Source: Flavivirga spongiicola (GTDB lineage Bacteria; Bacteroidota; Bacteroidia; Flavobacteriales; Flavobacteriaceae). Taken from it: a stretch of DNA of 64,000 bases. Numbering within the stretch: position 1 is the first letter of the stretch; the number at the start of each line of letters is the position of its first letter. Shown here piece by piece: positions 1 to 64,000 of the stretch. The DNA is taken from positions 4,415,001 to 4,479,000 of the forward strand of contig NZ_JAUOEO010000001.1 in NCBI RefSeq assembly GCF_030540825.1, given 5' to 3'. The notes under the pieces were generated by a model. That model was given only the letters and a program-made list of their open reading frames with translations, searched no databases and was not told the origin of the DNA. Both the position numbers and the translations under genes were made by a program.

Positions 1-796
1 TACAGCCAGCTATGTTACCTGCTTTGGGTTGTGCACCGCTCATCCCTCCTAACCCTGCTGTTAAAAATATTTTTCCTTTAGAATCTTCTCCTTTTGGTAA
101 AATTTTACGAAAAGCATTCATAACTGTAATCGTTGTCCCGTGTACAATGCCCTGCGGTCCTATATACATAAATGAACCGGCTGTCATTTGTCCATATTGA
201 GTCACCCCTAATGCATTAAATTTTTCCCAATCATCCGGCTGCGAATAATTAGGTATCATCATACCATTGGTTACAATAACTCTTGGGGCATTTTTAGAAG
301 AAGGAAATAAACCCATGGGATGACCTGAATATATATGCAAGGTTTGTTCATCCGTTATGGTCGCTAAATATTGCATTACTAAAAGGTACTGTGCCCAATT
401 TTGAAATACAGCACCATTTCCCCCATAAGTTATTAATTCCTCAGGGTGTTGCGCAACAGCAGGATTTAGATTATTCTGAATCATGAGCATAATGGCAGCT
501 GCTTGTGAAGATTTAGCAGGATATTCTGAAATTGGTCTTGCATACATTGTATAATCTGGCTTGAATCTATACATATAAATTCTGCCATATGCTTTCAATT
601 CTTCTGCAAATTCAATAGCTAACTCCAAATGCCAATCTTTTGGAAAATAACGCAACGCATTTCTAACGGCCAATTGTTTTTCTTCTATGGATAAAATATC
701 TTTTCGCTTTGGAGCTCTATTTACATCTAATGGATATACTCTTTTAGTTGGTAATACCTTAGGGATTCCCTGTAATATTTGATCTTGAAATGTCAT
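1..796 (-). CDS. hutU: Urocanate hydratase, N-terminal part (cut by window edge)
   Basis: Second enzyme of histidine degradation, converting urocanate to imidazolonepropionate with tightly bound NAD+ in the cytoplasm. Translating the minus strand from the ATG at 796 gives an uninterrupted frame of 265 codons to the window edge. It reads MTFQDQILQGIPKVLP at the start, then YGGNGAVFQNWAQYLL and MTAGSFMYIGPQGIVHGT, which are typical of the urocanase N-terminal and NAD-binding regions. The C-terminal half, with the catalytic cysteine region, lies outside the window. The start is 8 bp downstream of the hutH stop, so the two are almost certainly co-transcribed from the hutH promoter. The remaining hut genes may follow to the left, which cannot be seen here. 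Identification is firm; only the 3' end is missing. Confidence 0.95.
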   Translation of the reverse strand, partial: MTFQDQILQGIPKVLPTKRVYPLDVNRAPKRKDILSIEEKQLAVRNALRYFPKDWHLELAIEFAEELKAYGRIYMYRFKPDYTMYARPISEYPAKSSQAAAIMLMIQNNLNPAVAQHPEELITYGGNGAVFQNWAQYLLVMQYLATITDEQTLHIYSGHPMGLFPSSKNAPRVIVTNGMMIPNYSQPDDWEKFNALGVTQYGQMTAGSFMYIGPQGIVHGTTITVMNAFRKILPKGEDSKGKIFLTAGLGGMSGAQPKAGNIAGC

Positions 797-804
797 TTCT
801 GTGT

Positions 805-2298
805 TTACTTTAAAATGAAAGCTTGGTTTTTAACTAATTGAATCATACTATTGATATCATCTTTCAGGATTCTATCATCTTCTAATTTTGGAACTTTTTC
901 TCTGATAATTCTGAAGTTTTCTTCCAGAATATCTGAAAAAGTGTTAGGTCTTCTAAATTCTAAAGCTTGCGCAGCATACATAAGCTCTATCGCTAATATT
1001 TTATCGACATTTCCTAATATCTGATTGAATTTACGACCTGAAATGCTTCCCATAGACACATGGTCTTCCTGCCCTAAAGATGTTGGAATACTATCTGCCG
1101 ATGGCGGAAAACATAATGATTTATTTTCTGTAACCAAAGCGGCTGTTGTGTATTGCGGAATCATAAAACCAGAATTTAACCCACCACCGCTAGTTAATAA
1201 TCGTGGCAACCCAAATTTCCCTTCTAATAATAGATAGCAACGTCTGTCTGAAATGTTTCCTAATTCTGATGCTGCAATAGAGGCATAATCTAATGCCATG
1301 GCTAAAGGTTGCCCGTGAAAGTTTCCTCCGGAAATAGCTTCTGTATCGCTTAAGACAATAGGGTTATCTGTAACAGAATTCATTTCTATTTCTGCTAATT
1401 CTTTTAAATGATAATAGGCATTTCTAGAAGCTCCATGAACTTGAGGAATACAACGCATTGAGTAAGGATCTTGAACACGTTCACAATCTTCATGAGAGTT
1501 TAAATTTTGTGACTTATGAAGTAACATAGACATTCTTTCAGCAACTTTTATAGTGCCTTTAAAAGGGCGTATTCTATGTAATTCCTCTCTAAACGGAGAA
1601 GAGCTCCCTTGATAGCCTTCTATACTCATAGCACCAGAAACATCCGCTAAATCTAATAAATAGGCCATTTTATTTAAGCCAATAATAGCATGTGCCAAAA
1701 TAAATTGCGTACCATTTATTAAACCCAGGCCTTCTTTAGCCTGCAATGTTAAAGGTGTTAATTGATGTTTTTCTAATCCAATTTTTGCTTGCTCAATTTT
1801 ATTATCAATCCAAAATTCTCCTTCTCCTATTAAAGGTAAAAATAAATGTGATAATGGTGCCAAGTCTCCTGATGCTCCAACAGAACCTTGCTCAGGGACT
1901 ACGGGCAATAAATTATTGTCAATGAAATATAAAATTCTTTCAATTAATTCTAATCGGACTCCCGAATACCCTTGACATAAAGCATGAACCTTACAAATCA
2001 TCATAATCTTAGACAACTCTTTGTCTATAGGGTTTCCAACACCAACTGCATGTGTAATCAACAGGTTTTCTTGTAATTTATTGGTCTCTTCTGCGGTGAT
2101 TTGAACGTCGCATAATGGTCCGAATCCAGTATTAATGCCATACACCGCTTTATGTCCAGCTGCCATAGTCTCAACTTTCTTTCTACAGGCTATCACTTGT
2201 TCTTTTGCTTCAACAGTGATAACCCCATTTAATTCGCCTTTAGAAATGGCTAATACCTTATCAACTGTCAAATTATCTATACCGTATTTGAATGTCAT
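805..2298 (-). CDS. hutH: Histidine ammonia-lyase (histidase)
   Basis: First step of histidine catabolism: non-oxidative deamination of L-histidine to trans-urocanate and ammonia. The protein carries GSVGASGDLAPLSHL, whose Ala-Ser-Gly cyclises to the MIO electrophile. It also has YGINTGFGPL near the N-terminus and the SSSPFREELHRIRP and QEDHVSMGS segments of the aromatic amino-acid lyase family. The frame is open from a TTG at 2322, but the ATG at 2298 is preferred. With that start the Ala-Ser-Gly falls at residues 142-144, as in the classical Pseudomonas enzyme, and the TTG would lie inside the predicted -7 promoter element. The length (497 aa) is normal for the family. It heads an operon with hutU and is divergent from a LysR-type gene. 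Confidence 0.97.
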   Translation of the reverse strand: MTFKYGIDNLTVDKVLAISKGELNGVITVEAKEQVIACRKKVETMAAGHKAVYGINTGFGPLCDVQITAEETNKLQENLLITHAVGVGNPIDKELSKIMMICKVHALCQGYSGVRLELIERILYFIDNNLLPVVPEQGSVGASGDLAPLSHLFLPLIGEGEFWIDNKIEQAKIGLEKHQLTPLTLQAKEGLGLINGTQFILAHAIIGLNKMAYLLDLADVSGAMSIEGYQGSSSPFREELHRIRPFKGTIKVAERMSMLLHKSQNLNSHEDCERVQDPYSMRCIPQVHGASRNAYYHLKELAEIEMNSVTDNPIVLSDTEAISGGNFHGQPLAMALDYASIAASELGNISDRRCYLLLEGKFGLPRLLTSGGGLNSGFMIPQYTTAALVTENKSLCFPPSADSIPTSLGQEDHVSMGSISGRKFNQILGNVDKILAIELMYAAQALEFRRPNTFSDILEENFRIIREKVPKLEDDRILKDDINSMIQLVKNQAFILK

Positions 2299-2308
2299 TT
2301 TATAAAAA

Positions 2309-2339
2309 TTGGTGAATAACAAAGTTATTTCTATTTTTG
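2309..2339 (+). promoter_or_regulatory. Promoter for the divergent lysR gene
   Basis: TTG (2309-2311), a 20-bp spacer and TATTTTTG (2332-2339) fit the Bacteroidota -33/-7 consensus on the plus strand. The lysR ATG is at 2378. It overlaps the hutH promoter, so the two transcripts would compete for the same ~40 bp. Confidence 0.5.
2315..2329. promoter_or_regulatory. Inverted repeat, candidate LysR operator
   Basis: AATAAC-AAA-GTTATT is a perfect 6-3-6 inverted repeat. It covers the hutH -7 element and lies between the -33 and -7 elements of lysR. Its size and T-N11-A geometry suit a LysR-family dimer site. The assignment is inferred from position only. Confidence 0.4.
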
Positions 2340-2350
2340 ATAACCAACAA
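2320..2350 (-). promoter_or_regulatory. Bacteroidota-type promoter for hutHU
   Basis: On the minus strand TAACTTTG (2320-2327) matches the Bacteroidota -7 consensus TAnnTTTG. TTGTTG (2345-2350) sits 17-20 bp upstream as the -33 element. The predicted transcript would begin about 15 nt before the preferred hutH ATG at 2298. It overlaps the oppositely oriented lysR promoter. Confidence 0.6.
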
Positions 2351-2377
2351 TACTATTTAAGTCCCTAAATAATAACT

Positions 2378-3271
2378 ATGAGTTATCAAATAGAGTTAAG
2401 ACATATAAAATACTTTTTAGCGGTTGCTAAAGATTTACATTTTAGAAAAGCTGCAGAGCGATTATTTATTTCCCAGCCAGGATTAAGTAGACAAATTAAA
2501 CAGATGGAAGATGATTTGGGGGTTCTTTTATTTGAAAGGCATAATAGAAAGGTCATACTAACTAAAGCTGGTGAATATCTTAAAGAAGAATTAGCATTAA
2601 ATTTAAAAAGCCTGGAACATACTTTTTATCACGCAAAATTGTTAAATGATGGAAAAAAAGGTGATTTAAAATTTGGCTATGTAGGTTCTGCCATGCAGGA
2701 AATAATTCCAAATTTATTAATAGAATTTAAAAAAGAACATCCTAATGTCCTTTTTAATCTAAAGGAAATGGATAATCATAAACAAATAGAAGAGTTACTT
2801 TCATACCATATAGATTTAGGCTTTGTGCGTTTAGACCGTGTGCCAAAAGAATTGGAAATTACACCTATTTTAAAAGAAAATTTTTGCCTCGTATTACCGC
2901 ATAACCATGCTCTGAATAAAGAAAACTTTAAGGGTTTATATCAATTAAAGGAGGAGTCATTTATTTTATTCGATCCAAAATATAGCGCTACCTATTATGA
3001 AAAAGTGATGCAAATTTTTGATGATAGTGGTTTTTCTCCTATTGTTTCTCATAATACCATTCATGCAAGCTCCATATATAAACTTGTAGAAAATAGTTTT
3101 GGAGTATCTATTGTTCCTAAATCTCTAATAGATATCAATAACAAAAAAGTAAAGTTTATTGAATTATCTAAAATAAAACAAAAAACCACACTTTCAATTG
3201 TTTGGAATAAGCACAATAGAAATCCTATTTTGGATAGGGTTTTTGATTTTATTTCGGAATTATCAAGATGA
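2378..3271 (+). CDS. LysR-family transcriptional regulator, probable hut regulator
   Basis: A 297-residue DNA-binding regulator. The N-terminus (residues ~5-65) is a typical LysR winged helix-turn-helix: ELRHIKYFLAVAKDLHFRKA, then AERLFISQPGLSRQIKQMEDD. Residues ~90-295 form the two-lobed effector-binding domain of periplasmic-binding-protein fold. The ATG at 2378 is the only start that keeps the HTH intact, and it is preceded by a Bacteroidota-type promoter. It is transcribed divergently from hutHU with only 79 bp between the starts. That is the standard arrangement for a LysR protein that controls its neighbour and itself. Control of histidine use is therefore inferred. Most studied hut regulators are GntR-type HutC or HutP, so a LysR regulator here would be a different solution. 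The gene ends at a strong palindromic terminator. Confidence 0.9.
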   Translation: MSYQIELRHIKYFLAVAKDLHFRKAAERLFISQPGLSRQIKQMEDDLGVLLFERHNRKVILTKAGEYLKEELALNLKSLEHTFYHAKLLNDGKKGDLKFGYVGSAMQEIIPNLLIEFKKEHPNVLFNLKEMDNHKQIEELLSYHIDLGFVRLDRVPKELEITPILKENFCLVLPHNHALNKENFKGLYQLKEESFILFDPKYSATYYEKVMQIFDDSGFSPIVSHNTIHASSIYKLVENSFGVSIVPKSLIDINNKKVKFIELSKIKQKTTLSIVWNKHNRNPILDRVFDFISELSR

Positions 3272-3318
3272 ATTTAGTTAAAGAAAATAGAAGAATAAGC
3301 TTTTCATAATATTTTTTT

Positions 3319-3348
3319 AAAGGGTTATTTTATATAAAATAACCCTTT
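3319..3348. terminator. Palindromic bidirectional terminator
   Basis: A perfect 30-bp palindrome whose half-site is AAAGGGTTATTTTAT, followed by a T tract on the plus strand. It lies in the 191-bp gap between convergent genes (lysR from the left, the M16 peptidase from the right) and would fold into a ~13-bp stem in either transcript. Confidence 0.75.
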
Positions 3349-3462
3349 TGCTATCTTCCATTTATTTCTAACTAACTCAAATAATTTACACTAAAACAAA
3401 AGTATAAAGAAAGATACCAGCACTTTTAATTATATATATTATTTATTTATAAACAACACCGA

Positions 3463-6294
3463 TTAAACTTTAGGTTTGAATACAATTTCATATGATTTTG
3501 CGTCTTTTAAGAATGTTTTTACAAAGTTTTGAATATCTTTTGTTGTAATACTATTAATAATATCTTCAAAATTCTTTGAATCGTTCATATTATACCCCTC
3601 ACGATAAAAACGTGTTAACAAACTCATATCGTAACTATTATAATCTTTTTGCTGCTTTCTTTCTTTTAAATAATTTGTTAGCGTTTTATCTAAATCTACT
3701 TGAATAATATTACCCTGCGCTATTTTATTTATTTCTTCATGCACAATAGCTATTAAAGTTTCTACCTTTTCTGGGTTACAATCAAAATTCACAGAAATAG
3801 ATGCTTTTTGCAATGGACGTTTAGATAAACCCGCACTGGTGCTAGCTCCATAAGTCCCTCCTTCTTCTTCTCTTAAAGTTTCTGTATACCTTAAATCCAA
3901 CATATCTCCTAATGTACGAGCTATCAAGGCATTTTTTAAACTATACTCATAATCATTTTTATATGAAATCCTTACAGAACTTTTTGGGTCTTCCATTTTT
4001 AGATAAATGTCTTTATCTATTTTTCCACTTAACCATGGTGTGGAATTGTTTTTCCAATTTTCCTTTATATCGTTGGTTGGTATACTCGCTATATACTTTT
4101 CTAATAAAGGTTTTAAAGCATCTTTTTGAATATCACCTACAATAAAAAATTCGAAATCTGCTGCATTACTAAACCTGTCATTATAGATAACCTTTATTTT
4201 ATCAAAAGAAATATCTTTAATAAAATCGTCATTAAACAGACGGCGTTTTGGATTATTATTTCCGTATAACGTAACCGTCATACTATCTTTCATTTTCTCA
4301 GCTACATTTTCTTTTCTTCTTATTTTGTAATTTTCTACATTTTGCATGATGACGTTAAATCCATTCTCATCAAAACGGGGCTTTACGAAACGAAGGTATA
4401 CCATCTGTAACATGGTTTCTGTATCTTTTGTTACAGATGAACCTGAAACGCTTTCTGATAAATTTGAAACACTAACTGAGGCACTCGCAGTTTTACCAGC
4501 CAACACTTTTGGCAAATCTGTAGCAGAATAATCTCCTAATCCAGAGTATTGTATAACATTACCTAATAAATTTGCTGAAGGCAAATCTGTATCTTTTAAT
4601 AACGATGTACCTCCTTTACTTAGTCCCATTAGTTTTACATCGTTTGCATTCTTATTGGCATACTTGTAATGTACTTTAATGCCATTATCCAAAGTAAATG
4701 TTGTAGAACCTAAAATTTTATTTTCTTCTTCAGATGTAATAGCACCTTTTTTAATCGTAATACCAGAAATTAATGTTTTTCCTCCAAATTCATCTGTATA
4801 AGCTTCTATAGAGGCATCATTTTCCACTTTGCTAATAATATTTAATGCATCTTCTTTAGTCAAATTATTATTACCTTTTACACCAGTAACAGTTAAAAAT
4901 CTATTTTTATCTGCGTATAACTTTTTAAGTGCTACATTAATTTCATCTGATTTTAATGTGCTAAAAATTCTTTTTACAATCTCAAATTCTTTTTCAATAT
5001 CTGTAATAGCTACATTAGTTAAATAATTATCCTGTATTAATTGAACGATACGACTATGAGACATATCGTCTTTTTTACTGATCTGGTTTTCGTAATAACT
5101 AGTGAAATTTGTAATAATTCGTTCTATCTCAGCTTTAGAAAACCCAAATTTCACAGCTCTATTAACTTCTGTTAAAACTGATTTAAATGCTGCATGCTGT
5201 TGATTTGGCTTTGGAGACACAGAAATGTTAAAAGCTTTTGTTGATCTAGAATGATCTGAATAGCCTATGCCTGCACCTAAAAAAGTAGCTTCTGGTTTTC
5301 TAGAAAGCTCATTGATTCTTGCGGATAACATACTAGTTATCATATTATTTAATAAAGATTCTTTTAAGCTTGCTACGGTTTCTTCTTTTAAAGGCTTCGG
5401 GTGTCTTATTCCAAAACTTATACTAGATGTAGATACCTCTTCGTCCATAGCCATAGAATACAACATAACGTCATTATCCGGAATATTAACAACAAAACGT
5501 TCTTTAGGATTATTGACAGCTGGAATCTTTGAAAATAATGCTTTAATTTTTTTTTCAACTTGATTAACATCTATATCCCCTATAATAGCAATAGCTTGTA
5601 AATCGGTTCTATACCAATCATGATAAAAGTCACGTAATGCTTTGTATTCAAAATTATCAACGATATCCATTAATCCAATTGGCATACGTTGTGCATACTT
5701 TGAATCATTAAACATGGTGCCTATATTTTTCTGAAGGATTCGCATACCGCCATTCTGGCGTGTACGCCATTCTTCTTTAATAACACCTCTTTCTGCATCA
5801 ATTTCCTCATCTGTAAGTAATAAATAATTTGACCAATCATGTAATACCAATAAGCCTGTATCTATTAGTTCTGGTGTTGTAGGGATATTGTTTATATTGT
5901 ATACGGTCTCATCAAAAGATGTATAAGCATTAATGTCTTTTCCAAAAACTAGTCCATGTTTTTGCATTGTATTTAAAATACCTTTTCCTTCAAAGTTTTT
6001 GGTTCCATTAAACGCCATGTGTTCTAAAAAATGAGCCAAACCTTGTTGATCATCGTTTTCTAAAACAGAACCTACATTTTGGATAATATAATAACTCGCT
6101 ACATCTTTAGTAATATCTGTACTTTTTAGGTAATAAGTTAAACCATTTGGGAGCACTCCCTTTTTTATACTTTGGTCTATAGGTAGTAGACTGTTTGAAT
6201 CTACGCTTTTTACCACCTCTTGTGCAAGCAAATTAGTTATGGTGCTTACTATAAATAGTAAAAAAGCAATTGTTTTAACTTGTTGTTTAATCAT
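3463..6294 (-). CDS. M16 family zinc metallopeptidase, two-lobed, exported
   Basis: A 943-residue insulinase/pitrilysin-family protease. Residues 1-25 are a signal peptide ending ...TNLLAQ, so it acts in the periplasm or outer membrane. The inverted zinc motif HxxEH is intact as HFLEHMAFNG (His88, Glu91, His92). The third ligand is probably Glu168 in DEEIDAERGVIKEEW, the same spacing as in pitrilysin. The second half (after ~residue 520) is the usual catalytically silent M16 domain, with an RxxT-YG-like region RYTETLREEEGGTYGAS near residue 800. The length matches the ~940-aa PqqL-like proteins of Bacteroidota. It is monocistronic by appearance: convergent with lysR, with 569 bp separating it from sprF upstream. 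The substrate cannot be told from sequence. Confidence 0.93.
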   Translation of the reverse strand: MIKQQVKTIAFLLFIVSTITNLLAQEVVKSVDSNSLLPIDQSIKKGVLPNGLTYYLKSTDITKDVASYYIIQNVGSVLENDDQQGLAHFLEHMAFNGTKNFEGKGILNTMQKHGLVFGKDINAYTSFDETVYNINNIPTTPELIDTGLLVLHDWSNYLLLTDEEIDAERGVIKEEWRTRQNGGMRILQKNIGTMFNDSKYAQRMPIGLMDIVDNFEYKALRDFYHDWYRTDLQAIAIIGDIDVNQVEKKIKALFSKIPAVNNPKERFVVNIPDNDVMLYSMAMDEEVSTSSISFGIRHPKPLKEETVASLKESLLNNMITSMLSARINELSRKPEATFLGAGIGYSDHSRSTKAFNISVSPKPNQQHAAFKSVLTEVNRAVKFGFSKAEIERIITNFTSYYENQISKKDDMSHSRIVQLIQDNYLTNVAITDIEKEFEIVKRIFSTLKSDEINVALKKLYADKNRFLTVTGVKGNNNLTKEDALNIISKVENDASIEAYTDEFGGKTLISGITIKKGAITSEEENKILGSTTFTLDNGIKVHYKYANKNANDVKLMGLSKGGTSLLKDTDLPSANLLGNVIQYSGLGDYSATDLPKVLAGKTASASVSVSNLSESVSGSSVTKDTETMLQMVYLRFVKPRFDENGFNVIMQNVENYKIRRKENVAEKMKDSMTVTLYGNNNPKRRLFNDDFIKDISFDKIKVIYNDRFSNAADFEFFIVGDIQKDALKPLLEKYIASIPTNDIKENWKNNSTPWLSGKIDKDIYLKMEDPKSSVRISYKNDYEYSLKNALIARTLGDMLDLRYTETLREEEGGTYGASTSAGLSKRPLQKASISVNFDCNPEKVETLIAIVHEEINKIAQGNIIQVDLDKTLTNYLKERKQQKDYNSYDMSLLTRFYREGYNMNDSKNFEDIINSITTKDIQNFVKTFLKDAKSYEIVFKPKV

Positions 6295-6863
6295 TAGTAT
6301 TTGTTTTTGTTTGTATGTAGGTTAAGACGCCAGTATTTTATTTTACCCTATTAATAAAATGTTAAAATTATCTTTTTGTTTGACAAAGTATTCTTTAAAT
6401 AACAACAAATAAAACTTAGAACGGGTAGTTCTGGAAATAATTACTTATAAAGAATTACAAATAACAAATACATATTTATGTCGTGCACAACATAAATTCA
6501 ACATGAGTATTGACTTTTAGAGAACGCTGATATTTTTAATTTGATCGCCTCTTTAATACCAAATAAATACTATTGAATCTGGAAAGTTAAAAACGGTGGT
6601 TTATAAGTTGAAATAGACTTTCAACCTTTTGGCTAGTTATCTTGAATCATTTTTTTGTTGAGTATCTAATACCAATTTGGGTATAAATTATAAGAGAATA
6701 ATGTTTAATAGATACTAATATACTTTATCTAATTAAAGCGTGGGTGAAGAAAAACAGCTATAATGCGCATATAACTAAAATGATCACTTTTTTTCAAAAA
6801 AGTAATCACATATTTAAAAAATAGAATACATTATTTCTTATTATAAAATAAAAATAAGTTTAA
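6295..6863. other. Intergenic region between sprF and the M16 peptidase
   Basis: 569 bp of AT-rich DNA with no convincing gene. It holds the 5' region of the peptidase gene and the 3' region of the spr operon. Two structures stand out: a 24-bp near-palindrome at 6474-6497, and an A/T-only hairpin at 6781-6808 (ACTTTTTT/AAAAAAGT arms) just after sprF that may help end the spr transcript. Confidence 0.6.
6474..6497. promoter_or_regulatory. Near-perfect 24-bp palindrome, candidate operator
   Basis: ATTTATGT-C-GTGCAC-A-ACATAAAT: the 8-bp arms pair perfectly, the core GTGCAC is itself a palindrome, and only one symmetric position is mismatched. It lies ~180 bp upstream of the M16 peptidase start. 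The length suggests a dimeric regulator site; the cognate protein is unknown. Confidence 0.35.
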
Positions 6864-7862
6864 TTAATGCACAGGGCTTTGTGTACATGGACAGTTACTA
6901 ATACCACGTAAAAAGTCTAATCCTATAGTAACCATATGTGTACCAGAGTTGAAACTGGACAGGTTATTAGTTGTAATTTGATAAGCATAACCTAAATAGA
7001 AAATAGACTTCTTAAAACCGACCATTGGTCCAATGTTCAAAGGCTTAAAAAATTGATCATTAAGAAAACGATACGATATTCCAGCCCAATAATAATCTTC
7101 ATTTCTACTAAACTTTCTAAATTTAAAATTTAAATCTGTACTTGATCTTTTATCACTACTAAACAATTGATAATAAACCGACGGTTCAAATTCTAAACCA
7201 CTTTTTTTAGGGCCTCGAAATGTATATCCAGAGTATATTTGATAATTTAAAAGTAAATTTGGTTCAAATGTTCTAATAGTTTCGTCAATATCTTTACCTA
7301 GAATATTATTAGCATTAAAGCTCATAAAAAAACCTTTAAACCTGTACAAGGCACTAACATCAAAGTTATTATTTGAAGTAGATCTATCATCTGTTGGTAT
7401 AACAGGGAAAGGATCTTGAGAAGAAGGTTCAAATTTATCAACGTCAATTCTAAAACTATTGAGGTTATAAGAAATACCAAATGATAAGTACATCTTAGCA
7501 TAATAATCTAAGATAAGATGATGTGCAAAAGAAAATTTGGCTCCTTGTTGAATGGTAAGTCCATTACTATCATTGTAAAGAGATACACCTATCCCAGAGC
7601 GGTCCGCAATTCTAAAATCAGCATAAATAGATTGGTTCTGAGGTGCATCTTTTATACCAACCCATTGTGTCAATCCATTAGCTCTAGTCTTTAGGTTATC
7701 TCCAATTCCGGCATATGCAGGAGAAACTACAAAGTTGTTTTCTGCCAAATACTGCGTAAAAACAGGTAAGTTTAACTCTTGGCTATAGCTGTTAGCTATA
7801 ACCAAGAGACATACATATATAAATAGTTTTTGCATTTGAATCATTTTAATTTTTAAAATCAT
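6864..7862 (-). CDS. sprF: Gliding motility protein SprF (PorP/SprF family outer-membrane barrel)
   Basis: PorP/SprF-family beta-barrel. In F. johnsoniae, SprF is needed to bring SprB to the cell surface. After a signal peptide (QKLFIYVCLLVIANSYSQ) the mature protein begins ELNLPVFTQYLAENNFVVSPAYAGIGD, split here as ELNLPVFTQY and VVSPAYAGIGD. That is the family signature of a partner-binding N-terminus and the 'NP/SPAYAG' turn, followed by alternating barrel strands to the C-terminus. There is an ATG 15 bp after the sprB stop (7862). In-frame ATGs at 7844 and 7835 also precede the signal peptide, and the last gives the tidiest one. It is the last gene of the sprC-sprD-sprB-sprF operon, the same order as in F. 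johnsoniae. The C-terminal CPCTQSPVH tail is unusual but clear. Confidence 0.93.
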   Translation of the reverse strand: MILKIKMIQMQKLFIYVCLLVIANSYSQELNLPVFTQYLAENNFVVSPAYAGIGDNLKTRANGLTQWVGIKDAPQNQSIYADFRIADRSGIGVSLYNDSNGLTIQQGAKFSFAHHLILDYYAKMYLSFGISYNLNSFRIDVDKFEPSSQDPFPVIPTDDRSTSNNNFDVSALYRFKGFFMSFNANNILGKDIDETIRTFEPNLLLNYQIYSGYTFRGPKKSGLEFEPSVYYQLFSSDKRSSTDLNFKFRKFSRNEDYYWAGISYRFLNDQFFKPLNIGPMVGFKKSIFYLGYAYQITTNNLSSFNSGTHMVTIGLDFLRGISNCPCTQSPVH

Positions 7863-7877
7863 AATCCTTTATTTTCA

Positions 7878-10800
7878 TTATCTATAAAGTGTAAAATGTC
7901 CAACAAATTCACGATCGTCCTTTGGGTCATTGAGTTTTAAAACATACCAATAATCTCCAGTTGGAAGCTCAGAGCCATTATATTTTCCATCCCATGTATC
8001 TCCCACACGTAATGTTGCTATCTCTCGACCATATCTATCGAAAATATCGAAAGTAAGATCTTTATATTGAGACGTACAGCCTGGACCCCATTCATCAAGA
8101 TTACCATCTCCATCTGGCGTAAAGTAATTAGAAATACATACATCTATATATTCAAAATATCTAGTAGCTGTAGCAACACAACCTTTACTGTCTGTCACAG
8201 TGACTGTATAATCTCCAGATGCATAAATAATAAACGTGTTAGTACTACCATAAGATTCATCATTAAGCGTGTATTCAAATGGTTCAGAACCTCCACCGGT
8301 TACTGCAACGATTTCATTTAATCCACCATCTTCTAAAACAAGTGTTAATGGATCGAATTGAGAAATATCGAAAGTTTCTGTTCTTTGAATACAACCATTC
8401 GTATGTCTTACATCTATAAAATGATCTAATCCAGCCGGCACGTTTACAAACACATTACTAGCTTGATATGGCCCACCATTTAACGAATAATCTAAATCTG
8501 TTGGATTTGTTATACTAGCATCCACAGTTACCGTAACGGTATTGGTTGATAAATTACCTGTACAACCATATTCAACACTAGCTTCGGGATTAATTATCAC
8601 CGATTCCGGGAATGTTATAGTCCATTCAGACTCACAACCAAGAGCATCTCTAACATAAACTATATGGTCTCCGCCTCCAAGATTTGTGAAATCAAATACT
8701 GTTTGAGTTGGAGCTCCTGTTATGTAAGTACCATTTATATCATCTAAGGCAACACTATATGGTAAAACCCCTCCAGAAATATCAACACTAAATTCGCCAT
8801 CCATATCACCCTCACAAATCTCAGGAATCAATGAATTAGGTACAATAGTCAGTATTACTGGAACTGGAGCATCTATAGTGAAATTATCAAATACGAAACA
8901 ACCCAATTCATCCTGCGCTATGACTTGATAAGTACCAGGAGCAAGATTCTCAAATGTAGATGTTTCAAAAAATTGATCTAACCTAGGAGAAATAGCATAT
9001 CTAATAACCCCTGTACCACCTGAAGCATTTATTTGTAAAATACCATCATTAGTACCAGGACACGTTACGGCACTTGTCACAAAACTTGCTATTAATGGAT
9101 TTGCAGGCTCTGTAATATTAATAGTTGCCGAAGTAAACACACAATCTCCACTATCGACTCTTACTTGATAAATTCCAGTTACTAGATCTGTAAAAACACC
9201 TGGACTATTTTGTGTTACTGGCGTTATATTAGTTCCAGAAGCGTCTTGTAAGGTGTAAACATAATTACCCAAACCTCCTTGAGCCGTGGCAACTATGCTC
9301 CCTGTATTATCGCCTGCACAATTAATGTTAGTAGACACTATATCTGCTGTTAAAGCTGGAAGCGGATCAATTTTAATTTCATTAGACACATTCGCATTAC
9401 AACCATTAGCATCTCTCACATAATATACATGAGTTCCGACCCCTACCGGGAATGTCGTTGATGATGCAAATGATCCTAATGTTGTTACAAAATTTTGAGT
9501 ATCACTATACGTATATGGCCCTGTTCCTCCTGTAGCACTTAATGTTAATGTAGAACTTGTTAAACAGGTTTGTGAAGTCGCACTTGCTAAAGTTGTTTGT
9601 ATTTGAGTAGGCTCATTTATAACAATATTAGGTGAGTTAAACACACAATTATAACCATCGGTTACAGTCACATTATAAGTTCCTGCTCCTAAATTAGTAA
9701 ATACAGGCGATGTTTGAGGACCTGATGTAGTCGCCGTTGGCGAAATCATATTAAGTGAATAAGAATAATTACTTCCTTGTCCACCAGTCACTAAACTTAC
9801 AGTTATTGTAGCATTTGTATCACCAAAGCAAGACAATAAGTTTGTACTTGGGGTTACCGTTGCACTAATAGGTGTTGGAATCGTAAGCGTAATTGGATCG
9901 GAAGCTATACAACCTCCTGCATCTCTTACATTTACAGTATAAGCTCCTGCTGCCAAGTTTCTAAACGTTCCGTTTGGAGAATAAGCAACTGTAGCTGCTC
10001 CTGTTAATTCATACTCATAAGTACCTCTACCTCCACTGGCAACAGCAGTAATAGTTCCTATATTATTATCACAGGTTACATTAGCAGTTTCTGTTGCTAC
10101 CACTGTTAGTGGCGTAGCAGGAGAATCTATAGTAACTACATTCGATGTTGTTGTACAAAACGGACTAGCTGTTTCTGTCACAACCACTGTGTAATTACCT
10201 CCTGACAATCCCATGACTACTTCAGGATTAGTAGATGTATTAGCAGCTGTAAGACCTCTTACTGAGGCACCTGTGCTATCTAATATATCATAATTATAAG
10301 GTCCTGTATAACCCGTTACATTAATTTCAAATACCCCATTAGTGTCTGTAAAACAAGTGACCGCTGTTGTTGCAGTTATCACTGCATCAATAGTATCAAA
10401 AGGAGCTACAGTAAATGGCGGTGTTACTATCGTACAACCTGTAGTTAAGTCATTTACCTGGAAATAATAATCCCCGGGAGCTGTTATACTAAATATATTT
10501 GAAGCCTGTGGCGTACCACCTGGCAACATTTGATAACTAAAGTTACCAGAACCTCCGGTAACGGTTATTGCAACCGAACCTGTACCATTACAATCAATAG
10601 GTGTTGCAACGACCACTGTGGCTGCTGTTAATGTTGGCAATGGTGCTATAGCAACCGTATTGGTCGCTATACATCCATTATCATCTCTTACAAAGATGCT
10701 GATATTTTGTGCACTTCCCGTGTCAATGATATCAAACGTATTTGTGGTAAAATAATTTGTACCATCAATACTATATACATATGGTGCAGTTCCTGTTCCC

Positions 10801-13800
10801 GCTCCTTCATTAATGGTTAATGTAGACGTGTTTACAGAATTATCTGGTGCACACGTATAAGCAGTCGCCGTTCCTGAAACTGTTAGAAGAGATGGTTCTG
10901 TAACAGTAATATCATCGGCAAAGAAACACCCTCTACCTGAGTTTACTCGCACTGTATAAGTTCCAGCTATTAATCCTGTAAAAATATTTGAGGTCTGTGG
11001 GGCTACCACTATAGGTGCCGTTATCTCATAAGTATAAACTGGATTATCATTACTAGCAGGTAAACTTACAGTGATTGAACCATCATTGCCGCCATTACAG
11101 CTTACATCGACTACCGATGTCGTAAATGTTACTGGTGTTGCAGGGTCTAAAGTTACTGAAGCCGTACTTATACATGTAGTCACCGTATCGGTTATTGTAA
11201 TCGTATAGGTTCCTGATGGTACACCAGAAATCACGTTACTAGAAATGCTTATTGATGCTGGACTCGGACTTATAGCAAAAGTATAAGGTCCTCCTGAACC
11301 TCCAGATGGTGTTATCGTGATCACACCATCATCATTAGTACAGCTAGGCAATGTCGTTATTACTGGTGTTAAATCTAAAGGTTCATAAACAGTTACAGGA
11401 GTACTAGTTGCTGTACAACCATTAGCATCTCTTACTGTTACTGTATAAGTTCCTGCTGTAGAAACCGTAAATGTTCCGCTAGATTGGAAACCAGTTCCTA
11501 TAGAATATTCTAAAGGTGCTACACCTGAACTCCCAGTTATTGTAAAAGTAAATGGGTCTGCTCCTCCTATACATGTAGCCATTACAGGAACTGTTACTGT
11601 TGGTAATGGATCATTAGTGATATTAACGGTGCTCATTGCTGGACAACCATTAGCATCTAAAACATATACATCCCAAGTTAAAACTGTCCCTAAACTTGTG
11701 TCTACTGTTAAAACATTACTGTTACCATATGCTCCTGGTAAAGGTGCCGGAGCTCCTGATGCAAGTGCTATATAAGTATATGGTCCTGTACCATCTGTGG
11801 CCGTTACCGTTATTTGTGAGTTATAATTTGTACAGAATACATTGGTTCCTACTGCTGTAAATGCTAAAGGATTGGCCGGTTCATTTACGGTTACTGCAAA
11901 TGTAGCTGTACAATCTGTTGTATTATCTGTTACATCTATAGTATAAATCCCAACTGCTAAACCTGGTAAGTTAACTGTGGCTCCTGATTGAGCTAAACCA
12001 ACTACTGGTACTATTGGTACGATGCCGCCTGTTATAGTATAATCATAGGTTCCTGTAAAGCTTCCTACTGAGAAACTTACTGCGCCATCTGAGCCTCCAT
12101 TACAATTAACATCATTAACCAATGATCCTGAAACTGTTATATTGGTTACTGGGTCTACTATATATGATTCTGTGTAATAACAACCATTGGCATCTCTTAC
12201 TTCAAATAAATAGGTGTCTGGGGCTAAGCCTATGAAAACTCCAGTATTAAGCCCTGTAACATTTCCTGTTGCTGATGCTGGTGATAAAATCGCATAGGTT
12301 AATGGTCCTACCCCGCCTGTTGCTGTCAGGGTTACATTACTGGTTATATCTGTACAGGTAACTGGTGTAGATCCAAAACTTAAAGCTGTTGGTGGATCTA
12401 ACGCCGTTACTACTATAGAACCTGGAACGGTACACCCTTGTGCATCTCTTACTATATAGTTTATTGTTTGATCTGATCCGTTATCGTTTACACTTAATGT
12501 GTTGGTTCCACTAAACCCTGATCCGTTAAAACTGTATTCGTATGGTGCTGTCCCTGTCCCTGGTGTAGCGGTTACCGTTACCGTTGCTGGCTGGTTCGTA
12601 TTAGCTGGACTACAGCTTAATGGGGGTGCCACTGCTGCTGTTGCTGCTAATAACGTTGGTTCTGTTAATGTTACTGAACCATTAAATACACACCCTTTAC
12701 TGTCCATTACTACATATGGGTATACAATATTCGCACTTAGCCCTGTATATAACAATGTTGCTGTAAATGCACTTCCGTTAAAACTATAAGTGTAAGGGCC
12801 TACGCCGCCTGATGCTGTTATTTGTACTGAACCATCGGCTGCGCCATTACATGTAGGGTCTACTGATGTTACCGTAGCTGTTGGGTTTGTTATCGCATCA
12901 ATAGTAGTTGCATTCGTTACTATTTCACAACTGTTTGTATCTGTTATTCTAAACTGATACGTTCCTGCTACTGCGGTTGAATATGTAAACGTAGCTCCTA
13001 CCGGTGCCGGTAAGACTGCTGAATAAGTAGCACCGCCATCTGTTGAAACCTCATAGGTCGTATATGTTGTCGTTCCTCCTGATACAACAACATCTATTGT
13101 TGCTTCGGCTGGTAACGAACACGTTAACTCTTTCGTTAATGTTGCATTTGCCAATAATTGTGGTTCTACAACATAAGGTGTTGTTGCCTCACATCCATTT
13201 CCATCTCTTACTGTTAATGTATAGGTTCCTGGGGTATTAATTACAAAGTTTGGACTCGCTTGAAAACCACTTCCTATACTATAGGTTAATGGTGCTATGG
13301 CCGTACCTGTTCCCTCTACTAATGTTATATTTAAAGGACTCCCTACGTAACATTGTTGTGCTACTGGATTGATTGTTGGCAATGGATCATTAGTGATATT
13401 TATGGTGCTCATTGCTGGACAACCATTAGCATCTAAAACATATACATCCCAAGCTAAAACTGTCCCTAAACTTGTGTCTACTGTTAAAACATTACTGTTA
13501 CCATATGCTCCTGGTAAAGGTGCCGGAGCTCCTGATGCAAGTGCTATATAAGTATAAGGCCCTGTACCATCTGTGGCCGTTACCGTTATTTGTGAGTTAT
13601 AATTTGTACAGAATACATTGGTTCCTACTGCTGTAAATGCTAAAGGATTCGCTGGCTCTCCAACGGTTACTGGAAACGTAGCTGTACAATCTGTTGTATT
13701 ATCTGTTACATCTATCGTATAAGTCCCAACTGCTAAGCCTGGTAAGTTAACTGTGGCTCCTGATTGAGCTAAACCAACTACTGGTACTATTGGTACGATG

Positions 13801-16800
13801 CCACCTGTTATAGTATAATCATAGGTTCCTGTAAAGCTTCCTACTGAGAAACTTACTGCGCCATCTGAGCCTCCATTACAATTAACATCACTAACTAATG
13901 AGCCTGAAACTGTTATATTGATTACTGGATCTACCGTATATGATTCTGTGTAATAACATCCATTGGCATCTCTTACTTCAAATAAATAGGTGTCTGGGGC
14001 TAAGCCTATGAAAACTCCAGTATTAAGCCCTGTAACATTTCCTGTTGCTGATGCTGGTGATAAAATCGCATAGGTTAATGGTCCTACCCCGCCTGTTGCT
14101 GTCAGGGTTACATCACTGGTTAAATTTGTACATGTAACTGCTGGTGATACAAAACTTAAATCTGTTGGGGGATCTAACGCCGTTACTACTATAGAACCTG
14201 GAACGGTACACCCTTGTGCATCTCTTACTATATAGTTTATCGTCTGATCTGATCCGTTATCGTTTACACTTAATGTGTTGGTTGCACTAAACCCTGATCC
14301 GTTAAAACTGTATTCGTATGGTGCTGTCCCTGTCCCTGGTGTAGCGGTTACCGTTACCGTTGCTGGCTGGTTCGTATTAGCTGGACTACAGCTTAATGGG
14401 GGTGCCACTGCTGCTGTTGCTAATAATGCCAATGGCTCTGATAATGTTACTGAACCATTAAATTCACAACCTTTACTGTCTCTTACTACATATGGGTATG
14501 CAATATTTGCACTTAACCCTGTATATAATAATGTTGATGTAAATGCACTTCCGTTAAAACTATAGGTATAAGGGCCTACGCCGCCTGATGCTGTTATTTG
14601 TACTGAACCATCGGCTGCGCCATTACATGTAGGGTCTACTGATGTTACCGTAGCTGTTGGGTTTGTTATCGCATCAATAGTAGTTGCATTCGTTACTATT
14701 TCACAACTGTTTGTATCTGTTATTCTAAACTGATACGTTCCTGCTACTGCGGTTGAATATGTAAACGTAGCTCCTACCGGTGCCGGTAAGACTGCTGAAT
14801 AAGTAGCACCGCCATCTGTTGAAACCTCATAGGTCGTATATGTTGTCGTTCCTCCTGATACAACAACATCTATTGTTGCTTCGGCTGGTAACGAACACGT
14901 TAACTCTTTCGTTAATGTTGCATTTGCCAATAATTGTGGTTCTACAACATAAGGTGTTGTTGCCTCACATCCATTTCCATCTCTTACTGTTAATGTATAG
15001 GTTCCTGGGGTATTAATTACAAAGTTTGGACTCGCTTGAAAACCACTTCCTATACTATAGGTTAATGGTGCTATGGCCGTACCTGTTCCCTCTACTAATG
15101 TTATATTTAAAGGACTCCCTACGTAACATTGTTGTGCTACTGGATTGATTGTTGGTAATGGGTCATGAGTAACACTAACGGTGATCATTGTAGGACAACC
15201 ATTGGCATCTAAAACATACACATCCCAATCTAAATCTGATCCCGAATTTGTATTAACTGTGATAACATTACTACTACCATAAGCGCCTACTAACGGAGCT
15301 GGTGCTCCTTGTATTACTGCTGCATAAGTATAAGGTCCTGTACCTCCTACTGTTGTAAGTGTAAATTGGGCATCAGCATTACAATTTGAAGGTACCAAGT
15401 TTGAAACTGTTGTAGAAACTGGTTGTGTCGGTTGTGTAATTTCAAAAGTAAATGTACTAGCACAAAGCGTTCCTGTTGCCTCTCTAGCTTCTAAAACATA
15501 ATTACCCGGAGGTAAAGCAGTAATAGTATGTGATACTGGCCCTCCTGCCGGTCCAACTAGTGTTCCGTTTACTGGTGTTGGTAATGGTAATAATGTTAGA
15601 GCATTTAATAGTCTATAATCAATATCTGTAACCGTAGGGTCATAATTTTCAACGGTAAATGCAAATGTACCATCATCAGCACCATTACAAGTTACGTTGG
15701 TCACTGTTGTACCCGATATGGCTATCGTAGATGGTGGTGCTGGCGTTACAATAGGTAAAACAAAAATACAATTATTCGCATCTCTTACCTGTAAAAAGTA
15801 ACTTACATTATGTAATAGTCCAGTAAAAGTATAAACAGCTGGTCCAACTGTTTCAGGTTGACCTAAAATCGAATAATTATAAGGTCCTGTTCCTCCTATT
15901 GTTGTAACGGTATAATCCACTCCAGTAGCACAATTATTTGTATCTACATTACCAGTTAATAATAAATCCGGTGTTGTATTTACTCTTATAGAGCCACTGT
16001 TGAATTCACAACCGTTGTCATCTACAATTCTAACATAATAATCTCCAAAGGATAATCCTCCAAAAGTATGTGTTGGAGTTGGTGCTGCTGATGCTTCAAC
16101 ATGTGCTAATCCAACTTGCGTAAAGGTATTATCTAATAAAGTATAAGTATAATTTGCTGTACCTCCTGAAGTTATACTAACTTCAATTCTTCCTGGTGTT
16201 GGTACCATACCTGTACATGATAACCCAAATGGCTGAACATTAGCAATAATTGGTGACGGGTTATTTAATGTTACAGACCCTGCTACTGTACAACTTAAAT
16301 TATCTCTTACCACATAATTATAGACACCTGCTCCCAAACCTCCAAATACATTGGTAGACACAAAAGTAGCACCTCCATCTATACTATAAGTAAAAGGAGC
16401 CTGACCTGCTGTGGCCGTTAAGGTAATAGAACCATCTGTATAACCATTACATGTAGGATCCAACTGTACATCTAATGCTGTTACCGGTACTAAAGCTACC
16501 ACTGTAATTTCATTGGTTATTACCGTACAAGTACCGCCTGTTATGTTTGTATCTGTTATTCTAAACTCATATGTTCCTACAACAGAGGTTGGATATGTAA
16601 ATGACGCGCCTACTGGTGCTGGTAACACCGGTACGTAAGCAGCTCCATTTATAGAAACTTCATACGCTGTGTAGTTCGCATTTCCTCCTGATATGTTCAC
16701 ATCAATAGCTGCATCTGGTGAAACGGAACAATCTAAACCTTTTGTTAAAGCAGCAATTGCCTGTAATTGAGGATCAACCACATAAGGTGTTGTCGCCTCA

Positions 16801-19800
16801 CATCCATTTCCATCTCTTACTGTTAATGTATAGGTTCCTGGGGTATTAATTACAAAGTTTGGACTCGCTTGAAAACCACTGCCTATACTATAGGTTAATG
16901 GCGCTATGGCCGTACCTGTTCCCTCTACTAATGTTATATTTAAAGGACTTCCTACGTAACATTGTTGTGCTACTGGATTGATTGTTGGCAATGGATCATT
17001 AGTGATATTAACGGTGCTCATTGCTGGACAACCATTAGCATCTAAAACATATACATCCCAAGTTAAAACTGTCCCTAAACTTGTGTCTACTGTTAAAACA
17101 TTACTGTTACCATATGCTCCTGGTAAAGGTGCCGGAGCTCCTGATGCAAGTGCTATATAAGTATATGGTCCTGTACCATCTGTGGCCGTTACCGTTATTT
17201 GTGAGTTATAATTTGTACAGAATACATTGGTTCCTACTGCTGTAAATGCTAAAGGATTGGCCGGTTCATTTACGGTTACTGCAAATGTAGCTGTACAATC
17301 TGTTGTATTATCTGTTACATCTATAGTATAAATCCCAACTGCTAAACCTGGTAAGTTAACTGTGGCTCCTGATTGAGCTAAACCAACTACTGGTACTATT
17401 GGTACGATGCCGCCTGTTATAGTATAATCATAGGTTCCTGTAAAGCTTCCTACTGAGAAACTTACTGCGCCATCTGAGCCTCCATTACAATTAACATCAT
17501 TAACCAATGATCCTGAAACTGTTATATTGGTTACTGGGTCTACTATATATGATTCTGTGTAATAACAACCATTGGCATCTCTTACTTCAAATAAATAGGT
17601 GTCTGGGGCTAAGCCTATGAAAACTCCAGTATTAAGCCCTGTAACATTTCCTGTTGCTGATGCTGGTGATAAAATCGCATAGGTTAATGGTCCTACCCCG
17701 CCTGTTGCTGTCAGGGTTACATTACTGGTTATATCTGTACAGGTAACTGGTGTAGATCCAAAACTTAAAGCTGTTGGTGGATCTAACGCCGTTACTACTA
17801 TAGAACCTGGAACGGTACACCCTTGTGCATCTCTTACTATATAGTTTATTGTTTGATCTGATCCGTTATCGTTTACACTTAATGTGTTGGTTCCACTAAA
17901 CCCTGATCCGTTAAAACTGTATTCGTATGGTGCTGTCCCTGTCCCTGGTGTAGCGGTTACCGTTACTGTTGCTGGCTGGTTCGTATTAGCTGGACTACAG
18001 CTTAATGGGGGTGCCACTGCTGCTGTTGCTGCTAATAACGTTGGTTCTGTTAATGTTACTGAACCATTAAATACACACCCTTTACTGTCCATTACTACAT
18101 ATGGGTATACAATATTCGCACTTAGCCCTGTATATAACAATGTTGCTGTAAATGCACTTCCGTTAAAACTATAAGTGTAAGGGCCTACGCCGCCTGATGC
18201 TGTTATTTGTACCGATCCATCGGCTGCTCCAAAACAAGTAGGGTTTACTGATGTTACTGTTGCTGTTGGATTTGTTATCGCATCAATAGTAACAACATTG
18301 GATTCTACCACACATCCCTGTGCATCGGTAATTCTAAACCTGTAATCTCCTGGGTTTGGCGTTAAATATGTAAACGGGTTTGCTGTTACTGCGGATGAAA
18401 CTCCATATGCTCCTCCATTTACGGATATCTCATAAGTATACGGAGATACCCCTCCCGCAACTGTAAACGTTATCAAGGCATCGGGCGTAACGGAACAATC
18501 TAACTCCTTCGTTAATACAGCTCCTACCGTTAACTGAGGATCAACCACATAAGGTGTTGTCGCCTCACATCCATTTCCATCTCTTACTGTTAATGTATAG
18601 GTTCCTGGGGTATTAATTACAAAGTTTGGACTCGCTTGAAAACCACTGCCTATACTATAGGTTAATGGTGCTATGGCCGTACCTGTTCCCTCTACTAATG
18701 TTATATTTAAAGGACTTCCTACGTAACATTGTTGTGCTACTGGATTGATTGTTGGCAATGGATCATTAGTGATATTTATGGTGCTCATTGCTGGACAACC
18801 ATTAGCATCTAAAACATATACATCCCAAGCTAAAACTGTCCCTAAACTTGTGTCTACTGTTAAAACATTACTGTTACCATATGCTCCTGGTAAAGGTGCC
18901 GGAGCTCCTGATGCAAGTGCTATATAAGTATAAGGCCCTGTACCATCTGTGGCCGTTACCGTTATTTGTGAGTTATAATTTGTACAGAATACATTGGTTC
19001 CTACTGCTGTAAATGCTAAAGGATTGGCCGGTTCATTTACGGTTACTGCAAATGTAGCTGTACAATCTGTTGTATTATCTGTTACATCTATAGTATAAAT
19101 CCCAACTGCTAAACCTGGTAAGTTAACTGTGGCTCCTGATTGAGCTAAACCAACTACTGGTACTATTGGTACGATGCCGCCTGTTATAGTATAATCATAG
19201 GTTCCTGTAAAGCTTCCTACTGAGAAACTTACTGCGCCATCTGATCCACCATTACAATTAACATCACTAACCAATGATCCTGAAACTGTTATATTGATTA
19301 CTGGATCTACCGTATATGATTCTGTGTAATAACATCCATTGGCATCTCTTACTTCAAATAAATAGGTGTCTGGGGCTAAGCCTATGAAAACTCCAGTATT
19401 AAGCCCTGTAACATTTCCTGTTGCTGATGCTGGTGATAAAATCGCATAGGTTAATGGTCCTACCCCGCCTGTTGCTGTCAGGGTTACATTACTGGTTATA
19501 TCTGTACAGGTAACTGGTGTAGATCCAAAACTTAAATCTGTTGGTGGATCTAACGCCGTTACTACTATAGAACCTGGAACGGTACACCCTTGTGCATCTC
19601 TTACTATATAGTTTATCGTTTGATCTGATCCGTTATCGTTTACACTTAATGTGTTGGTTGCACTAAACCCTGATCCGTTAAAACTGTATTCGTATGGTGC
19701 TGTCCCTGTCCCTGGTGTAGCGGTTACCGTTACCGTTGCTGGCTGGTTCGTATTAGCTGGACTACAGCTTAATGGGGGTGCCACTGCTGCTGTTGCTGCT

Positions 19801-22800
19801 AATAACGTTGGTTCTGTTAATGTTACTGAACCATTAAATACACACCCTTTACTGTCCATTACTACATATGGGTATACAATATTCGCACTTAGCCCTGTAT
19901 ATAACAATGTTGCTGTAAATGCACTTCCGTTAAAACTATAGGTATAAGGGCCTACGCCGCCTGATGCTGTTATTTGTACCGATCCATCGGCTGCGCCATT
20001 ACATGTAGGGTCTACTGGTATTACCGTAGCTGTTGGGTTTGTTATCGCATCAATAGTAACAACATTCGATTCTGCCACACATCCCTGTGCATCGGTAATT
20101 CTAAACCTGTAATCTCCTGGGTTTGGCGTTAAATATGTAAACGGGTTTGCTGTTACTGCGGATGAAACTCCATATGCTCCTCCATTTACGGATATCTCAT
20201 AAGTATACGGGGATACCCCTCCCGCTACTGTAAACGTTATCAAGGCATCTGGCGTAGCGGAACAATCCAAATCTTTCGTTAAAACCGCACTTACCGTTAA
20301 TTGTGGGGCAATAGTTTGAGCGGGCAAAGTAACCGTACATCCATAGGCATCTCTTACTATAATCGTATAATTCCCAGGAGTTAAATTAGCAAATGTATTA
20401 CCAGGTCCAAAAGGGCCTCCATTAATATTATACTCATAAGGAATCTGCCCTCCTGATGCTGTTACCACTAACGTCGCTGCATTGGTTACATCATAACATA
20501 AATCTGATGTTACATCAATAGAAGCTGTTGGTGCTGTTGGTGAACTTAAAGTAAATGTATCTGTAACTATACATCCATTTGCGTCTGTAACCGTTACCGT
20601 ATAAGTTCCTGTCTGCGTTAAGTTTGCAAACGTATTACTTCCTTGCGGCCCTAAAACTGTTGTATCTGGTAATGTAAGCGTATATGTATTTCCGCCCCAA
20701 CCTCCTGTGGCATTAATAACAACACTACCATCAACATCACAAGTAATAGGAGACTCGGTTGCCGTAACACTTAATGACACTGGTGGTTCATTTACCGTTA
20801 CAGAAGCCGTATCCTGGCAATTTGTTGTTGTATCCGTGATAAGAATCGTATAAGTTCCAGCTCCCAAACCTGTTAGATTAATAGGAGACGTTCCTGCTGC
20901 GGAAGCGCCACCATTAATCGTATAAGTAAAGCCAGTTGATCCTGAAACTGTAAATCGAACTGCACCATCTAAGGCTCCAACACAAGTAACATCATTTATC
21001 AATTGCCCTACTACGCTTAATGCTGGCAGTGGATCAATGGTATAAGACTCACTATAAGTACAATCAGCCGCATCTCTTACCTGAAATGTATAAGTTCCTG
21101 GCGTTAATCCTGAAAAAATATTTGAAGCTTGATACGCTGTAGCCGATGCTGCAGGTGCTGTTATTTGATATTCTAATGTTCCTAAACCTCCTGTTGTTCC
21201 AGTAATTGTAACGTCAGACACATTTAAAGGGCAAGTTAGAGCTGAGCTACTAAAAGCTAAATCTGTTGGTGGGTCTAATGGATCTATCGTTATAGGTGCT
21301 GCTACAAATGTACAATTATTGGCATCTCTTATAGTAACTGTATAAGTACCATCTGTTAATCCTGTAAATGTAAGTCCTGGTTGAAAAGTAACGCCATCAA
21401 TACTATATGTATAAGGCCCTGTTCCTCCTGAAACTCCAGAAACAGTTATAACACCATTCGTAATACAAGTATATGGTGTTGTTAATGTCACTGTTCCTGT
21501 AACTGCAGAAAGTTCTATGATATTTATTGTTTGAGGTGCAGTCTCACAGACATCTGGTCCTGTAGTGTATTCAACGACTACCTCATAATTTCCAACAGCG
21601 AGCCCTGTAAAATTAGGTGAATTAAAGAATGTCGCCCCATTATCAATACTATATCGTAAACTATTGCCATTAGGGTTTGTAACATTAATATTTATTTCTC
21701 CAACATTACCTGAGCCTGCACATAAAATATCCGTTTTAGTAATATTAAAATCTGGAGGTAGTACGGGATCTACCGTTATTGATAAATCTACAAAACAGTT
21801 ATTAGAATCTACTACTCTAATATTATATACGCCTCCTGGATTCGATACAGGAATTACCGGCACGGTTTGAAAAACAGTTGTACTATTTACAAAATAGAAA
21901 TAAGGTGCTGTACCTCCTACCGGATATACGGTAATCTCCCCGTCCGTACAAGTTAATGGACTTGTTAATGCCGCAGTAGCTGTTAACAGTGGCGGGTTTA
22001 TTATTGTTATATCTCCTGTATAAGCACAACCATCGTCTGTCGATACATTTATAGTATATGTTCCAGGATTTAAGTTCGGAAACGTATAATCACCAGCAAC
22101 TATAGGACCTACACTATTTATTAATGTACCTCCTAGGGAAATTGAAAAGTAATACTGTGGACGCACATCATTTGCCGCTATTAAGACACTTCCTTGTCCG
22201 TTATGACATAAGGGTTGTGTAATGTCTGTTGAAACGGTAAAATTTCTTTCTCTTATTTGAATATCTGGTACTGTAAAGATACAAGGGTTAGGTGTCACAC
22301 CAATTTGTCTAATATAAACAGTATAAATACCTGCAGTTGTAATAGAAAAAATATTACTTGCTTGAAAATTTACATTATCAATACTGTATTCATAGCCGCT
22401 AGGAACATCTCCTACAACTATTTCTCCTGGTGTTGTACAAATAATATCATTAGTTGTTACTGTAGGATTCAATACATTTTCATAAACATTGAAGAAAAAC
22501 TCATTAAAACAACCGCCTGTGTAATTTATCGTTAATCTATATTGTCCTGCTGTATCTACCAGATAATCTGGTCCGGTTTGGACTTGATTCCATGCACAAG
22601 AAGCATCTTCATTAGCACATCTAATATCAGCAACTGCAGCACAGCTTGTTTCGTCCAATCTTTCCCAAATTATTGAGGATGCATCAGTAATATTTGTGTC
22701 AATAAATGTTGTATCATTAGCACCACACATAAATATATTAGGTAATGCTTTTCCATCATTAGGACATGTAACTACTTGATCTGCAAATGGAATGACTGGA

Positions 22801-24614
22801 TTTGTAACCCCAGCTCCATAAGTAATGACATTAAATATTTGATCGATAGATTGACAAGGTGCCGTTGCTGTATTACGAACATAATATGTATCTGCTGTTG
22901 TAACTGTTATAGATTGCGTTGTTCCTATTACCGGAGTACCCGAAGGACTTGTTGACCATGAATATGTATCATAATCGGCACCTGCCGTTAATACGACATT
23001 ATCTCCACAGAGTATAACGTCTTCTTCAAACGTACAATTAATATCAGCCAAAAAGTTCGTAGCCCCTGGTGTAATTAAACAGCCTGTATTGGTACTATAA
23101 CTTGGGTCATCAGAAATAACAAACAAAGGGTTTAGTGTTCCTCTATATGTTGAAAATGCCTGATTACTTACAACATTATCACACGCATTATTTAATAAGC
23201 TACATTCTCTTACTACCGTAACTTTAAAACGAATTTCTAGTATAGGATCATTCTCCTCAATCACAGAATCGTCTACAGCAAAAATAAGCTCTCTGGTTCC
23301 CGCGTTATAACTCTGTACTGTAACACCCGGAGGCAATAAGCCTATGTCAGCGGGGTAATTAAACTCAATATTGGTAGGAAGTATATCCCTAATCGTGAGA
23401 CCAGTAGCATCATCATTTCCTGTATTTTGAAAACCAATAACATAATTTAATTCTTCTCCAAGATTTACTAATCCTCCTCCAATATTGTTTCCTGAAGAAT
23501 CCTCAACGGTCTTAGTCAGTACCATATTTGGGGCGATAATGTCGACAGCAAAAGCGAAAAAGTATGGAAAATAAGTGTCTCCAGTGGATTCTAAACGTAC
23601 TGTAGCACTCGTATCATTATTAGCAATAACAGTATTGCTAGGATTAGGAATAGCTAATATACCTGTATCAAACCCTAATGCATTACTACTATTAGGTTGT
23701 CTGACAGGTGGCCCGGTTACCGAGCTATTAAAAAAGTTATTTGTTGCACGATTCAAATCGGACAAACTTGTTCCATTAATTCTTAAACGATCACCAGTAA
23801 TTGGTTTATCTCCCTCTAAAGCTGCAAATGCAAAATTTGCTCTGACCGGTGCAGGTGCTGGCACTGTTCTAAATCCAGAAACTGCGACATCAACCGTAGG
23901 GTTAGAAGCACTGGTAATGGTACTAAAACCATCAAAACTAGTGATTGATTTACCCGGATATGATGGGTTCTGGTATACTATAAATAAAGACCAACCTGCA
24001 GAATACCCTGTACCATTTCTAGGGATAAAAGTATCTGTTTGTCCTTCAGCTGATGATACATTGGCAACTGTATATGTTCCCTGGTCGGTTCCTAACGCTC
24101 TTATTATATTTGTTACATCTGCATAACATGCATATGGAAAACTATTACCTCCATCTACTGATGTGCCTCCTGCATTAAAAATAGTGTCATCTGCCACAAT
24201 ATCTACATATCCACCTGAGGGCCCTCTTAATTTTACATCGGTAATAGATTCAGTGCCACTTGTAACCGCACTCCAATATAGACCGGCATGTACAACTTCA
24301 TAACAACTATTGGCTGCGGGAGGAATGTTAGGATTAATAGGAATTGCTAAATCCGCACTTGATGAACTAAACGTTGTTGCATCTGAATCAATATCAATAT
24401 ATCTCATATTAACCGTATGGTTATATGTTGAGTTATTATTGAAATCATTATTATTTGGTCCCAAAATGTTATTACCTATCAGAACGATATCACCCTTCAA
24501 ATCTTGATTAAATCTGGGTGTGAAGGGCACTTGATTTTGAGCGAATAATTGTAAACTGAACAAAAATATCAGTAGAACAATTAGTTCTTTTTTAAAAGTA
24601 GTAGGTTTTTTCAT
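7878..24614 (-). CDS. sprB: Gliding motility adhesin SprB, giant repeat protein with T9SS type B domain
   Basis: Cell-surface adhesin that moves along the cell to drive gliding, exported by the type IX secretion system. It has 5578 residues, close to the ~6500 of F. johnsoniae SprB. Order: signal peptide (1-26, ...SLQLFAQ); an N-terminal beta-rich domain (~27-360); a DUF11-type repeat (~365-480, GEELNYVIGFQNTGNDDATG); then SprB repeats from ~730 to ~5450. These are 80-90-residue beta-sandwich units, each with a leading Cys and a closing V-D-x-x-G/N-C motif (for example VRDANGCYYTESY). Last comes a T9SS type B sorting domain (~5487-5578, ISNYFTPDGDGNLDEW ... FDIFDRYGREI ... WDGKYNGSELPTGDYWYVLK). 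Residues ~1440-4340 are built of ~590-residue super-repeats, described as a separate repeat feature. It is followed by sprF after 15 bp and preceded by sprD after 88 bp. Each repeat carries paired cysteines that could form one disulfide per unit. Confidence 0.96.
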   Translation of the reverse strand: MKKPTTFKKELIVLLIFLFSLQLFAQNQVPFTPRFNQDLKGDIVLIGNNILGPNNNDFNNNSTYNHTVNMRYIDIDSDATTFSSSSADLAIPINPNIPPAANSCYEVVHAGLYWSAVTSGTESITDVKLRGPSGGYVDIVADDTIFNAGGTSVDGGNSFPYACYADVTNIIRALGTDQGTYTVANVSSAEGQTDTFIPRNGTGYSAGWSLFIVYQNPSYPGKSITSFDGFSTITSASNPTVDVAVSGFRTVPAPAPVRANFAFAALEGDKPITGDRLRINGTSLSDLNRATNNFFNSSVTGPPVRQPNSSNALGFDTGILAIPNPSNTVIANNDTSATVRLESTGDTYFPYFFAFAVDIIAPNMVLTKTVEDSSGNNIGGGLVNLGEELNYVIGFQNTGNDDATGLTIRDILPTNIEFNYPADIGLLPPGVTVQSYNAGTRELIFAVDDSVIEENDPILEIRFKVTVVRECSLLNNACDNVVSNQAFSTYRGTLNPLFVISDDPSYSTNTGCLITPGATNFLADINCTFEEDVILCGDNVVLTAGADYDTYSWSTSPSGTPVIGTTQSITVTTADTYYVRNTATAPCQSIDQIFNVITYGAGVTNPVIPFADQVVTCPNDGKALPNIFMCGANDTTFIDTNITDASSIIWERLDETSCAAVADIRCANEDASCAWNQVQTGPDYLVDTAGQYRLTINYTGGCFNEFFFNVYENVLNPTVTTNDIICTTPGEIVVGDVPSGYEYSIDNVNFQASNIFSITTAGIYTVYIRQIGVTPNPCIFTVPDIQIRERNFTVSTDITQPLCHNGQGSVLIAANDVRPQYYFSISLGGTLINSVGPIVAGDYTFPNLNPGTYTINVSTDDGCAYTGDITIINPPLLTATAALTSPLTCTDGEITVYPVGGTAPYFYFVNSTTVFQTVPVIPVSNPGGVYNIRVVDSNNCFVDLSITVDPVLPPDFNITKTDILCAGSGNVGEININVTNPNGNSLRYSIDNGATFFNSPNFTGLAVGNYEVVVEYTTGPDVCETAPQTINIIELSAVTGTVTLTTPYTCITNGVITVSGVSGGTGPYTYSIDGVTFQPGLTFTGLTDGTYTVTIRDANNCTFVAAPITIDPLDPPTDLAFSSSALTCPLNVSDVTITGTTGGLGTLEYQITAPAASATAYQASNIFSGLTPGTYTFQVRDAADCTYSESYTIDPLPALSVVGQLINDVTCVGALDGAVRFTVSGSTGFTYTINGGASAAGTSPINLTGLGAGTYTILITDTTTNCQDTASVTVNEPPVSLSVTATESPITCDVDGSVVINATGGWGGNTYTLTLPDTTVLGPQGSNTFANLTQTGTYTVTVTDANGCIVTDTFTLSSPTAPTASIDVTSDLCYDVTNAATLVVTASGGQIPYEYNINGGPFGPGNTFANLTPGNYTIIVRDAYGCTVTLPAQTIAPQLTVSAVLTKDLDCSATPDALITFTVAGGVSPYTYEISVNGGAYGVSSAVTANPFTYLTPNPGDYRFRITDAQGCVAESNVVTIDAITNPTATVIPVDPTCNGAADGSVQITASGGVGPYTYSFNGSAFTATLLYTGLSANIVYPYVVMDSKGCVFNGSVTLTEPTLLAATAAVAPPLSCSPANTNQPATVTVTATPGTGTAPYEYSFNGSGFSATNTLSVNDNGSDQTINYIVRDAQGCTVPGSIVVTALDPPTDLSFGSTPVTCTDITSNVTLTATGGVGPLTYAILSPASATGNVTGLNTGVFIGLAPDTYLFEVRDANGCYYTESYTVDPVINITVSGSLVSDVNCNGGSDGAVSFSVGSFTGTYDYTITGGIVPIVPVVGLAQSGATVNLPGLAVGIYTIDVTDNTTDCTATFAVTVNEPANPLAFTAVGTNVFCTNYNSQITVTATDGTGPYTYIALASGAPAPLPGAYGNSNVLTVDTSLGTVLAWDVYVLDANGCPAMSTINITNDPLPTINPVAQQCYVGSPLNITLVEGTGTAIAPLTYSIGSGFQASPNFVINTPGTYTLTVRDGNGCEATTPYVVDPQLTVGAVLTKELDCSVTPDALITFTVAGGVSPYTYEISVNGGAYGVSSAVTANPFTYLTPNPGDYRFRITDAQGCVVESNVVTIDAITNPTATVTSVNPTCFGAADGSVQITASGGVGPYTYSFNGSAFTATLLYTGLSANIVYPYVVMDSKGCVFNGSVTLTEPTLLAATAAVAPPLSCSPANTNQPATVTVTATPGTGTAPYEYSFNGSGFSGTNTLSVNDNGSDQTINYIVRDAQGCTVPGSIVVTALDPPTALSFGSTPVTCTDITSNVTLTATGGVGPLTYAILSPASATGNVTGLNTGVFIGLAPDTYLFEVRDANGCYYTESYIVDPVTNITVSGSLVNDVNCNGGSDGAVSFSVGSFTGTYDYTITGGIVPIVPVVGLAQSGATVNLPGLAVGIYTIDVTDNTTDCTATFAVTVNEPANPLAFTAVGTNVFCTNYNSQITVTATDGTGPYTYIALASGAPAPLPGAYGNSNVLTVDTSLGTVLTWDVYVLDANGCPAMSTVNITNDPLPTINPVAQQCYVGSPLNITLVEGTGTAIAPLTYSIGSGFQASPNFVINTPGTYTLTVRDGNGCEATTPYVVDPQLQAIAALTKGLDCSVSPDAAIDVNISGGNANYTAYEVSINGAAYVPVLPAPVGASFTYPTSVVGTYEFRITDTNITGGTCTVITNEITVVALVPVTALDVQLDPTCNGYTDGSITLTATAGQAPFTYSIDGGATFVSTNVFGGLGAGVYNYVVRDNLSCTVAGSVTLNNPSPIIANVQPFGLSCTGMVPTPGRIEVSITSGGTANYTYTLLDNTFTQVGLAHVEASAAPTPTHTFGGLSFGDYYVRIVDDNGCEFNSGSIRVNTTPDLLLTGNVDTNNCATGVDYTVTTIGGTGPYNYSILGQPETVGPAVYTFTGLLHNVSYFLQVRDANNCIFVLPIVTPAPPSTIAISGTTVTNVTCNGADDGTFAFTVENYDPTVTDIDYRLLNALTLLPLPTPVNGTLVGPAGGPVSHTITALPPGNYVLEAREATGTLCASTFTFEITQPTQPVSTTVSNLVPSNCNADAQFTLTTVGGTGPYTYAAVIQGAPAPLVGAYGSSNVITVNTNSGSDLDWDVYVLDANGCPTMITVSVTHDPLPTINPVAQQCYVGSPLNITLVEGTGTAIAPLTYSIGSGFQASPNFVINTPGTYTLTVRDGNGCEATTPYVVEPQLLANATLTKELTCSLPAEATIDVVVSGGTTTYTTYEVSTDGGATYSAVLPAPVGATFTYSTAVAGTYQFRITDTNSCEIVTNATTIDAITNPTATVTSVDPTCNGAADGSVQITASGGVGPYTYSFNGSAFTSTLLYTGLSANIAYPYVVRDSKGCEFNGSVTLSEPLALLATAAVAPPLSCSPANTNQPATVTVTATPGTGTAPYEYSFNGSGFSATNTLSVNDNGSDQTINYIVRDAQGCTVPGSIVVTALDPPTDLSFVSPAVTCTNLTSDVTLTATGGVGPLTYAILSPASATGNVTGLNTGVFIGLAPDTYLFEVRDANGCYYTESYTVDPVINITVSGSLVSDVNCNGGSDGAVSFSVGSFTGTYDYTITGGIVPIVPVVGLAQSGATVNLPGLAVGTYTIDVTDNTTDCTATFPVTVGEPANPLAFTAVGTNVFCTNYNSQITVTATDGTGPYTYIALASGAPAPLPGAYGNSNVLTVDTSLGTVLAWDVYVLDANGCPAMSTINITNDPLPTINPVAQQCYVGSPLNITLVEGTGTAIAPLTYSIGSGFQASPNFVINTPGTYTLTVRDGNGCEATTPYVVEPQLLANATLTKELTCSLPAEATIDVVVSGGTTTYTTYEVSTDGGATYSAVLPAPVGATFTYSTAVAGTYQFRITDTNSCEIVTNATTIDAITNPTATVTSVDPTCNGAADGSVQITASGGVGPYTYSFNGSAFTATLLYTGLSANIVYPYVVMDSKGCVFNGSVTLTEPTLLAATAAVAPPLSCSPANTNQPATVTVTATPGTGTAPYEYSFNGSGFSGTNTLSVNDNGSDQTINYIVRDAQGCTVPGSIVVTALDPPTALSFGSTPVTCTDITSNVTLTATGGVGPLTYAILSPASATGNVTGLNTGVFIGLAPDTYLFEVRDANGCYYTESYIVDPVTNITVSGSLVNDVNCNGGSDGAVSFSVGSFTGTYDYTITGGIVPIVPVVGLAQSGATVNLPGLAVGIYTIDVTDNTTDCTATFAVTVNEPANPLAFTAVGTNVFCTNYNSQITVTATDGTGPYTYIALASGAPAPLPGAYGNSNVLTVDTSLGTVLTWDVYVLDANGCPAMSTVNITNDPLPTVTVPVMATCIGGADPFTFTITGSSGVAPLEYSIGTGFQSSGTFTVSTAGTYTVTVRDANGCTATSTPVTVYEPLDLTPVITTLPSCTNDDGVITITPSGGSGGPYTFAISPSPASISISSNVISGVPSGTYTITITDTVTTCISTASVTLDPATPVTFTTSVVDVSCNGGNDGSITVSLPASNDNPVYTYEITAPIVVAPQTSNIFTGLIAGTYTVRVNSGRGCFFADDITVTEPSLLTVSGTATAYTCAPDNSVNTSTLTINEGAGTGTAPYVYSIDGTNYFTTNTFDIIDTGSAQNISIFVRDDNGCIATNTVAIAPLPTLTAATVVVATPIDCNGTGSVAITVTGGSGNFSYQMLPGGTPQASNIFSITAPGDYYFQVNDLTTGCTIVTPPFTVAPFDTIDAVITATTAVTCFTDTNGVFEINVTGYTGPYNYDILDSTGASVRGLTAANTSTNPEVVMGLSGGNYTVVVTETASPFCTTTSNVVTIDSPATPLTVVATETANVTCDNNIGTITAVASGGRGTYEYELTGAATVAYSPNGTFRNLAAGAYTVNVRDAGGCIASDPITLTIPTPISATVTPSTNLLSCFGDTNATITVSLVTGGQGSNYSYSLNMISPTATTSGPQTSPVFTNLGAGTYNVTVTDGYNCVFNSPNIVINEPTQIQTTLASATSQTCLTSSTLTLSATGGTGPYTYSDTQNFVTTLGSFASSTTFPVGVGTHVYYVRDANGCNANVSNEIKIDPLPALTADIVSTNINCAGDNTGSIVATAQGGLGNYVYTLQDASGTNITPVTQNSPGVFTDLVTGIYQVRVDSGDCVFTSATINITEPANPLIASFVTSAVTCPGTNDGILQINASGGTGVIRYAISPRLDQFFETSTFENLAPGTYQVIAQDELGCFVFDNFTIDAPVPVILTIVPNSLIPEICEGDMDGEFSVDISGGVLPYSVALDDINGTYITGAPTQTVFDFTNLGGGDHIVYVRDALGCESEWTITFPESVIINPEASVEYGCTGNLSTNTVTVTVDASITNPTDLDYSLNGGPYQASNVFVNVPAGLDHFIDVRHTNGCIQRTETFDISQFDPLTLVLEDGGLNEIVAVTGGGSEPFEYTLNDESYGSTNTFIIYASGDYTVTVTDSKGCVATATRYFEYIDVCISNYFTPDGDGNLDEWGPGCTSQYKDLTFDIFDRYGREIATLRVGDTWDGKYNGSELPTGDYWYVLKLNDPKDDREFVGHFTLYR
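11600..20290. repeat. Higher-order ~1.77-kb tandem repeats inside sprB
   Basis: Five consecutive blocks of about 1767, 1767, ~1843, 1776 and ~1520 bp, counted along the gene from 20290 down to 11600. Each encodes ~590 residues (about seven SprB units). Blocks 1, 2, 4 and 5 are nearly identical in DNA. For example, the 95 bp after 12499 and after 17884 differ at one base, and corresponding positions recur at offsets 1767, 1776, 5376 and 5385. Block 3 (~14900-16735) has a divergent middle but identical ends. Matches switch partner along the array: 11620-12830 matches 17005-18215 best, while 12860-13380 matches 14636-15157. Confidence 0.9.
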
Positions 24615-24702
24615 AATAGTTTATATTTGATGCTTCTTTATCCTCATTTGTATTGGGGCATAATCAGATAAAGTATAGCTAGACTAGTTTTGTTGCATAT
24701 TT

Positions 24703-27700
24703 CTAATTTTCAATTTTAACCATTGACATTTTTCCATTATATGGTTTATCACCTTTAGTTTTTAAAGCCCTTGTTGCTTGTTCTACACTATTAAACTTCT
24801 CATAATAAATGAAATACTTACTAGTGTTTTCGTCGTAGAAGAAGTTTATATCAGCTTGTCCTGCAGATACTGCTTTCTTTACAAACTCATCTCTTTTATC
24901 AACATCATTATGTACAGCAATTACTAAATAATAACCACTTTCTGTATTTTTAACATCTTTTACAATTTGTATGTTTTCACTCTGTTTTTCTCCAAAATCA
25001 AAATCTTCTTCTTTAAGAGGTACCGTACTTACACGTGTATTTTGTTTGATTCGATTTAATGTAGCCATATCTTTTGAATGCCTGTCATCTGCATTATCGT
25101 AAGCCGCACGTTTAATTCTTCGTTTTCTCTCTATTTCTGTAGCTACATTAATTTTATCTAATGCAGACATTAAATTTTCTCTTGATTTTAAAGCTTGTAT
25201 TTGTTCTGATTTCAATCTTTCTAACATTTTCAATTCAGTCGGATTAATCGAACCTTTATATGATTTTTCTAACTTTTCAATTTGCTCATTTCGGGTATTA
25301 ATAACACCGTCAAGCTCTGATTTCAAGGATTCTAAAGCAGCATTTTCTGCTGTTATACTTTTAAAAGGTCTTGGAGCTTTAAAAATACCTTTTTCACCTA
25401 AATCATTTTCTTCTTTTAAATCCTTAAGGTCTTGATCTCTAATAGCCACTGTTTCATCTAACCTTGTTAATAAATCATTCATCGATTTGGTAATATCAGC
25501 TACTGGTGATTTTGCCCTTTCTTCTTCTTCAGCTTTAGCTTTGGCCGCTGCTTCTGCTGCCGCTTTTAATCTGGCTTCTTCGTCTGCTTTGGCTTTCGCT
25601 TCTGCTGCTGCTTTTAACCTAGCCTCTTCATCTGCTTTGGCTTTCGCTTCTGCTGCTGCCTTTAATCTGGCTGCTTCATCCGCTTTTGCTTTCGCTTCGG
25701 CTGCTGCCTTTAATCTGGCCGCTTCGTCTGCTTTGGCTTTGGCTTCGGCTGCTGCCTTTAATCTAGCTGCTTCGTCTGCTTTGGCTTTCGCTTCTGCTGC
25801 CGCTTTTAATCTGGCTTCTTCGTCTGCTTTGGCTTCGGCTGCCGCTTTTAACCTAGCCTCTTCATCTGCTTTGGCTTTCGCTTCGGCTGTTGCCTTTAAT
25901 CTAGCTGCTTCGTCTGCTTTGGCTTTCGCTTCTGCTGCTGCCTTTAATCTAGCTGCTTCGTCTGCTTTTGCTTTCGCTTCGGCTGCTGCTTTTAACCTGG
26001 CCTCTTCATCTGCTTTGGCTTTCGCCTCGGCTGCTGCTTTTAACCTAGCCTCTTCATCCGCTTTTGCTTTCGCTTCGGCTGCCGCTTTTAACCTAGCTGC
26101 TTCGTCTGCTTTTGCTTTCGCTTCGGCTGCTGCCTTTAATCTAGCTGCTTCGTCTGCTTTGGCTTTCGCTTCGGCTGCTGCTTTCAATCTGGCCGCTTCG
26201 TCTGCTTTGGCTTTCGCTTCGGCTGCTGCTTTTAACCTGGCCGCTTCGTCTGCTTTGGCTTTCGCTTCTGCTGCTGCCTTTAATCTAGCTGCTTCGTCTG
26301 CTTTGGCTTTCGCTTCGGCGGCTGCTTTTAACCTAGCTGCTTCATCTGCTTTGGCTTTCGCTTCTGCTGCTGCTTTTAATCTGGCTGCTTCGTCTGCTTT
26401 GGCTTTCGCTTCTGCTGCTGCTTTTAATCTGGCTGCTTCATCTGCTTTGGCTTTCGCTTCGGCTGCTGCCTTTAATCTGGCTGCTTCGTCTGCTTTGGCT
26501 TTCGCTTCGGCTGCTGCCTTTAATCTGGCCGCTTCGTCTGCTTTTGCTTTCGCCTCGGCTGCTGCCTTTAATCTAGCTGCTTCGTCTGCTTTTGCTTTCG
26601 CCTCGGCTGTCGCTTTTAATCTGGCTGCTTCTTCATCTGCCTTAGCTTTAGCTTCTGCGGCTTCTTTTGCCCTAGCTGCTGCTTCAGCTCTTTCTTTAGC
26701 TCTTTCTTCTGCTGCTTTTACTCTAGCTGCTGCATCGGCTTTTGCTTTCGCTGCCGCTGCTGCTCTTTCTTTAGCCGAAACTTTTGGTTTTGTAGGCGCT
26801 TTTCTCCTAGCTATAGGACGTCTTGTTCTTTTAGTAGGAATAATAATTGAATTTTCTTCGTCATCACCACTATATCTATATCTGTATCTATTTTTAAATT
26901 TATAAGCTAAAGTAATATCATGAGAGCTTCCAAAATCTACTAAGTCTCCCATCGCTTTTTCAAAATTATACTCTATAGAAATTTGAGTGCTAATATTAAG
27001 CCCCAATCCACCGGATAATCCATATAAAGTGTTGTATCCTACTTGTGCCCAAATACCTTTAGGAACAGTCAACATAGCTATTCCGGAAAGAACCGTTTTA
27101 TCCTTTTTGAATTCTGATCTAATTAATCCGGAAAACTTACTTTCATCAAAAAAACCGCGACTATTAGTATAACCTGTATACATAACATGTGCCTGAATAC
27201 TTTGTTCAGGATCATCTTCAACTATTTTTGATGTTTTTAAATTATATAAAACAGCATTATTAATTGATAGTCCAAAATCAAGAAAATCTGTGCCATAATT
27301 TATTCCAGGATTTACAGTTAATAATGAATTTGAAGGTATATTATCTAATGAATCGTCTGGAAAATTTGTGACTATTTTGCCGTCGTTCAAACCACTTTTG
27401 TAAAATCCCAGATTCATACCAAAAGTTAAATTGCTATCTCTGTCTAAAACAACATTATAAGCAAAATTTAAGACCCCCCCAAAGGTGGTTAATACGCCAT
27501 AACTTTGTTGAAATAATCCAACACCAACACCTATATCTTCTCTAAATCTTCCTGAGTAACCGAATAAATATGTTTGTGGAGCATCTTCAAACTGAACCCA
27601 TTGTCTTTTATTATTAAAACTAATATATTTATTTTGTTCTCTTACAAAACTGAAAGTAGGATTGATAATATATCTATTAAACTTTAAAGAATTTCTAACA

Positions 27701-27798
27701 GGTAGCGCAAACGAAACAACTCCATCTTCTTTTTCTTGAGTATGGAATTGCTGTAAAAAACATAAAAATATAACGATATGTAATAAATATTTTTTCAC
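24703..27798 (-). CDS. sprD: Gliding motility protein SprD: PorP/SprF barrel, long Ala/Lys/Glu helix, SPOR-like end
   Basis: 1031 residues in four parts. Signal peptide (1-20, ...CFLQQFHTQ). A PorP/SprF-type outer-membrane barrel (~21-310; NRYIINPTFSFVREQN and AYNVVLDRDSNLTFGMNLGF). A charged helical region (~336-773) dominated by about 22 copies of the 16-mer RLKAAAEAKAKADEAA. A further predicted coiled region (~775-935), then a SPOR-like beta-alpha-beta fold (~950-1031, GYYLVIAVHNDVDKRDEF ... KYFIYYEKFNSVEQATRALK). SPOR domains bind denuded peptidoglycan, so the protein could tie an outer-membrane ring to the wall; this is inference. Its ATG begins 1 bp after the sprC stop, indicating translational coupling. 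Position and order match F. johnsoniae sprD, which is needed for colony spreading. The symbol rests on synteny more than on recalled sequence identity. Confidence 0.82.
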   Translation of the reverse strand: MKKYLLHIVIFLCFLQQFHTQEKEDGVVSFALPVRNSLKFNRYIINPTFSFVREQNKYISFNNKRQWVQFEDAPQTYLFGYSGRFREDIGVGVGLFQQSYGVLTTFGGVLNFAYNVVLDRDSNLTFGMNLGFYKSGLNDGKIVTNFPDDSLDNIPSNSLLTVNPGINYGTDFLDFGLSINNAVLYNLKTSKIVEDDPEQSIQAHVMYTGYTNSRGFFDESKFSGLIRSEFKKDKTVLSGIAMLTVPKGIWAQVGYNTLYGLSGGLGLNISTQISIEYNFEKAMGDLVDFGSSHDITLAYKFKNRYRYRYSGDDEENSIIIPTKRTRRPIARRKAPTKPKVSAKERAAAAAKAKADAAARVKAAEERAKERAEAAARAKEAAEAKAKADEEAARLKATAEAKAKADEAARLKAAAEAKAKADEAARLKAAAEAKAKADEAARLKAAAEAKAKADEAARLKAAAEAKAKADEAARLKAAAEAKAKADEAARLKAAAEAKAKADEAARLKAAAEAKAKADEAARLKAAAEAKAKADEAARLKAAAEAKAKADEAARLKAAAEAKAKADEAARLKAAAEAKAKADEEARLKAAAEAKAKADEEARLKAAAEAKAKADEAARLKAAAEAKAKADEAARLKATAEAKAKADEEARLKAAAEAKADEEARLKAAAEAKAKADEAARLKAAAEAKAKADEAARLKAAAEAKAKADEAARLKAAAEAKAKADEEARLKAAAEAKAKADEEARLKAAAEAAAKAKAEEEERAKSPVADITKSMNDLLTRLDETVAIRDQDLKDLKEENDLGEKGIFKAPRPFKSITAENAALESLKSELDGVINTRNEQIEKLEKSYKGSINPTELKMLERLKSEQIQALKSRENLMSALDKINVATEIERKRRIKRAAYDNADDRHSKDMATLNRIKQNTRVSTVPLKEEDFDFGEKQSENIQIVKDVKNTESGYYLVIAVHNDVDKRDEFVKKAVSAGQADINFFYDENTSKYFIYYEKFNSVEQATRALKTKGDKPYNGKMSMVKIEN
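25556..26640. repeat. 48-bp minisatellite encoding a 16-residue helix repeat in sprD
   Basis: About 22 tandem copies of a 48-bp unit encoding RLKAAAEAKAKADEAA or variants with EEA, ATA or T substitutions. One copy near 25820-25860 lacks 6 bp (two residues) and stays in frame. Synonymous differences (ggcttt/tgcttt, tctgct/tcggct) are scattered between copies. The array is therefore old enough to have diverged silently while the protein was held constant. Confidence 0.95.
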
Positions 27799-27799
27799 G

Positions 27800-29242
27800 C
27801 TATTTTATCACCGTTATTGAACCCTTTTTTGTTTGTTGAGTTTCAGTTGTTATTATATAGTAGTAAACTGGATTTACATCTTTAAAATCTAATGCTTCTA
27901 CTGGCCAATTATTTTGATAATCATTAGTTTGGAATACTATTTCTCCCTGTGAACTAATCAATGTAATTTTTGTATTTGTTCCACTTATATAGGCTTGGGG
28001 AATCACCCAAGTATCATTTATACCATCACCATTTGGGCTTATTAAATTAGGGATGTTAGGAACATCTGGAAAGGTTTCTTGTATTTCAAAAAGATATTCT
28101 TTTGATGATATACACCCTGCTGTTTGTTTAATAACCGCTTTATAACGACCTACCTGTGTTGCTTCGTAAGTATTATTAATAGCTCCCGTTATTAAAGTTT
28201 CATTTAAATACCACTCATATTCTGGGTTGGTAGCTGTGTCTGTAACAGTTACTGTCAATGTACCACTAGCTGGCAATAAATTCATTACCGGAGCTTCAGG
28301 AATATCAATACTACTTGTAAATTGATTGGCATCTAAATCTATGGATGCACTTGTTGAACAACTACCTAAAGTAACATTTACTGAGTATACTCCTGATTCG
28401 TTGGTTTCATAGGTTCGATTTATAGCATCAATAATCTCATTACCGTCTTTAAACCATTGGTAACTAGCACCTGATGTTGCTGTTAAGGTTGTTAAACCTT
28501 GACTAGAACAAAATGGATTCCCTAAACTGGAACTGATATTACTAGTCCCACCAGACGAAGCCTGACTTACAGTTACTCTATTTGAAAATGAATTTGAAGA
28601 ACAAGTTCCATAATTTGTTTCTACAAAATAAGTTCCAGGTTCACTTACTTCTAAACTTGCCCCTGAAGCAACAAAATCAGATGTAGTAGGGCTTGTTTCT
28701 TTAAACCAATTAAATGTAAGTGAAGGATATTGTAATGGAGAATCATTATCTCCTGTTCCTGGATTATCTATAGTTAATAAATAACTTCCACCAGAACAAT
28801 AAACACCTGTAGAATTTAAATCATTAATAGTAAAAGGTGTATCCTGAATTTTATAATATGCAGGAAAAGCTATAGATCCGCTACTAGTTGCTACGGGATC
28901 TGTACTTTTAACTCTAACTTTAAACGCTTCTCCCGCTATGTCTGTAGGAACAGAAAAATTAATCAAAGTACCCGACACGGTAATTGCCCCAGCGGCCGAA
29001 GTAAAAAGCACTATAGGAGTTGAAAAATCTCCTGTCTCATTAGAAAGTTCTAACACAAATTGATTAGAAGGGTTTATTAATGCCGCTTCAAAATTAACAG
29101 ATACGTTATAACTGTTAAACGACGGACTTGCACATGCTGCGCTAAATTGTAAACCAGGTGGGTGTACAATTTGTGCGCTTATATGCCCCGAAAGTAACAG
29201 GAGAACAACAACAACAATATTAATAATAGTAAAATTTCGCAT
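27800..29242 (-). CDS. sprC: Gliding motility protein SprC, T9SS type B substrate
   Basis: A 480-residue secreted protein. It has a signal peptide (1-23, ...LLLLSGHISA), an N-terminal beta-sandwich, then Ig/PKD-like modules with Cys-flanked strands (STGVYCSGGSYLLTIDNPG, TYFVETNYGTCSSNSF, YEATQVGRYKAVIKQTAGC). It ends in a type B gliding-motility C-terminal domain from ~residue 395: PNLISPNGDGINDTWVIP ... LISSQGEIVFQTNDYQNNWP ... PVYYYIITTETQQTKKGSITVIK. It is exported through T9SS and acts at the surface or in the outer-membrane motility apparatus. It is first in the sprC-sprD-sprB-sprF operon. The stop codon is 1 bp from the sprD ATG. The sprC name rests on this gene order and the domain make-up. 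Confidence 0.85.
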   Translation of the reverse strand: MRNFTIINIVVVVLLLLSGHISAQIVHPPGLQFSAACASPSFNSYNVSVNFEAALINPSNQFVLELSNETGDFSTPIVLFTSAAGAITVSGTLINFSVPTDIAGEAFKVRVKSTDPVATSSGSIAFPAYYKIQDTPFTINDLNSTGVYCSGGSYLLTIDNPGTGDNDSPLQYPSLTFNWFKETSPTTSDFVASGASLEVSEPGTYFVETNYGTCSSNSFSNRVTVSQASSGGTSNISSSLGNPFCSSQGLTTLTATSGASYQWFKDGNEIIDAINRTYETNESGVYSVNVTLGSCSTSASIDLDANQFTSSIDIPEAPVMNLLPASGTLTVTVTDTATNPEYEWYLNETLITGAINNTYEATQVGRYKAVIKQTAGCISSKEYLFEIQETFPDVPNIPNLISPNGDGINDTWVIPQAYISGTNTKITLISSQGEIVFQTNDYQNNWPVEALDFKDVNPVYYYIITTETQQTKKGSITVIK

Positions 29243-29402
29243 ACGATATTATTCTCTTTAGTTAATAAAACTTTTAGAAACAATTATCGTTCTAATAACA
29301 ATATCATTAGAATTGAAAATCACTTTATAATAATTGTTGGTTGGTTTAATAAAAAGAACTCTTTTATAGGTTTAAGGGAGAACTAATAAAATTTTCTTTA
29401 TT

Positions 29403-30710
29403 TTAATTTTTGTTACTGTTGGCTGCTATTATTTTATTAATACGTAATCTAAAGTCAGGTCTTTTCTTATTCTTCAAATCAATAAATGTTTCAGAATTCT
29501 GACTTTTTGCGTACACATTATAAAAAGATCTGTTCCCATACCAATTCTCTAAGTCTTCATTATTAGAATTATATTCTTTAAATATGTTTCCATTACAATT
29601 GTTGAAATACATATCAACAAATTTAATTTTTTCCAAATTCTCTTGATTAATCGTTATCTTATCATCTAATATTACTGCTGGGTTAAATCCAGAAATAACA
29701 CTTTTATTGATATCAAGCGAAGCATTTTCACCTATAAAAACCGCTTCTTTAATCAAGCCCATTTTAATATGAGTACTTAAATCTGTACTATTATTTAATA
29801 AAGTCAAGTTTTTAGCAACTACTTTTGTTCCTTCCTTAGTAAAATCGACTTCTTCTTTTTTATCATATGAAGTAACTTGCAAACATCTTGCACCGCTACT
29901 ATTAGTAGCATATGGAGATCGAACAGCCAATGAATTATCTAAATTAGATTGTGATCCTAAATTAAACTTAAAGTCATTACTGTTAGAACTGTAAGAAACT
30001 GCCTTAAGTAAATTAACTCTTCCTCCTAATATCTCAAAAGAATCTCCTGCACAATAACTTACCATTATATTTTCTAATACTGTTTCATTTCCTACTCCAG
30101 CTAATAATATTCCATCAAAATTAAATCCTTTTCTTAATTTTCTTCCTGCATATTCTATTCTCACATACTTTAACACACCTGAACTACTATTGATATTCGT
30201 ACCACCATAGTTTGTATATCTATAAGAAGATGAATCAAGGTTTAAATATTGTGAAGCAATAGAACCATTTCCGAATTTATTAGTTGGAGCATCACCTAAT
30301 AAAACCAAACCTCCCCAGTCACCAGCTTTTTTAACACTTCTATTAGAGGTAAAAACTATAGGATCGGTTTCTAAACCTTCTGCCATTATAGTTGCTCCTT
30401 TAGCAATAGTTAAAGATCCTTTTGTTTCAAAATCACCAATAATTACAGTTCCAGGTTCTATAGTAAGCGTTGTACTATCTGTAACAAAAACATTACCTAA
30501 CAACAAGTAAGTATCTCTCTTGTACAATTTCGTGTCTTTGGAAATATTTCCTGTTAGTATTTGACTAGGCTCACCGTAGTCTGTTCTCTTAGGATCAAAA
30601 TCTGTCCAATTATTTAGCCAGTTTTCTGTACCTATTATTCCTTTTTCTTGCTGGGCTGATGCACTTCCTATCAATAGAAATAACATCATGATTTGGGTTA
30701 TTTTTTTCAT
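29403..30710 (-). CDS. Secreted right-handed beta-helix protein, function unknown
   Basis: 435 residues with a signal peptide (MKKITQIMMLFLLIGSASAQ). The frame is open to 30818, but the ATG at 30710 is chosen because it begins the signal peptide and lies 30 bp downstream of a Bacteroidota -7 box. The body has the stacked-strand pattern seen in many Bacteroidota exported beta-helices: YLLLGNVFVTDSTTLTIEPG, TVIIGDFETKGSLTIAKGAT, PIVFTSNRSVKKAGDWGG, LKYVRIEYAGRK, NFDGILLAGVGNETVLENIM and SCAGDSFEILGG-like turns. No enzyme motif or T9SS sorting domain is evident at the C-terminus. It is upstream of sprC by 160 bp on the same strand and could be read into the spr operon, but no direct link to gliding is shown. 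Confidence 0.75.
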   Translation of the reverse strand: MKKITQIMMLFLLIGSASAQQEKGIIGTENWLNNWTDFDPKRTDYGEPSQILTGNISKDTKLYKRDTYLLLGNVFVTDSTTLTIEPGTVIIGDFETKGSLTIAKGATIMAEGLETDPIVFTSNRSVKKAGDWGGLVLLGDAPTNKFGNGSIASQYLNLDSSSYRYTNYGGTNINSSSGVLKYVRIEYAGRKLRKGFNFDGILLAGVGNETVLENIMVSYCAGDSFEILGGRVNLLKAVSYSSNSNDFKFNLGSQSNLDNSLAVRSPYATNSSGARCLQVTSYDKKEEVDFTKEGTKVVAKNLTLLNNSTDLSTHIKMGLIKEAVFIGENASLDINKSVISGFNPAVILDDKITINQENLEKIKFVDMYFNNCNGNIFKEYNSNNEDLENWYGNRSFYNVYAKSQNSETFIDLKNKKRPDFRLRINKIIAANSNKN

Positions 30711-31313
30711 ATCAATTAATATTAACACTATGTTTAGTTCAAATCTACAATTATTTGTAATTAAATTCCACCAAAAGCTAATAAATTCGATGAAATGCAC
30801 AATTATGTAGGAATACACCTATTAATTTATTCGGTATAATGCATGCACATCTTTTAAACACCCCATAGAAATAGAATTGTAATGCTATATTTAGATTTTA
30901 CTGAACTTATCTTGACTTTTTTCATTCAAACCAAAAGCCATGCTTTTCTTTCTAGATGGCATTTTTTTGCGCATCATAACATCGCTACGATTTAATAAAA
31001 ACAAAATATGGGAATATAATAGCCTGCCCGATTACAGAACTAAATGATTTTGTAGCAAATCATAAACGATCAATATGGATTCATTGATAAAATCCTTATA
31101 TAAAAATTAAGACAAAAAGAAAAATCTATTATAATACTATTATGACTTTTGTTTATTTATTTTACACAAAAAAATATGCTTAATAAATTAAACTCGTCAC
31201 AAAATAGATAATTAAGGTTTAACTTGAATTTTGGTTTTCTGACCTTAAATATTATTAATGAAAATTTTACTAATTATTTATTTTAAATAACAAATAATAT
31301 GAGTAAATGGTTA
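30711..31313. other. Intergenic region, no gene seen
   Basis: About 600 bp of AT-rich DNA between two leftward genes. It contains the beta-helix gene promoter near 30740, a hairpin ATGATTT/AAATCAT at 31044-31063, and an A/T-only inverted repeat (ATTATTT/AAATAAT) at 31273-31298 just after the stop of the next gene upstream, possibly its terminator. No reading frame with coding character was found. Confidence 0.6.
30740..30774 (-). promoter_or_regulatory. Promoter of the beta-helix protein gene
   Basis: On the minus strand TAGATTTG (30740-30747) fits TAnnTTTG. A TTTTG (30772-30776) lies 24 bp upstream, slightly long for a -33 element. The ATG at 30710 would follow ~25 nt after transcription start. 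Confidence 0.45.
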
Positions 31314-31757
31314 TTAACGAAATTCACTGTATTCATGCAGTGCCTTCATTGTATCTTCATAAAATATAATGGCCGCTATTAAGTTACTTTTATCTGAATA
31401 GGGCAACATGGTCCTTTGAAAATTAAGAGTCGTTTCCAAAAATGCATCCGAAGCTTCAAATTCATCATCCAAAGTCTCTCTATTACTTTTTGTATTAGGA
31501 ATTCCTAAAGTGACCATTGTCACACCGGGTTTCGTAGCAAATGCTATATAAGGTAAAGTTTTAACTAAAAGTTTTATTCGCTCAACATAAAGTTCTAATA
31601 GTTGACCTTTTTGCATGCGATCTAACTCTTCCTTATCATGGTATTTTTTTATACCTACTTTTTCACTGATAATACTCTTAGGTGCATCCTTTTGAGCAAA
31701 GCTAGCTCCTGTTATTAAAAATAAGCTAAGACTAAAAAATATAATTTTCATTTTCAT
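31314..31757 (-). CDS. Small exported protein of unknown function
   Basis: 147 residues that I do not recognise. The ATG at 31757 gives a clean signal peptide (MKMKIIFFSLSLFLITGASFAQ). An upstream in-frame start at 31817 lies within the predicted promoter and is rejected. The mature ~125 residues look mostly alpha-helical and charged (EELDRMQKGQLLELYVERIK, ETTLNFQRTMLPYSDKSN, IIFYEDTMKALHEYSEFR), with one Gly/Thr-rich stretch (KPGVTMVTLGIPNTKSNRE). It has no Cys and no lipobox, so it is probably a soluble periplasmic protein. It appears to be a single-gene unit with its own promoter and an AT-rich hairpin behind it. It sits between the spr locus and the LytTR/kelch cluster and shows no clear tie to either. 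Confidence 0.7.
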   Translation of the reverse strand: MKMKIIFFSLSLFLITGASFAQKDAPKSIISEKVGIKKYHDKEELDRMQKGQLLELYVERIKLLVKTLPYIAFATKPGVTMVTLGIPNTKSNRETLDDEFEASDAFLETTLNFQRTMLPYSDKSNLIAAIIFYEDTMKALHEYSEFR

Positions 31758-32171
31758 ATTACAAATTTTCTTGATTATGAAAAACAAAACTATGCAATTT
31801 ATCTTAAAAAACAACATTTTAACCGATTTTTTTGCGTTTTGTCCTAAATTTTATCAAAATCCATAGTATAGTAGTGAGTTACAATTAAATAAAAATGGCG
31901 TAAAAATGAAAATTTTATTTCTAACACTGAATATATTATACAAACTTATATAATGATTTAATATTCTTAAGTCCAAATTAAAGAACAAACCTACTTTGTT
32001 AAAAATTATCTATATCCAAGATATTGATCCATCTTCGACTTTGGGAGTCTATATATAGAACATTACGTAAGAGCTTCTTATAGGTTTTACAGTAAATTCC
32101 CAAAATAACTTTAAAATTGTTAGAAACGCTTATTTATTATTCATGAATAATAAAGTTTATAAACTTAAAAA
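31758..32171. other. Intergenic region with a 22-bp palindrome
   Basis: About 410 bp without a gene. It includes the promoter at 31785-31814. It also contains a perfect 22-bp palindrome, half-site TTTATTATTCA, at 32133-32154, starting 18 bp after the stop of the LytTR gene. Being purely A/T-rich it is a weak terminator candidate and could equally be an operator. Confidence 0.55.
31785..31814 (-). promoter_or_regulatory. Promoter of the small exported protein
   Basis: TTG (31812-31814), 19 bp, then TAGTTTTG (31785-31792) on the minus strand: a very good match to the Bacteroidota -33/-7 consensus. It sets the start codon at 31757, about 25 nt downstream of the likely transcription start. Confidence 0.6.
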
Positions 32172-32894
32172 CTAATATGCCAAATCAGTCATTACTCTAT
32201 CAGCGTATATTTCTCCTATAGGTATGTGCATATCATCAATAACTACCTTTCGTTTTAAGACTTTGTTAATTAAACACGTGTTAATAATAAACGATTTATG
32301 TATTTGCCTAAAGTAATCGGGAAGGTTAACGAGAATTTTATCTAGTTCTAAAGTTGTAATTATTGGAGCACTATAATTATTTATAAAAATTTTAGTAACA
32401 CATTTCACCGTTTGTATGTATTTTATCTCGCTAATATCGAGTTTAATAGTTTCGTATTCTGTTTTAATTAAAAGACCTCCTCTATCCTTCTTTGTTTCTT
32501 TTGTTCCAGCAGAAACTATATTAACAGTACTCGAACTTAATTGTTTATCTCTATTCTTAACTTTAAATATTCCTTTTAATAAATCATTAAACACCATTGG
32601 TTTAATTAAGTAATCTGTTGCGTTTAATTTAAAAGCTTCTAACCTAAACTTGGCATCATCAGCAGTAAAAATAAACTGTGGTAAGTGTTCAATTTTTTTA
32701 GTGATTTCAATCCAATTAGAACAAAACAACTTCGCATCTAAAAAAGCCAAATCGATTTTATTCTTGTTTAAAAAAGTAACAGCATCTATGGGGTTAATAA
32801 ATGATGCTACTAATTTTACATGCTCTATTCTGTTTAGATAAGATTTTAAGGTATCAATGACTTTTGGACAGGTATCTACCACGACACATTTCAT
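32172..32894 (-). CDS. LytTR-family response regulator with atypical receiver
   Basis: 240 residues: receiver domain (~1-120) and LytTR DNA-binding domain (~145-240, YIQTVKCVTKIFINNYSAPI ... FRQIHKSFIINTCLINKVL). It aligns without gaps to the regulator at 37284-38009. Asp7, the phospho-acceptor Asp53 (AFLDAKLF) and Lys98 (YLIKP) are kept. The second acidic pocket residue is Thr8 instead of Asp, and the usual Met-Pro after Asp53 is replaced by Lys-Leu-Phe. Metal binding, and so phosphorylation, may be weakened. The ATG at 32894 starts the receiver (MKCVVVD); the frame is open 8 codons further but that start overlaps the previous gene. It is third in a kelch-DUF4907-LytTR operon, 10 bp after DUF4907, and no kinase gene adjoins it. 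Confidence 0.85.
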   Translation of the reverse strand: MKCVVVDTCPKVIDTLKSYLNRIEHVKLVASFINPIDAVTFLNKNKIDLAFLDAKLFCSNWIEITKKIEHLPQFIFTADDAKFRLEAFKLNATDYLIKPMVFNDLLKGIFKVKNRDKQLSSSTVNIVSAGTKETKKDRGGLLIKTEYETIKLDISEIKYIQTVKCVTKIFINNYSAPIITTLELDKILVNLPDYFRQIHKSFIINTCLINKVLKRKVVIDDMHIPIGEIYADRVMTDLAY

Positions 32895-32904
32895 TACTTT
32901 AAGA

Positions 32905-33228
32905 TTATTTGAACGCATTTAGTTGTATTTTTAATATTATTAGTTCTTTTAATGAAACAGTCGGAGAGTTCCTGGTCTTTAGTTTATTAATAACTAAACA
33001 TGCTACTTTATCGGCATCTTCTTCTGAAAAAAATGGTTTATTTTTTTGAATTGCAGGAATATAATTTTGTTTAATTAAAACCTTCTTATTACTAGTTATT
33101 TCATAACCAAAACCATTGTCAACTCTAAATGTTTTACTGTCTATAGCTTCCTTTTTATTTAATACTAATAAAGAGATTAATACTATTAAACCAGCTGCTA
33201 TAATAATAGGACTTACTATTTTCTTCAT
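32905..33228 (-). CDS. DUF4907 family membrane-anchored protein
   Basis: 107 residues. One N-terminal membrane segment or uncleaved signal (IVSPIIIAAGLIVLISLLVL) is followed by a ~75-residue domain with the DUF4907 pattern: GFGYEITSNKKVLIKQNYIP, then AIQKNKPFFSEEDADKVACL and VINKL. The family is found mainly in Bacteroidota, is uncharacterised, and probably faces the periplasm. It lies downstream of the kelch lipoprotein across a 116-bp gap that holds a 16-bp perfect inverted repeat, and 10 bp upstream of the LytTR start. A purine-rich AGGTGAAAG precedes the ATG. The family assignment is from recalled pattern, not a search. Confidence 0.75.
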   Translation of the reverse strand: MKKIVSPIIIAAGLIVLISLLVLNKKEAIDSKTFRVDNGFGYEITSNKKVLIKQNYIPAIQKNKPFFSEEDADKVACLVINKLKTRNSPTVSLKELIILKIQLNAFK

Positions 33229-33245
33229 CTTTCACCTTATATTTA

Positions 33246-33307
33246 ATATCCCCAAAACATTATCATCTAACACCAACGACTCTACCTATAGAATGTTTTG
33301 GGGATAT
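33246..33307. repeat. 16-bp perfect inverted repeat with 30-nt loop between kelch and DUF4907 genes
   Basis: ATATCCCCAAAACATT at 33246-33261 and its exact complement AATGTTTTGGGGATAT at 33292-33307. In the leftward transcript this makes a 16-bp stem with four consecutive G-C pairs. It lies between two genes of one presumed operon, 17 bp before the DUF4907 ATG. It may reduce read-through, protect the upstream message or act as an operator. Confidence 0.75.
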
Positions 33308-33344
33308 AATCAATAATCAAACTACTATAATTAATACTACTCAA

Positions 33345-34334
33345 TCAATCATCTTCATCATATTCCTCTAAAGGAAATATTTCGAAATTATCATCGAGAT
33401 ATAAATTACCTGTTCGTCCTAATAATACAAAGGCTCTGCTACCATTTGAAAAACTTACTGGATCTTGACGCACGGTAGCTTCTAATGCAGTAATTTCTTC
33501 CCAAATATCTGTTTCTGGTGTATACTCCCAAATGGTACCTACCGCACCTCCAGTATACCCTGCGGCAATATACCCTAATCCATTAACAGAAAAACTTACC
33601 GCATTAGATCGTGTTATTCTATAATCATCCTCTTCATCTAAATCCAGCTTTCTTGTCCATACTTCAGTTTTCGGATCGAACTCCCAAAAATCATCTACAT
33701 ATATACCATTACTTATACCTGTTCCTAAATACACTTTTTCATTTAAAACAAAAGTCGTTGCATCTCTACGTTTATTTCCTCCAAACCCAACAAGTTCGGA
33801 CCATTCATCAGCATTAGCGTCATATTTCCAAAAATCTTTTCTGTCATTATCACCATCATAACCCGTTCCAACATACCCAACGTTATTAATCCCAAAACTA
33901 ACGGCTCCTCTTCTAAGGCCTCCTCCAAAATCTGCTTTTTGAGTCCATGAGTTTGAACTTACATTATATTCCCAAAAATCTATCAACTCATTATCTCCAT
34001 CATAACCAATACCTAAATAACCTTTGTCATTCAGTGTGAAACTAGATGCCGAACTTCTTGGTGTCCCTGGAAAACTCGCTTTTTGAGACCAAAAATCCCC
34101 CTCTATATCATATTCCCAGAAATCGTTTAAGTAATCATCGCCATCATAACCCGTCCCCATAAAACCTTTATCACCTATGGTAAAACTAATAGCGCTACTT
34201 CTTGGTATACCATCAAAAACCGAGCGCTCTTTCCAATTTCCTCTTTCATAACCATCATCATCTGAGCATCCTGAGAAAGCTAGAGCAGAGCAAATAAGCC
34301 CTAACATAAATTTTCTATTGTTTGTCATTTTCAT
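33345..34334 (-). CDS. Kelch-repeat lipoprotein
   Basis: 329 residues. It has a lipoprotein signal peptide with lipobox AFSGC (Cys ~22) followed by acidic residues SDDDGYE, which in Bacteroidota can favour surface export. The body is six repeats of ~48 residues that form a kelch-type beta-propeller. Each has R/S-x-x-A-x-x-F, then GYxGTGYDGDxxxxDFWEYD and W-x-x-K (for example KGYLGIGYDGDNELIDFWEY). The repeated YDGDN/D acidic loops could bind divalent metal. It is the first gene of a leftward operon with DUF4907 and a LytTR regulator, and it is divergent from a DUF4270 lipoprotein and barrel pair. No catalytic residue is evident, and binding or scaffolding is the likeliest role. Confidence 0.85.
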   Translation of the reverse strand: MKMTNNRKFMLGLICSALAFSGCSDDDGYERGNWKERSVFDGIPRSSAISFTIGDKGFMGTGYDGDDYLNDFWEYDIEGDFWSQKASFPGTPRSSASSFTLNDKGYLGIGYDGDNELIDFWEYNVSSNSWTQKADFGGGLRRGAVSFGINNVGYVGTGYDGDNDRKDFWKYDANADEWSELVGFGGNKRRDATTFVLNEKVYLGTGISNGIYVDDFWEFDPKTEVWTRKLDLDEEDDYRITRSNAVSFSVNGLGYIAAGYTGGAVGTIWEYTPETDIWEEITALEATVRQDPVSFSNGSRAFVLLGRTGNLYLDDNFEIFPLEEYDEDD

Positions 34335-34737
34335 TCTTGTTTTTAAATTTATTTTTTAAATTAAATTTTACAGCCGCTGAAAAACAGAGACTATTCTCAA
34401 TATTAAAATCGTAAATAGCATTGTTGTTTTCATCCAGCAATTTATATGTATTATAAAAGGCATAACCTTCTTTAAAATCTGCTGTCCTTTAATATTATTA
34501 ACAGCTTTTTTGTTCATCTACAATATTTTTTAAGCAAACATATTATATGTTACTTCTGTCAAAAAACTAAATAGATATACTTGCTATTTCTCTATACAAA
34601 CTATAAACTTTCATAGACAAAATAGCTTTGTTGTGTTTATCGATAAATATTAAAGGTTAGACGCTTAAAAAGTAGCTTTTGTATACTTCTTTTTTTTGAA
34701 GCTGTGAACTCGTATAGATTCGCACAAAAAACCATAG
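34335..34737. other. Divergent promoter region, kelch operon and DUF4270 operon
   Basis: 403 bp separating two outward-facing transcription units. On the plus strand TAGCTTTG at 34623-34630 fits the -7 consensus ~108 bp before the DUF4270 ATG, but no good -33 TTG is seen at the right distance. No clear -7 element was found for the kelch side. This is the natural place to look for LytTR binding repeats serving both neighbouring LytTR proteins. Confidence 0.5.
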
Positions 34738-36027
34738 ATGAGATATATAGTTTTGCTTTTGATTATTGTCAGTTGTCTTTCTTGCAATAAAGAAGAAGAA
34801 GAGTTTACGTTACAAATAGGAGAAGACTTTGTTGAGAGTACAACTAAGGTATATTTTATAGATACCTTAACTGTTAAAGCCTCCACATTTCAGTTTGATT
34901 CTCTAATTGTATCCAGCCCTAACAGGCTTTTAATAGGTGCATATAACGACCCTGCTTTTGGAAAAACTTTGAGTAAAAGTTTTGTGCAATTAACAAATAC
35001 TATTTACAGCATAGATGATGATGCAGTTTACGACTCTATTGCATTAGTGCTTAATCCTGACAGATATTTTTACAATGATACCATACCTATTCAACAATTT
35101 AAAGTCTATGAAGTCTTAGATGATATAGAATCAGATGAAGGCTTCTATTACAATACAACAAACTTCAACTATAATACAATTCCTATTGCCGTTAAAGATT
35201 TTTTAGCAACACCAAATAAAAGTGATTCTTTAGATATTAAGGTGAATGATGTTTTTGGTTTGACTTTGTTTAACAAATTAAAAGAAAATGACATTAATAG
35301 TGGTTCAGAGTTTTTAGATGAATATAAAGGATTATTAATTGAAGCAAATAATAATGTTAATACTACTGTCTTAGGATTTTCAACCGATAGCTTTCTTCGA
35401 CTATATTATACGGTAGATGATAATGACAATGATCCAGAAGAAAAAACGATTGATTTTGCCATTAACCCATCAAATACTTTTAACCAAATAAGCAGTGAGA
35501 AATCTGGTACTTATTTTGAAAACATAGTAAACCAAGAAACATTAATTCCTAGTTCGGAAACCGATAATAGTTCTTTTATTCAAGCAGGAATTGGAATTGT
35601 TACCAGGTTAGATATCCCTTATTTAAAATCGTTAAATGATATTTCTTCTCAAGGTGTAGTTGTAGATGCCAAATTAAAATTCTCTTTAAAAGAGAACACC
35701 TATTCAGATAACTTGTATACCAAAGATTCTTTACAGGTTTACATCATTGACAATAAAGCTAACGTTTTAAGCAACTTAACTTTTGATGGTGAAACACCTA
35801 TTATGAGTACTATAGAAAATGACAATCCTGAATTTGATTCAGGTTTTTATACAATAAATATATTACCGTTTATCAGTTTAAAACAAAACGAAACTCATGA
35901 AGAATATTTTTTAGCTATTTACTCTCAAAACTTCAACAATTCAGTAGACAGATACATTTTTAATGGTAACCTCGCTCCAAATAACGTACGAATGAAATTG
36001 GAATTAACCTACGCTACCTATGACTAA
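34738..36027 (+). CDS. DUF4270 family lipoprotein
   Basis: 429 residues. The signal peptide ends at lipobox VSCLSC (Cys ~16) followed by NKEEEE. After it comes the DUF4270 pattern: STKVYFIDTLTVKASTFQFD, then LIGAYNDPAFGKTLSKSF, an internal region of beta strands, and a C-terminal NPEFDSGFYTINILPFISL. DUF4270 proteins are common in Bacteroidota, are outer-membrane or surface lipoproteins, and have no assigned function. The gene overlaps the downstream barrel gene by 8 bp, so the two are translationally coupled and probably form a complex. The ATG at 34738 is the first to give the lipoprotein signal. Confidence 0.85.
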   Translation: MRYIVLLLIIVSCLSCNKEEEEFTLQIGEDFVESTTKVYFIDTLTVKASTFQFDSLIVSSPNRLLIGAYNDPAFGKTLSKSFVQLTNTIYSIDDDAVYDSIALVLNPDRYFYNDTIPIQQFKVYEVLDDIESDEGFYYNTTNFNYNTIPIAVKDFLATPNKSDSLDIKVNDVFGLTLFNKLKENDINSGSEFLDEYKGLLIEANNNVNTTVLGFSTDSFLRLYYTVDDNDNDPEEKTIDFAINPSNTFNQISSEKSGTYFENIVNQETLIPSSETDNSSFIQAGIGIVTRLDIPYLKSLNDISSQGVVVDAKLKFSLKENTYSDNLYTKDSLQVYIIDNKANVLSNLTFDGETPIMSTIENDNPEFDSGFYTINILPFISLKQNETHEEYFLAIYSQNFNNSVDRYIFNGNLAPNNVRMKLELTYATYD

Positions 36028-37261
36028 CAAAACACACATTCTATTTTATATCATTTGCCAGTTCTGTATTGGTCAAATAGTACTTTCGCAAACAACAACA
36101 AATAGTTTATCATCATCACCTTATTCTCTTTACGGGTTAGGGATATCTAATGAGTTAAATACAGGAAAAACAAATGCCCTTGGTAACACTGGTTTTGCAA
36201 TGCCATCAACGTATTCGATAAATAACTTAAATCCAGCATCTTTTGGAGCTATTCCTGAAGGAAGTTTTTTATATGATATTGGCATTAAGGTACAGAAAGA
36301 AACACTTTATGAAGATGGTATCAAAGAATTTCGCTATAACGGAAACTTTTCAAATTTCAGCATAGCATTTCCATTATCAAAAAAATCGGGTTTAGGCATC
36401 ACCCTGATTCCGTTTACTAATGTAGGCTATATAGTATCTGGCTTGGAAAAATCAATTGATGGATCTACAGATACATTTTTAGCAAATATAACTGGCTCTG
36501 GAGGGCTAAATGACATCCAATTAAATTATGGGTATAAAGTAAATAATAAACTCAGACTCGGACTTAAAGGTTCCTACTTATTTGGAACCATAAAAGAGGA
36601 AGAAACCGATTTTATTGGTAACAATATTTTAAACATATCTGAAGAGAATTTTTATAATGGTTTTCGTTTAAGCACAGGAGTACAATATGATATAAATAAT
36701 AAAGTCTCTATTGGAGGTATTGTTAATTTCCCTACAACCCTAAATGGCAATCAAACAAGAACTGTTATTGGAGGTGTTGAGCCTGTTGAAGAAGAAAATA
36801 GTTTAGATGCTTTTAAATTACCTTTAGAAGTAGGCTTAGGGTTACACACAAAGTTAAATGATAAATTGTTCTTGAATCTTGATTATAAAAAGAGTTTTTG
36901 GGATAATACCGATCAGAGTGATTTAATAGGTGATTACGTAGATCAAGATTTTATTGGTTTTGGCTCAGAATTCACTCCCGAAAAAAGCAGTCTTAAATAT
37001 TGGAATCGAATAAATTATAGAGCAGGCTTTAGTATGGATAATGGAAATTTAGCAATTAAAAATAATAGAATTACTAATTACAGTATTAATTTAGGATTAG
37101 GACTCCCTACTGGTGGTCGAAGACACTCTATGATAAATTTAGGCTATTCGTATGGGCAAAAGGGGCAAGTCTCAAATGGTTTAATTAAAGAAAATTACCA
37201 TACACTAACTCTAAATTTTAGTCTAGAAGATTTATGGTTTCAGAAAAGAAAATATAATTAA
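36020..37261 (+). CDS. Outer-membrane beta-barrel protein, FadL/porin-like, function unknown
   Basis: 413 residues with a signal peptide ending ...QIVLSQ. The mature start SSSPYSLYGLGISNELNTG, followed by ALGNTGFAMPSTYSINNLNP, is typical of Bacteroidota proteins that resemble FadL-type barrels. In these an Asn-Pro-Ala hatch motif (NNLNPASFGAIPEGS) precedes alternating amphipathic strands such as GIGIT/LGLKGSYLFG and KLFLNLDYKKSFWDNT. It overlaps the DUF4270 gene by 8 bp, and the stop lies 22 bp from the convergent LytTR gene. No substrate can be named. The likely role is a transport or assembly partner of the DUF4270 lipoprotein. Confidence 0.8.
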   Translation: MTNKTHILFYIICQFCIGQIVLSQTTTNSLSSSPYSLYGLGISNELNTGKTNALGNTGFAMPSTYSINNLNPASFGAIPEGSFLYDIGIKVQKETLYEDGIKEFRYNGNFSNFSIAFPLSKKSGLGITLIPFTNVGYIVSGLEKSIDGSTDTFLANITGSGGLNDIQLNYGYKVNNKLRLGLKGSYLFGTIKEEETDFIGNNILNISEENFYNGFRLSTGVQYDINNKVSIGGIVNFPTTLNGNQTRTVIGGVEPVEEENSLDAFKLPLEVGLGLHTKLNDKLFLNLDYKKSFWDNTDQSDLIGDYVDQDFIGFGSEFTPEKSSLKYWNRINYRAGFSMDNGNLAIKNNRITNYSINLGLGLPTGGRRHSMINLGYSYGQKGQVSNGLIKENYHTLTLNFSLEDLWFQKRKYN

Positions 37262-37283
37262 GTTTTTCGACGCCGTATAAAAG

Positions 37284-38009
37284 CTAAACTTTAAGCCGTA
37301 TTACAACTTCTTCTTTATATGTTTCTCCAATAGGTATGCGTTTGTCTCCTACAACAACCTTAGTTTTTTGTAAAGCTCTAATCGCATTTATATTTATAAT
37401 ATATGAGCGATGTACACGCATAAAATTTTCAGGAAGTTTGTCTAAAATACTTTTGAAACTTGATAGGGTCAATAAAGCCTTAGAATTATCCTTTTGGTAA
37501 ATTTTAATATAGTCTTTTAAACCTTCAATATACTGTATATCTTGTACATCTACTTTAATATTTTCGTATTCGGATTTTACAAAAATAAAATCATTCTGAG
37601 GAATGACTTCTTGTTGACTCAAAGTAGAAGATATTCTACCAGAAATGGTATTCTCTAATGCATTCTTTTCTTTAGCCCTTGAAACAGCTTTTAGAAATCG
37701 ATGAAACGGAATAGGTTTTACTAAATAATCGGTTGCGTTTAAGTTAAACCCTTCTAAAGCATGTTGTGGACTGGCTGTAGTAAAAATGAATTGCGGCATG
37801 TTTTCTATGGTTTTAACCAAATCTAACCCGGTTAAATTAGGCATTTCTATGTCTAAAAACACTAAATCTACTTGGTGCTTGTTAAGGATGGTAATGGCTT
37901 CTAATGGATTGTTACATTTAGCAACAATCTCTAAACTACAAATTTGGTTAACATAGGATTCTATAACGTCTACTGCTAACGGTTCATCATCTATTATTAC
38001 GCACTTCAT
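37284..38009 (-). CDS. LytTR-family response regulator
   Basis: 241 residues: receiver (~1-120) with a complete phosphorylation pocket (Asp7, Asp8, Asp53 in VFLDIEMP, Lys98 in YLVKP), and a LytTR DNA-binding domain (~140-241, YIEGLKDYIKIYQKDNSKAL ... FMRVHRSYIININAIRALQ). It is 12 bp downstream of a LytS-type kinase gene and is its cognate partner. It is a close paralogue of the regulator at 32172-32894, colinear over the whole length. Both probably derive from one duplication and may share DNA targets. Convergent with the outer-membrane barrel gene. Confidence 0.95.
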   Translation of the reverse strand: MKCVIIDDEPLAVDVIESYVNQICSLEIVAKCNNPLEAITILNKHQVDLVFLDIEMPNLTGLDLVKTIENMPQFIFTTASPQHALEGFNLNATDYLVKPIPFHRFLKAVSRAKEKNALENTISGRISSTLSQQEVIPQNDFIFVKSEYENIKVDVQDIQYIEGLKDYIKIYQKDNSKALLTLSSFKSILDKLPENFMRVHRSYIININAIRALQKTKVVVGDKRIPIGETYKEEVVIRLKV

Positions 38010-38021
38010 CTTATATAAGTT

Positions 38022-39014
38022 TTAATTCAATTTTAATTTTAAATCAACAATAAATTTATCATCGTTTTCTCCTGTAGTTAGCCAATACTTTTCAGGATAT
38101 AACAACTGCAAACGATCTTTAGTATTTTGCATTCCAATTCCAGAGTTTTCACTGTTTTTAGTTCTATTTCCTATTAAATTTAAACATTTAAACTGCAGTT
38201 CATTATCCTTAACACTAATATCAATTTTCACTTCGGTATTACCATTAAAGTCGGTTCCATATTTAAAAGCGTTTTCTATATAAGATATAAATAATAGGGG
38301 CCTAATCTTTTGAGTTGAAACCGTTCCATGAATATTGGTTTTCACATTTTCGTTTTTGGCGATTCGTAAACGCTGTAGTTTTATATAATTTTCTATATAG
38401 GTTAATTCTTCTTTTAACAACACGAAATCATCATTTGACGTATATAGCATATAGCGCATAAGTTCCGATAACATAATAACTGCTTCCGGTGCATCATTCG
38501 AGTTTTTTACTGTAAGTGAATAAATACTATTTAACGAATTAAACAAAAAATGAGGGTTTATCTGGTTTTTAAGTGCTTCTAATTCCGAAACATTTTTTTG
38601 AGCTTCGATATCCTTTTTGACAGTGTCGTTTCTTATCCATTCTTCATATATTTTAATGGCTGTTCCTAGTACTAAGAACATTAAAGAATATACAACAGGT
38701 AAAGATTTTCTGCCTTTAAAACTAGACATTTCTTCAGGAAAAGGCAGCAGTTTAATAAAAAGCAAGTAAGAAGCAATTAGTATGATAAAAATCGAACCAA
38801 AATATGCGATTTTTCTCTTTTTTAATAATAAGAATGGAACGAGTATGATATAATTGACATAGAAAAAGAACAGGTTAGCGCTCATTCTGTAAAAAAACAT
38901 TTTCGAAATTTTATTTTCTTCTGTATACAGTTGAATTGAAATAACAAAAATTAATACGGTCCATATTAATACATGGATTAAGAATTGGTTTTTATTTTTT
39001 TTGGTTTCTGTCAA
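38022..39014 (-). CDS. LytS-like sensor histidine kinase (His_kinase family)
   Basis: 330 residues. Three or four membrane helices occupy residues ~12-120 with almost no extracytoplasmic domain. A short linker helix leads to the His_kinase domain of PF06580 type. The phospho-accepting His155 is in NQINPHFLFNSLNSIYSL, the N box is FISYIENAFKYGTD, and the glycine box is NSGIGMQNTKDRLQLLYP. Kinases of this form sense at or within the membrane and usually partner LytTR regulators, as here (12-bp gap). It may also serve the orphan LytTR protein 5 kb away, which has no kinase of its own. Confidence 0.94.
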   Translation of the reverse strand: MTETKKNKNQFLIHVLIWTVLIFVISIQLYTEENKISKMFFYRMSANLFFFYVNYIILVPFLLLKKRKIAYFGSIFIILIASYLLFIKLLPFPEEMSSFKGRKSLPVVYSLMFLVLGTAIKIYEEWIRNDTVKKDIEAQKNVSELEALKNQINPHFLFNSLNSIYSLTVKNSNDAPEAVIMLSELMRYMLYTSNDDFVLLKEELTYIENYIKLQRLRIAKNENVKTNIHGTVSTQKIRPLLFISYIENAFKYGTDFNGNTEVKIDISVKDNELQFKCLNLIGNRTKNSENSGIGMQNTKDRLQLLYPEKYWLTTGENDDKFIVDLKLKLN

Positions 39015-39761
39015 ACTTAATCTTTATAATTAATTTATCGGATATATTGTATTTGCGAAATTTCAATTCTAAAAATTCCTTTAGGAAGTTATCCGCCAAA
39101 AATCTTAATAAAAAACATATTACCTTTATGAATTAACACTTTGTTCACTATCTTTTTTAAAAAAATTAAGAGTTTATGGGGTTTTGAAGGTGTCATTTTA
39201 AGATTCAATTAGTATTTATATACCAATAAAGTTTATTATCCATAACGATGCTATGCAGCTCAAAAAAAACTTCTTATAAGAATACCTGCCAGCAGGCAGA
39301 AAACGACTATTTTTCGCTTCAATCAAAAAAACACATGTTTAGCTTGACTGGAGCGTCTAAACCACTTCAATATAGAGAGAGATTTAATTTTCTAAAAGAA
39401 AGATAGATGAATCGGGAAAATGATTCTATGAATATTGGTTTTATATCGACTAAATATGTTTCATTTAGCGATTATAGTACTCTAAATACAAGCTAAAGAG
39501 CCTTGAAATGAGTTTTTTCTTAAGACTTATTCCTATAATCTATTGTAATTATCAACTATGCACAGTACTTTGGAGGTTGTACAGTGTCAATATGTTGTAA
39601 TATGTAATTATGGCTAAATCAATATAAAATAACATGAATCTTCAGAGTAAAAAACCGAATTTCTTCGTTAAAAATACTCGCCGTAACTAGGCTATGCCTA
39701 CGTTTTTTGCCTTGAACTTCAATTTTTTATTTTTAAATATTCTATGCCATTTTATATCGAC
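39015..39761. other. Intergenic region holding short inverted-repeat elements
   Basis: 747 bp without a recognisable gene. It holds the 5' region of the kinase gene, a small hairpin CTGCC-AGCA-GGCAG at 39286-39299 resembling short GC-rich repeats scattered in flavobacterial genomes (recollection, not searched), and a ~164-bp imperfect palindrome at 39608-39771. Confidence 0.6.
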
Positions 39762-39771
39762 TTAGCTATAA
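39608..39771. mobile_element. MITE-like ~164-bp imperfect palindrome
   Basis: The outer arms pair over ~30 bp: TTATGGCTAAATCAATATAA at 39608 against the complement of the end at 39771, with a few mismatches. Inner segments continue to pair (TAAAAAA-GAA-TTC spacing on both sides) down to a terminal hairpin TAGGC-TAT-GCCTA at 39688-39700. There is no coding capacity. The right arm enters the lactonase gene and supplies its last residues (Tyr-Ser-stop). It resembles dispersed intergenic palindromes of Flavobacteriaceae. Copies elsewhere in the genome cannot be seen here. Confidence 0.5.
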
Positions 39772-40754
39772 GGTTTCAACTTAACCCGCATTAATTTTGG
39801 ACCACAAGTAATATACAAGGTTTCTTCTTTATCATCTAAAACACAATTGGTATTAAATTCATTATTTAAAATAGTACCTAAGTGTTTACCTTCTGGATTT
39901 AAAATATAAACGCCTCCTGGACCAGTGGCAAATATAATTCCATGTTTATTAACCTTTAATCCATCTGGATGTCCCTTTTCTTTTGGGGCATTCCCAGTAG
40001 CATCAAAAAAAAGTCTTCCGTTTGAGATATGACCATTTTCATCCACATCGGCAGCTATCCAAATTGCATGTTTCCAATCTGCGTTTGCTATATATACTGT
40101 CTTTTCATCAGGAGAAAAGGCAATTCCATTGGGACTAGAAAGTGTATCTGTTACAACTTGTACGTTCCCTTTAGGAGTAATGTGATAAACGGCTGCTTTT
40201 AAACCACCTTCCTTAACCGGAGGTGGATCAGACATAATCATATTTCCATTCGAATGAAAAGCGGCATCATTGGTGTTATTAAATCGAACTCCGTTATAAT
40301 TATCAACAAAAATGCTAAAATCATTTGTAGGTCTATCCAATGAACTATTCATTTTTACAGCTTGTCCATGACCATATTGTAAGATAACCAATTTATCATT
40401 ATTATCGACCAAAAGTGCACTTGGCCCCGGTCTATCTGGATTGGCATCCTTCATATCAAGGTATAAGGTAACACTATCCTTTTCAGTCCACTGGTATATT
40501 TTTTGATGGCCAACATCTGTATAGATCAATTTTTGCTCATCTTTAAGCCATATAGGCCCTTCTGACCACTTGTGTCCTGTTGAAAGAATTTCAATAACTG
40601 CATTAAGTGAAATAACGTCGTCTAATTGTTTATCAAGTCTTTCAATTTTACCAACCGTTTGAAACGTTTTTGTTTTTGCCTTTTCTTGCTTAGCACAAGA
40701 AAACATAAGTATCGATATTAGAAATAGTCTTAAAGTTTTACTTAATGTATACAT
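39762..40754 (-). CDS. SMP-30/gluconolactonase-family lipoprotein
   Basis: 330 residues with a lipoprotein-like signal (FLISILMFSCAK, Cys ~20), so probably periplasmic and membrane-anchored. The body is a six-bladed SMP-30/gluconolactonase propeller. It shows the opening E-G-P-x-W motif (KWSEGPIWLKDEQKLIYTDV), Asn in FNNTNDAAFHSNGN, SSPNGIAFSPDEKTVYIAN with the metal-site Asn, and GHPDGLKVNKHGIIFATGPG with the catalytic-type Asp. These metal-ligand positions (Glu, Asn, Asp) fit hydrolysis of a sugar lactone. It is the last gene of a six-gene operon, 3 bp after an inositol-dehydrogenase-like gene. That enzyme could make the lactone this one opens. A palindromic element forms its 3' end. Confidence 0.9.
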   Translation of the reverse strand: MYTLSKTLRLFLISILMFSCAKQEKAKTKTFQTVGKIERLDKQLDDVISLNAVIEILSTGHKWSEGPIWLKDEQKLIYTDVGHQKIYQWTEKDSVTLYLDMKDANPDRPGPSALLVDNNDKLVILQYGHGQAVKMNSSLDRPTNDFSIFVDNYNGVRFNNTNDAAFHSNGNMIMSDPPPVKEGGLKAAVYHITPKGNVQVVTDTLSSPNGIAFSPDEKTVYIANADWKHAIWIAADVDENGHISNGRLFFDATGNAPKEKGHPDGLKVNKHGIIFATGPGGVYILNPEGKHLGTILNNEFNTNCVLDDKEETLYITCGPKLMRVKLKPYS

Positions 40755-40757
40755 TTG

Positions 40758-41768
40758 CTATTTAATTTTTATACTATTAACTTTTATTGATCGATTTTCT
40801 ATTAGAGATCTATTTGCCGCTTCTGCTATTATCATAGCTTTAAGTCCATCTTCTCCAGAAACTGGCATTGATTTATTATTCTTTAGGGTGTCAACAAAAC
40901 ATTTCATTTCTTCAAGATACGAAGCTTCATATCTATCCATGAAAAAATCCAAATGACGATCAGATTTTGTTCCGGATTCTGTTAATATGTTTAAATCACT
41001 TTTCAAAGGATTCTCAACCTTTATAACACCTTTAGAGCCAAATACTTCCAAACGTTGATCATAGCCATATTTTGCTTCACGACTATTCTCTATGGTAGCC
41101 ATAGCACCATTTTCAAATTTTAATAAAACGGTAGCACTATCAATGTCTCCTGCATCACCAATAGCAGAATTAACCAAACAATCACCATAGGCAAAAACTT
41201 CAACAACTTCACATCCCATTATAAATCGGGCCATATCAAAATCATGGATGGTCATATCTTTAAACAAGCCTCCTGAATTTTTAATGTAAGATATAGGAGG
41301 TGGCTGAGGGTCTCTACTAATTATATGAAGATTGCGTAAGCATCCTATTGTATCCTTAGATATTTCATCTTTTACCTTCGAAAAATTCTTATCAAATCTT
41401 TGATTAAACCCAATCATTATTGGAACGTTCAATTCTGAAATTACAGATATTGTTTCACTTGCTTTTTCGAGAGACATATCAATTGGCTTCTCGCAAAATA
41501 TTGCTTTTCCAGCTTTAGCAGATTTTATTGCATATTCAGAATGCGTGCTGCTAGGAGAGCTTATAACTACAGCATCTATTTCTGGATTCTCAATAATAGC
41601 ATTTATATTATTAGAAACATTTTTAATATCATTATTTAAGGCAAATTTCTGCCCCTCATCTCCAGGATTCACTACCGAAAGTACTTCAACACCTTTAATT
41701 TTCCTAGAAAGATTCTCTAGGTGAATCTTTCCCATTCTTCCTATTCCAATAATTCCAATTTTAATCAT
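40758..41768 (-). CDS. Gfo/Idh/MocA-family oxidoreductase, inositol 2-dehydrogenase-like
   Basis: 336 residues and cytoplasmic, with no signal peptide. The Rossmann motif GIIGIGRMGKIH is at residues 5-16. The EKP motif (residues 93-95, FCEKPIDMSL) carries the catalytic lysine Lys94. FKDMTIHDFDMARF gives Asp171 and His175, the same triad as Lys97/Asp172/His176 of Bacillus inositol dehydrogenase. Residues ~125-330 are the mixed beta-sheet substrate domain. It oxidises a cyclic polyol or sugar with NAD(P)+, and the exact substrate is uncertain. The neighbours are otherwise exported, so this would act on a substrate already taken up, or the lactonase acts in a separate step. Gap to the upstream gene is 27 bp and to the downstream gene 3 bp. 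Confidence 0.9.
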   Translation of the reverse strand: MIKIGIIGIGRMGKIHLENLSRKIKGVEVLSVVNPGDEGQKFALNNDIKNVSNNINAIIENPEIDAVVISSPSSTHSEYAIKSAKAGKAIFCEKPIDMSLEKASETISVISELNVPIMIGFNQRFDKNFSKVKDEISKDTIGCLRNLHIISRDPQPPPISYIKNSGGLFKDMTIHDFDMARFIMGCEVVEVFAYGDCLVNSAIGDAGDIDSATVLLKFENGAMATIENSREAKYGYDQRLEVFGSKGVIKVENPLKSDLNILTESGTKSDRHLDFFMDRYEASYLEEMKCFVDTLKNNKSMPVSGEDGLKAMIIAEAANRSLIENRSIKVNSIKIK

Positions 41769-41795
41769 CTGTTTTTTTATTATTGCGGCTTATAA

Positions 41796-43193
41796 TTAAT
41801 CAAAACTAATTTTTAATTTTTCACTTCCCTTTTGTAGTTCGGACACTATTTCATTGGTTGCATTCGATTCGGAAAGATACAGTGTTCTTAAATGAGTAAG
41901 CTTTGGAATTACAGCTAAAAGTCCAATAGAAACTTCTGTATTAAATAGGTTTAGAGATTCTAAATTTTTTAATTTTTCCAGATGTACTAAACCGTTGTCA
42001 GAAATTTTATTTCCACTAAGGTTTAGTTTAATCAAGTTTTCCAGTCGTCCTATTTTTTCAAGATTACCATCGGTTACATTCGAATTGCTCATATTCAACC
42101 AAATCAATTGATCTTTTATTTGTAAGAGTGATTCTACACTATGCATTGTGAGTTTCTTTTCGCTCAAACTAAAATTTGCTTCCAAAAAATAATTATCCTT
42201 CATAAGTAGATTCAAAATAAAACCTTGATTGCTTAATGAATCTATAATTTCTTTTTTTGGGGATTGAACCATTTCTCTTAAGAAATTATTTTTGTCAAGA
42301 CCTAATTGTCTGCTAACATTATCTATCATTTCTTTATCAGGTTTTAATGCTGTAAAATAACCCCTTGACGGTGCATTGTTATTTATCCACCAACCAATAA
42401 AAGCAACTTCATCATCTGTTAATGGCCTTTTACCTTCTGTTGGCATAAAGTCGTCGTGAGTAGTAGGAAGTGTAATGCGTCTAAAAAGGTCACTTGAATT
42501 AGGGTCTCCAGGAATTATAGCTTCACCATTTTCTCCACCTTTCATTAAATATGAAAAACTTGTTAAATTAAGATCTCCTTTCTTTTTATCTTCATTATGG
42601 CAGCTTACACAACGATTATTCATTATAGGAGAAACCAAGTCCAGATAAACATCGGCAGAATCCAGAACGGTTACTTTTTTACGAGGAATAGCCTTTTTTG
42701 ATAAACCTGCTAATTGACGAACTGGATTAGGCGCATATTCTAATAAATAAGTAGATCCGTGTGTTAGGTTACCTCCCAAATGTCCTGTGTAAAAAATGGC
42801 AACAACGACTATAGTTACAAGTATTGATTTTCCATAAAACGGGATTTTTATTTGTTTTTTGGATATATAATAACAGGCTAATGAAAACAAAAGTACAGCA
42901 ACTCCGCTCCATTTATGCCAAAAAATAGTGTCTTCATTATAATCTCCAGATAACGAAAGAAAATAACCAAATAATACTGCGAAAAATGCTCCAATAACAC
43001 CAAGCCCCCATATATACTGGACAAAAGCCTTTATAGGTTCAAACTTTGTCCATTTTGTAGAAATTTCTGCAAGTCCTGCCAATAACAAAAAGCCTATAGG
43101 AAGATGAACAACCAAAGGGTGAATCCTTCCTAAAAACAAAATGATATCAGAAGGCGTGTCAGAATCAATATTGAGTAAAATATTTAGAACCAT
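41796..43193 (-). CDS. DUF2231 membrane protein with cytochrome c site and leucine-rich repeats
   Basis: 465 residues. The N-terminal four-helix DUF2231 domain (~15-150) has RIHPLVVHLPIGFLLLAGL and a His in FWHKWSG, possible haem-b ligands. A planctomycete-type cytochrome c motif follows (Cys195-Val-Ser-Cys198-His199, then KKGDLNLTSFSYLMKGGENG and HDDFMPTEGKRPLTDDEV). A C-terminal LRR segment runs over ~355-460 (LIWLNMSNSNVTDGNLEKIG, NLIKLNLSGNKISDNGLVHL). It is probably an inner-membrane electron-transfer subunit with a periplasmic cytochrome. Its cytochrome pattern is the same as in the PSD1 protein two genes upstream, suggesting shared redox work. It overlaps nothing, with 5 bp to the upstream gene. 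Confidence 0.88.
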   Translation of the reverse strand: MVLNILLNIDSDTPSDIILFLGRIHPLVVHLPIGFLLLAGLAEISTKWTKFEPIKAFVQYIWGLGVIGAFFAVLFGYFLSLSGDYNEDTIFWHKWSGVAVLLFSLACYYISKKQIKIPFYGKSILVTIVVVAIFYTGHLGGNLTHGSTYLLEYAPNPVRQLAGLSKKAIPRKKVTVLDSADVYLDLVSPIMNNRCVSCHNEDKKKGDLNLTSFSYLMKGGENGEAIIPGDPNSSDLFRRITLPTTHDDFMPTEGKRPLTDDEVAFIGWWINNNAPSRGYFTALKPDKEMIDNVSRQLGLDKNNFLREMVQSPKKEIIDSLSNQGFILNLLMKDNYFLEANFSLSEKKLTMHSVESLLQIKDQLIWLNMSNSNVTDGNLEKIGRLENLIKLNLSGNKISDNGLVHLEKLKNLESLNLFNTEVSIGLLAVIPKLTHLRTLYLSESNATNEIVSELQKGSEKLKISFD

Positions 43194-43198
43194 TTACT

Positions 43199-44122
43199 TT
43201 ATTTGAGCGGTGTTCCTTTAATTGGTTTACCATTCGTTGTTAATATTTGAAAATGATGTGCGCGATAATTATCATAAGTCCAAACCATATTTTTATCTGA
43301 GTCTAATTCAAATATCTTAATACCCTTTTGTGCACCATAACTCGCTATTACGGTATTCCCATTAGGCAATCTTTGTGCCCCACATGGATCTACTAAGGGG
43401 TTTTCTTCAAATAACGAATTATTAATTTCCCAAATTATTTTTCCATCAGAATCCAATTCAACTACTCTGTTTCCATGGGTTAACGTCACTAAGGTATTTC
43501 CATTTTTAGATCGAATAGCTGTAAATGGCCATGTCTGAGCTTCACGTCCTCCAAATGATTTATAATCAGTACTAAAAGTATTTACTATGGTCCCATCTGG
43601 TTTATATTCTTTAACTGCAAAGGCTAATAAATGAGGGACAAGATAATTACCATTCTTCAGTTTTCTTGCCATTCTAGTTTGCATATGAATATTGTCGGTT
43701 TCTGGTTGAAGTGGTATGCTTTTAACAACTTTTCCTTTTTTATTGATCTCAACAATTTTGGGTGCTGTTCCAGATTCAGTAATCATCGTGTTGCCATTAG
43801 AAAGTCGAACAGCAGTTCCTAATTCCATAGACGCTTCAGATTTTTTATAAGTAAGGATAACTTCTTTTTTCTTGTTGTATTCTCTAACTTCATCTCCCCA
43901 ACAAATTAGAATATTTCCATTTTTAAGTACATATCCATCTCTTGCTCCTACTTTTTTAGAATCCCAAACGACTTCTCCAGCCTCTCCTATAATACCCGTA
44001 AATTGCGGGCCAGCAATAAAGAAAGAATGACTAATACCCGATGCTGATTTCTGTGCCGATAAAAGTAATGGAGTGATTAAAAAAAGGTAAAGACTTAATT
44101 TTAAAATTGAATTTATTTTCAT
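43199..44122 (-). CDS. Exported PQQ-like beta-propeller protein
   Basis: 307 residues. Signal peptide (1-23, LSLYLFLITPLLLSAQ) and then repeated ~40-residue blades: GEVVWDSKKVGARDGYVLKN, LKNGNTMI/LSNGNTMITES, LKNGNYLVPHLLAF, SKNGNTLVTLTHGNRVVELD and LPNGNTVIASYGAQKGIKIF. The recurring L-x-N-G-N-T/I motif is shared by PQQ-like and arylsulfotransferase-like propellers. No haem or PQQ ligand is certain. It lies between the DUF1501 and DUF2231 genes in the operon (20 and 5 bp gaps), so it probably acts in the periplasm with the PSD1/DUF1501 pair, perhaps as a substrate-binding or enzyme module. The function is not established. Confidence 0.8.
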   Translation of the reverse strand: MKINSILKLSLYLFLITPLLLSAQKSASGISHSFFIAGPQFTGIIGEAGEVVWDSKKVGARDGYVLKNGNILICWGDEVREYNKKKEVILTYKKSEASMELGTAVRLSNGNTMITESGTAPKIVEINKKGKVVKSIPLQPETDNIHMQTRMARKLKNGNYLVPHLLAFAVKEYKPDGTIVNTFSTDYKSFGGREAQTWPFTAIRSKNGNTLVTLTHGNRVVELDSDGKIIWEINNSLFEENPLVDPCGAQRLPNGNTVIASYGAQKGIKIFELDSDKNMVWTYDNYRAHHFQILTTNGKPIKGTPLK

Positions 44123-44142
44123 TAGGTAAGTGTTTATTATTT

Positions 44143-45594
44143 TTAAGCTAATATGTCTTTAATTATATGTCCATGCACATCTGTCAATCTCATATCACGA
44201 CCACCAAAACGAAACGTTAAATGCTCATGATTAATTCCCATTAAATGCATCATGGTAGCATGAAGGTCATGTACCGTAACTTCGTTTTCAATAACTCTGT
44301 ATCCATAATCATCTGTTCTCCCAAATATGGTACCTCCTTTTATGCCAGCTCCAGCCATCCACATACTGCATGCCGACGGATTGTGATCACGTCCATTCGA
44401 TCCTTGTGCAAAAGGCGTTCGTCCAAACTCACCTGTCCAAACCACCAAAGTTTCTTCCAGCAATCCTCTCGATTTTAAATCTTTTAAAAGACCAGCTATT
44501 GGTTGATCGACAGCATGGGCATTTCTTTCATGCCCATCTTTTAAATTTCCGTGCTGATCCCAACGGTCTGCACTTACTTTAGGGCATGTTAATTCTATAA
44601 AACGAACTCCTCTTTCTACCAATCTACGCGCTAATAAACATTGCGCTGCGTAACCACGTGTATGAGGATCATCAGATTCAAAACCGTATAATTTTTTAGT
44701 AGCTTTTGTTTCTGCCTTAAATTCTGTTAATTCTGGAATGGAGGATTGCATTTTATAAGCCAATTCGTAATTAGAAATGGCAGATTCTACAGCATCTACT
44801 TCTCCTATTTTTGCTAATTGTTGTTGATCTAATTGATTTATAAACCCAAGTTTTTGTTCTTGCAAATTTTTAATTTTCTCTTTAGGTTTAATATTAGCAA
44901 CAGGTTGGGCTCCTGCCCTTAAAATGGATGCTTGATAAGAAGCAGGTAAAAAACCATTTTTAAAATTGTCTAGACCTCCTGGAGGAATTAAACCGCCATC
45001 TAAAACGACATATCCTGGTATGTTTTTGTTTTCGCTTCCTAAACCGTAAGTCATCCAAGAGCCCATACTCGGTCTACCTTGAAGCCCACTACCTGTATGC
45101 AAAAAATAGTTCGCATTGGTATGCTCAGGAAATTGTGATGTCATGGATCTAATCAATGCAATATCATCAACGCATGTAGCAATATGTGGAAAGAGCTCAC
45201 TAACTGGCATTCCACAATCTCCGTATTGTTTAAATTCCCATGGGCTTTTTAAAATCTTACCTACATTATTAAACTGTGTAGCATCAACTTTAAACTTTTT
45301 TCTCGGGTCTTGTCCATTTTCTTTTGCAAGCCTTGGTTTGGGATCAAAAGAATCTACTTGCGAAACCCCACCATCCATATAAAGAAAGATAATATTTTTT
45401 GCCTTTGGTAAATGGTGCGGCCCTAAGTTAAGATTTGAACTAACATCCAAAATTGATTTTTCTGATCGACCACAAGCCGTAGGGAGCACTCCAAATAAAC
45501 TCATAAAAGCGAGTGATCCAAAGCCGCCTTTACAGATATCTAACATCTCACGTCGTGAGAGTGGTTTTTGCATAAAATTATGATACTTGCTCAT
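44143..45594 (-). CDS. DUF1501 family protein (alkaline-phosphatase/sulfatase fold), Tat-like leader
   Basis: 483 residues. A twin-arginine-like leader (PLSRREMLDICKGGFGSLAF) suggests export in folded form. The DUF1501 domain shows AKNIIFLYMDGGVSQVDSFD at the start with a metal-binding Asp. It continues with GSWMTYGLGSENKNIPGYVV, VRFIELTCPKVSADRWDQHG, and WTGEFGRTPFAQGSNGRDHN near the C-terminus, which carries the second metal cluster of the alkaline-phosphatase superfamily. DUF1501 genes are almost always paired with DUF1549/DUF1553 (PSD1) genes, as here. The start codon overlaps the PSD1 stop (TAATG). The enzymatic activity of the family is not known. Confidence 0.92.
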   Translation of the reverse strand: MSKYHNFMQKPLSRREMLDICKGGFGSLAFMSLFGVLPTACGRSEKSILDVSSNLNLGPHHLPKAKNIIFLYMDGGVSQVDSFDPKPRLAKENGQDPRKKFKVDATQFNNVGKILKSPWEFKQYGDCGMPVSELFPHIATCVDDIALIRSMTSQFPEHTNANYFLHTGSGLQGRPSMGSWMTYGLGSENKNIPGYVVLDGGLIPPGGLDNFKNGFLPASYQASILRAGAQPVANIKPKEKIKNLQEQKLGFINQLDQQQLAKIGEVDAVESAISNYELAYKMQSSIPELTEFKAETKATKKLYGFESDDPHTRGYAAQCLLARRLVERGVRFIELTCPKVSADRWDQHGNLKDGHERNAHAVDQPIAGLLKDLKSRGLLEETLVVWTGEFGRTPFAQGSNGRDHNPSACSMWMAGAGIKGGTIFGRTDDYGYRVIENEVTVHDLHATMMHLMGINHEHLTFRFGGRDMRLTDVHGHIIKDILA

Positions 45595-48533
45595 TATATT
45601 AGGTATAAGAATTCTTTTAAATTAAATATGCTGTGACAATATTCTTTCCAAATTTCTAAGTTCATATCTAAATCAAAATTTTCTGTTTTTTTCATTTCCT
45701 CAAGAAGTGAAATAAACTTTGTAGCATTAGCTATTTCTTCTGTTGATGGTTTTCTAGAAAAAGCATGCATATAAATCCACTCTATTTTTTGATGGAATGA
45801 TAAACCTTTTTGATCTAGTAATTTTTGTGCCATAATTTCGGCTTGCGTGATTACAAAAGGATCATTCATCAAAATTAAAGATTGAGAAGGCACATTTGTT
45901 ACATCACGCTTACCAAAAGTGGTAAATGGCATAGGCCGATCAAAAGTTGTCATCATAGGCTCTAAAAAATTTCGTCGCACCTCCTGATAAATACTCCGTC
46001 TGCCATTTCCATCTAAGGGACCTGTTTTTTTTGGTCTTCCTCTACCTTGCATAAATTTGGTAAGATAAGTAGGTACCGGAGAACCATAAATCGTAGAATC
46101 CAAACTTTCGGAAGCTACAAGAATACCATCTCTAATAGCTTCAGATTCTAAGCGTCTTACTGGAAACGAGGCTAAATATATATTGTTAGGATCTTTTGTT
46201 GACAGTTCTTTATTTGTAACCGTACTACGTTTAAAGGCTTCTGAAGTAACTATGTATTTTATCATTTTTTTTATAGACCATCCATCATTTTGAAACTTAA
46301 TGGCAAGATGGTCTAATAATTCTGGGTGCGAAGGTAATTTTCCTTGAAGTCCAAAATTATCTACGGTTTCAACAATACCCCGACCAAATAAATGATGCCA
46401 AATGCGATTGACCATAACCCTAGAGGTCAACGGGTTTTCTTTGTTAAGCATAGCATTGGCTAATTCTAATCGACCGCTACCTTTAGATTTAAAAGCAGTG
46501 TTTCCTAATGGCAATGCTGATAAAAATCTCCTGGGTACACTGTCTTCTGAAAGGTCTTGGTAGCGCCCTCTATTAAAGACAGGGCTATTAATTGCAAAAC
46601 CATCAGAAACACCATAAATAAATGAACTACTTTTTAAATCCTTAATCAGTTTTTTACTGCTATCAATAACCGTAATCAATTCGGGGAAATAGGCCTTTAC
46701 TTGACCGCTTTTTAATCTGGAATTAACCTCACTGATTTGAGATAGAGAATTGTTGGTCATTTTTATTTCTGAAGGCCATTCAGAATTATAAGAAATAGCA
46801 TATTGCGCTTCAATAAAAGCATTTTCAGACAAGTCAAAACTATGCATTTCAGATATGTCAGAACTATTTTCATGATATTCCCCAGAAAGAATCTCTATAT
46901 AAGCTTTATGCCCTTTCCAAGCACCAACATTAAATGTGTAATTTTTCCATTTTGAAATATTTACTTCTTTGGTTAAATCTCCATAAATAGGGTATTGAAT
47001 TAATTGAAAATTGTCAATAATAATTCGAATGGTACTTTTATAACCTCTAGCCCGGACTCCAATGAAATCAGAATCCAAGACAAAATTGGGAGACCTCAAA
47101 GTTCCAAAAACACCTGTATCAAAAATTCTGCTAGATGCTTTTCCATCATCAAAAGCAATTAACTTTCCGGAAGATTCATTAATTATTGGGTTTCCTAAAG
47201 TTGTGCTATCTCCAAATGCAAGATCGCTACTCACCCAACCATCAAAATCTGAATTTCTAAAATCGCCAATCGTTTTATATTCAGTACTTGGGCTTACTTC
47301 CAATTTCTGATTTGAAATTTTTGGTTGAATTTTTTCAGAAACCATCGTTTTTATATAATTCTGAATTTCCAGTACTTCTTTCGCTGTTATTTCTTTTAAG
47401 GCGGATCGGTCTGAATCTAATGGGGTGAAACGGGTACTTTCCATAACACCATATAATGCATAATAGTCTGCTGCAGTAATAGGATCGAATTTATGGTCAT
47501 GGCATTTTGCGCAAGATACTGTAAGCCCCTGAAATGTTTTGGTAGTTACATCAATCATATTGTCTATACGATTGGCTTCATCCTGTCGAACATCAACTGG
47601 GCTATGGGTGCCCTCCCCTAAAGTATAAAAGGCTGTAGCTATTTGCGATTCTAAAACGCCGCTTTCCGGGTTGTATCGTTTTTTTTCTAACAGATCTCCT
47701 GCTAAATGTTCTTTTAATAATTGATCATAAGGAACATCATCATTAAATGCTCTTATAAGATAGTCGCGATATTTCCAAGCACCAGTAATAGCATAATCAA
47801 ATTCATGCCCTTTAGTTTCCGCGTATCTTACAAGGTCCATCCAATGTCTAGCCCATCGTTCTCCATAAGCTGATGAATTCAAATAATTATCGACCATCTT
47901 TTCATAAGCATTTTCCGATGAATCAGATATATAGTTCTCTACATCTTTTGTTAATGGAGGTAGTCCTGTTAATAAATAGGATACTCTACGAATAAGTGTG
48001 CTCTTATTTGCAATTAATACCTTATTTAAGCTTTTTTCTTCTAAACGCTTATCAATAAATAAATCAATTGTAGCCACGTTATTATTATCCTCTTTAAGAG
48101 CAGGTTTAATAAATGACCAATGTGGTTTCCATTCTGCCCCTTGTTCTATCCATTTTTCCAAAAGGTCTTTTTCTCTTTTAGTTAGTTTATTGTTAGTTTC
48201 AAGTGGAGGCATGATTTTATCTTCATGTTGATGGTTAATCCTATTAATTAATTGACTTTTATTTGGTTTTCCAGGAACTACGGCAAATCCTCCTTCTTTT
48301 AAAGCAGCCGTTGCTCCTTCATAAGTATCCAGCCTAAGGTTTGCTTTTCGACTACTAGGATCGGGACCATGGCATAAATAGCAATTTTGAACAAGAATAG
48401 GGCGAACATGGAAATTAAAATCAACATGTCTTGGCAATGGTTCATAAGAAGCCTCTGAATTACCACATGATAATAGGATTGAACACCATATACATAGTAT
48501 CCATAACTTTTTTGTTTTTTTGATAAAATTCAT
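45594..48533 (-). CDS. PSD1 / planctomycete cytochrome c protein (DUF1549-DUF1553) with inserted sugar-binding-like domain
   Basis: 979 residues from the ATG at 48533, which gives a lipoprotein signal with lipobox ILLSC (Cys23); the frame is open to 48572. Order: planctomycete cytochrome c (~40-130) with Cys51-Tyr-Leu-Cys54-His55 and the distal KIMPPLET methionine. Then PSD1/DUF1549 (~150-380) with ARHWMDLVRYAETKGHEFDY and a second CxxCH in SCAKCHDHKFDP. A ~135-residue beta-sandwich insert follows (~420-555, DFRNSDFDGWVSSDLAFG ... GTLRSPNFVLDSDFIGVRA). Last is DUF1553 (~660-930, GRLELANAMLNKENPLTSRV). It is periplasmic and multi-haem. It begins a six-gene operon and overlaps the DUF1501 gene by 1 bp. 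The insert resembles the sensor domain of the upstream AraC-type regulator. Confidence 0.92.
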   Translation of the reverse strand: MNFIKKTKKLWILCIWCSILLSCGNSEASYEPLPRHVDFNFHVRPILVQNCYLCHGPDPSSRKANLRLDTYEGATAALKEGGFAVVPGKPNKSQLINRINHQHEDKIMPPLETNNKLTKREKDLLEKWIEQGAEWKPHWSFIKPALKEDNNNVATIDLFIDKRLEEKSLNKVLIANKSTLIRRVSYLLTGLPPLTKDVENYISDSSENAYEKMVDNYLNSSAYGERWARHWMDLVRYAETKGHEFDYAITGAWKYRDYLIRAFNDDVPYDQLLKEHLAGDLLEKKRYNPESGVLESQIATAFYTLGEGTHSPVDVRQDEANRIDNMIDVTTKTFQGLTVSCAKCHDHKFDPITAADYYALYGVMESTRFTPLDSDRSALKEITAKEVLEIQNYIKTMVSEKIQPKISNQKLEVSPSTEYKTIGDFRNSDFDGWVSSDLAFGDSTTLGNPIINESSGKLIAFDDGKASSRIFDTGVFGTLRSPNFVLDSDFIGVRARGYKSTIRIIIDNFQLIQYPIYGDLTKEVNISKWKNYTFNVGAWKGHKAYIEILSGEYHENSSDISEMHSFDLSENAFIEAQYAISYNSEWPSEIKMTNNSLSQISEVNSRLKSGQVKAYFPELITVIDSSKKLIKDLKSSSFIYGVSDGFAINSPVFNRGRYQDLSEDSVPRRFLSALPLGNTAFKSKGSGRLELANAMLNKENPLTSRVMVNRIWHHLFGRGIVETVDNFGLQGKLPSHPELLDHLAIKFQNDGWSIKKMIKYIVTSEAFKRSTVTNKELSTKDPNNIYLASFPVRRLESEAIRDGILVASESLDSTIYGSPVPTYLTKFMQGRGRPKKTGPLDGNGRRSIYQEVRRNFLEPMMTTFDRPMPFTTFGKRDVTNVPSQSLILMNDPFVITQAEIMAQKLLDQKGLSFHQKIEWIYMHAFSRKPSTEEIANATKFISLLEEMKKTENFDLDMNLEIWKEYCHSIFNLKEFLYLI

Positions 48534-48653
48534 GAATTTAACATCAAAAGTTATAATTAAATATAGTACCATTTATTGTTTTAATGAAAAGGAAACATTC
48601 TACTAAAATAGAAACAACGAAACTGAAATTAATTGATAATATGCTGTAATTTA

Positions 48654-48681
48654 TCCCATCAATTGAATTGGGACATCCCAA
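48654..48681. promoter_or_regulatory. Triple TCCCA/TGGGA site, candidate operator of the PSD1 operon
   Basis: Between the AraC-type regulator gene and the PSD1 operon. TCCCA (48654-48658) pairs with TGGGA (48669-48673), which also pairs with TCCCA (48676-48680) in TTGGGA-CA-TCCCAA (48668-48681). There are three half-sites in 28 bp in a G/C-poor stretch. No TAnnTTTG promoter was found nearby. A regulatory role is inferred from position. Confidence 0.4.
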
Positions 48682-48771
48682 AAACAACCATTAAGGCAGT
48701 TAATTTGAGTCAAAATAGAGTCTTAAAAACAAAACAGTAATCTTAAAATTTGAAGCAATCTATACTTGAAG

Positions 48772-50247
48772 TTAAATCGATTTTTTATACTCTGAAGGTG
48801 TCATATTTGTAATAGATTTAAAAACACGGTAAAAAGATGTTTTTGAACTAAATCCGCATTTTTCAGCTATTGAAATCATTGTATAAGCCTTATTTAAAGG
48901 GTCTTTCAACTCTTCTTTAAAAGCTTTTACCCTTAGAGTGTTTAGGTAATGTACAAAGGATGTTTTATCAACCGTTTCAAACAACTCATTTATTTCATCT
49001 ATTTTAAATCCGGTTTGCGTTGATATCTCCTTTATGGTTATGGATGGGTTTTTATAGCATTCGGTATTGGCAATATTTAATTTGAGTACCTCTAATTTTT
49101 CTAATATTTCTTTGTCGATTTTCTTTGGTGTTTTTTCTTTCTTTTTAAAGTTTATTTTCCGAATCACTACAAAAATTGCTAGTAAACCAAAAAGAATAAT
49201 TACAAAAAACATTGCCGATTTAAAAAATGGGGTTTCATCATAAAAAATGATATCGTCTACCATTATATGTCCCCATCCTTCAGAATAATCATCAACAATT
49301 TCAATTCTTGCCATTTCACCTTTAAAAGCACGTACATCCCATTGCTTAGGCCTCATTTGTCCATCATTCAGGCCTTCTGCAGAAAAAACAGTACTATCAT
49401 TTACCACAAAATTGATACACGTTCTGCCTTTATGACCTCCACCTCCTACTAAAAATTTTACATAATCATGATTAATTGTAAACGAAGCCGATGTCAATTT
49501 TCCTTTCTTAACATCATGAGTATCTCCGAAAGAAAAGGCAAAATAATTCCCATTAAACCCATTTGCAGAAATAGGGTAATATACGTTTGTTCTGTTTCTA
49601 GGCATTTCAAAAGCATCTCCATCAACTGTCCAATTATTATAAGTGCCACTTTCAAAATTTTCAAAGACCAATTCCTTTTCATGAATGTTGTCTGTAAAAA
49701 CAATATGATCGACTATTACATAATCCAACGAATCGTCTTCATCTGTATTGGATAAGGCATCAACAATTTCTATGACAGCTTCTTTGCCTTGTAATGTACT
49801 AACATCCCAAAGTACAGAACTTAAAGTATTATTGTTTTTGCCAGTAGCAAATTTTACAACTTTATTGTTAACCATTAAATTAATACATTCTCTCGTTTCA
49901 TGCTGACCACCTCCAATTAAAAATTGAATAAAGTTTCTGTCTATTATAAATGGTTTAGAAATTAGTTTCCCTTGGTTTTTTCCTGGATACCAATTGGCTG
50001 TATCGTTATCTAAAAATGAGGCAGCTGTAAACTTACCGTGCCCATTTTCAATCTTAGGTTTAAGGGAATCTTTTGATATGGGTGTTATAAATGAACTTCC
50101 TTGAATGTTCCAATGTTTGTATGTTTCATGTTCAAAATCATCAAATACAATATCTGGTCGCTCTGGAGAAGAGCAAGTATAAAAAGAGATTAAAATTATT
50201 GCCAGAATTTTTAGGCGGAAAATAAATTTGAAAAGTAATTTTAACAT
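48772..50247 (-). CDS. Transmembrane AraC-family regulator with duplicated periplasmic ligand-binding domain
   Basis: 491 residues from the ATG at 50247. An N-terminal membrane segment (~12-24) leads into two tandem ~150-residue beta-sandwich domains. These are ~34-183 (FDDFEHETYKHWNIQGSSF ... VIVDHIVFTD) and ~190-335 (FENFESGTYNNWTVDGDAF ... IMVDDIIFYD), and they resemble the N-terminal domain of some levanases. A second membrane helix (~344-362, SAMFFVIILFGLLAIFVVI) and a basic linker follow. A cytoplasmic AraC HTH (~395-491) ends in ISIAEKCGFSSKTSFYRVFK and NMTPSEYKKS. Ligand binding outside would therefore be passed straight to DNA, with no kinase or receiver. It lies 238 bp upstream of, and on the same strand as, the PSD1 operon, its likely target. 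Confidence 0.88.
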   Translation of the reverse strand: MLKLLFKFIFRLKILAIILISFYTCSSPERPDIVFDDFEHETYKHWNIQGSSFITPISKDSLKPKIENGHGKFTAASFLDNDTANWYPGKNQGKLISKPFIIDRNFIQFLIGGGQHETRECINLMVNNKVVKFATGKNNNTLSSVLWDVSTLQGKEAVIEIVDALSNTDEDDSLDYVIVDHIVFTDNIHEKELVFENFESGTYNNWTVDGDAFEMPRNRTNVYYPISANGFNGNYFAFSFGDTHDVKKGKLTSASFTINHDYVKFLVGGGGHKGRTCINFVVNDSTVFSAEGLNDGQMRPKQWDVRAFKGEMARIEIVDDYSEGWGHIMVDDIIFYDETPFFKSAMFFVIILFGLLAIFVVIRKINFKKKEKTPKKIDKEILEKLEVLKLNIANTECYKNPSITIKEISTQTGFKIDEINELFETVDKTSFVHYLNTLRVKAFKEELKDPLNKAYTMISIAEKCGFSSKTSFYRVFKSITNMTPSEYKKSI

Positions 50248-50474
50248 GTGTGGATAAATATACAAACAGTGCTTGAAATCTCAAAATGATACTCATTTTA
50301 GAATGACTAAACCAAATATAAAGATGGCAGGGATTATTTGATCCTTTAAAATTAAAAAAGAAGTATACCACTATTAAAAAAAGGAAGGAAAATTTATTTT
50401 TTTTTGTAAATATTTGATTTTCAATTACTCTAGACTTTCCAACGACAACCAAATATTTTTTGACGTACTATTTC

Positions 50475-50491
50475 ATTGGTTTAATACCAAT
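50475..50491. terminator. Hairpin after the TolC gene
   Basis: ATTGGT-TTAAT-ACCAAT, a 6-bp stem 16 bp beyond the stop of the tolC-like gene on the minus strand. The stem is short and the following sequence is not a clean T run, so this is a modest terminator candidate for the ABC operon. The rest of 50248-50507 is AT-rich with no gene. Confidence 0.35.
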
Positions 50492-50507
50492 AATTGGTTT
50501 AATTTAA

Positions 50508-51932
50508 CTAAAGCCCTCTATAATATTCCAAAATTTTCACACGCAATACATATTCATACTTAGCCTTATTCAAATTAAGTTGAGCCCCATCCATATTGTT
50601 TTTACTATTAATATATTCTACAATGTTGGATACGCCATTGTTAAATCTCACTTCATTGACACGAAATGATTCTTCGAATGCCATCACCTGATCTAATAAA
50701 ATATGATATCTACTAAATGCAGATTCCATATTATTATATGCTTGTTCTATAGCTTGTTTAAAAAGTAACTTTGTACTCTCTAATTCCAATACCGTTTCTT
50801 CTAATTCTATTTTTTGTAATTGCACGGAATTTTTTGCTCGAAAGCCATTAAATAAAGGAACTCTTACTGAAATTCCAACAACGGAATTTAGATTGTTATC
50901 AAATTGGTCTTCGTAACTAATTTTAGTTCCAGAAAATTGTTTTTCGTTTTGAAGTACTGGATAATCCTGATTAGCAATGGTCACAAAATCCCCAGTTTCT
51001 GTAATACTACTACCTGTTTCATTAAACAGCTCTGCTGCACTAGAATAATTCGTATTTAATTGCCCAAAAACAGATATTTCGGGATAATAATTAGATCGTG
51101 CTACTTTAATTCCACTATCTGCAGCATCAATTCGAAATTGTTTTGATTTGAATGTCGCTAGATTTTGCAGCGCGTCATTATAAACATCATTTGCAGAAAA
51201 TGCATACTTGTCAGACTCTATTAATCCTGAAATATTCTCAAAGTCCTTTTCAGAGTCAGAATCTAAATTTAACAAGGTTACAAAATCTAAGACTGCTGTC
51301 TTTAAATTGTTTTCTGCATCAACAATACTGATCTTATCTATCGTATATTGCCCCTGCATGTTAGTATAATCAACAGGGTTTCCAACACCTTCATCATAAT
51401 GCGTTTTTAATCTTTTTAATTGGGTCTCAGTCGTTGCTAATCTTGATTTTGAAAGTTCCAATAAGTCTTTGCTATTTAATATTTGAATGTACCCAATGGT
51501 AACTTGAAGAATTAAATTCTGCTTAGTCTCTTCCAACTCCATCTCTGAAGCTTTCATATTAAACTTATTCTGTTTAATACTATTCAATACCCTAAAACCG
51601 TTGAAAATAGTTGTGTTTAAATTTACACCTAGTGTTGAAAACGTAAGTTCCTGGTTACTATAACTATTGGTAAATGGATCTATACTTCTACCATCGTTAA
51701 CCCCTATATTATAATTCATATTAAGGTTAGGAAGCAATTCGTTTTTTGATTGCTTATAATTGATAATTGATGATTTTTTCTGGAGGTTAGATTTTTTAAG
51801 ATCTATATTGTTTTCAATAGCTATTAATATGCAATCGTTTAAAGTGAATTGCTTTTGTTGATTATTTTGAGCAAATCCAATACTATTGAATATATTCAAT
51901 AAAACTATTAATATAATTACTTTTTTATTCAT
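50508..51932 (-). CDS. TolC-family outer-membrane efflux protein
   Basis: 474 residues. Signal peptide (1-21, MNKKVIILIVLLNIFNSIGF, then AQ). Two homologous halves each contain long helices and short strand pairs: LNDCILIAIENNIDLKKSNL, LLELSKSRLATTETQLKRLK with THYDEGVGNPVDY in the first half, and VRVPLFNGFRAKNSVQLQKI with VRFNNGVSNIVEYINSKNNM in the second. Both copies of the family's F/Y-x-x-G motif are kept. It forms a trimeric export channel for the ABC transporter encoded directly upstream (180-bp gap). No periplasmic adaptor (HlyD/MacA-like) gene is in view; it may lie beyond the right edge. Confidence 0.93.
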   Translation of the reverse strand: MNKKVIILIVLLNIFNSIGFAQNNQQKQFTLNDCILIAIENNIDLKKSNLQKKSSIINYKQSKNELLPNLNMNYNIGVNDGRSIDPFTNSYSNQELTFSTLGVNLNTTIFNGFRVLNSIKQNKFNMKASEMELEETKQNLILQVTIGYIQILNSKDLLELSKSRLATTETQLKRLKTHYDEGVGNPVDYTNMQGQYTIDKISIVDAENNLKTAVLDFVTLLNLDSDSEKDFENISGLIESDKYAFSANDVYNDALQNLATFKSKQFRIDAADSGIKVARSNYYPEISVFGQLNTNYSSAAELFNETGSSITETGDFVTIANQDYPVLQNEKQFSGTKISYEDQFDNNLNSVVGISVRVPLFNGFRAKNSVQLQKIELEETVLELESTKLLFKQAIEQAYNNMESAFSRYHILLDQVMAFEESFRVNEVRFNNGVSNIVEYINSKNNMDGAQLNLNKAKYEYVLRVKILEYYRGL

Positions 51933-52112
51933 TATTTTTATTAGGTATTAAACTAAACGTATCATATATATCTGGTACTGGTCTACTCTTTTTCGGATCA
52001 TACAAATACACTACAATATTATTTATAACACACTGCCTTCTTATACTTTTGGTACCTATTACCTTCTTTTAATTTATTACTCGTTTGATTTATTTGATTG
52101 ATTCCCTAATTC

Positions 52113-54551
52113 TTATTCGGTTCTTAAACTTTTTATGGGGTTTACTATAGCAGCCTTAATACCTTGAAAACTTACTGTTAAAATAGATACAGTAACAGCC
52201 AAAAAGGTTGCTAATGCAAAAACGCCCCATTCCATTTCTATACGGTACTCAAAATCTTCTAGCCATTTGCTCATGGCATACCAAGCTAAGGGTAACGACA
52301 CTAAAATGGCAATACCTACTAACTTTAAAAAGTCAATAGATAGTTTATAAGTTATCTGACTAACGTTTGCTCCCAGCACTTTTCTAATACCAATTTCTTT
52401 AGTTCGTTTTTCGGCATTAAAAGCAGCGAGTCCAAATAAACCCAAACAAGCAATTAAAATTGACAACAAAGTGAAAGTGATAAAAATTTTACCTAGGCGT
52501 TGTTCAGCTTTGTAAGTAGCATTAAACTGTTCTTCAATAAAATAGTAATCAAAAATTTGTCCCGGAACTATTGTTTTCCATATGCTTTCAATACTTGAAA
52601 TAGTACTCGCATAATTTCCGGCATTAATTTTTACAGCTAGTGCATTAGAATAGTCTCCTATCATCATTCCTAAAGCTCCAATATTTTCTCGTAACGATTC
52701 ATAATGAAAATTCTTAACCACACCTATAACAGTATAAAATGTAGGGTTTTCTTCACCCAAATCATTTGTTACTCGCTTCCCAAGAGCTTCTTCAGGTGTC
52801 ACCCCTAAAACACGAACTGCAGATTCATTTATAATGGTGCTTAGAGAGTCTGTTCTAAATTGTCTATCAAAATCTCGTCCTGCAATAATTTCTAAATCTA
52901 TTGTGGGCACATAATCATAATCTACTCTCCAATTTTGCATTTGTATAGCCTTATCCTGTTCCATGGCTCCTTCTGCGAAAAATGAACTTCCATTTCTATT
53001 AGAAGGTGTTGGAAAAAAACTACTTAAAGAAGTACTTTTTACAGATGCCAATTGTTGTACCTGCTCTTTAAACGATTCTCTTTGACTTTGGTTTTCTAGT
53101 ACACTAACATCATTAATAACTAAGACTCTATCTTTTGTATACCCTAAATCTTTACTTTGTATATAATCCAATTGCTGAAAAACAACCAAAGTCCCTACAA
53201 TTAAAAACACGGAGATAGCAAACTGAAAAACCACTAATAAGCTTCTAATATTTCGCCCTCCAGCACTTCGTTCTCCGCCACCTTTAAGTACCTCAACAGG
53301 AATAAACCTGGACATAAAAAATGCAGGATACATGCCCGAAAAAAGCCCCAACACTATAGTACATAACAATAATACTGACCAAAATATAGGATTAGTATAA
53401 GGAATAATAATTGCCTTACCAGAAAGGTCATTAAAAAGTGGCATCATTGCAGCAGCAATAATTATTGCAATTATTAAGGAAACAAATGTTATTAAACCAG
53501 ATTCTGCCAAAAACTGACTTATCAGCTCTATTTTACTTGAACCAAGTGTTTTACGAATACCTACTTCTTTAGCGCGTTTTAATGATTGCGCTGTAGACAG
53601 ATTCATAAAATTAACACTTGCCAAAATAATAAGAAACAAAGCTATAAAAGATAGTATATATACATTTTGAATACTTCCGTTAGGACTAAGTTCTGGAAAC
53701 CTATTAGAATGCAGATGAATATCTTTTATATTTATTATACTAAAATTGTAATAATTGCCAGAAGCTAAAAAGTTTTCTTCAGTAATCCCGGGGATTAATG
53801 CTTGAACAAACGGTAATATATAATTCTTTAAAATAGCTTGTAATGGTTCTTGGATATCTTCAGCTTTAGCAGAAGGAAGTATCTTAATAAAAGTATGATA
53901 ATTATTATTTCCCCAATTGTTTACAAAAGAATCTGCATAACTAGCCATAGACATAAACACACTATGATTTCGTAACAGTGAATTTTTTGGTAAATCGTTA
54001 ATAACACCAGTAACTACATACGTAACGTCATTATCTAATAACAACGTTTGCCCTAAAGCATTGTTAACACTAAAATGCTTTTCAGCTGCCGTTTTTGTTA
54101 AAATTAAAGTGTTAGGTTCTTTTAATGCCGTTTTAGGGTCCCCAACTATTAAATCGAGACCAAACATGTCTAAAAATGATTCATCTACAAAAGTGCTTTC
54201 TTCTTCTTTTATATTGGTATCAGTACCAGTTTTCCTTATAAGTAAGCTATAATTGTTTCTAAACCGTGTTGCCATTTCTATTTGAGGAATATCTTTAACT
54301 ACAGTTTTTGCTAGAGGTGCCGATACTTCAGAATTTTCACTAACCTCTCCCCCAAACTTTATATCTGTGTTTATTCGATAGATTCTATCGGCATCCACAA
54401 ACATATTATCGTGGTTCAGCTCATCATAAATATATAAACATATAAGTAAGCTTCCCGCCATTCCTATGGCAAGGCCAAATATGTTTAAAAATGTGAAGAA
54501 GGGTTGCTTTTTAAGGCTTCTCCAAGCTATTTTAAAATAATTCCGTATCAT
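52113..54551 (-). CDS. MacB/FtsX-type ABC transporter permease
   Basis: 812 residues, the double-length FtsX form usual in Bacteroidota. N-terminal membrane helix after MIRNYFKIAWRSLKKQP, periplasmic MacB-type domain (~50-285), three helices and an FtsX core (~290-420, ILASVNFMNLSTAQSLKRAK, EVGIRKTLGSSKIELISQFL). A second membrane anchor near 430-455, a second periplasmic domain (~465-680), and a second FtsX core (~685-812, AAFNAEKRTKEIGIRKVLGA) follow. It ends in NPIKSLRTE. It lies 38 bp downstream of the ATPase gene and is its nearest partner. Such proteins act as mechanotransmitters driving TolC channels, and the substrate is unknown. Confidence 0.93.
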   Translation of the reverse strand: MIRNYFKIAWRSLKKQPFFTFLNIFGLAIGMAGSLLICLYIYDELNHDNMFVDADRIYRINTDIKFGGEVSENSEVSAPLAKTVVKDIPQIEMATRFRNNYSLLIRKTGTDTNIKEEESTFVDESFLDMFGLDLIVGDPKTALKEPNTLILTKTAAEKHFSVNNALGQTLLLDNDVTYVVTGVINDLPKNSLLRNHSVFMSMASYADSFVNNWGNNNYHTFIKILPSAKAEDIQEPLQAILKNYILPFVQALIPGITEENFLASGNYYNFSIINIKDIHLHSNRFPELSPNGSIQNVYILSFIALFLIILASVNFMNLSTAQSLKRAKEVGIRKTLGSSKIELISQFLAESGLITFVSLIIAIIIAAAMMPLFNDLSGKAIIIPYTNPIFWSVLLLCTIVLGLFSGMYPAFFMSRFIPVEVLKGGGERSAGGRNIRSLLVVFQFAISVFLIVGTLVVFQQLDYIQSKDLGYTKDRVLVINDVSVLENQSQRESFKEQVQQLASVKSTSLSSFFPTPSNRNGSSFFAEGAMEQDKAIQMQNWRVDYDYVPTIDLEIIAGRDFDRQFRTDSLSTIINESAVRVLGVTPEEALGKRVTNDLGEENPTFYTVIGVVKNFHYESLRENIGALGMMIGDYSNALAVKINAGNYASTISSIESIWKTIVPGQIFDYYFIEEQFNATYKAEQRLGKIFITFTLLSILIACLGLFGLAAFNAEKRTKEIGIRKVLGANVSQITYKLSIDFLKLVGIAILVSLPLAWYAMSKWLEDFEYRIEMEWGVFALATFLAVTVSILTVSFQGIKAAIVNPIKSLRTE

Positions 54552-54589
54552 ATTGGTTTGTCGTTTTTTGATTATTGATTGAATTTTTT

Positions 54590-55252
54590 TTATACTATTC
54601 TTCCATCTAATAAATTGATTATTCGTGAGCCATATGCTGCATTCTTTTCAGAGTGTGTCACCTGAATTATAGTAACACCTTCATCATTTAATTGTTTAAA
54701 TAACCTCATGATTTCTTCGCCTTGTTTTGAGTTAAGGTTTCCAGTTGGCTCATCGGCAAGAATAAGTTTAGGGTTAGAAATTAGTGCTCTTGCAATACCA
54801 ACAATCTGTTGTTGTCCGCCACTTAACTGTGATGGAAATAAATCTTTCTTTCCAACTATATTAAATCGATCTAACATATCTGCCACCAAAGATTTTCGTT
54901 CTGATGATTTATAGTTTTTATAAAGTAAGGGCGTTTCTATATTTTCATAAACTGTCAATTCATCAATTAAATGATACAATTGGAAAACAAAACCAATATA
55001 TTCCTTGTACAAATTGGCTCTATGTTTTTCTTTTAATTTATGTACAGATTCATGAAGGAAATTGTATTCACCTTCATTAAAATCATCCAACATACCTATA
55101 ACATTTAACAAGGTTGTTTTTCCAGATCCTGATGGTCCCATTATTGAAATAAAATCTCCTTTATTAACAGTTAACTCTATATCATTTAATAAGAAAATTC
55201 TATTTCCTCCGGAATTCACCCATTTAAATAAATCTTTTATTTGTAGTAGCAT
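54590..55252 (-). CDS. MacB/LolD-type ABC transporter ATP-binding protein
   Basis: 220 residues, the only ATPase visible in the permease array. All motifs are intact: Walker A GPSGSGKT (39-46), Q-loop Gln91 (FVFQLYHL), signature LSGGQQQ (143-149), Walker B LILADEPTGNL (163-173), and the H-loop VTHSEKNA. The N-terminal part has the LolD/MacB hallmark of an aromatic at residue ~11 and a short insert GGNRIFLLND. It powers one or more of the five permeases around it. It is preceded by a short double-hairpin repeat (55311-55345) in the 99-bp gap after the neighbouring permease gene. Confidence 0.96.
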   Translation of the reverse strand: MLLQIKDLFKWVNSGGNRIFLLNDIELTVNKGDFISIMGPSGSGKTTLLNVIGMLDDFNEGEYNFLHESVHKLKEKHRANLYKEYIGFVFQLYHLIDELTVYENIETPLLYKNYKSSERKSLVADMLDRFNIVGKKDLFPSQLSGGQQQIVGIARALISNPKLILADEPTGNLNSKQGEEIMRLFKQLNDEGVTIIQVTHSEKNAAYGSRIINLLDGRIV

Positions 55253-55310
55253 ATTTTATGATTTAAAATAATTCTTAATCCTTTTTTTCTTTTACTATCC
55301 CTATTTCATT

Positions 55311-55345
55311 CTCCCTTTTGGGGAGATGTCCAGCAAAACTGGACA
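55311..55345. repeat. REP-like double hairpin
   Basis: Two adjacent stem-loops, CTCCC-TTTTG-GGGAG (55311-55325) and TGTCCAG-CAAAA-CTGGACA (55327-55345), in the gap between a permease gene and the ATPase gene, ending 6 bp before the permease stop. The 'CTCCC..GGGGAGATGTC..GACAGAGGGG' layout is like a dispersed flavobacterial intergenic repeat (recollection, not searched). Confidence 0.6.
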
Positions 55346-55351
55346 GAGGGG

Positions 55352-57742
55352 CTATTCTGTTTTTAAACTTTTTATGGGATTTGTATTTGCTGCTTTAATA
55401 GCCTGCAAGCTTACAGTTAATATTGTAATGGTCAGTGCTCCAATTCCAGTTATAGCAAAAACCCACCATGAAACTTCTGTTCGATACTCATAATTATTTA
55501 ACCAATTAACGACTCCATAATAAGCTATAGGAATGGCGATAATGATAGCAAGTATCACAAGTTTTAAAAAATCTTTAGACAATAACTGCCATAGATTAAA
55601 CACAGAAGCGCCAACCACTTTACGAATACCAATCTCTTTAGTACGCTGTTCTATAAGAAAGGATGCTAGCCCAAAAAGTCCCAAGCAACTAATAAAAATA
55701 GCAAAGAATGTAAATATGGTTGATAGTTTCCTAATGCGCTCTTCCGCAACAAATTTTTTAGAGAAGGCATCATCTACAAATTGATATTCAAATGGAACAT
55801 TAGGTATATGTTTCCTAAAAATGGTTTTTATAGCTACTAATGATTCGTTTGCACTTTTATTTGGGTTGAGTTTTAATTCTATCCAATTCGTGTTATCATA
55901 CTTTATCATGTAAACGGCTTGTTTCACAGATTCAAAAGGAGATTCGACCAATATATCTTTTACTACGCCTATAACCTGATGTTCTTGATTATTCCATCGT
56001 ATTGTTTTACCAATGGGGTCTTTTATCCCCATATATTTAACAGCTGCTTCATTAAGAACAAATGCTGTAGAGTCTGTTGAAAATGCTCTGGAGAAATCGC
56101 GTCCCTTTACAAGATTCCATCCTACTGTATTTCCATAATCATGAGACACACAAACGGTTACTATATTGGTTAAAAAATTAGGATCTTTTCCTTCCCATTC
56201 AAACCCACCACCACTAGACCATACGTCTGTTAATGGGCTTGAGGATTCAGACATCTCTATAATTGCTCTAGTATTTAAAAGTTCACTACGTAAGAAGTTA
56301 TATTTACCTTCATAATCCTCTGTAACCTTTTCAATCATTACCAGTCTATTCTTTTCATAACCTATAGGTCGATTTTTAGAATATTCAATCTGTTTTTTCA
56401 CCACAATGGTGCCTATAACAAGTATAACAGACACCGTGAATTGGATAACCACTAGTGTTTTACGAAATGACGTGGCCGTTTTACCTGCCTTAAAGGTTCC
56501 CTTTAATACCTTTACAGGACGAAAAGAGGATAAATAAAATGCAGGATAACTTCCAGCAATAATACTAGTAACTAATATAAACCCCATATTCATTATCCAA
56601 AATGACATGTTTTTATATGGGAATATAATTTGTTTGTCTGCCAATTGATTAAATGCAGGTATTACTAAAAAAACAAGGCTAACTGCAAGCATAAATGCCA
56701 GTACAACAACTAAGAACGATTCGCTTAAAAACTGATTTATTAACTGACGTTTAGAAGAACCTATAGACTTAAGAACACCTACTTCTTTGGCGCGTTTTTC
56801 TGATTGTGCTGTACTTAAATTCATAAAATTAATACAGGCTAAAAGCAATACAAAAAGACCTACAATACCAAATAACCATACATATTGTATAAAACCACCG
56901 ATATTAGCTCCATTTTTCCAGTTGGATCGTAAATGCCAATCTTTCATAGGGTGCAATACTAATTCCGGATGGTTTCTTTTACTATAATCTGGCAAATTAT
57001 CATAAACAGCATCTTTAATTTTTGTATTTACTGATTTCATAGTTGTGTCATCAGCAATTTGTACAAACAATTGGTAAGAATTATTATCCCATAGGTTGTT
57101 GTCACGGGCATATCGTACCCAATCATAAGAAGTTACATATAATTCCCAAGGCGCAATAAACTCTAAGTCATTAAATCTTGCATTAAATGGGATATCTTGA
57201 TATACTCCTGTTACGAATACATTTAAAAGATTACTGATTTTTATAGACTTTCCAACAGGATTAACATCACCAAAAAATGCTTTTGCTGTGGACCGTGAAA
57301 TAACAACAGAATTAGGGGTCTTAAGTCCATCCCAATCTCCATACACCATTTTTAATGATAACATCCTAAGAGCATCAGGTTCCATAAAGCCTCCATACTT
57401 AGAAAGGCTTTTGTTATCTACAGAAAGAATATTATCTCCATGAAAAGAACTCATCACCACATAATCAAAACTATCTCCATATTTATCTCTCAATTCATTT
57501 CCTAATGGAAAAGGCATGGTCATTCTGGTTCTTTTGTTTCCATTAGCCGTTTTATGCATTAAAACATGAGCAATACGGTCATAGTTTTCATGATTTTGGT
57601 CAAAGGTTATTTCATCATATATCCACAACCCTATAAGGATAACCACTGCCATACCTAATGCAAGGCCACTTATATTTATAAAAGAAAGGCTTCTGTTTTT
57701 AATAAGGTTCCGCCATGCGATTTTGAAATAGTTTCGTACCAT
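55352..57742 (-). CDS. MacB/FtsX-type ABC transporter permease
   Basis: 796 residues, double FtsX architecture: MVRNYFKIAWRNLIKNRSLS leader and first membrane helix, periplasmic domain (~45-280), FtsX core with ACINFMNLSTAQSEKRAKEV and GVLKSIGSSKRQLINQFLSE (~290-415). The second periplasmic domain (~450-665) is followed by a second core with ASFLIEQRTKEIGIRKVVGA, ending TNPIKSLKTE. It lies in line with the other permeases, 6 bp after the small FecR-N-like gene, and is followed by the ATPase gene after 99 bp. The paralogues share the N- and C-terminal cores but differ in the periplasmic parts, so the array may handle different substrates or form mixed dimers. Confidence 0.93.
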   Translation of the reverse strand: MVRNYFKIAWRNLIKNRSLSFINISGLALGMAVVILIGLWIYDEITFDQNHENYDRIAHVLMHKTANGNKRTRMTMPFPLGNELRDKYGDSFDYVVMSSFHGDNILSVDNKSLSKYGGFMEPDALRMLSLKMVYGDWDGLKTPNSVVISRSTAKAFFGDVNPVGKSIKISNLLNVFVTGVYQDIPFNARFNDLEFIAPWELYVTSYDWVRYARDNNLWDNNSYQLFVQIADDTTMKSVNTKIKDAVYDNLPDYSKRNHPELVLHPMKDWHLRSNWKNGANIGGFIQYVWLFGIVGLFVLLLACINFMNLSTAQSEKRAKEVGVLKSIGSSKRQLINQFLSESFLVVVLAFMLAVSLVFLVIPAFNQLADKQIIFPYKNMSFWIMNMGFILVTSIIAGSYPAFYLSSFRPVKVLKGTFKAGKTATSFRKTLVVIQFTVSVILVIGTIVVKKQIEYSKNRPIGYEKNRLVMIEKVTEDYEGKYNFLRSELLNTRAIIEMSESSSPLTDVWSSGGGFEWEGKDPNFLTNIVTVCVSHDYGNTVGWNLVKGRDFSRAFSTDSTAFVLNEAAVKYMGIKDPIGKTIRWNNQEHQVIGVVKDILVESPFESVKQAVYMIKYDNTNWIELKLNPNKSANESLVAIKTIFRKHIPNVPFEYQFVDDAFSKKFVAEERIRKLSTIFTFFAIFISCLGLFGLASFLIEQRTKEIGIRKVVGASVFNLWQLLSKDFLKLVILAIIIAIPIAYYGVVNWLNNYEYRTEVSWWVFAITGIGALTITILTVSLQAIKAANTNPIKSLKTE

Positions 57743-57748
57743 GATTGT

Positions 57749-57940
57749 TCATTTTATTAAAAACATAGTATTTATATCTACATCATTAGGAATGTCCTTA
57801 AGTTTTGAAGCAACATATTTAGCCTTCATAATGTTAAATTTCTTATGGTTTTCTTTATTTGAGTTTATCCATTCTATCATTTTCATTTTTTCGGAATCAT
57901 CCATCTTTCCTTCTATATACTTTAAAATTTTTGCTTCCAT
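57749..57940 (-). CDS. Small protein resembling the FecR anti-sigma N-terminal domain
   Basis: 63 residues, all helical and charged: MEAKILKYIEGKMDDSEKMK then MIEWINSNKENHKKFNIMKA. The layout of a short helix, a Gly-x-(L/M)-(S/D)-x-x-E turn, and a helix with W-I-x-x-(N/S)-x-x-N-x-x-x-(F) is that of the cytoplasmic N-terminus of FecR-type anti-sigma regulators. There the domain binds an ECF sigma factor. Here there is no membrane helix and no FecR periplasmic domain, and the protein simply ends ...DVDINTMFLIK. It sits tightly between two permease genes (25 bp before, 6 bp after), so it is translated with them. A longer reading frame on the other strand (57741-57980) has no such features. It may be a free regulator or the remnant of a truncated fecR. 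Confidence 0.65.
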   Translation of the reverse strand: MEAKILKYIEGKMDDSEKMKMIEWINSNKENHKKFNIMKAKYVASKLKDIPNDVDINTMFLIK

Positions 57941-57965
57941 ATTTAATTATTTATGTAAAGCTCAA

Positions 57966-60443
57966 TTATTCATTTCTTAAATAATTTGCAGGCTTAACAA
58001 GAGCTACTTTAATAGATTCTGGCAATACAGATAAAGCCGCAACGATTATAACTACAATTAATGGCGCCATAAACATCCATAGGTTTATATCAACTCTAAA
58101 AGCATAATTAGAAAGCCATTCTGAAGCCATAAAATAGGTGATAGGAATCGCTATTACTCCAGAAATGAATACTAAAATCAATAAACTTTTAGGGATTAAG
58201 AGCAAAATACGCAAGGTATTCGCTCCTAAAACTTTACGAACACAGAGTTCTTTAGTTCTTCGCATTGCCATGTACGACCCCAAACCAAACAACCCTAAAG
58301 CAGCAATAAAAATGGCTAATCCTGCAAATAGGAAAAAGAGTTGTCCAAACTTACGATCTGCTTTATATTGTTTATTAAAATGCGCATCTAGAAAAAAGTA
58401 ATCATAAGGGTCCATAGGAAAAAACGTTTCGTACTTTTCGCCTATAGCTTTGATGGTGCTTTCAATATTCGATGCATTTATATTAACAGTTAAATATTCT
58501 GCATTATAATAACTCGGGTACAAGAAAACTGTAGGATCATAATCATTTTGTAACGATTGTTGATGGTAATTTTCCATAACCCCAATAATTTCCGCAGTAC
58601 GGTCTTCAGGTCCTAATTGAAAAATAATTTTTTTATTAACCGCAGCTTCTATAGATGAATAACCTAATAATTTTACAGCAGCTCGGTTAACCATAACTCG
58701 ATTATGTTTGCCTAAATCTTCTGGACCTCGAAAACCATAAAATGAATGATCTTCTAATCTAAAATTCCGTCCTGCCAGTAATTTTATTTGATACGTTTTC
58801 ATAAAATCATGATCAATACTAAATTGATTACAAATGACACTCGCTTCCCTTTCTTCATGCACTTGTCGGGTTGTATTATACCATGCATTTTTTTTACCAG
58901 GTATATCTGCTGTTGCTGTCACAACATTTATATTAGGATTTCGTAAAAGTTCGGCCTTAAAAACTTCCAGTTTTTTGTTTATCGTAGAGTCTACAACCAT
59001 AGGCGCATTTACGATAAGATTGTGTTTAGAATCAAAGCCTAAATCTTGGTTTTGCATATATGCAAACTGACTATACATGATAAAGGTGCCTGCTATTAAT
59101 GCAATGGATATTGTAAATTGAATAACAACTAAAGCTTTACGTATTAAAGTTCCTTTTTCAGATTGATGAAATTTACCTTTTAACACTTGTATAGGTTTAA
59201 AACCAGACAATACAAAGGCTGGGTATATTCCTGCCAAGAGTCCTCCTAAAAAGACAAGTCCAATGATGTGCCCCCATATTTGTGGTTGTAACCACATATC
59301 TAAAGCTAATATGTGTAAGCCCACAAATTCGTTAAAGGGGTTAATAAGTGTAGTTATTATAATAAGAGCTATAATAGCAGCTATTAGATTAATGATTACC
59401 GATTCAAACAAAAATTGCATTATTAAAGCACTTCTTCCAATTCCTACCACTTTTTTCAGCCCTACTTCCATAGCACGTTCTGTAGATTTTGCTGTAGAAA
59501 GGTTAATAAAATTCATCAGGGCAATTAGAATTACAAATACAGCAATAAGCCAAAGAAAATTTAATGTTTTCTCATTACTATTTACACTAATCTCATTACT
59601 TAAATGAGATTTTAGATGAATATCTTTTACTGGTTGCAACCCCATTCTTGCTTCAAAACTATGCTCTTGCATAATTTCACTTAAATATTTTTTAACAAAA
59701 TCAGGAAATTTTGCTTCGACAGTAGCGGGGTCTGTCCCAGGTCTTAATCTTATATAATTATAAAATTCCGGCCAATTCCACACAGTATCCATATTTTGTC
59801 CTATAGAAGAAAAGGAAATTAGCATATCAAATTTTAAGTGCGTATTTTCTGGAAGTTCTTCAAAAACACCAGTAATCTTTACAGGTACACTTCCATTTGC
59901 AGTTAAGGTCTTATTAATGGGGTCTTCTTTTCCAAAAAAGCGTTGAGCAACTTTAGTTGATATAATAATAGAAAACTGCTCCTTAAGTGCTGTTTTAGGG
60001 TTTCCTTTTATGAGATTAATTTTAAAAAGGTCTAAAGCTGTACTATCTGCAAGATATATCTTGTCGTTACTCACATTAGACTTTACCAAATCACCTTGTT
60101 CGTTAGTATAGGAAAGCACAAATGATCCCAACATAATCTCTTTATCTACGACTCTTACAAAATTTTCTACCTCTGGAAAATCTTGTTTCATAGCAGAGCC
60201 AACTGCTGGATGCGTGGCAGCAGCATGTACAAAACCTTTTGAACCTAAATTGGTAGAGAGTGTCACCCTATATAAATCATCTATACGAGGTTGATGCTGA
60301 TCGTATCTGGATTCAAAATTCACATATTGAATAATTAGAAGGTACGCCGTTATACCAATAGCTAGTCCACCTATATTAATTAAAGAATAACCCTTATTTT
60401 TTATTAGGTTTCTCCATGCTAATTTGAAATAGTTTCTGATCAT
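57966..60443 (-). CDS. MacB/FtsX-type ABC transporter permease
   Basis: 825 residues, the longest of the array. MIRNYFKLAWRNLIKNKGYS leader, first periplasmic domain (~45-290) with FVHAAATHPAVGSAMKQDFP, FtsX core (~300-430, NFINLSTAKSTERAMEVGLK, KVVGIGRSALIMQFLFESVI), second periplasmic domain (~470-700). The second core (GLGSYMAMRRTKELCVRKVL) carries a Cys where the paralogues have Gly-Ile. It ends KPANYLRNE, divergent from the SLRTE ending of the others. Gaps are 12 bp to the previous permease and 25 bp to the small FecR-N-like gene. Confidence 0.92.
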   Translation of the reverse strand: MIRNYFKLAWRNLIKNKGYSLINIGGLAIGITAYLLIIQYVNFESRYDQHQPRIDDLYRVTLSTNLGSKGFVHAAATHPAVGSAMKQDFPEVENFVRVVDKEIMLGSFVLSYTNEQGDLVKSNVSNDKIYLADSTALDLFKINLIKGNPKTALKEQFSIIISTKVAQRFFGKEDPINKTLTANGSVPVKITGVFEELPENTHLKFDMLISFSSIGQNMDTVWNWPEFYNYIRLRPGTDPATVEAKFPDFVKKYLSEIMQEHSFEARMGLQPVKDIHLKSHLSNEISVNSNEKTLNFLWLIAVFVILIALMNFINLSTAKSTERAMEVGLKKVVGIGRSALIMQFLFESVIINLIAAIIALIIITTLINPFNEFVGLHILALDMWLQPQIWGHIIGLVFLGGLLAGIYPAFVLSGFKPIQVLKGKFHQSEKGTLIRKALVVIQFTISIALIAGTFIMYSQFAYMQNQDLGFDSKHNLIVNAPMVVDSTINKKLEVFKAELLRNPNINVVTATADIPGKKNAWYNTTRQVHEEREASVICNQFSIDHDFMKTYQIKLLAGRNFRLEDHSFYGFRGPEDLGKHNRVMVNRAAVKLLGYSSIEAAVNKKIIFQLGPEDRTAEIIGVMENYHQQSLQNDYDPTVFLYPSYYNAEYLTVNINASNIESTIKAIGEKYETFFPMDPYDYFFLDAHFNKQYKADRKFGQLFFLFAGLAIFIAALGLFGLGSYMAMRRTKELCVRKVLGANTLRILLLIPKSLLILVFISGVIAIPITYFMASEWLSNYAFRVDINLWMFMAPLIVVIIVAALSVLPESIKVALVKPANYLRNE

Positions 60444-60455
60444 AATTGTTCAACT

Positions 60456-62873
60456 TTATTCTGTTCTTAAACTTTTTGCAGGATTAGCATTAGCTACTTT
60501 AAAGCTTTGAAAACTTATAGTAGCCAGTGTAATAATTAGTACGGTAAATCCTGCAATAATAAATACCTCCCATTGGATACCAATATGAAAAGCAAATCCT
60601 TGTAACCATGCATGCATTAAATACCATGCTATTGGTATTACAATTAGAAATGCTACTAAAGTGAGGTTTATAAAATCTTTAGAAAGCATAGTAACTAGCT
60701 CTAAAGTGTTTGCTCCCAAAACCTTTCTAACACCTATTTCTTTTGTTCTTTTATGCGCTGTGAGTGCGGTTAATGCATATAAACCCAAGCAGGTTACAAT
60801 CAATGCTAAAATGGTAAAGAATGTGAGTATTGTTCTGTGGTTTTTGTCACTTCTATATTGGGCATTATAAAAACTATCTGTAAAAAAATAATCAAAACTG
60901 GAACTCTCAAAATATGTTTTCCAAGTATTTTCGACACCAGATATGAGGTTATCTATATTATTACCGGTGAAACTCACAGTGATATAAGCTGGAGGGATCC
61001 ATCCAATAGTTCCATTTAATATAAACATAATGGGGGTATAACTATTATTAAGACTTTTTTGATGCCAGTTCTCTGTAACACCGATTATTTTATAGGGTTC
61101 AGGCTGCCCTTCGAGGAACACTTCTTTTCCAATAGCGTCTTTAGCATTAGGTATTTCAAGGGATTTAAGAGACGCTTCATTTATCATAATGTTATTCTTT
61201 TCATCACCATAGCTCTTATCATAAGATCGCCCTTCCAAAACCTCTATTTTATAAGTATCTAAATAATCATAATCAATCGTAAGCATTTCATAAAGACGGT
61301 TTTTATCTGCTGTTGCCGATTTCAATTTATTTGACGCAAACATGGCGACCTCCATACCGGGAATAGAACCCGATAATGTAACACCTTTAATATCATGACG
61401 ACTTTTAAGTTTCTCCGTAAAACTTTTTATTTTTTGTTCCATGTCTTCAGTTTTCGCAGGAAACTTTAAGACCACTTTATCATCAATATTAATACCCAAA
61501 GACTGGATTTGCATAAATTGAATTTGGTTATATACGGTAAGTGTACCAATAATTAAAAACAAAGACATAACTAACTGAATAACAACCAAAAAACTTAAAG
61601 GAGATAGTCTTTTATTGCTAGCTTTCAGTTTTCCTTTTAGCATTTCAATAGGCTTAAAAGACGATAGAACAAATGCTGGATAAAACCCAGAAAGTAAAAC
61701 ACCTACAATAAAAATTAATCCTGCTGCGATCCAGAAATAGCTTTGACTAAGCGGCAAGAATAATAACTCTGAATCTACTAAATGGCTTAGGCTAGGCAAT
61801 GCTATAAAAATTAGTATTACAGAAAGAACCAATGCCATGCTATTGGTAAAGAGAGACTCAAACATAAATTGCCCAAGTAACATTTTTCTTCCAATACCAT
61901 GAACCTTTTTAACGGCTATTTCCATGGTTCTTTCATAAGACTGGGCAATTGAAATATTTACATAATTGCTCCAAGCAATAGTTAATAGCATGATGGCAAC
62001 AAGCAATAAAGAATATAGGGTTACTTTATTGCCTTTGGTTTCTCTTTCATATTGCTTCCAAGCATTCAAATGAATACTCCTTAATGGTACGAGCGAAACG
62101 CTCCATGTTTTAGATTTTAAAGCGGCCTCTGTTTTATAGTTTTCTGCCATCTCAGGAAACGCTTTTTCTATACTTTCAGCCGTTACATTTTTATTAAGTA
62201 ATACATAGGTGTATGCTTCATGCAGATACCAAAAATCTTTCTTCCAATCCGGAAGACTGTTTATGGAAATAAAATAATCAAATTGAATGTGTGAGTTCTT
62301 TGGAAGATCTTCAATAACGCCAGTAACTTCATATTTTTGAACACTGCTTTTTGTGCCAAAAGAAATTACTTTTCCCAAGGCAGGCTCCCCTTTAAATAAT
62401 TTTAATGCTACTTTTTGAGAAATGACTACGGAGGTAGGATTTAATAACATGGTAGACTTATCGCCTTCCAACAATTTAAAATCAAATATTTCGAAAAATG
62501 AAGGGTCGGTATAAGTCACACCTTTCTCTCTTATATAGTCATTATTATACCCCACTATTTGCTCTGTCTGATCTAAAGCCAGTCTTGCGAACGCTTCTAC
62601 TCCGGACATATTATTTTTCATGGCTTGTCCATACCCAAAAGCACTTGTTGCCCAGGCATCTGTTAGCACATCGCCTTCATAGAAATTACTTTCTACCCTG
62701 TAAATTCTATCTGCTTGAGAATGAAAAGAATCGAAACTAAACTCAGCATTCACATACAAAACAATTAAAACAGATGCTGCCAACCCAATGGCTAGACCAA
62801 AAATATTGATAGCAGAAAGCTTCTTATTTTTAAGCAAAATTCTAAGAGTCATTTTAAAATAGTTTTGAATCAT
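60456..62873 (-). CDS. MacB/FtsX-type ABC transporter permease
   Basis: 805 residues with the same double FtsX plan: MIQNYFKMTLRILLKNKKLS leader, a periplasmic domain starting AEFSFDSFHSQADRIYRVES (~45-280), FtsX core (NYVNISIAQSYERTMEIAVK, KVHGIGRKMLLGQFMFESLF). The second periplasmic domain (~450-680) precedes the last core TALTAHKRTKEIGVRKVLGA, ending ANPAKSLRTE. The first core is the most divergent of the array, with Tyr-Val-Asn-Ile in place of Phe-Met-Asn-Leu. It is followed after 12 bp by the next permease and preceded by a 55-bp gap with a short inverted-repeat element. Confidence 0.92.
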   Translation of the reverse strand: MIQNYFKMTLRILLKNKKLSAINIFGLAIGLAASVLIVLYVNAEFSFDSFHSQADRIYRVESNFYEGDVLTDAWATSAFGYGQAMKNNMSGVEAFARLALDQTEQIVGYNNDYIREKGVTYTDPSFFEIFDFKLLEGDKSTMLLNPTSVVISQKVALKLFKGEPALGKVISFGTKSSVQKYEVTGVIEDLPKNSHIQFDYFISINSLPDWKKDFWYLHEAYTYVLLNKNVTAESIEKAFPEMAENYKTEAALKSKTWSVSLVPLRSIHLNAWKQYERETKGNKVTLYSLLLVAIMLLTIAWSNYVNISIAQSYERTMEIAVKKVHGIGRKMLLGQFMFESLFTNSMALVLSVILIFIALPSLSHLVDSELLFLPLSQSYFWIAAGLIFIVGVLLSGFYPAFVLSSFKPIEMLKGKLKASNKRLSPLSFLVVIQLVMSLFLIIGTLTVYNQIQFMQIQSLGINIDDKVVLKFPAKTEDMEQKIKSFTEKLKSRHDIKGVTLSGSIPGMEVAMFASNKLKSATADKNRLYEMLTIDYDYLDTYKIEVLEGRSYDKSYGDEKNNIMINEASLKSLEIPNAKDAIGKEVFLEGQPEPYKIIGVTENWHQKSLNNSYTPIMFILNGTIGWIPPAYITVSFTGNNIDNLISGVENTWKTYFESSSFDYFFTDSFYNAQYRSDKNHRTILTFFTILALIVTCLGLYALTALTAHKRTKEIGVRKVLGANTLELVTMLSKDFINLTLVAFLIVIPIAWYLMHAWLQGFAFHIGIQWEVFIIAGFTVLIITLATISFQSFKVANANPAKSLRTE

Positions 62874-62887
62874 GATTTCTATTTTTT

Positions 62888-62922
62888 TAAAACCTGTAAG
62901 ATTTTGGAAACCTCATAGGTTT
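62888..62922. repeat. Short inverted-repeat element between permease genes
   Basis: AAACCT-CAT-AGGTTT (62908-62922), a perfect 6-bp stem, preceded by a degenerate copy AAAACCT-GTA-AGATTTT (62888-62905). It fits the AAACCTGnCAGGTTT-type repeat that I recall being dispersed in flavobacterial genomes; not searched here. Confidence 0.5.
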
Positions 62923-62928
62923 AGAGTT

Positions 62929-64000
62929 TTATTCAATTCGTAAGGTATCTACGGGGTTTGTTCTTACTAAAACGATGGTCTTAATACTCATAATAATTAG
63001 AGCAATACATAGCATCGCTAAACCACAGAGAATAAAAATCCACCAACTCAGTGCCGTTCTGTAAGCAAAATCTTCAAGCCAACGATTGAGTGCCCACCAA
63101 GCTATAGGCACAGCAATACTGAAAGCAATCAGAACTAACACCAAAAATTCTTTGTAAAGCAAAAAGTTTAATCGGGTTAGGGAAGCGCCCAAAATTTTTC
63201 TTATTCCTATTTCCTTTGTACGTCGTTCAATGGTATGTGTTACCAATCCCAATAATCCCATACAGCTAATTAGAATTGCAAGACCTGTAGCCCATTTTGA
63301 TAATGTGGCTGTTTTATGTTCTTGTTCATAAAATTGTTTTATAGTGCTATCCATAAAATTTACCTCAAAAACAGCTTCGGGGTAAATAGTTTTCCAAGTA
63401 TTCTTCATCTGCTTTATTATTTTGGACCACTGCATGGAAGCTTGTCTATCTAGTGAAAAATGAATGGTATTGAATTGTGAACGATGCCAATCACCAATTA
63501 ACGCCATGGGTTCTATATTTGTTTTTAGGGAACGTTGGTTAAAATCTTTCATAACACCAACAATAGGAATACGTAGGTTGTCCATCTTTAGAATTTTCCC
63601 AATAGCTTCCTGCGGGTTATTAAATCCTAATGCTTTTGAACAAGCTTCATTGATTATAAATTCCTGTACACTATCATTTAATCGTTCACGCCCTGCTAAG
63701 AGTTCTATATTATATACATTACGGTAATCTTGATCTCCATAAAGAAATTGTAAACTGGTATGAATTTCCCCTTGATTAGTATGATAGGTAACCATATTCG
63801 AAATAGTACTATTTGATGCAGGAGGGTTTCCTCCAAGACTTACAGACTTTATTTGAGGTACTGTCTTTATTGCTTCTATGAATCTTGAACGTTTATCTGC
63901 TGATGGATTGCGCCAAGTTCTAATAAATGCAGTAGCATCTGTTTTAAAACCCATATCCTTGTTTATTAAAAAATGTAATTGTTTACCGATAAGAATAGTT
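62929..64000 (-). CDS. MacB/FtsX-type ABC transporter permease, C-terminal part (cut by window edge)
   Basis: The reading frame runs from the stop at 62929 to the window edge without interruption. Upstream of the internal Met at 63954 it continues as TILIGKQLHFLINKD-MGFKTD, which matches the 'second membrane anchor, then Q-x-x-F-x-x-x-K-D-L-G-F' junction of the neighbouring permeases. So it is the C-terminal ~357 residues of a full permease, not a short gene. It shows the second periplasmic domain and last FtsX core (THTIERRTKEIGIRKILGAS), ending TNPVDTLRIE. It is the furthest upstream gene of the array in this window; the operon start lies to the right. Confidence 0.92.
   Translation of the reverse strand, partial: TILIGKQLHFLINKDMGFKTDATAFIRTWRNPSADKRSRFIEAIKTVPQIKSVSLGGNPPASNSTISNMVTYHTNQGEIHTSLQFLYGDQDYRNVYNIELLAGRERLNDSVQEFIINEACSKALGFNNPQEAIGKILKMDNLRIPIVGVMKDFNQRSLKTNIEPMALIGDWHRSQFNTIHFSLDRQASMQWSKIIKQMKNTWKTIYPEAVFEVNFMDSTIKQFYEQEHKTATLSKWATGLAILISCMGLLGLVTHTIERRTKEIGIRKILGASLTRLNFLLYKEFLVLVLIAFSIAVPIAWWALNRWLEDFAYRTALSWWIFILCGLAMLCIALIIMSIKTIVLVRTNPVDTLRIE

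What the first reader, a model, noticed from the sequence alone, without database searches (positions are those of the whole stretch)
32172..39014. Kelch-DUF4907-LytTR / DUF4270-barrel / LytS-LytTR cluster as an undescribed envelope system
Seven adjacent genes combine uncharacterised families: a kelch lipoprotein with acidic YDGDN loops, DUF4907, a DUF4270 lipoprotein overlapping a FadL-like barrel, and two colinear LytTR paralogues with one kinase between flanking units. The two divergent operons share one 403-bp control region, and both ends are closed by a LytTR regulator. This is the architecture of a self-regulated outer-membrane assembly or uptake machine. The joint function is inference; I recall similar groupings in other Bacteroidota but no described role.
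Basis: partly seen in the sequence, partly recalled or inferred. Interest (0 to 1): 0.7.

Follow-up and report, generated by a model that had tools for sequence, protein, structure and literature searches.

The report
Regulated spare outer-membrane protein-assembly module
These genes look like a switchable second set of parts for the machine that builds the bacterial outer membrane, kept next to its own sensor-regulator pair; it matters because such parts were known only as silent spare copies without a context.

Summary
The gene cluster is real and its co-occurrence far beyond chance. The 'FadL-like barrel' is BamG (383 bits, cut-off 250) and the 'DUF4270 lipoprotein' is BamH, canopy subunits of the Bacteroidota BAM complex described in 2025. 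They are a second set; canonical copies lie elsewhere in this genome. Of 199 family genomes 30 carry this BamH2; all 29 outside loci have a kelch lipoprotein divergent from BamH2-BamG2, and 28 add a kinase and LytTR regulator. All 26 DUF4907 genes in those genomes lie here. In 79 of 80 named loci, nearly all Flavobacterium, the module lies near skp-skp-bamA. In six genomes only the module's pair was found; in two of them the canonical bamH site is syntenic but empty. The shared control region carries LytTR-type repeats with a 21-bp period, phased to a promoter of the kelch operon. Best reading: an inducible alternative BAM canopy. BamA binding, the roles of kelch and DUF4907, and the signal are inferred; published BamG2/BamH2 were silent or undetected and dispensable. 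I found no description of the module. The window's relocated kinase and second LytTR are local peculiarities.

The parts
32172..32918 (-). LytTR_B: receiver + LytTR paralogue with an altered receiver (IIDDEP of the orthologues reads VVDTCP; D in FLD and K in KP kept)
   Evidence: 38% identical to LytTR_A, 35-42% to the other best matches; occupies the place of kinase-LytTR in relatives
32905..33228 (-). DUF4907 protein: N-terminal hydrophobic anchor then a small, probably exported domain (lipoprotein-like Cys in the Flavobacterium rows)
   Evidence: PF16250 E=1.6e-24; hydrophobic stretch 4-22; alignment
33345..34334 (-). kelch propeller (six repeats read by eye), lipoprotein with acidic tail CSDDDGY, probably surface-exposed
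   Evidence: kelch families; lipobox-like Cys in 49 of 50 homologues, >=2 acidic residues after it in 39
34335..34737 (.). 403-bp divergent control region
34535..34542 (-). TATGTTTG, -7-like element (TAnnTTTG, consensus recalled) of a promoter for the kelch operon, with a TTG 17 bp before it
34589..34601 (-). LytTR-type repeat, promoter-proximal copy (GTTTGTATAGAGA)
34610..34622 (-). LytTR-type repeat, distal copy (TTTTGTCTATGAA), 21 bp from the first; the best-scoring of six such pairs in the 64-kb window
34635..34668 (+). weaker 21-bp repeat pair facing BamH2 (second copy very weak)
   Evidence: scores 13.5 and 3.6
34738..36027 (+). BamH2: DUF4270-family lipoprotein (CNKEEEE), paralogue of BamH
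36020..37261 (+). BamG2: FadL-type barrel, paralogue of BamG
   Evidence: NF053685 383 bits, cut-off 250; PDB 9hjm_F, 9hiv_F, 9n2d_B
37284..38009 (-). LytTR_A response regulator, orthologue of the module's regulator, relocated
   Evidence: 59-67% identical to the seven best outside matches, all regulators of this module
38022..39014 (-). LytS-like histidine kinase, about four hydrophobic helices and no large exported sensor domain, relocated with LytTR_A
   Evidence: PF06580 E=4.4e-26; 46-53% identical to the seven best orthologues, helices by hydropathy
39421..39454 (-). weak 21-bp repeat pair upstream of the kinase gene (possible autoregulation)
   Evidence: scores 3.7 and 9.8

Best explanation
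An inducible, alternative BAM canopy module. BamG2 (barrel) and BamH2 (surface lipoprotein) are made on demand and take the place of BamG1/BamH1 on the BamA-BamD core, giving a BAM complex with a different extracellular canopy. The kelch lipoprotein, encoded divergently from BamH2-BamG2 in every family locus seen, is most likely a third surface subunit or the client of that canopy (the B. thetaiotaomicron canopy also contains a six-bladed propeller lipoprotein, BamI). DUF4907 is a probably exported partner of kelch. The kinase and LytTR regulator sense an envelope or OM-assembly signal and activate the kelch operon, probably BamH2-BamG2 too, through LytTR-type repeats in the shared region. Shown: family membership, second-copy status, gene-order conservation, genomes in which no other pair was found, repeat architecture and its phasing to a promoter-like element of the kelch operon. 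Inferred: binding to BamA, the place of kelch, the signal, binding of the regulator, control of the BamH2 promoter.
For: BamG2 passes the curated BamG cut-off and matches the three solved BamG chains; BamH2 profile against canonical BamH profile E=1.6e-38 over 421 columns, and the canonical profile finds 9n2d_C 'Bam H'. The own genome holds canonical BamG and BamH elsewhere. Order: 29 of 29 outside family loci have kelch-BamH2-BamG2, 28 of 29 the kinase-LytTR on the kelch side; 79 of 80 named loci have the six-gene core, the 80th is cut by its contig. DUF4907 in 26 of 199 family genomes, all at this locus. In 79 of those 80 named loci the order continues BamG2-murI-skp-skp-bamA, bamA 2.5-5.4 kb beyond BamG2; the 80th ends too early. 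G014, G016, G205, G426, G441 and G576 show only the module's BamG and no canonical BamH, by two searches each; in G014 and G016 the canonical bamH site is syntenic but lacks bamH. BamG N-terminal motif in 36 of 41 BamG2 rows, WF in the C-tail in 38 of 41. Same-strand 21-bp repeat pairs in 24 of 40 intergenic regions, 0.15 expected, phased to TAnnTTTG in 12 of the 14 regions that have both on the kelch side.
Against: In B. thetaiotaomicron BamG2/BamH2 were not detected by proteomics, and a bamH bamH2 double deletion was no worse than bamH alone, which its authors take as arguing against an alternative complex that rescues (PMC12578637). In F. johnsoniae they are not appreciably expressed on rich medium, are deletable, and are not among the five proteins that co-purified with BamA (PMC12611786). 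BamH is not essential in B. thetaiotaomicron, and a BamA substitution makes it dispensable in F. johnsoniae, so a genome without canonical bamH need not depend on BamH2; the argument from BamG is stronger. Kelch-DUF4907 occurs without BamH2/BamG2 in 3 of 20 phylum loci and without adjacent BamG2 in 2 more. Only 3 of 7 testable regions show phased repeats on the BamH2 side. The four accepted distances were chosen, and the motif was trained on the same regions. The second-best repeat pair of the 64-kb window lies elsewhere, at 56611 (20.9 against 22.7). L085, from the genus of several of the bamA-linked loci (g127), has no bamA in its stretch. The tree leaves one or two origins of BamG2 open. 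No structure could be predicted.
Confidence: 0.6

Rival explanations
1. Dedicated cargo machine: BamG2-BamH2 do not swap into general BAM but escort one client, the kelch lipoprotein and, in some genomes, the DUF6268 barrel encoded beside it, to the surface.
For: Kelch is present in all 29 outside family loci; a DUF6268-type barrel (PF19783 in the two members scanned) is encoded between kelch and BamH2 in 17 of 49 loci and 76 of 80 named loci. A dedicated escort would be dispensable and silent on rich medium, as published.
Against: In six genomes no other BamG/BamH was found, while BamG/BamH are reported as universally conserved and BamG as essential (PMC12611786, PMC12578637); a pure escort could not stand in for that. 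The window and 19 of 29 family loci lack the DUF6268 gene.
Confidence: 0.22
2. Envelope-stress circuit: the kelch lipoprotein and DUF4907 are the sensor of failed OM assembly that drives the kinase, and BamG2-BamH2 are one of several outputs.
For: The kinase has no large exported sensor domain and DUF4907 is a small, probably exported protein encoded next to it in relatives; phased repeats stand mainly before the kelch operon, which in relatives is followed by the kinase and regulator genes on the same strand, so the circuit may be autoregulatory.
Against: DUF4907-kelch occurs without a nearby kinase-LytTR pair in 8 of 20 phylum loci, and kinase-LytTR occurs without DUF4907 in 3 family loci. 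The strict repeat pattern has two matches in the own genome, one of them here and one beside a gene that is not an obvious target; the reversed control also gives two, so no wider regulon was found.
Confidence: 0.13
3. FadL-type uptake system for a hydrophobic substrate (one of the first reader's options).
For: BamG belongs to the FadL family; weak matches to CymD/TodX in the PDB.
Against: BamG-type N-terminal motif kept; far better match to BamG than to transporters (E 4e-36 against 4e-4); the partner gene is a BamH.
Confidence: 0.03

Closest known systems
BAM complex of Flavobacterium johnsoniae / Bacteroides thetaiotaomicron / Porphyromonas gingivalis (BamA-D-G-H core; PMC12611786, PMC12578637)
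   Same: BamG- and BamH-family subunits, predicted surface lipoproteins, BamG N-terminal motif and WF in the C-tail; one version also has a six-bladed propeller lipoprotein (BamI)
   Different: Second-copy genes, BamH 429 aa in the window against 550 for the canonical one of the same genome, own two-component system, kelch, DUF4907, divergent operons with LytTR-type repeats; complex formation not shown
BamG2/BamH2 of F. johnsoniae and BT1785/BT1786 of B. thetaiotaomicron
   Same: BamG/BamH paralogues encoded together; F. johnsoniae CI04 has its BamH2-BamG2 in exactly this module, three genes from bamA
   Different: Published as unexpressed or undetected, dispensable paralogues; the words 'kelch' and 'two-component' are absent from both main texts. 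The UW101 and B. thetaiotaomicron loci were not seen here, so their identity with this module is inference
LytS/LytTR-type two-component systems and LytTR direct repeats (PMC6193735)
   Same: His_kinase PF06580 with receiver-LytTR; repeats with a 21-bp period (9 bp + 12 bp in that paper) upstream of a promoter
   Different: Located before BAM-type operons; different repeat sequence

Membership tests
BamG family | curated BamG model over its cut-off | tested here: met
   383.3 bits, cut-off 250
BamG family | N-terminal SPYSxYGxG-like motif and WF in the C-tail | tested here: met
   window has SPYSLYGLG and WFQKRKYN; 36 of 41 and 38 of 41 BamG2 rows, against 20 of 24 and 23 of 24 canonical rows
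BamG family | physical contact with BamA | not testable with these tools
BamH / DUF4270 family | matches PF14092 | tested here: inconclusive
   window protein below threshold; 22 of 25 rows of its family match, and PF14092 finds the locus in most of the 30 genomes
BamH / DUF4270 family | full-length profile similarity to canonical BamH | tested here: met
   hhalign E=1.6e-38, 421 columns; canonical profile matches PDB 9n2d_C 'Bam H'
BamH / DUF4270 family | surface-lipoprotein signal (>=2 acidic residues in the six after Cys) | tested here: met
   CNKEEEE in the window; 30 of 47 homologues
Functional BAM canopy | can serve as the cell's only BamG-BamH pair | tested here: inconclusive
   only pair found in six genomes, canonical bamH site empty in two; expression and function there unknown
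BamI (propeller of the B. thetaiotaomicron canopy) | sequence relationship of kelch to BamI | tested here: inconclusive
   no BAM chain among the 60 of 80 PDB matches shown; the other 20 were not seen
LytTR two-component system | PF06580 kinase, receiver and LytTR domains over cut-off | tested here: met
LytTR two-component system | 21-bp direct repeats upstream of the target promoter | tested here: met
   binding not shown
FadL-type transporter | no BamG-type N-terminal extension through the lateral opening | tested here: not met
   BamG-type N-terminal motif present; its path through the barrel was not modelled

The most novel reading that the evidence does not exclude
Bacteroidota carry a switchable second BAM machine: a two-component system exchanges the extracellular canopy (BamG1-BamH1 for BamG2-BamH2-kelch), changing which outer-membrane and surface proteins are built; in some lineages the switchable version has displaced the canonical one for good.
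Probability: 0.42. Interest if true: 0.87.

Novelty: new variant of a known kind. Interest (0 to 1): 0.7.

Why it matters
The two 2025 BAM papers left BamG2/BamH2 as paralogues without expression or phenotype. This locus supplies a context: a regulator to switch on, a constant kelch partner, a defined promoter region and species in which no other pair was found. That makes the question 'is there an alternative BAM complex?' directly testable, and it offers a candidate OM-assembly control circuit in a phylum that includes gut commensals, pathogens and environmental polymer degraders.

Tried and rejected
FadL uptake system: rejected on motif and score. Link to the LytTR/kinase pair FJOH_RS09515/09520 of F. 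johnsoniae UW101, mutated in a coevolution experiment (PMC10197871): not supported; the published mutated bases C44 and G46 of that LytTR gene do not fit this module's LytTR gene in strain CI04 from either in-frame start (a different strain). Wider regulon in the own genome: two matches of the strict pattern, two of the reversed control; the match outside the module lies beside a gene that is not an obvious target. Iron response of BT1785-86: listed with 0.437 beside it in a table of PMC10434189, not used. Recurrent neighbours beyond the module: no cluster in more than 8 of 49 loci; those in 7-8 are mostly one shared gene order that includes bamA. PDB searches with the DUF4907 and BamH2 profiles: nothing significant; with the window BamH2 alone: nothing. 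Second BamG copies as such: many family genomes without BamH2 also show two BamG matches; the match list was cut, so their strength was not seen and the BamG count alone was not used as evidence.
Full report
What is there. The seven ORFs are confirmed at the stated coordinates. Left, minus strand: kelch lipoprotein 33345-34334, DUF4907 32905-33228, LytTR_B 32172-32918. Right, plus strand: lipoprotein 34738-36027 and barrel 36020-37261, overlapping by 8 bp. Then, minus strand, kinase 38022-39014 and LytTR_A 37284-38009. The divergent gap is 403 bp.

The two right-hand genes are BamH2 and BamG2. The barrel scores 383 bits to NCBI's BamG model, cut-off 250, and matches the solved BamG chains 9hjm_F, 9hiv_F and 9n2d_B at E 4e-36 to 2e-27. 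The lipoprotein itself has no DUF4270 match and none in the PDB, but 22 of 25 rows of its family alignment match DUF4270; the family profile aligns with canonical BamH over 421 columns, E=1.6e-38, and the canonical profile finds PDB 9n2d_C, named Bam H, at 8e-144. The own genome holds a canonical BamG at C1:3209435 (464 bits) and a canonical BamH at C1:1763265 (205 bits). The window pair is therefore a second set.

Conservation. Searching 199 genomes of the same family with the window BamH2 gave 48 with a match at E<=0.001: 30 full-length orthologues (E<=1.3e-48, window included) and 18 genomes with only weak N-terminal matches in longer frames (515-591 aa). I fetched all 29 outside loci. Kelch, BamH2 and BamG2 are present in 29 of 29; kinase and LytTR on the kelch side in 28 of 29; DUF4907 in 25 of 29. 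DUF4907 (PF16250) occurs in 26 of 199 genomes, all 26 at this locus (coordinates agree); hypergeometric P about 1e-28, not corrected for relatedness. Across the phylum 29 of 395 genomes have DUF4907; 25 were new, I fetched 20. Of these 20, kelch is adjacent in 20, BamH2 near in 17, BamG2 in 15, a kinase plus LytTR match near the cluster in 12, one of these weak (L072); L066 has a LytTR alone, L070 and L075 only distant matches. In named genomes a BamH2 scan found 312 relatives; the best 80 were kept, nearly all titled Flavobacterium, including F. johnsoniae CI04: 79 of 80 have LytTR-kinase-DUF4907-kelch / BamH2-BamG2, 76 with a DUF6268-type barrel between kelch and BamH2 (PF19783 in the two members scanned); the 80th (L131) is cut by its contig. 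In 79 of the 80 the order continues BamG2-murI-skp-skp-bamA (POTRA and Omp85 domains), bamA lying 2.5-5.4 kb beyond BamG2; the 80th (L165) ends before it. The 80 are close relatives, so this is one arrangement, not 79 independent ones. Of the 49 other loci 7 have bamA there; L085, from the same genus as most of those 7, does not. The own family is most likely Flavobacteriaceae (inference from the nearest named relatives).

Local rearrangement. In the window the kinase and LytTR_A lie downstream of BamG2 instead of behind DUF4907. They still match the module's proteins best (kinase 46-53%, LytTR_A 59-67% identical to the seven best; only module loci were compared). LytTR_B sits where kinase-LytTR would be, is 38% identical to LytTR_A and 35-42% to the other best matches, and has an altered receiver (IIDDEP reads VVDTCP); a duplicated, decaying or repurposed regulator is an inference.

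Can BamG2-BamH2 do BAM work? I searched 30 genomes chosen for having the locus with the BamG model and with DUF4270; most have both sets. Six (G014, G016, G205, G426, G441, G576) show only the module's BamG, with the family model and with a profile of canonical BamG, and no canonical BamH with PF14092 or a profile of canonical BamH. G437 and G470 have a BamG elsewhere and only the module's BamH. G014 is one contig, 100% complete; G016 is 91% complete in about 220 contigs and weaker evidence. In the window genome and in G110 canonical bamH lies between a glgA-like gene and glmS, with panC and panD on the other side (gene names recalled from sequence). In G014 and G016 these genes are in order but bamH is missing, with 425 and 52 bp between the neighbours. 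In G014 two further genes that follow glmS in the window genome are missing too, so bamH is not the only gene lost there; in G426 and G205 the synteny is not kept and says nothing. PMC12611786 reports BamA, D, G and H as conserved across the phylum and G and H as essential; PMC12578637 could not delete bamG but could delete bamH. These genomes thus look like natural replacements, with the argument stronger for BamG. Limits: the profiles are weighted to one family, the canonical bamG site was not inspected in these genomes, and function there is unknown.

Regulation. In 43 divergent intergenic regions k-mers of the type TTTGTCTA and TTGGTAGA are enriched. A motif trained on these regions, without spacing information, gives, in 40 regions after dropping three near-duplicates, 44 same-strand pairs exactly 21 bp apart in 24 regions; first-order Markov shuffles give a mean of 0.15 regions, maximum 2 in 200 runs. 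LytTR repeats in PMC6193735 are mostly 9 bp separated by 12 bp, the same 21-bp period. In the kelch direction 14 of 40 regions have both a pair and a TAnnTTTG element (Bacteroidota -7 consensus, recalled); in 12 of 14 the element lies 28-29 or 49-50 bp beyond the pair, null mean 0.08, maximum 2. These distances were picked after seeing their distribution, so the null flatters them, though the clustering at two distances 21 bp apart is plain. The window is one of the 12: repeats at 34610-34622 and 34589-34601, TATGTTTG at 34535-34542, a TTG 17 bp before it. Its pair scores best of six in 64 kb (22.7); the next, at 56611, lies elsewhere (20.9). It is one of two exact pattern matches in the genome, with two for the reversed control. 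On the BamH2 side only 3 of 7 testable regions are phased, so control of BamH2-BamG2 is likely but less well supported.

Mechanism. Kelch in the window has six repeats (read from the sequence), a lipobox and an acidic tail; 49 of 50 homologues have a lipobox-like Cys and 39 the acidic tail; for BamH2 47 of 47 and 30. In the window both meet the surface-lipoprotein criterion used in PMC12578637. That paper describes BamI as a six-bladed propeller in the BAM dome, so kelch as third canopy subunit is reasonable by analogy, but no sequence link to BamI was shown (one search listed 60 of 80 matches, none a BAM chain). The kinase has about four hydrophobic helices and no sizeable exported domain, so its signal may arrive in the membrane or through DUF4907. 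DUF4907 goes with kelch more strictly (20 of 20) than with the kinase-LytTR pair (12 of 20).

Against. B. thetaiotaomicron BamG2/BamH2 were undetected and the double deletion added nothing; F. johnsoniae BamG2/BamH2 were silent on rich medium and deletable. Both facts fit a switched-off module, but they are also what a non-functional or cargo-specific pair would give. BamG trees leave one or two origins of BamG2 open (one origin in 50% of bootstrap trees).

Literature seen. PMC12611786: outline with abstract, section 5 part 1 of 2, section 10, passages. PMC12578637: outline with abstract, section 7, passages. PMC10434189, PMC10197871, PMC6193735, PMC13067283: passages only (85; 87; 101). Not in print as far as searched: DUF4907 gives 0 papers, DUF4270 one, a table row, 'kelch' with 'Flavobacterium johnsoniae' none, BamG2/BamH2 as words 12 papers of which 10 were listed, only the two BAM papers relevant, BT1785/BT1786 two papers; a 2026 BAM review has neither BamG nor kelch in its main text. 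Listings were otherwise not followed. Most subscription journals and bioRxiv are not held, and figures such as the gene-order figure in PMC12611786 could not be seen, so the authors may have drawn part of the locus.

Noticed in passing
window 24703-27798 (-): PorP/SprF-type protein (PF11751 E=1.9e-47) whose gene carries about 25 copies of a 48-bp repeat at 25550-26764. It lies directly upstream, on the same strand, of a 5578-aa ORF (7878-24614), which may be its giant surface partner; no family search was run on the giant ORF.
   Followed up: partly
window 39762-48572 (-): Genes with planctomycete-type cytochrome domains (45594-48572: PSCyt1, PSCyt2, PSD1; 41796-43193: DUF2231-PSCyt1-LRR) and an SMP-30 gene (39762-40754): looks like a sugar-degradation cluster (inference).
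   Followed up: no
window 55352-62873 (-): Two MacB/FtsX-type permeases (55352-57742, 60456-62873) with a third ORF of similar size between them that was not scanned.
   Followed up: no
Kelch-DUF4907 may be a unit of its own.
   Followed up: partly
L067, L077 (genomes G470, G437): BamH2 with kelch and DUF4907 but without adjacent BamG2; the only BamG found in these genomes lies elsewhere, as if BamH2 used the canonical BamG.
   Followed up: partly
L062 (genome G016): Two kelch genes, no DUF4907 and no well-matching kinase-LytTR pair beside BamH2-BamG2, in a genome where no canonical BamG/BamH was found: the switch may be lost where the pair is the only one.
   Followed up: no
L065 8551-12553 (own genome): Canonical BamG follows a coaX-like gene and is followed by a TPR-like protein and a lipoprotein that looks like LptC (names recalled): BAM and LPS export may be co-expressed.
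   Followed up: no
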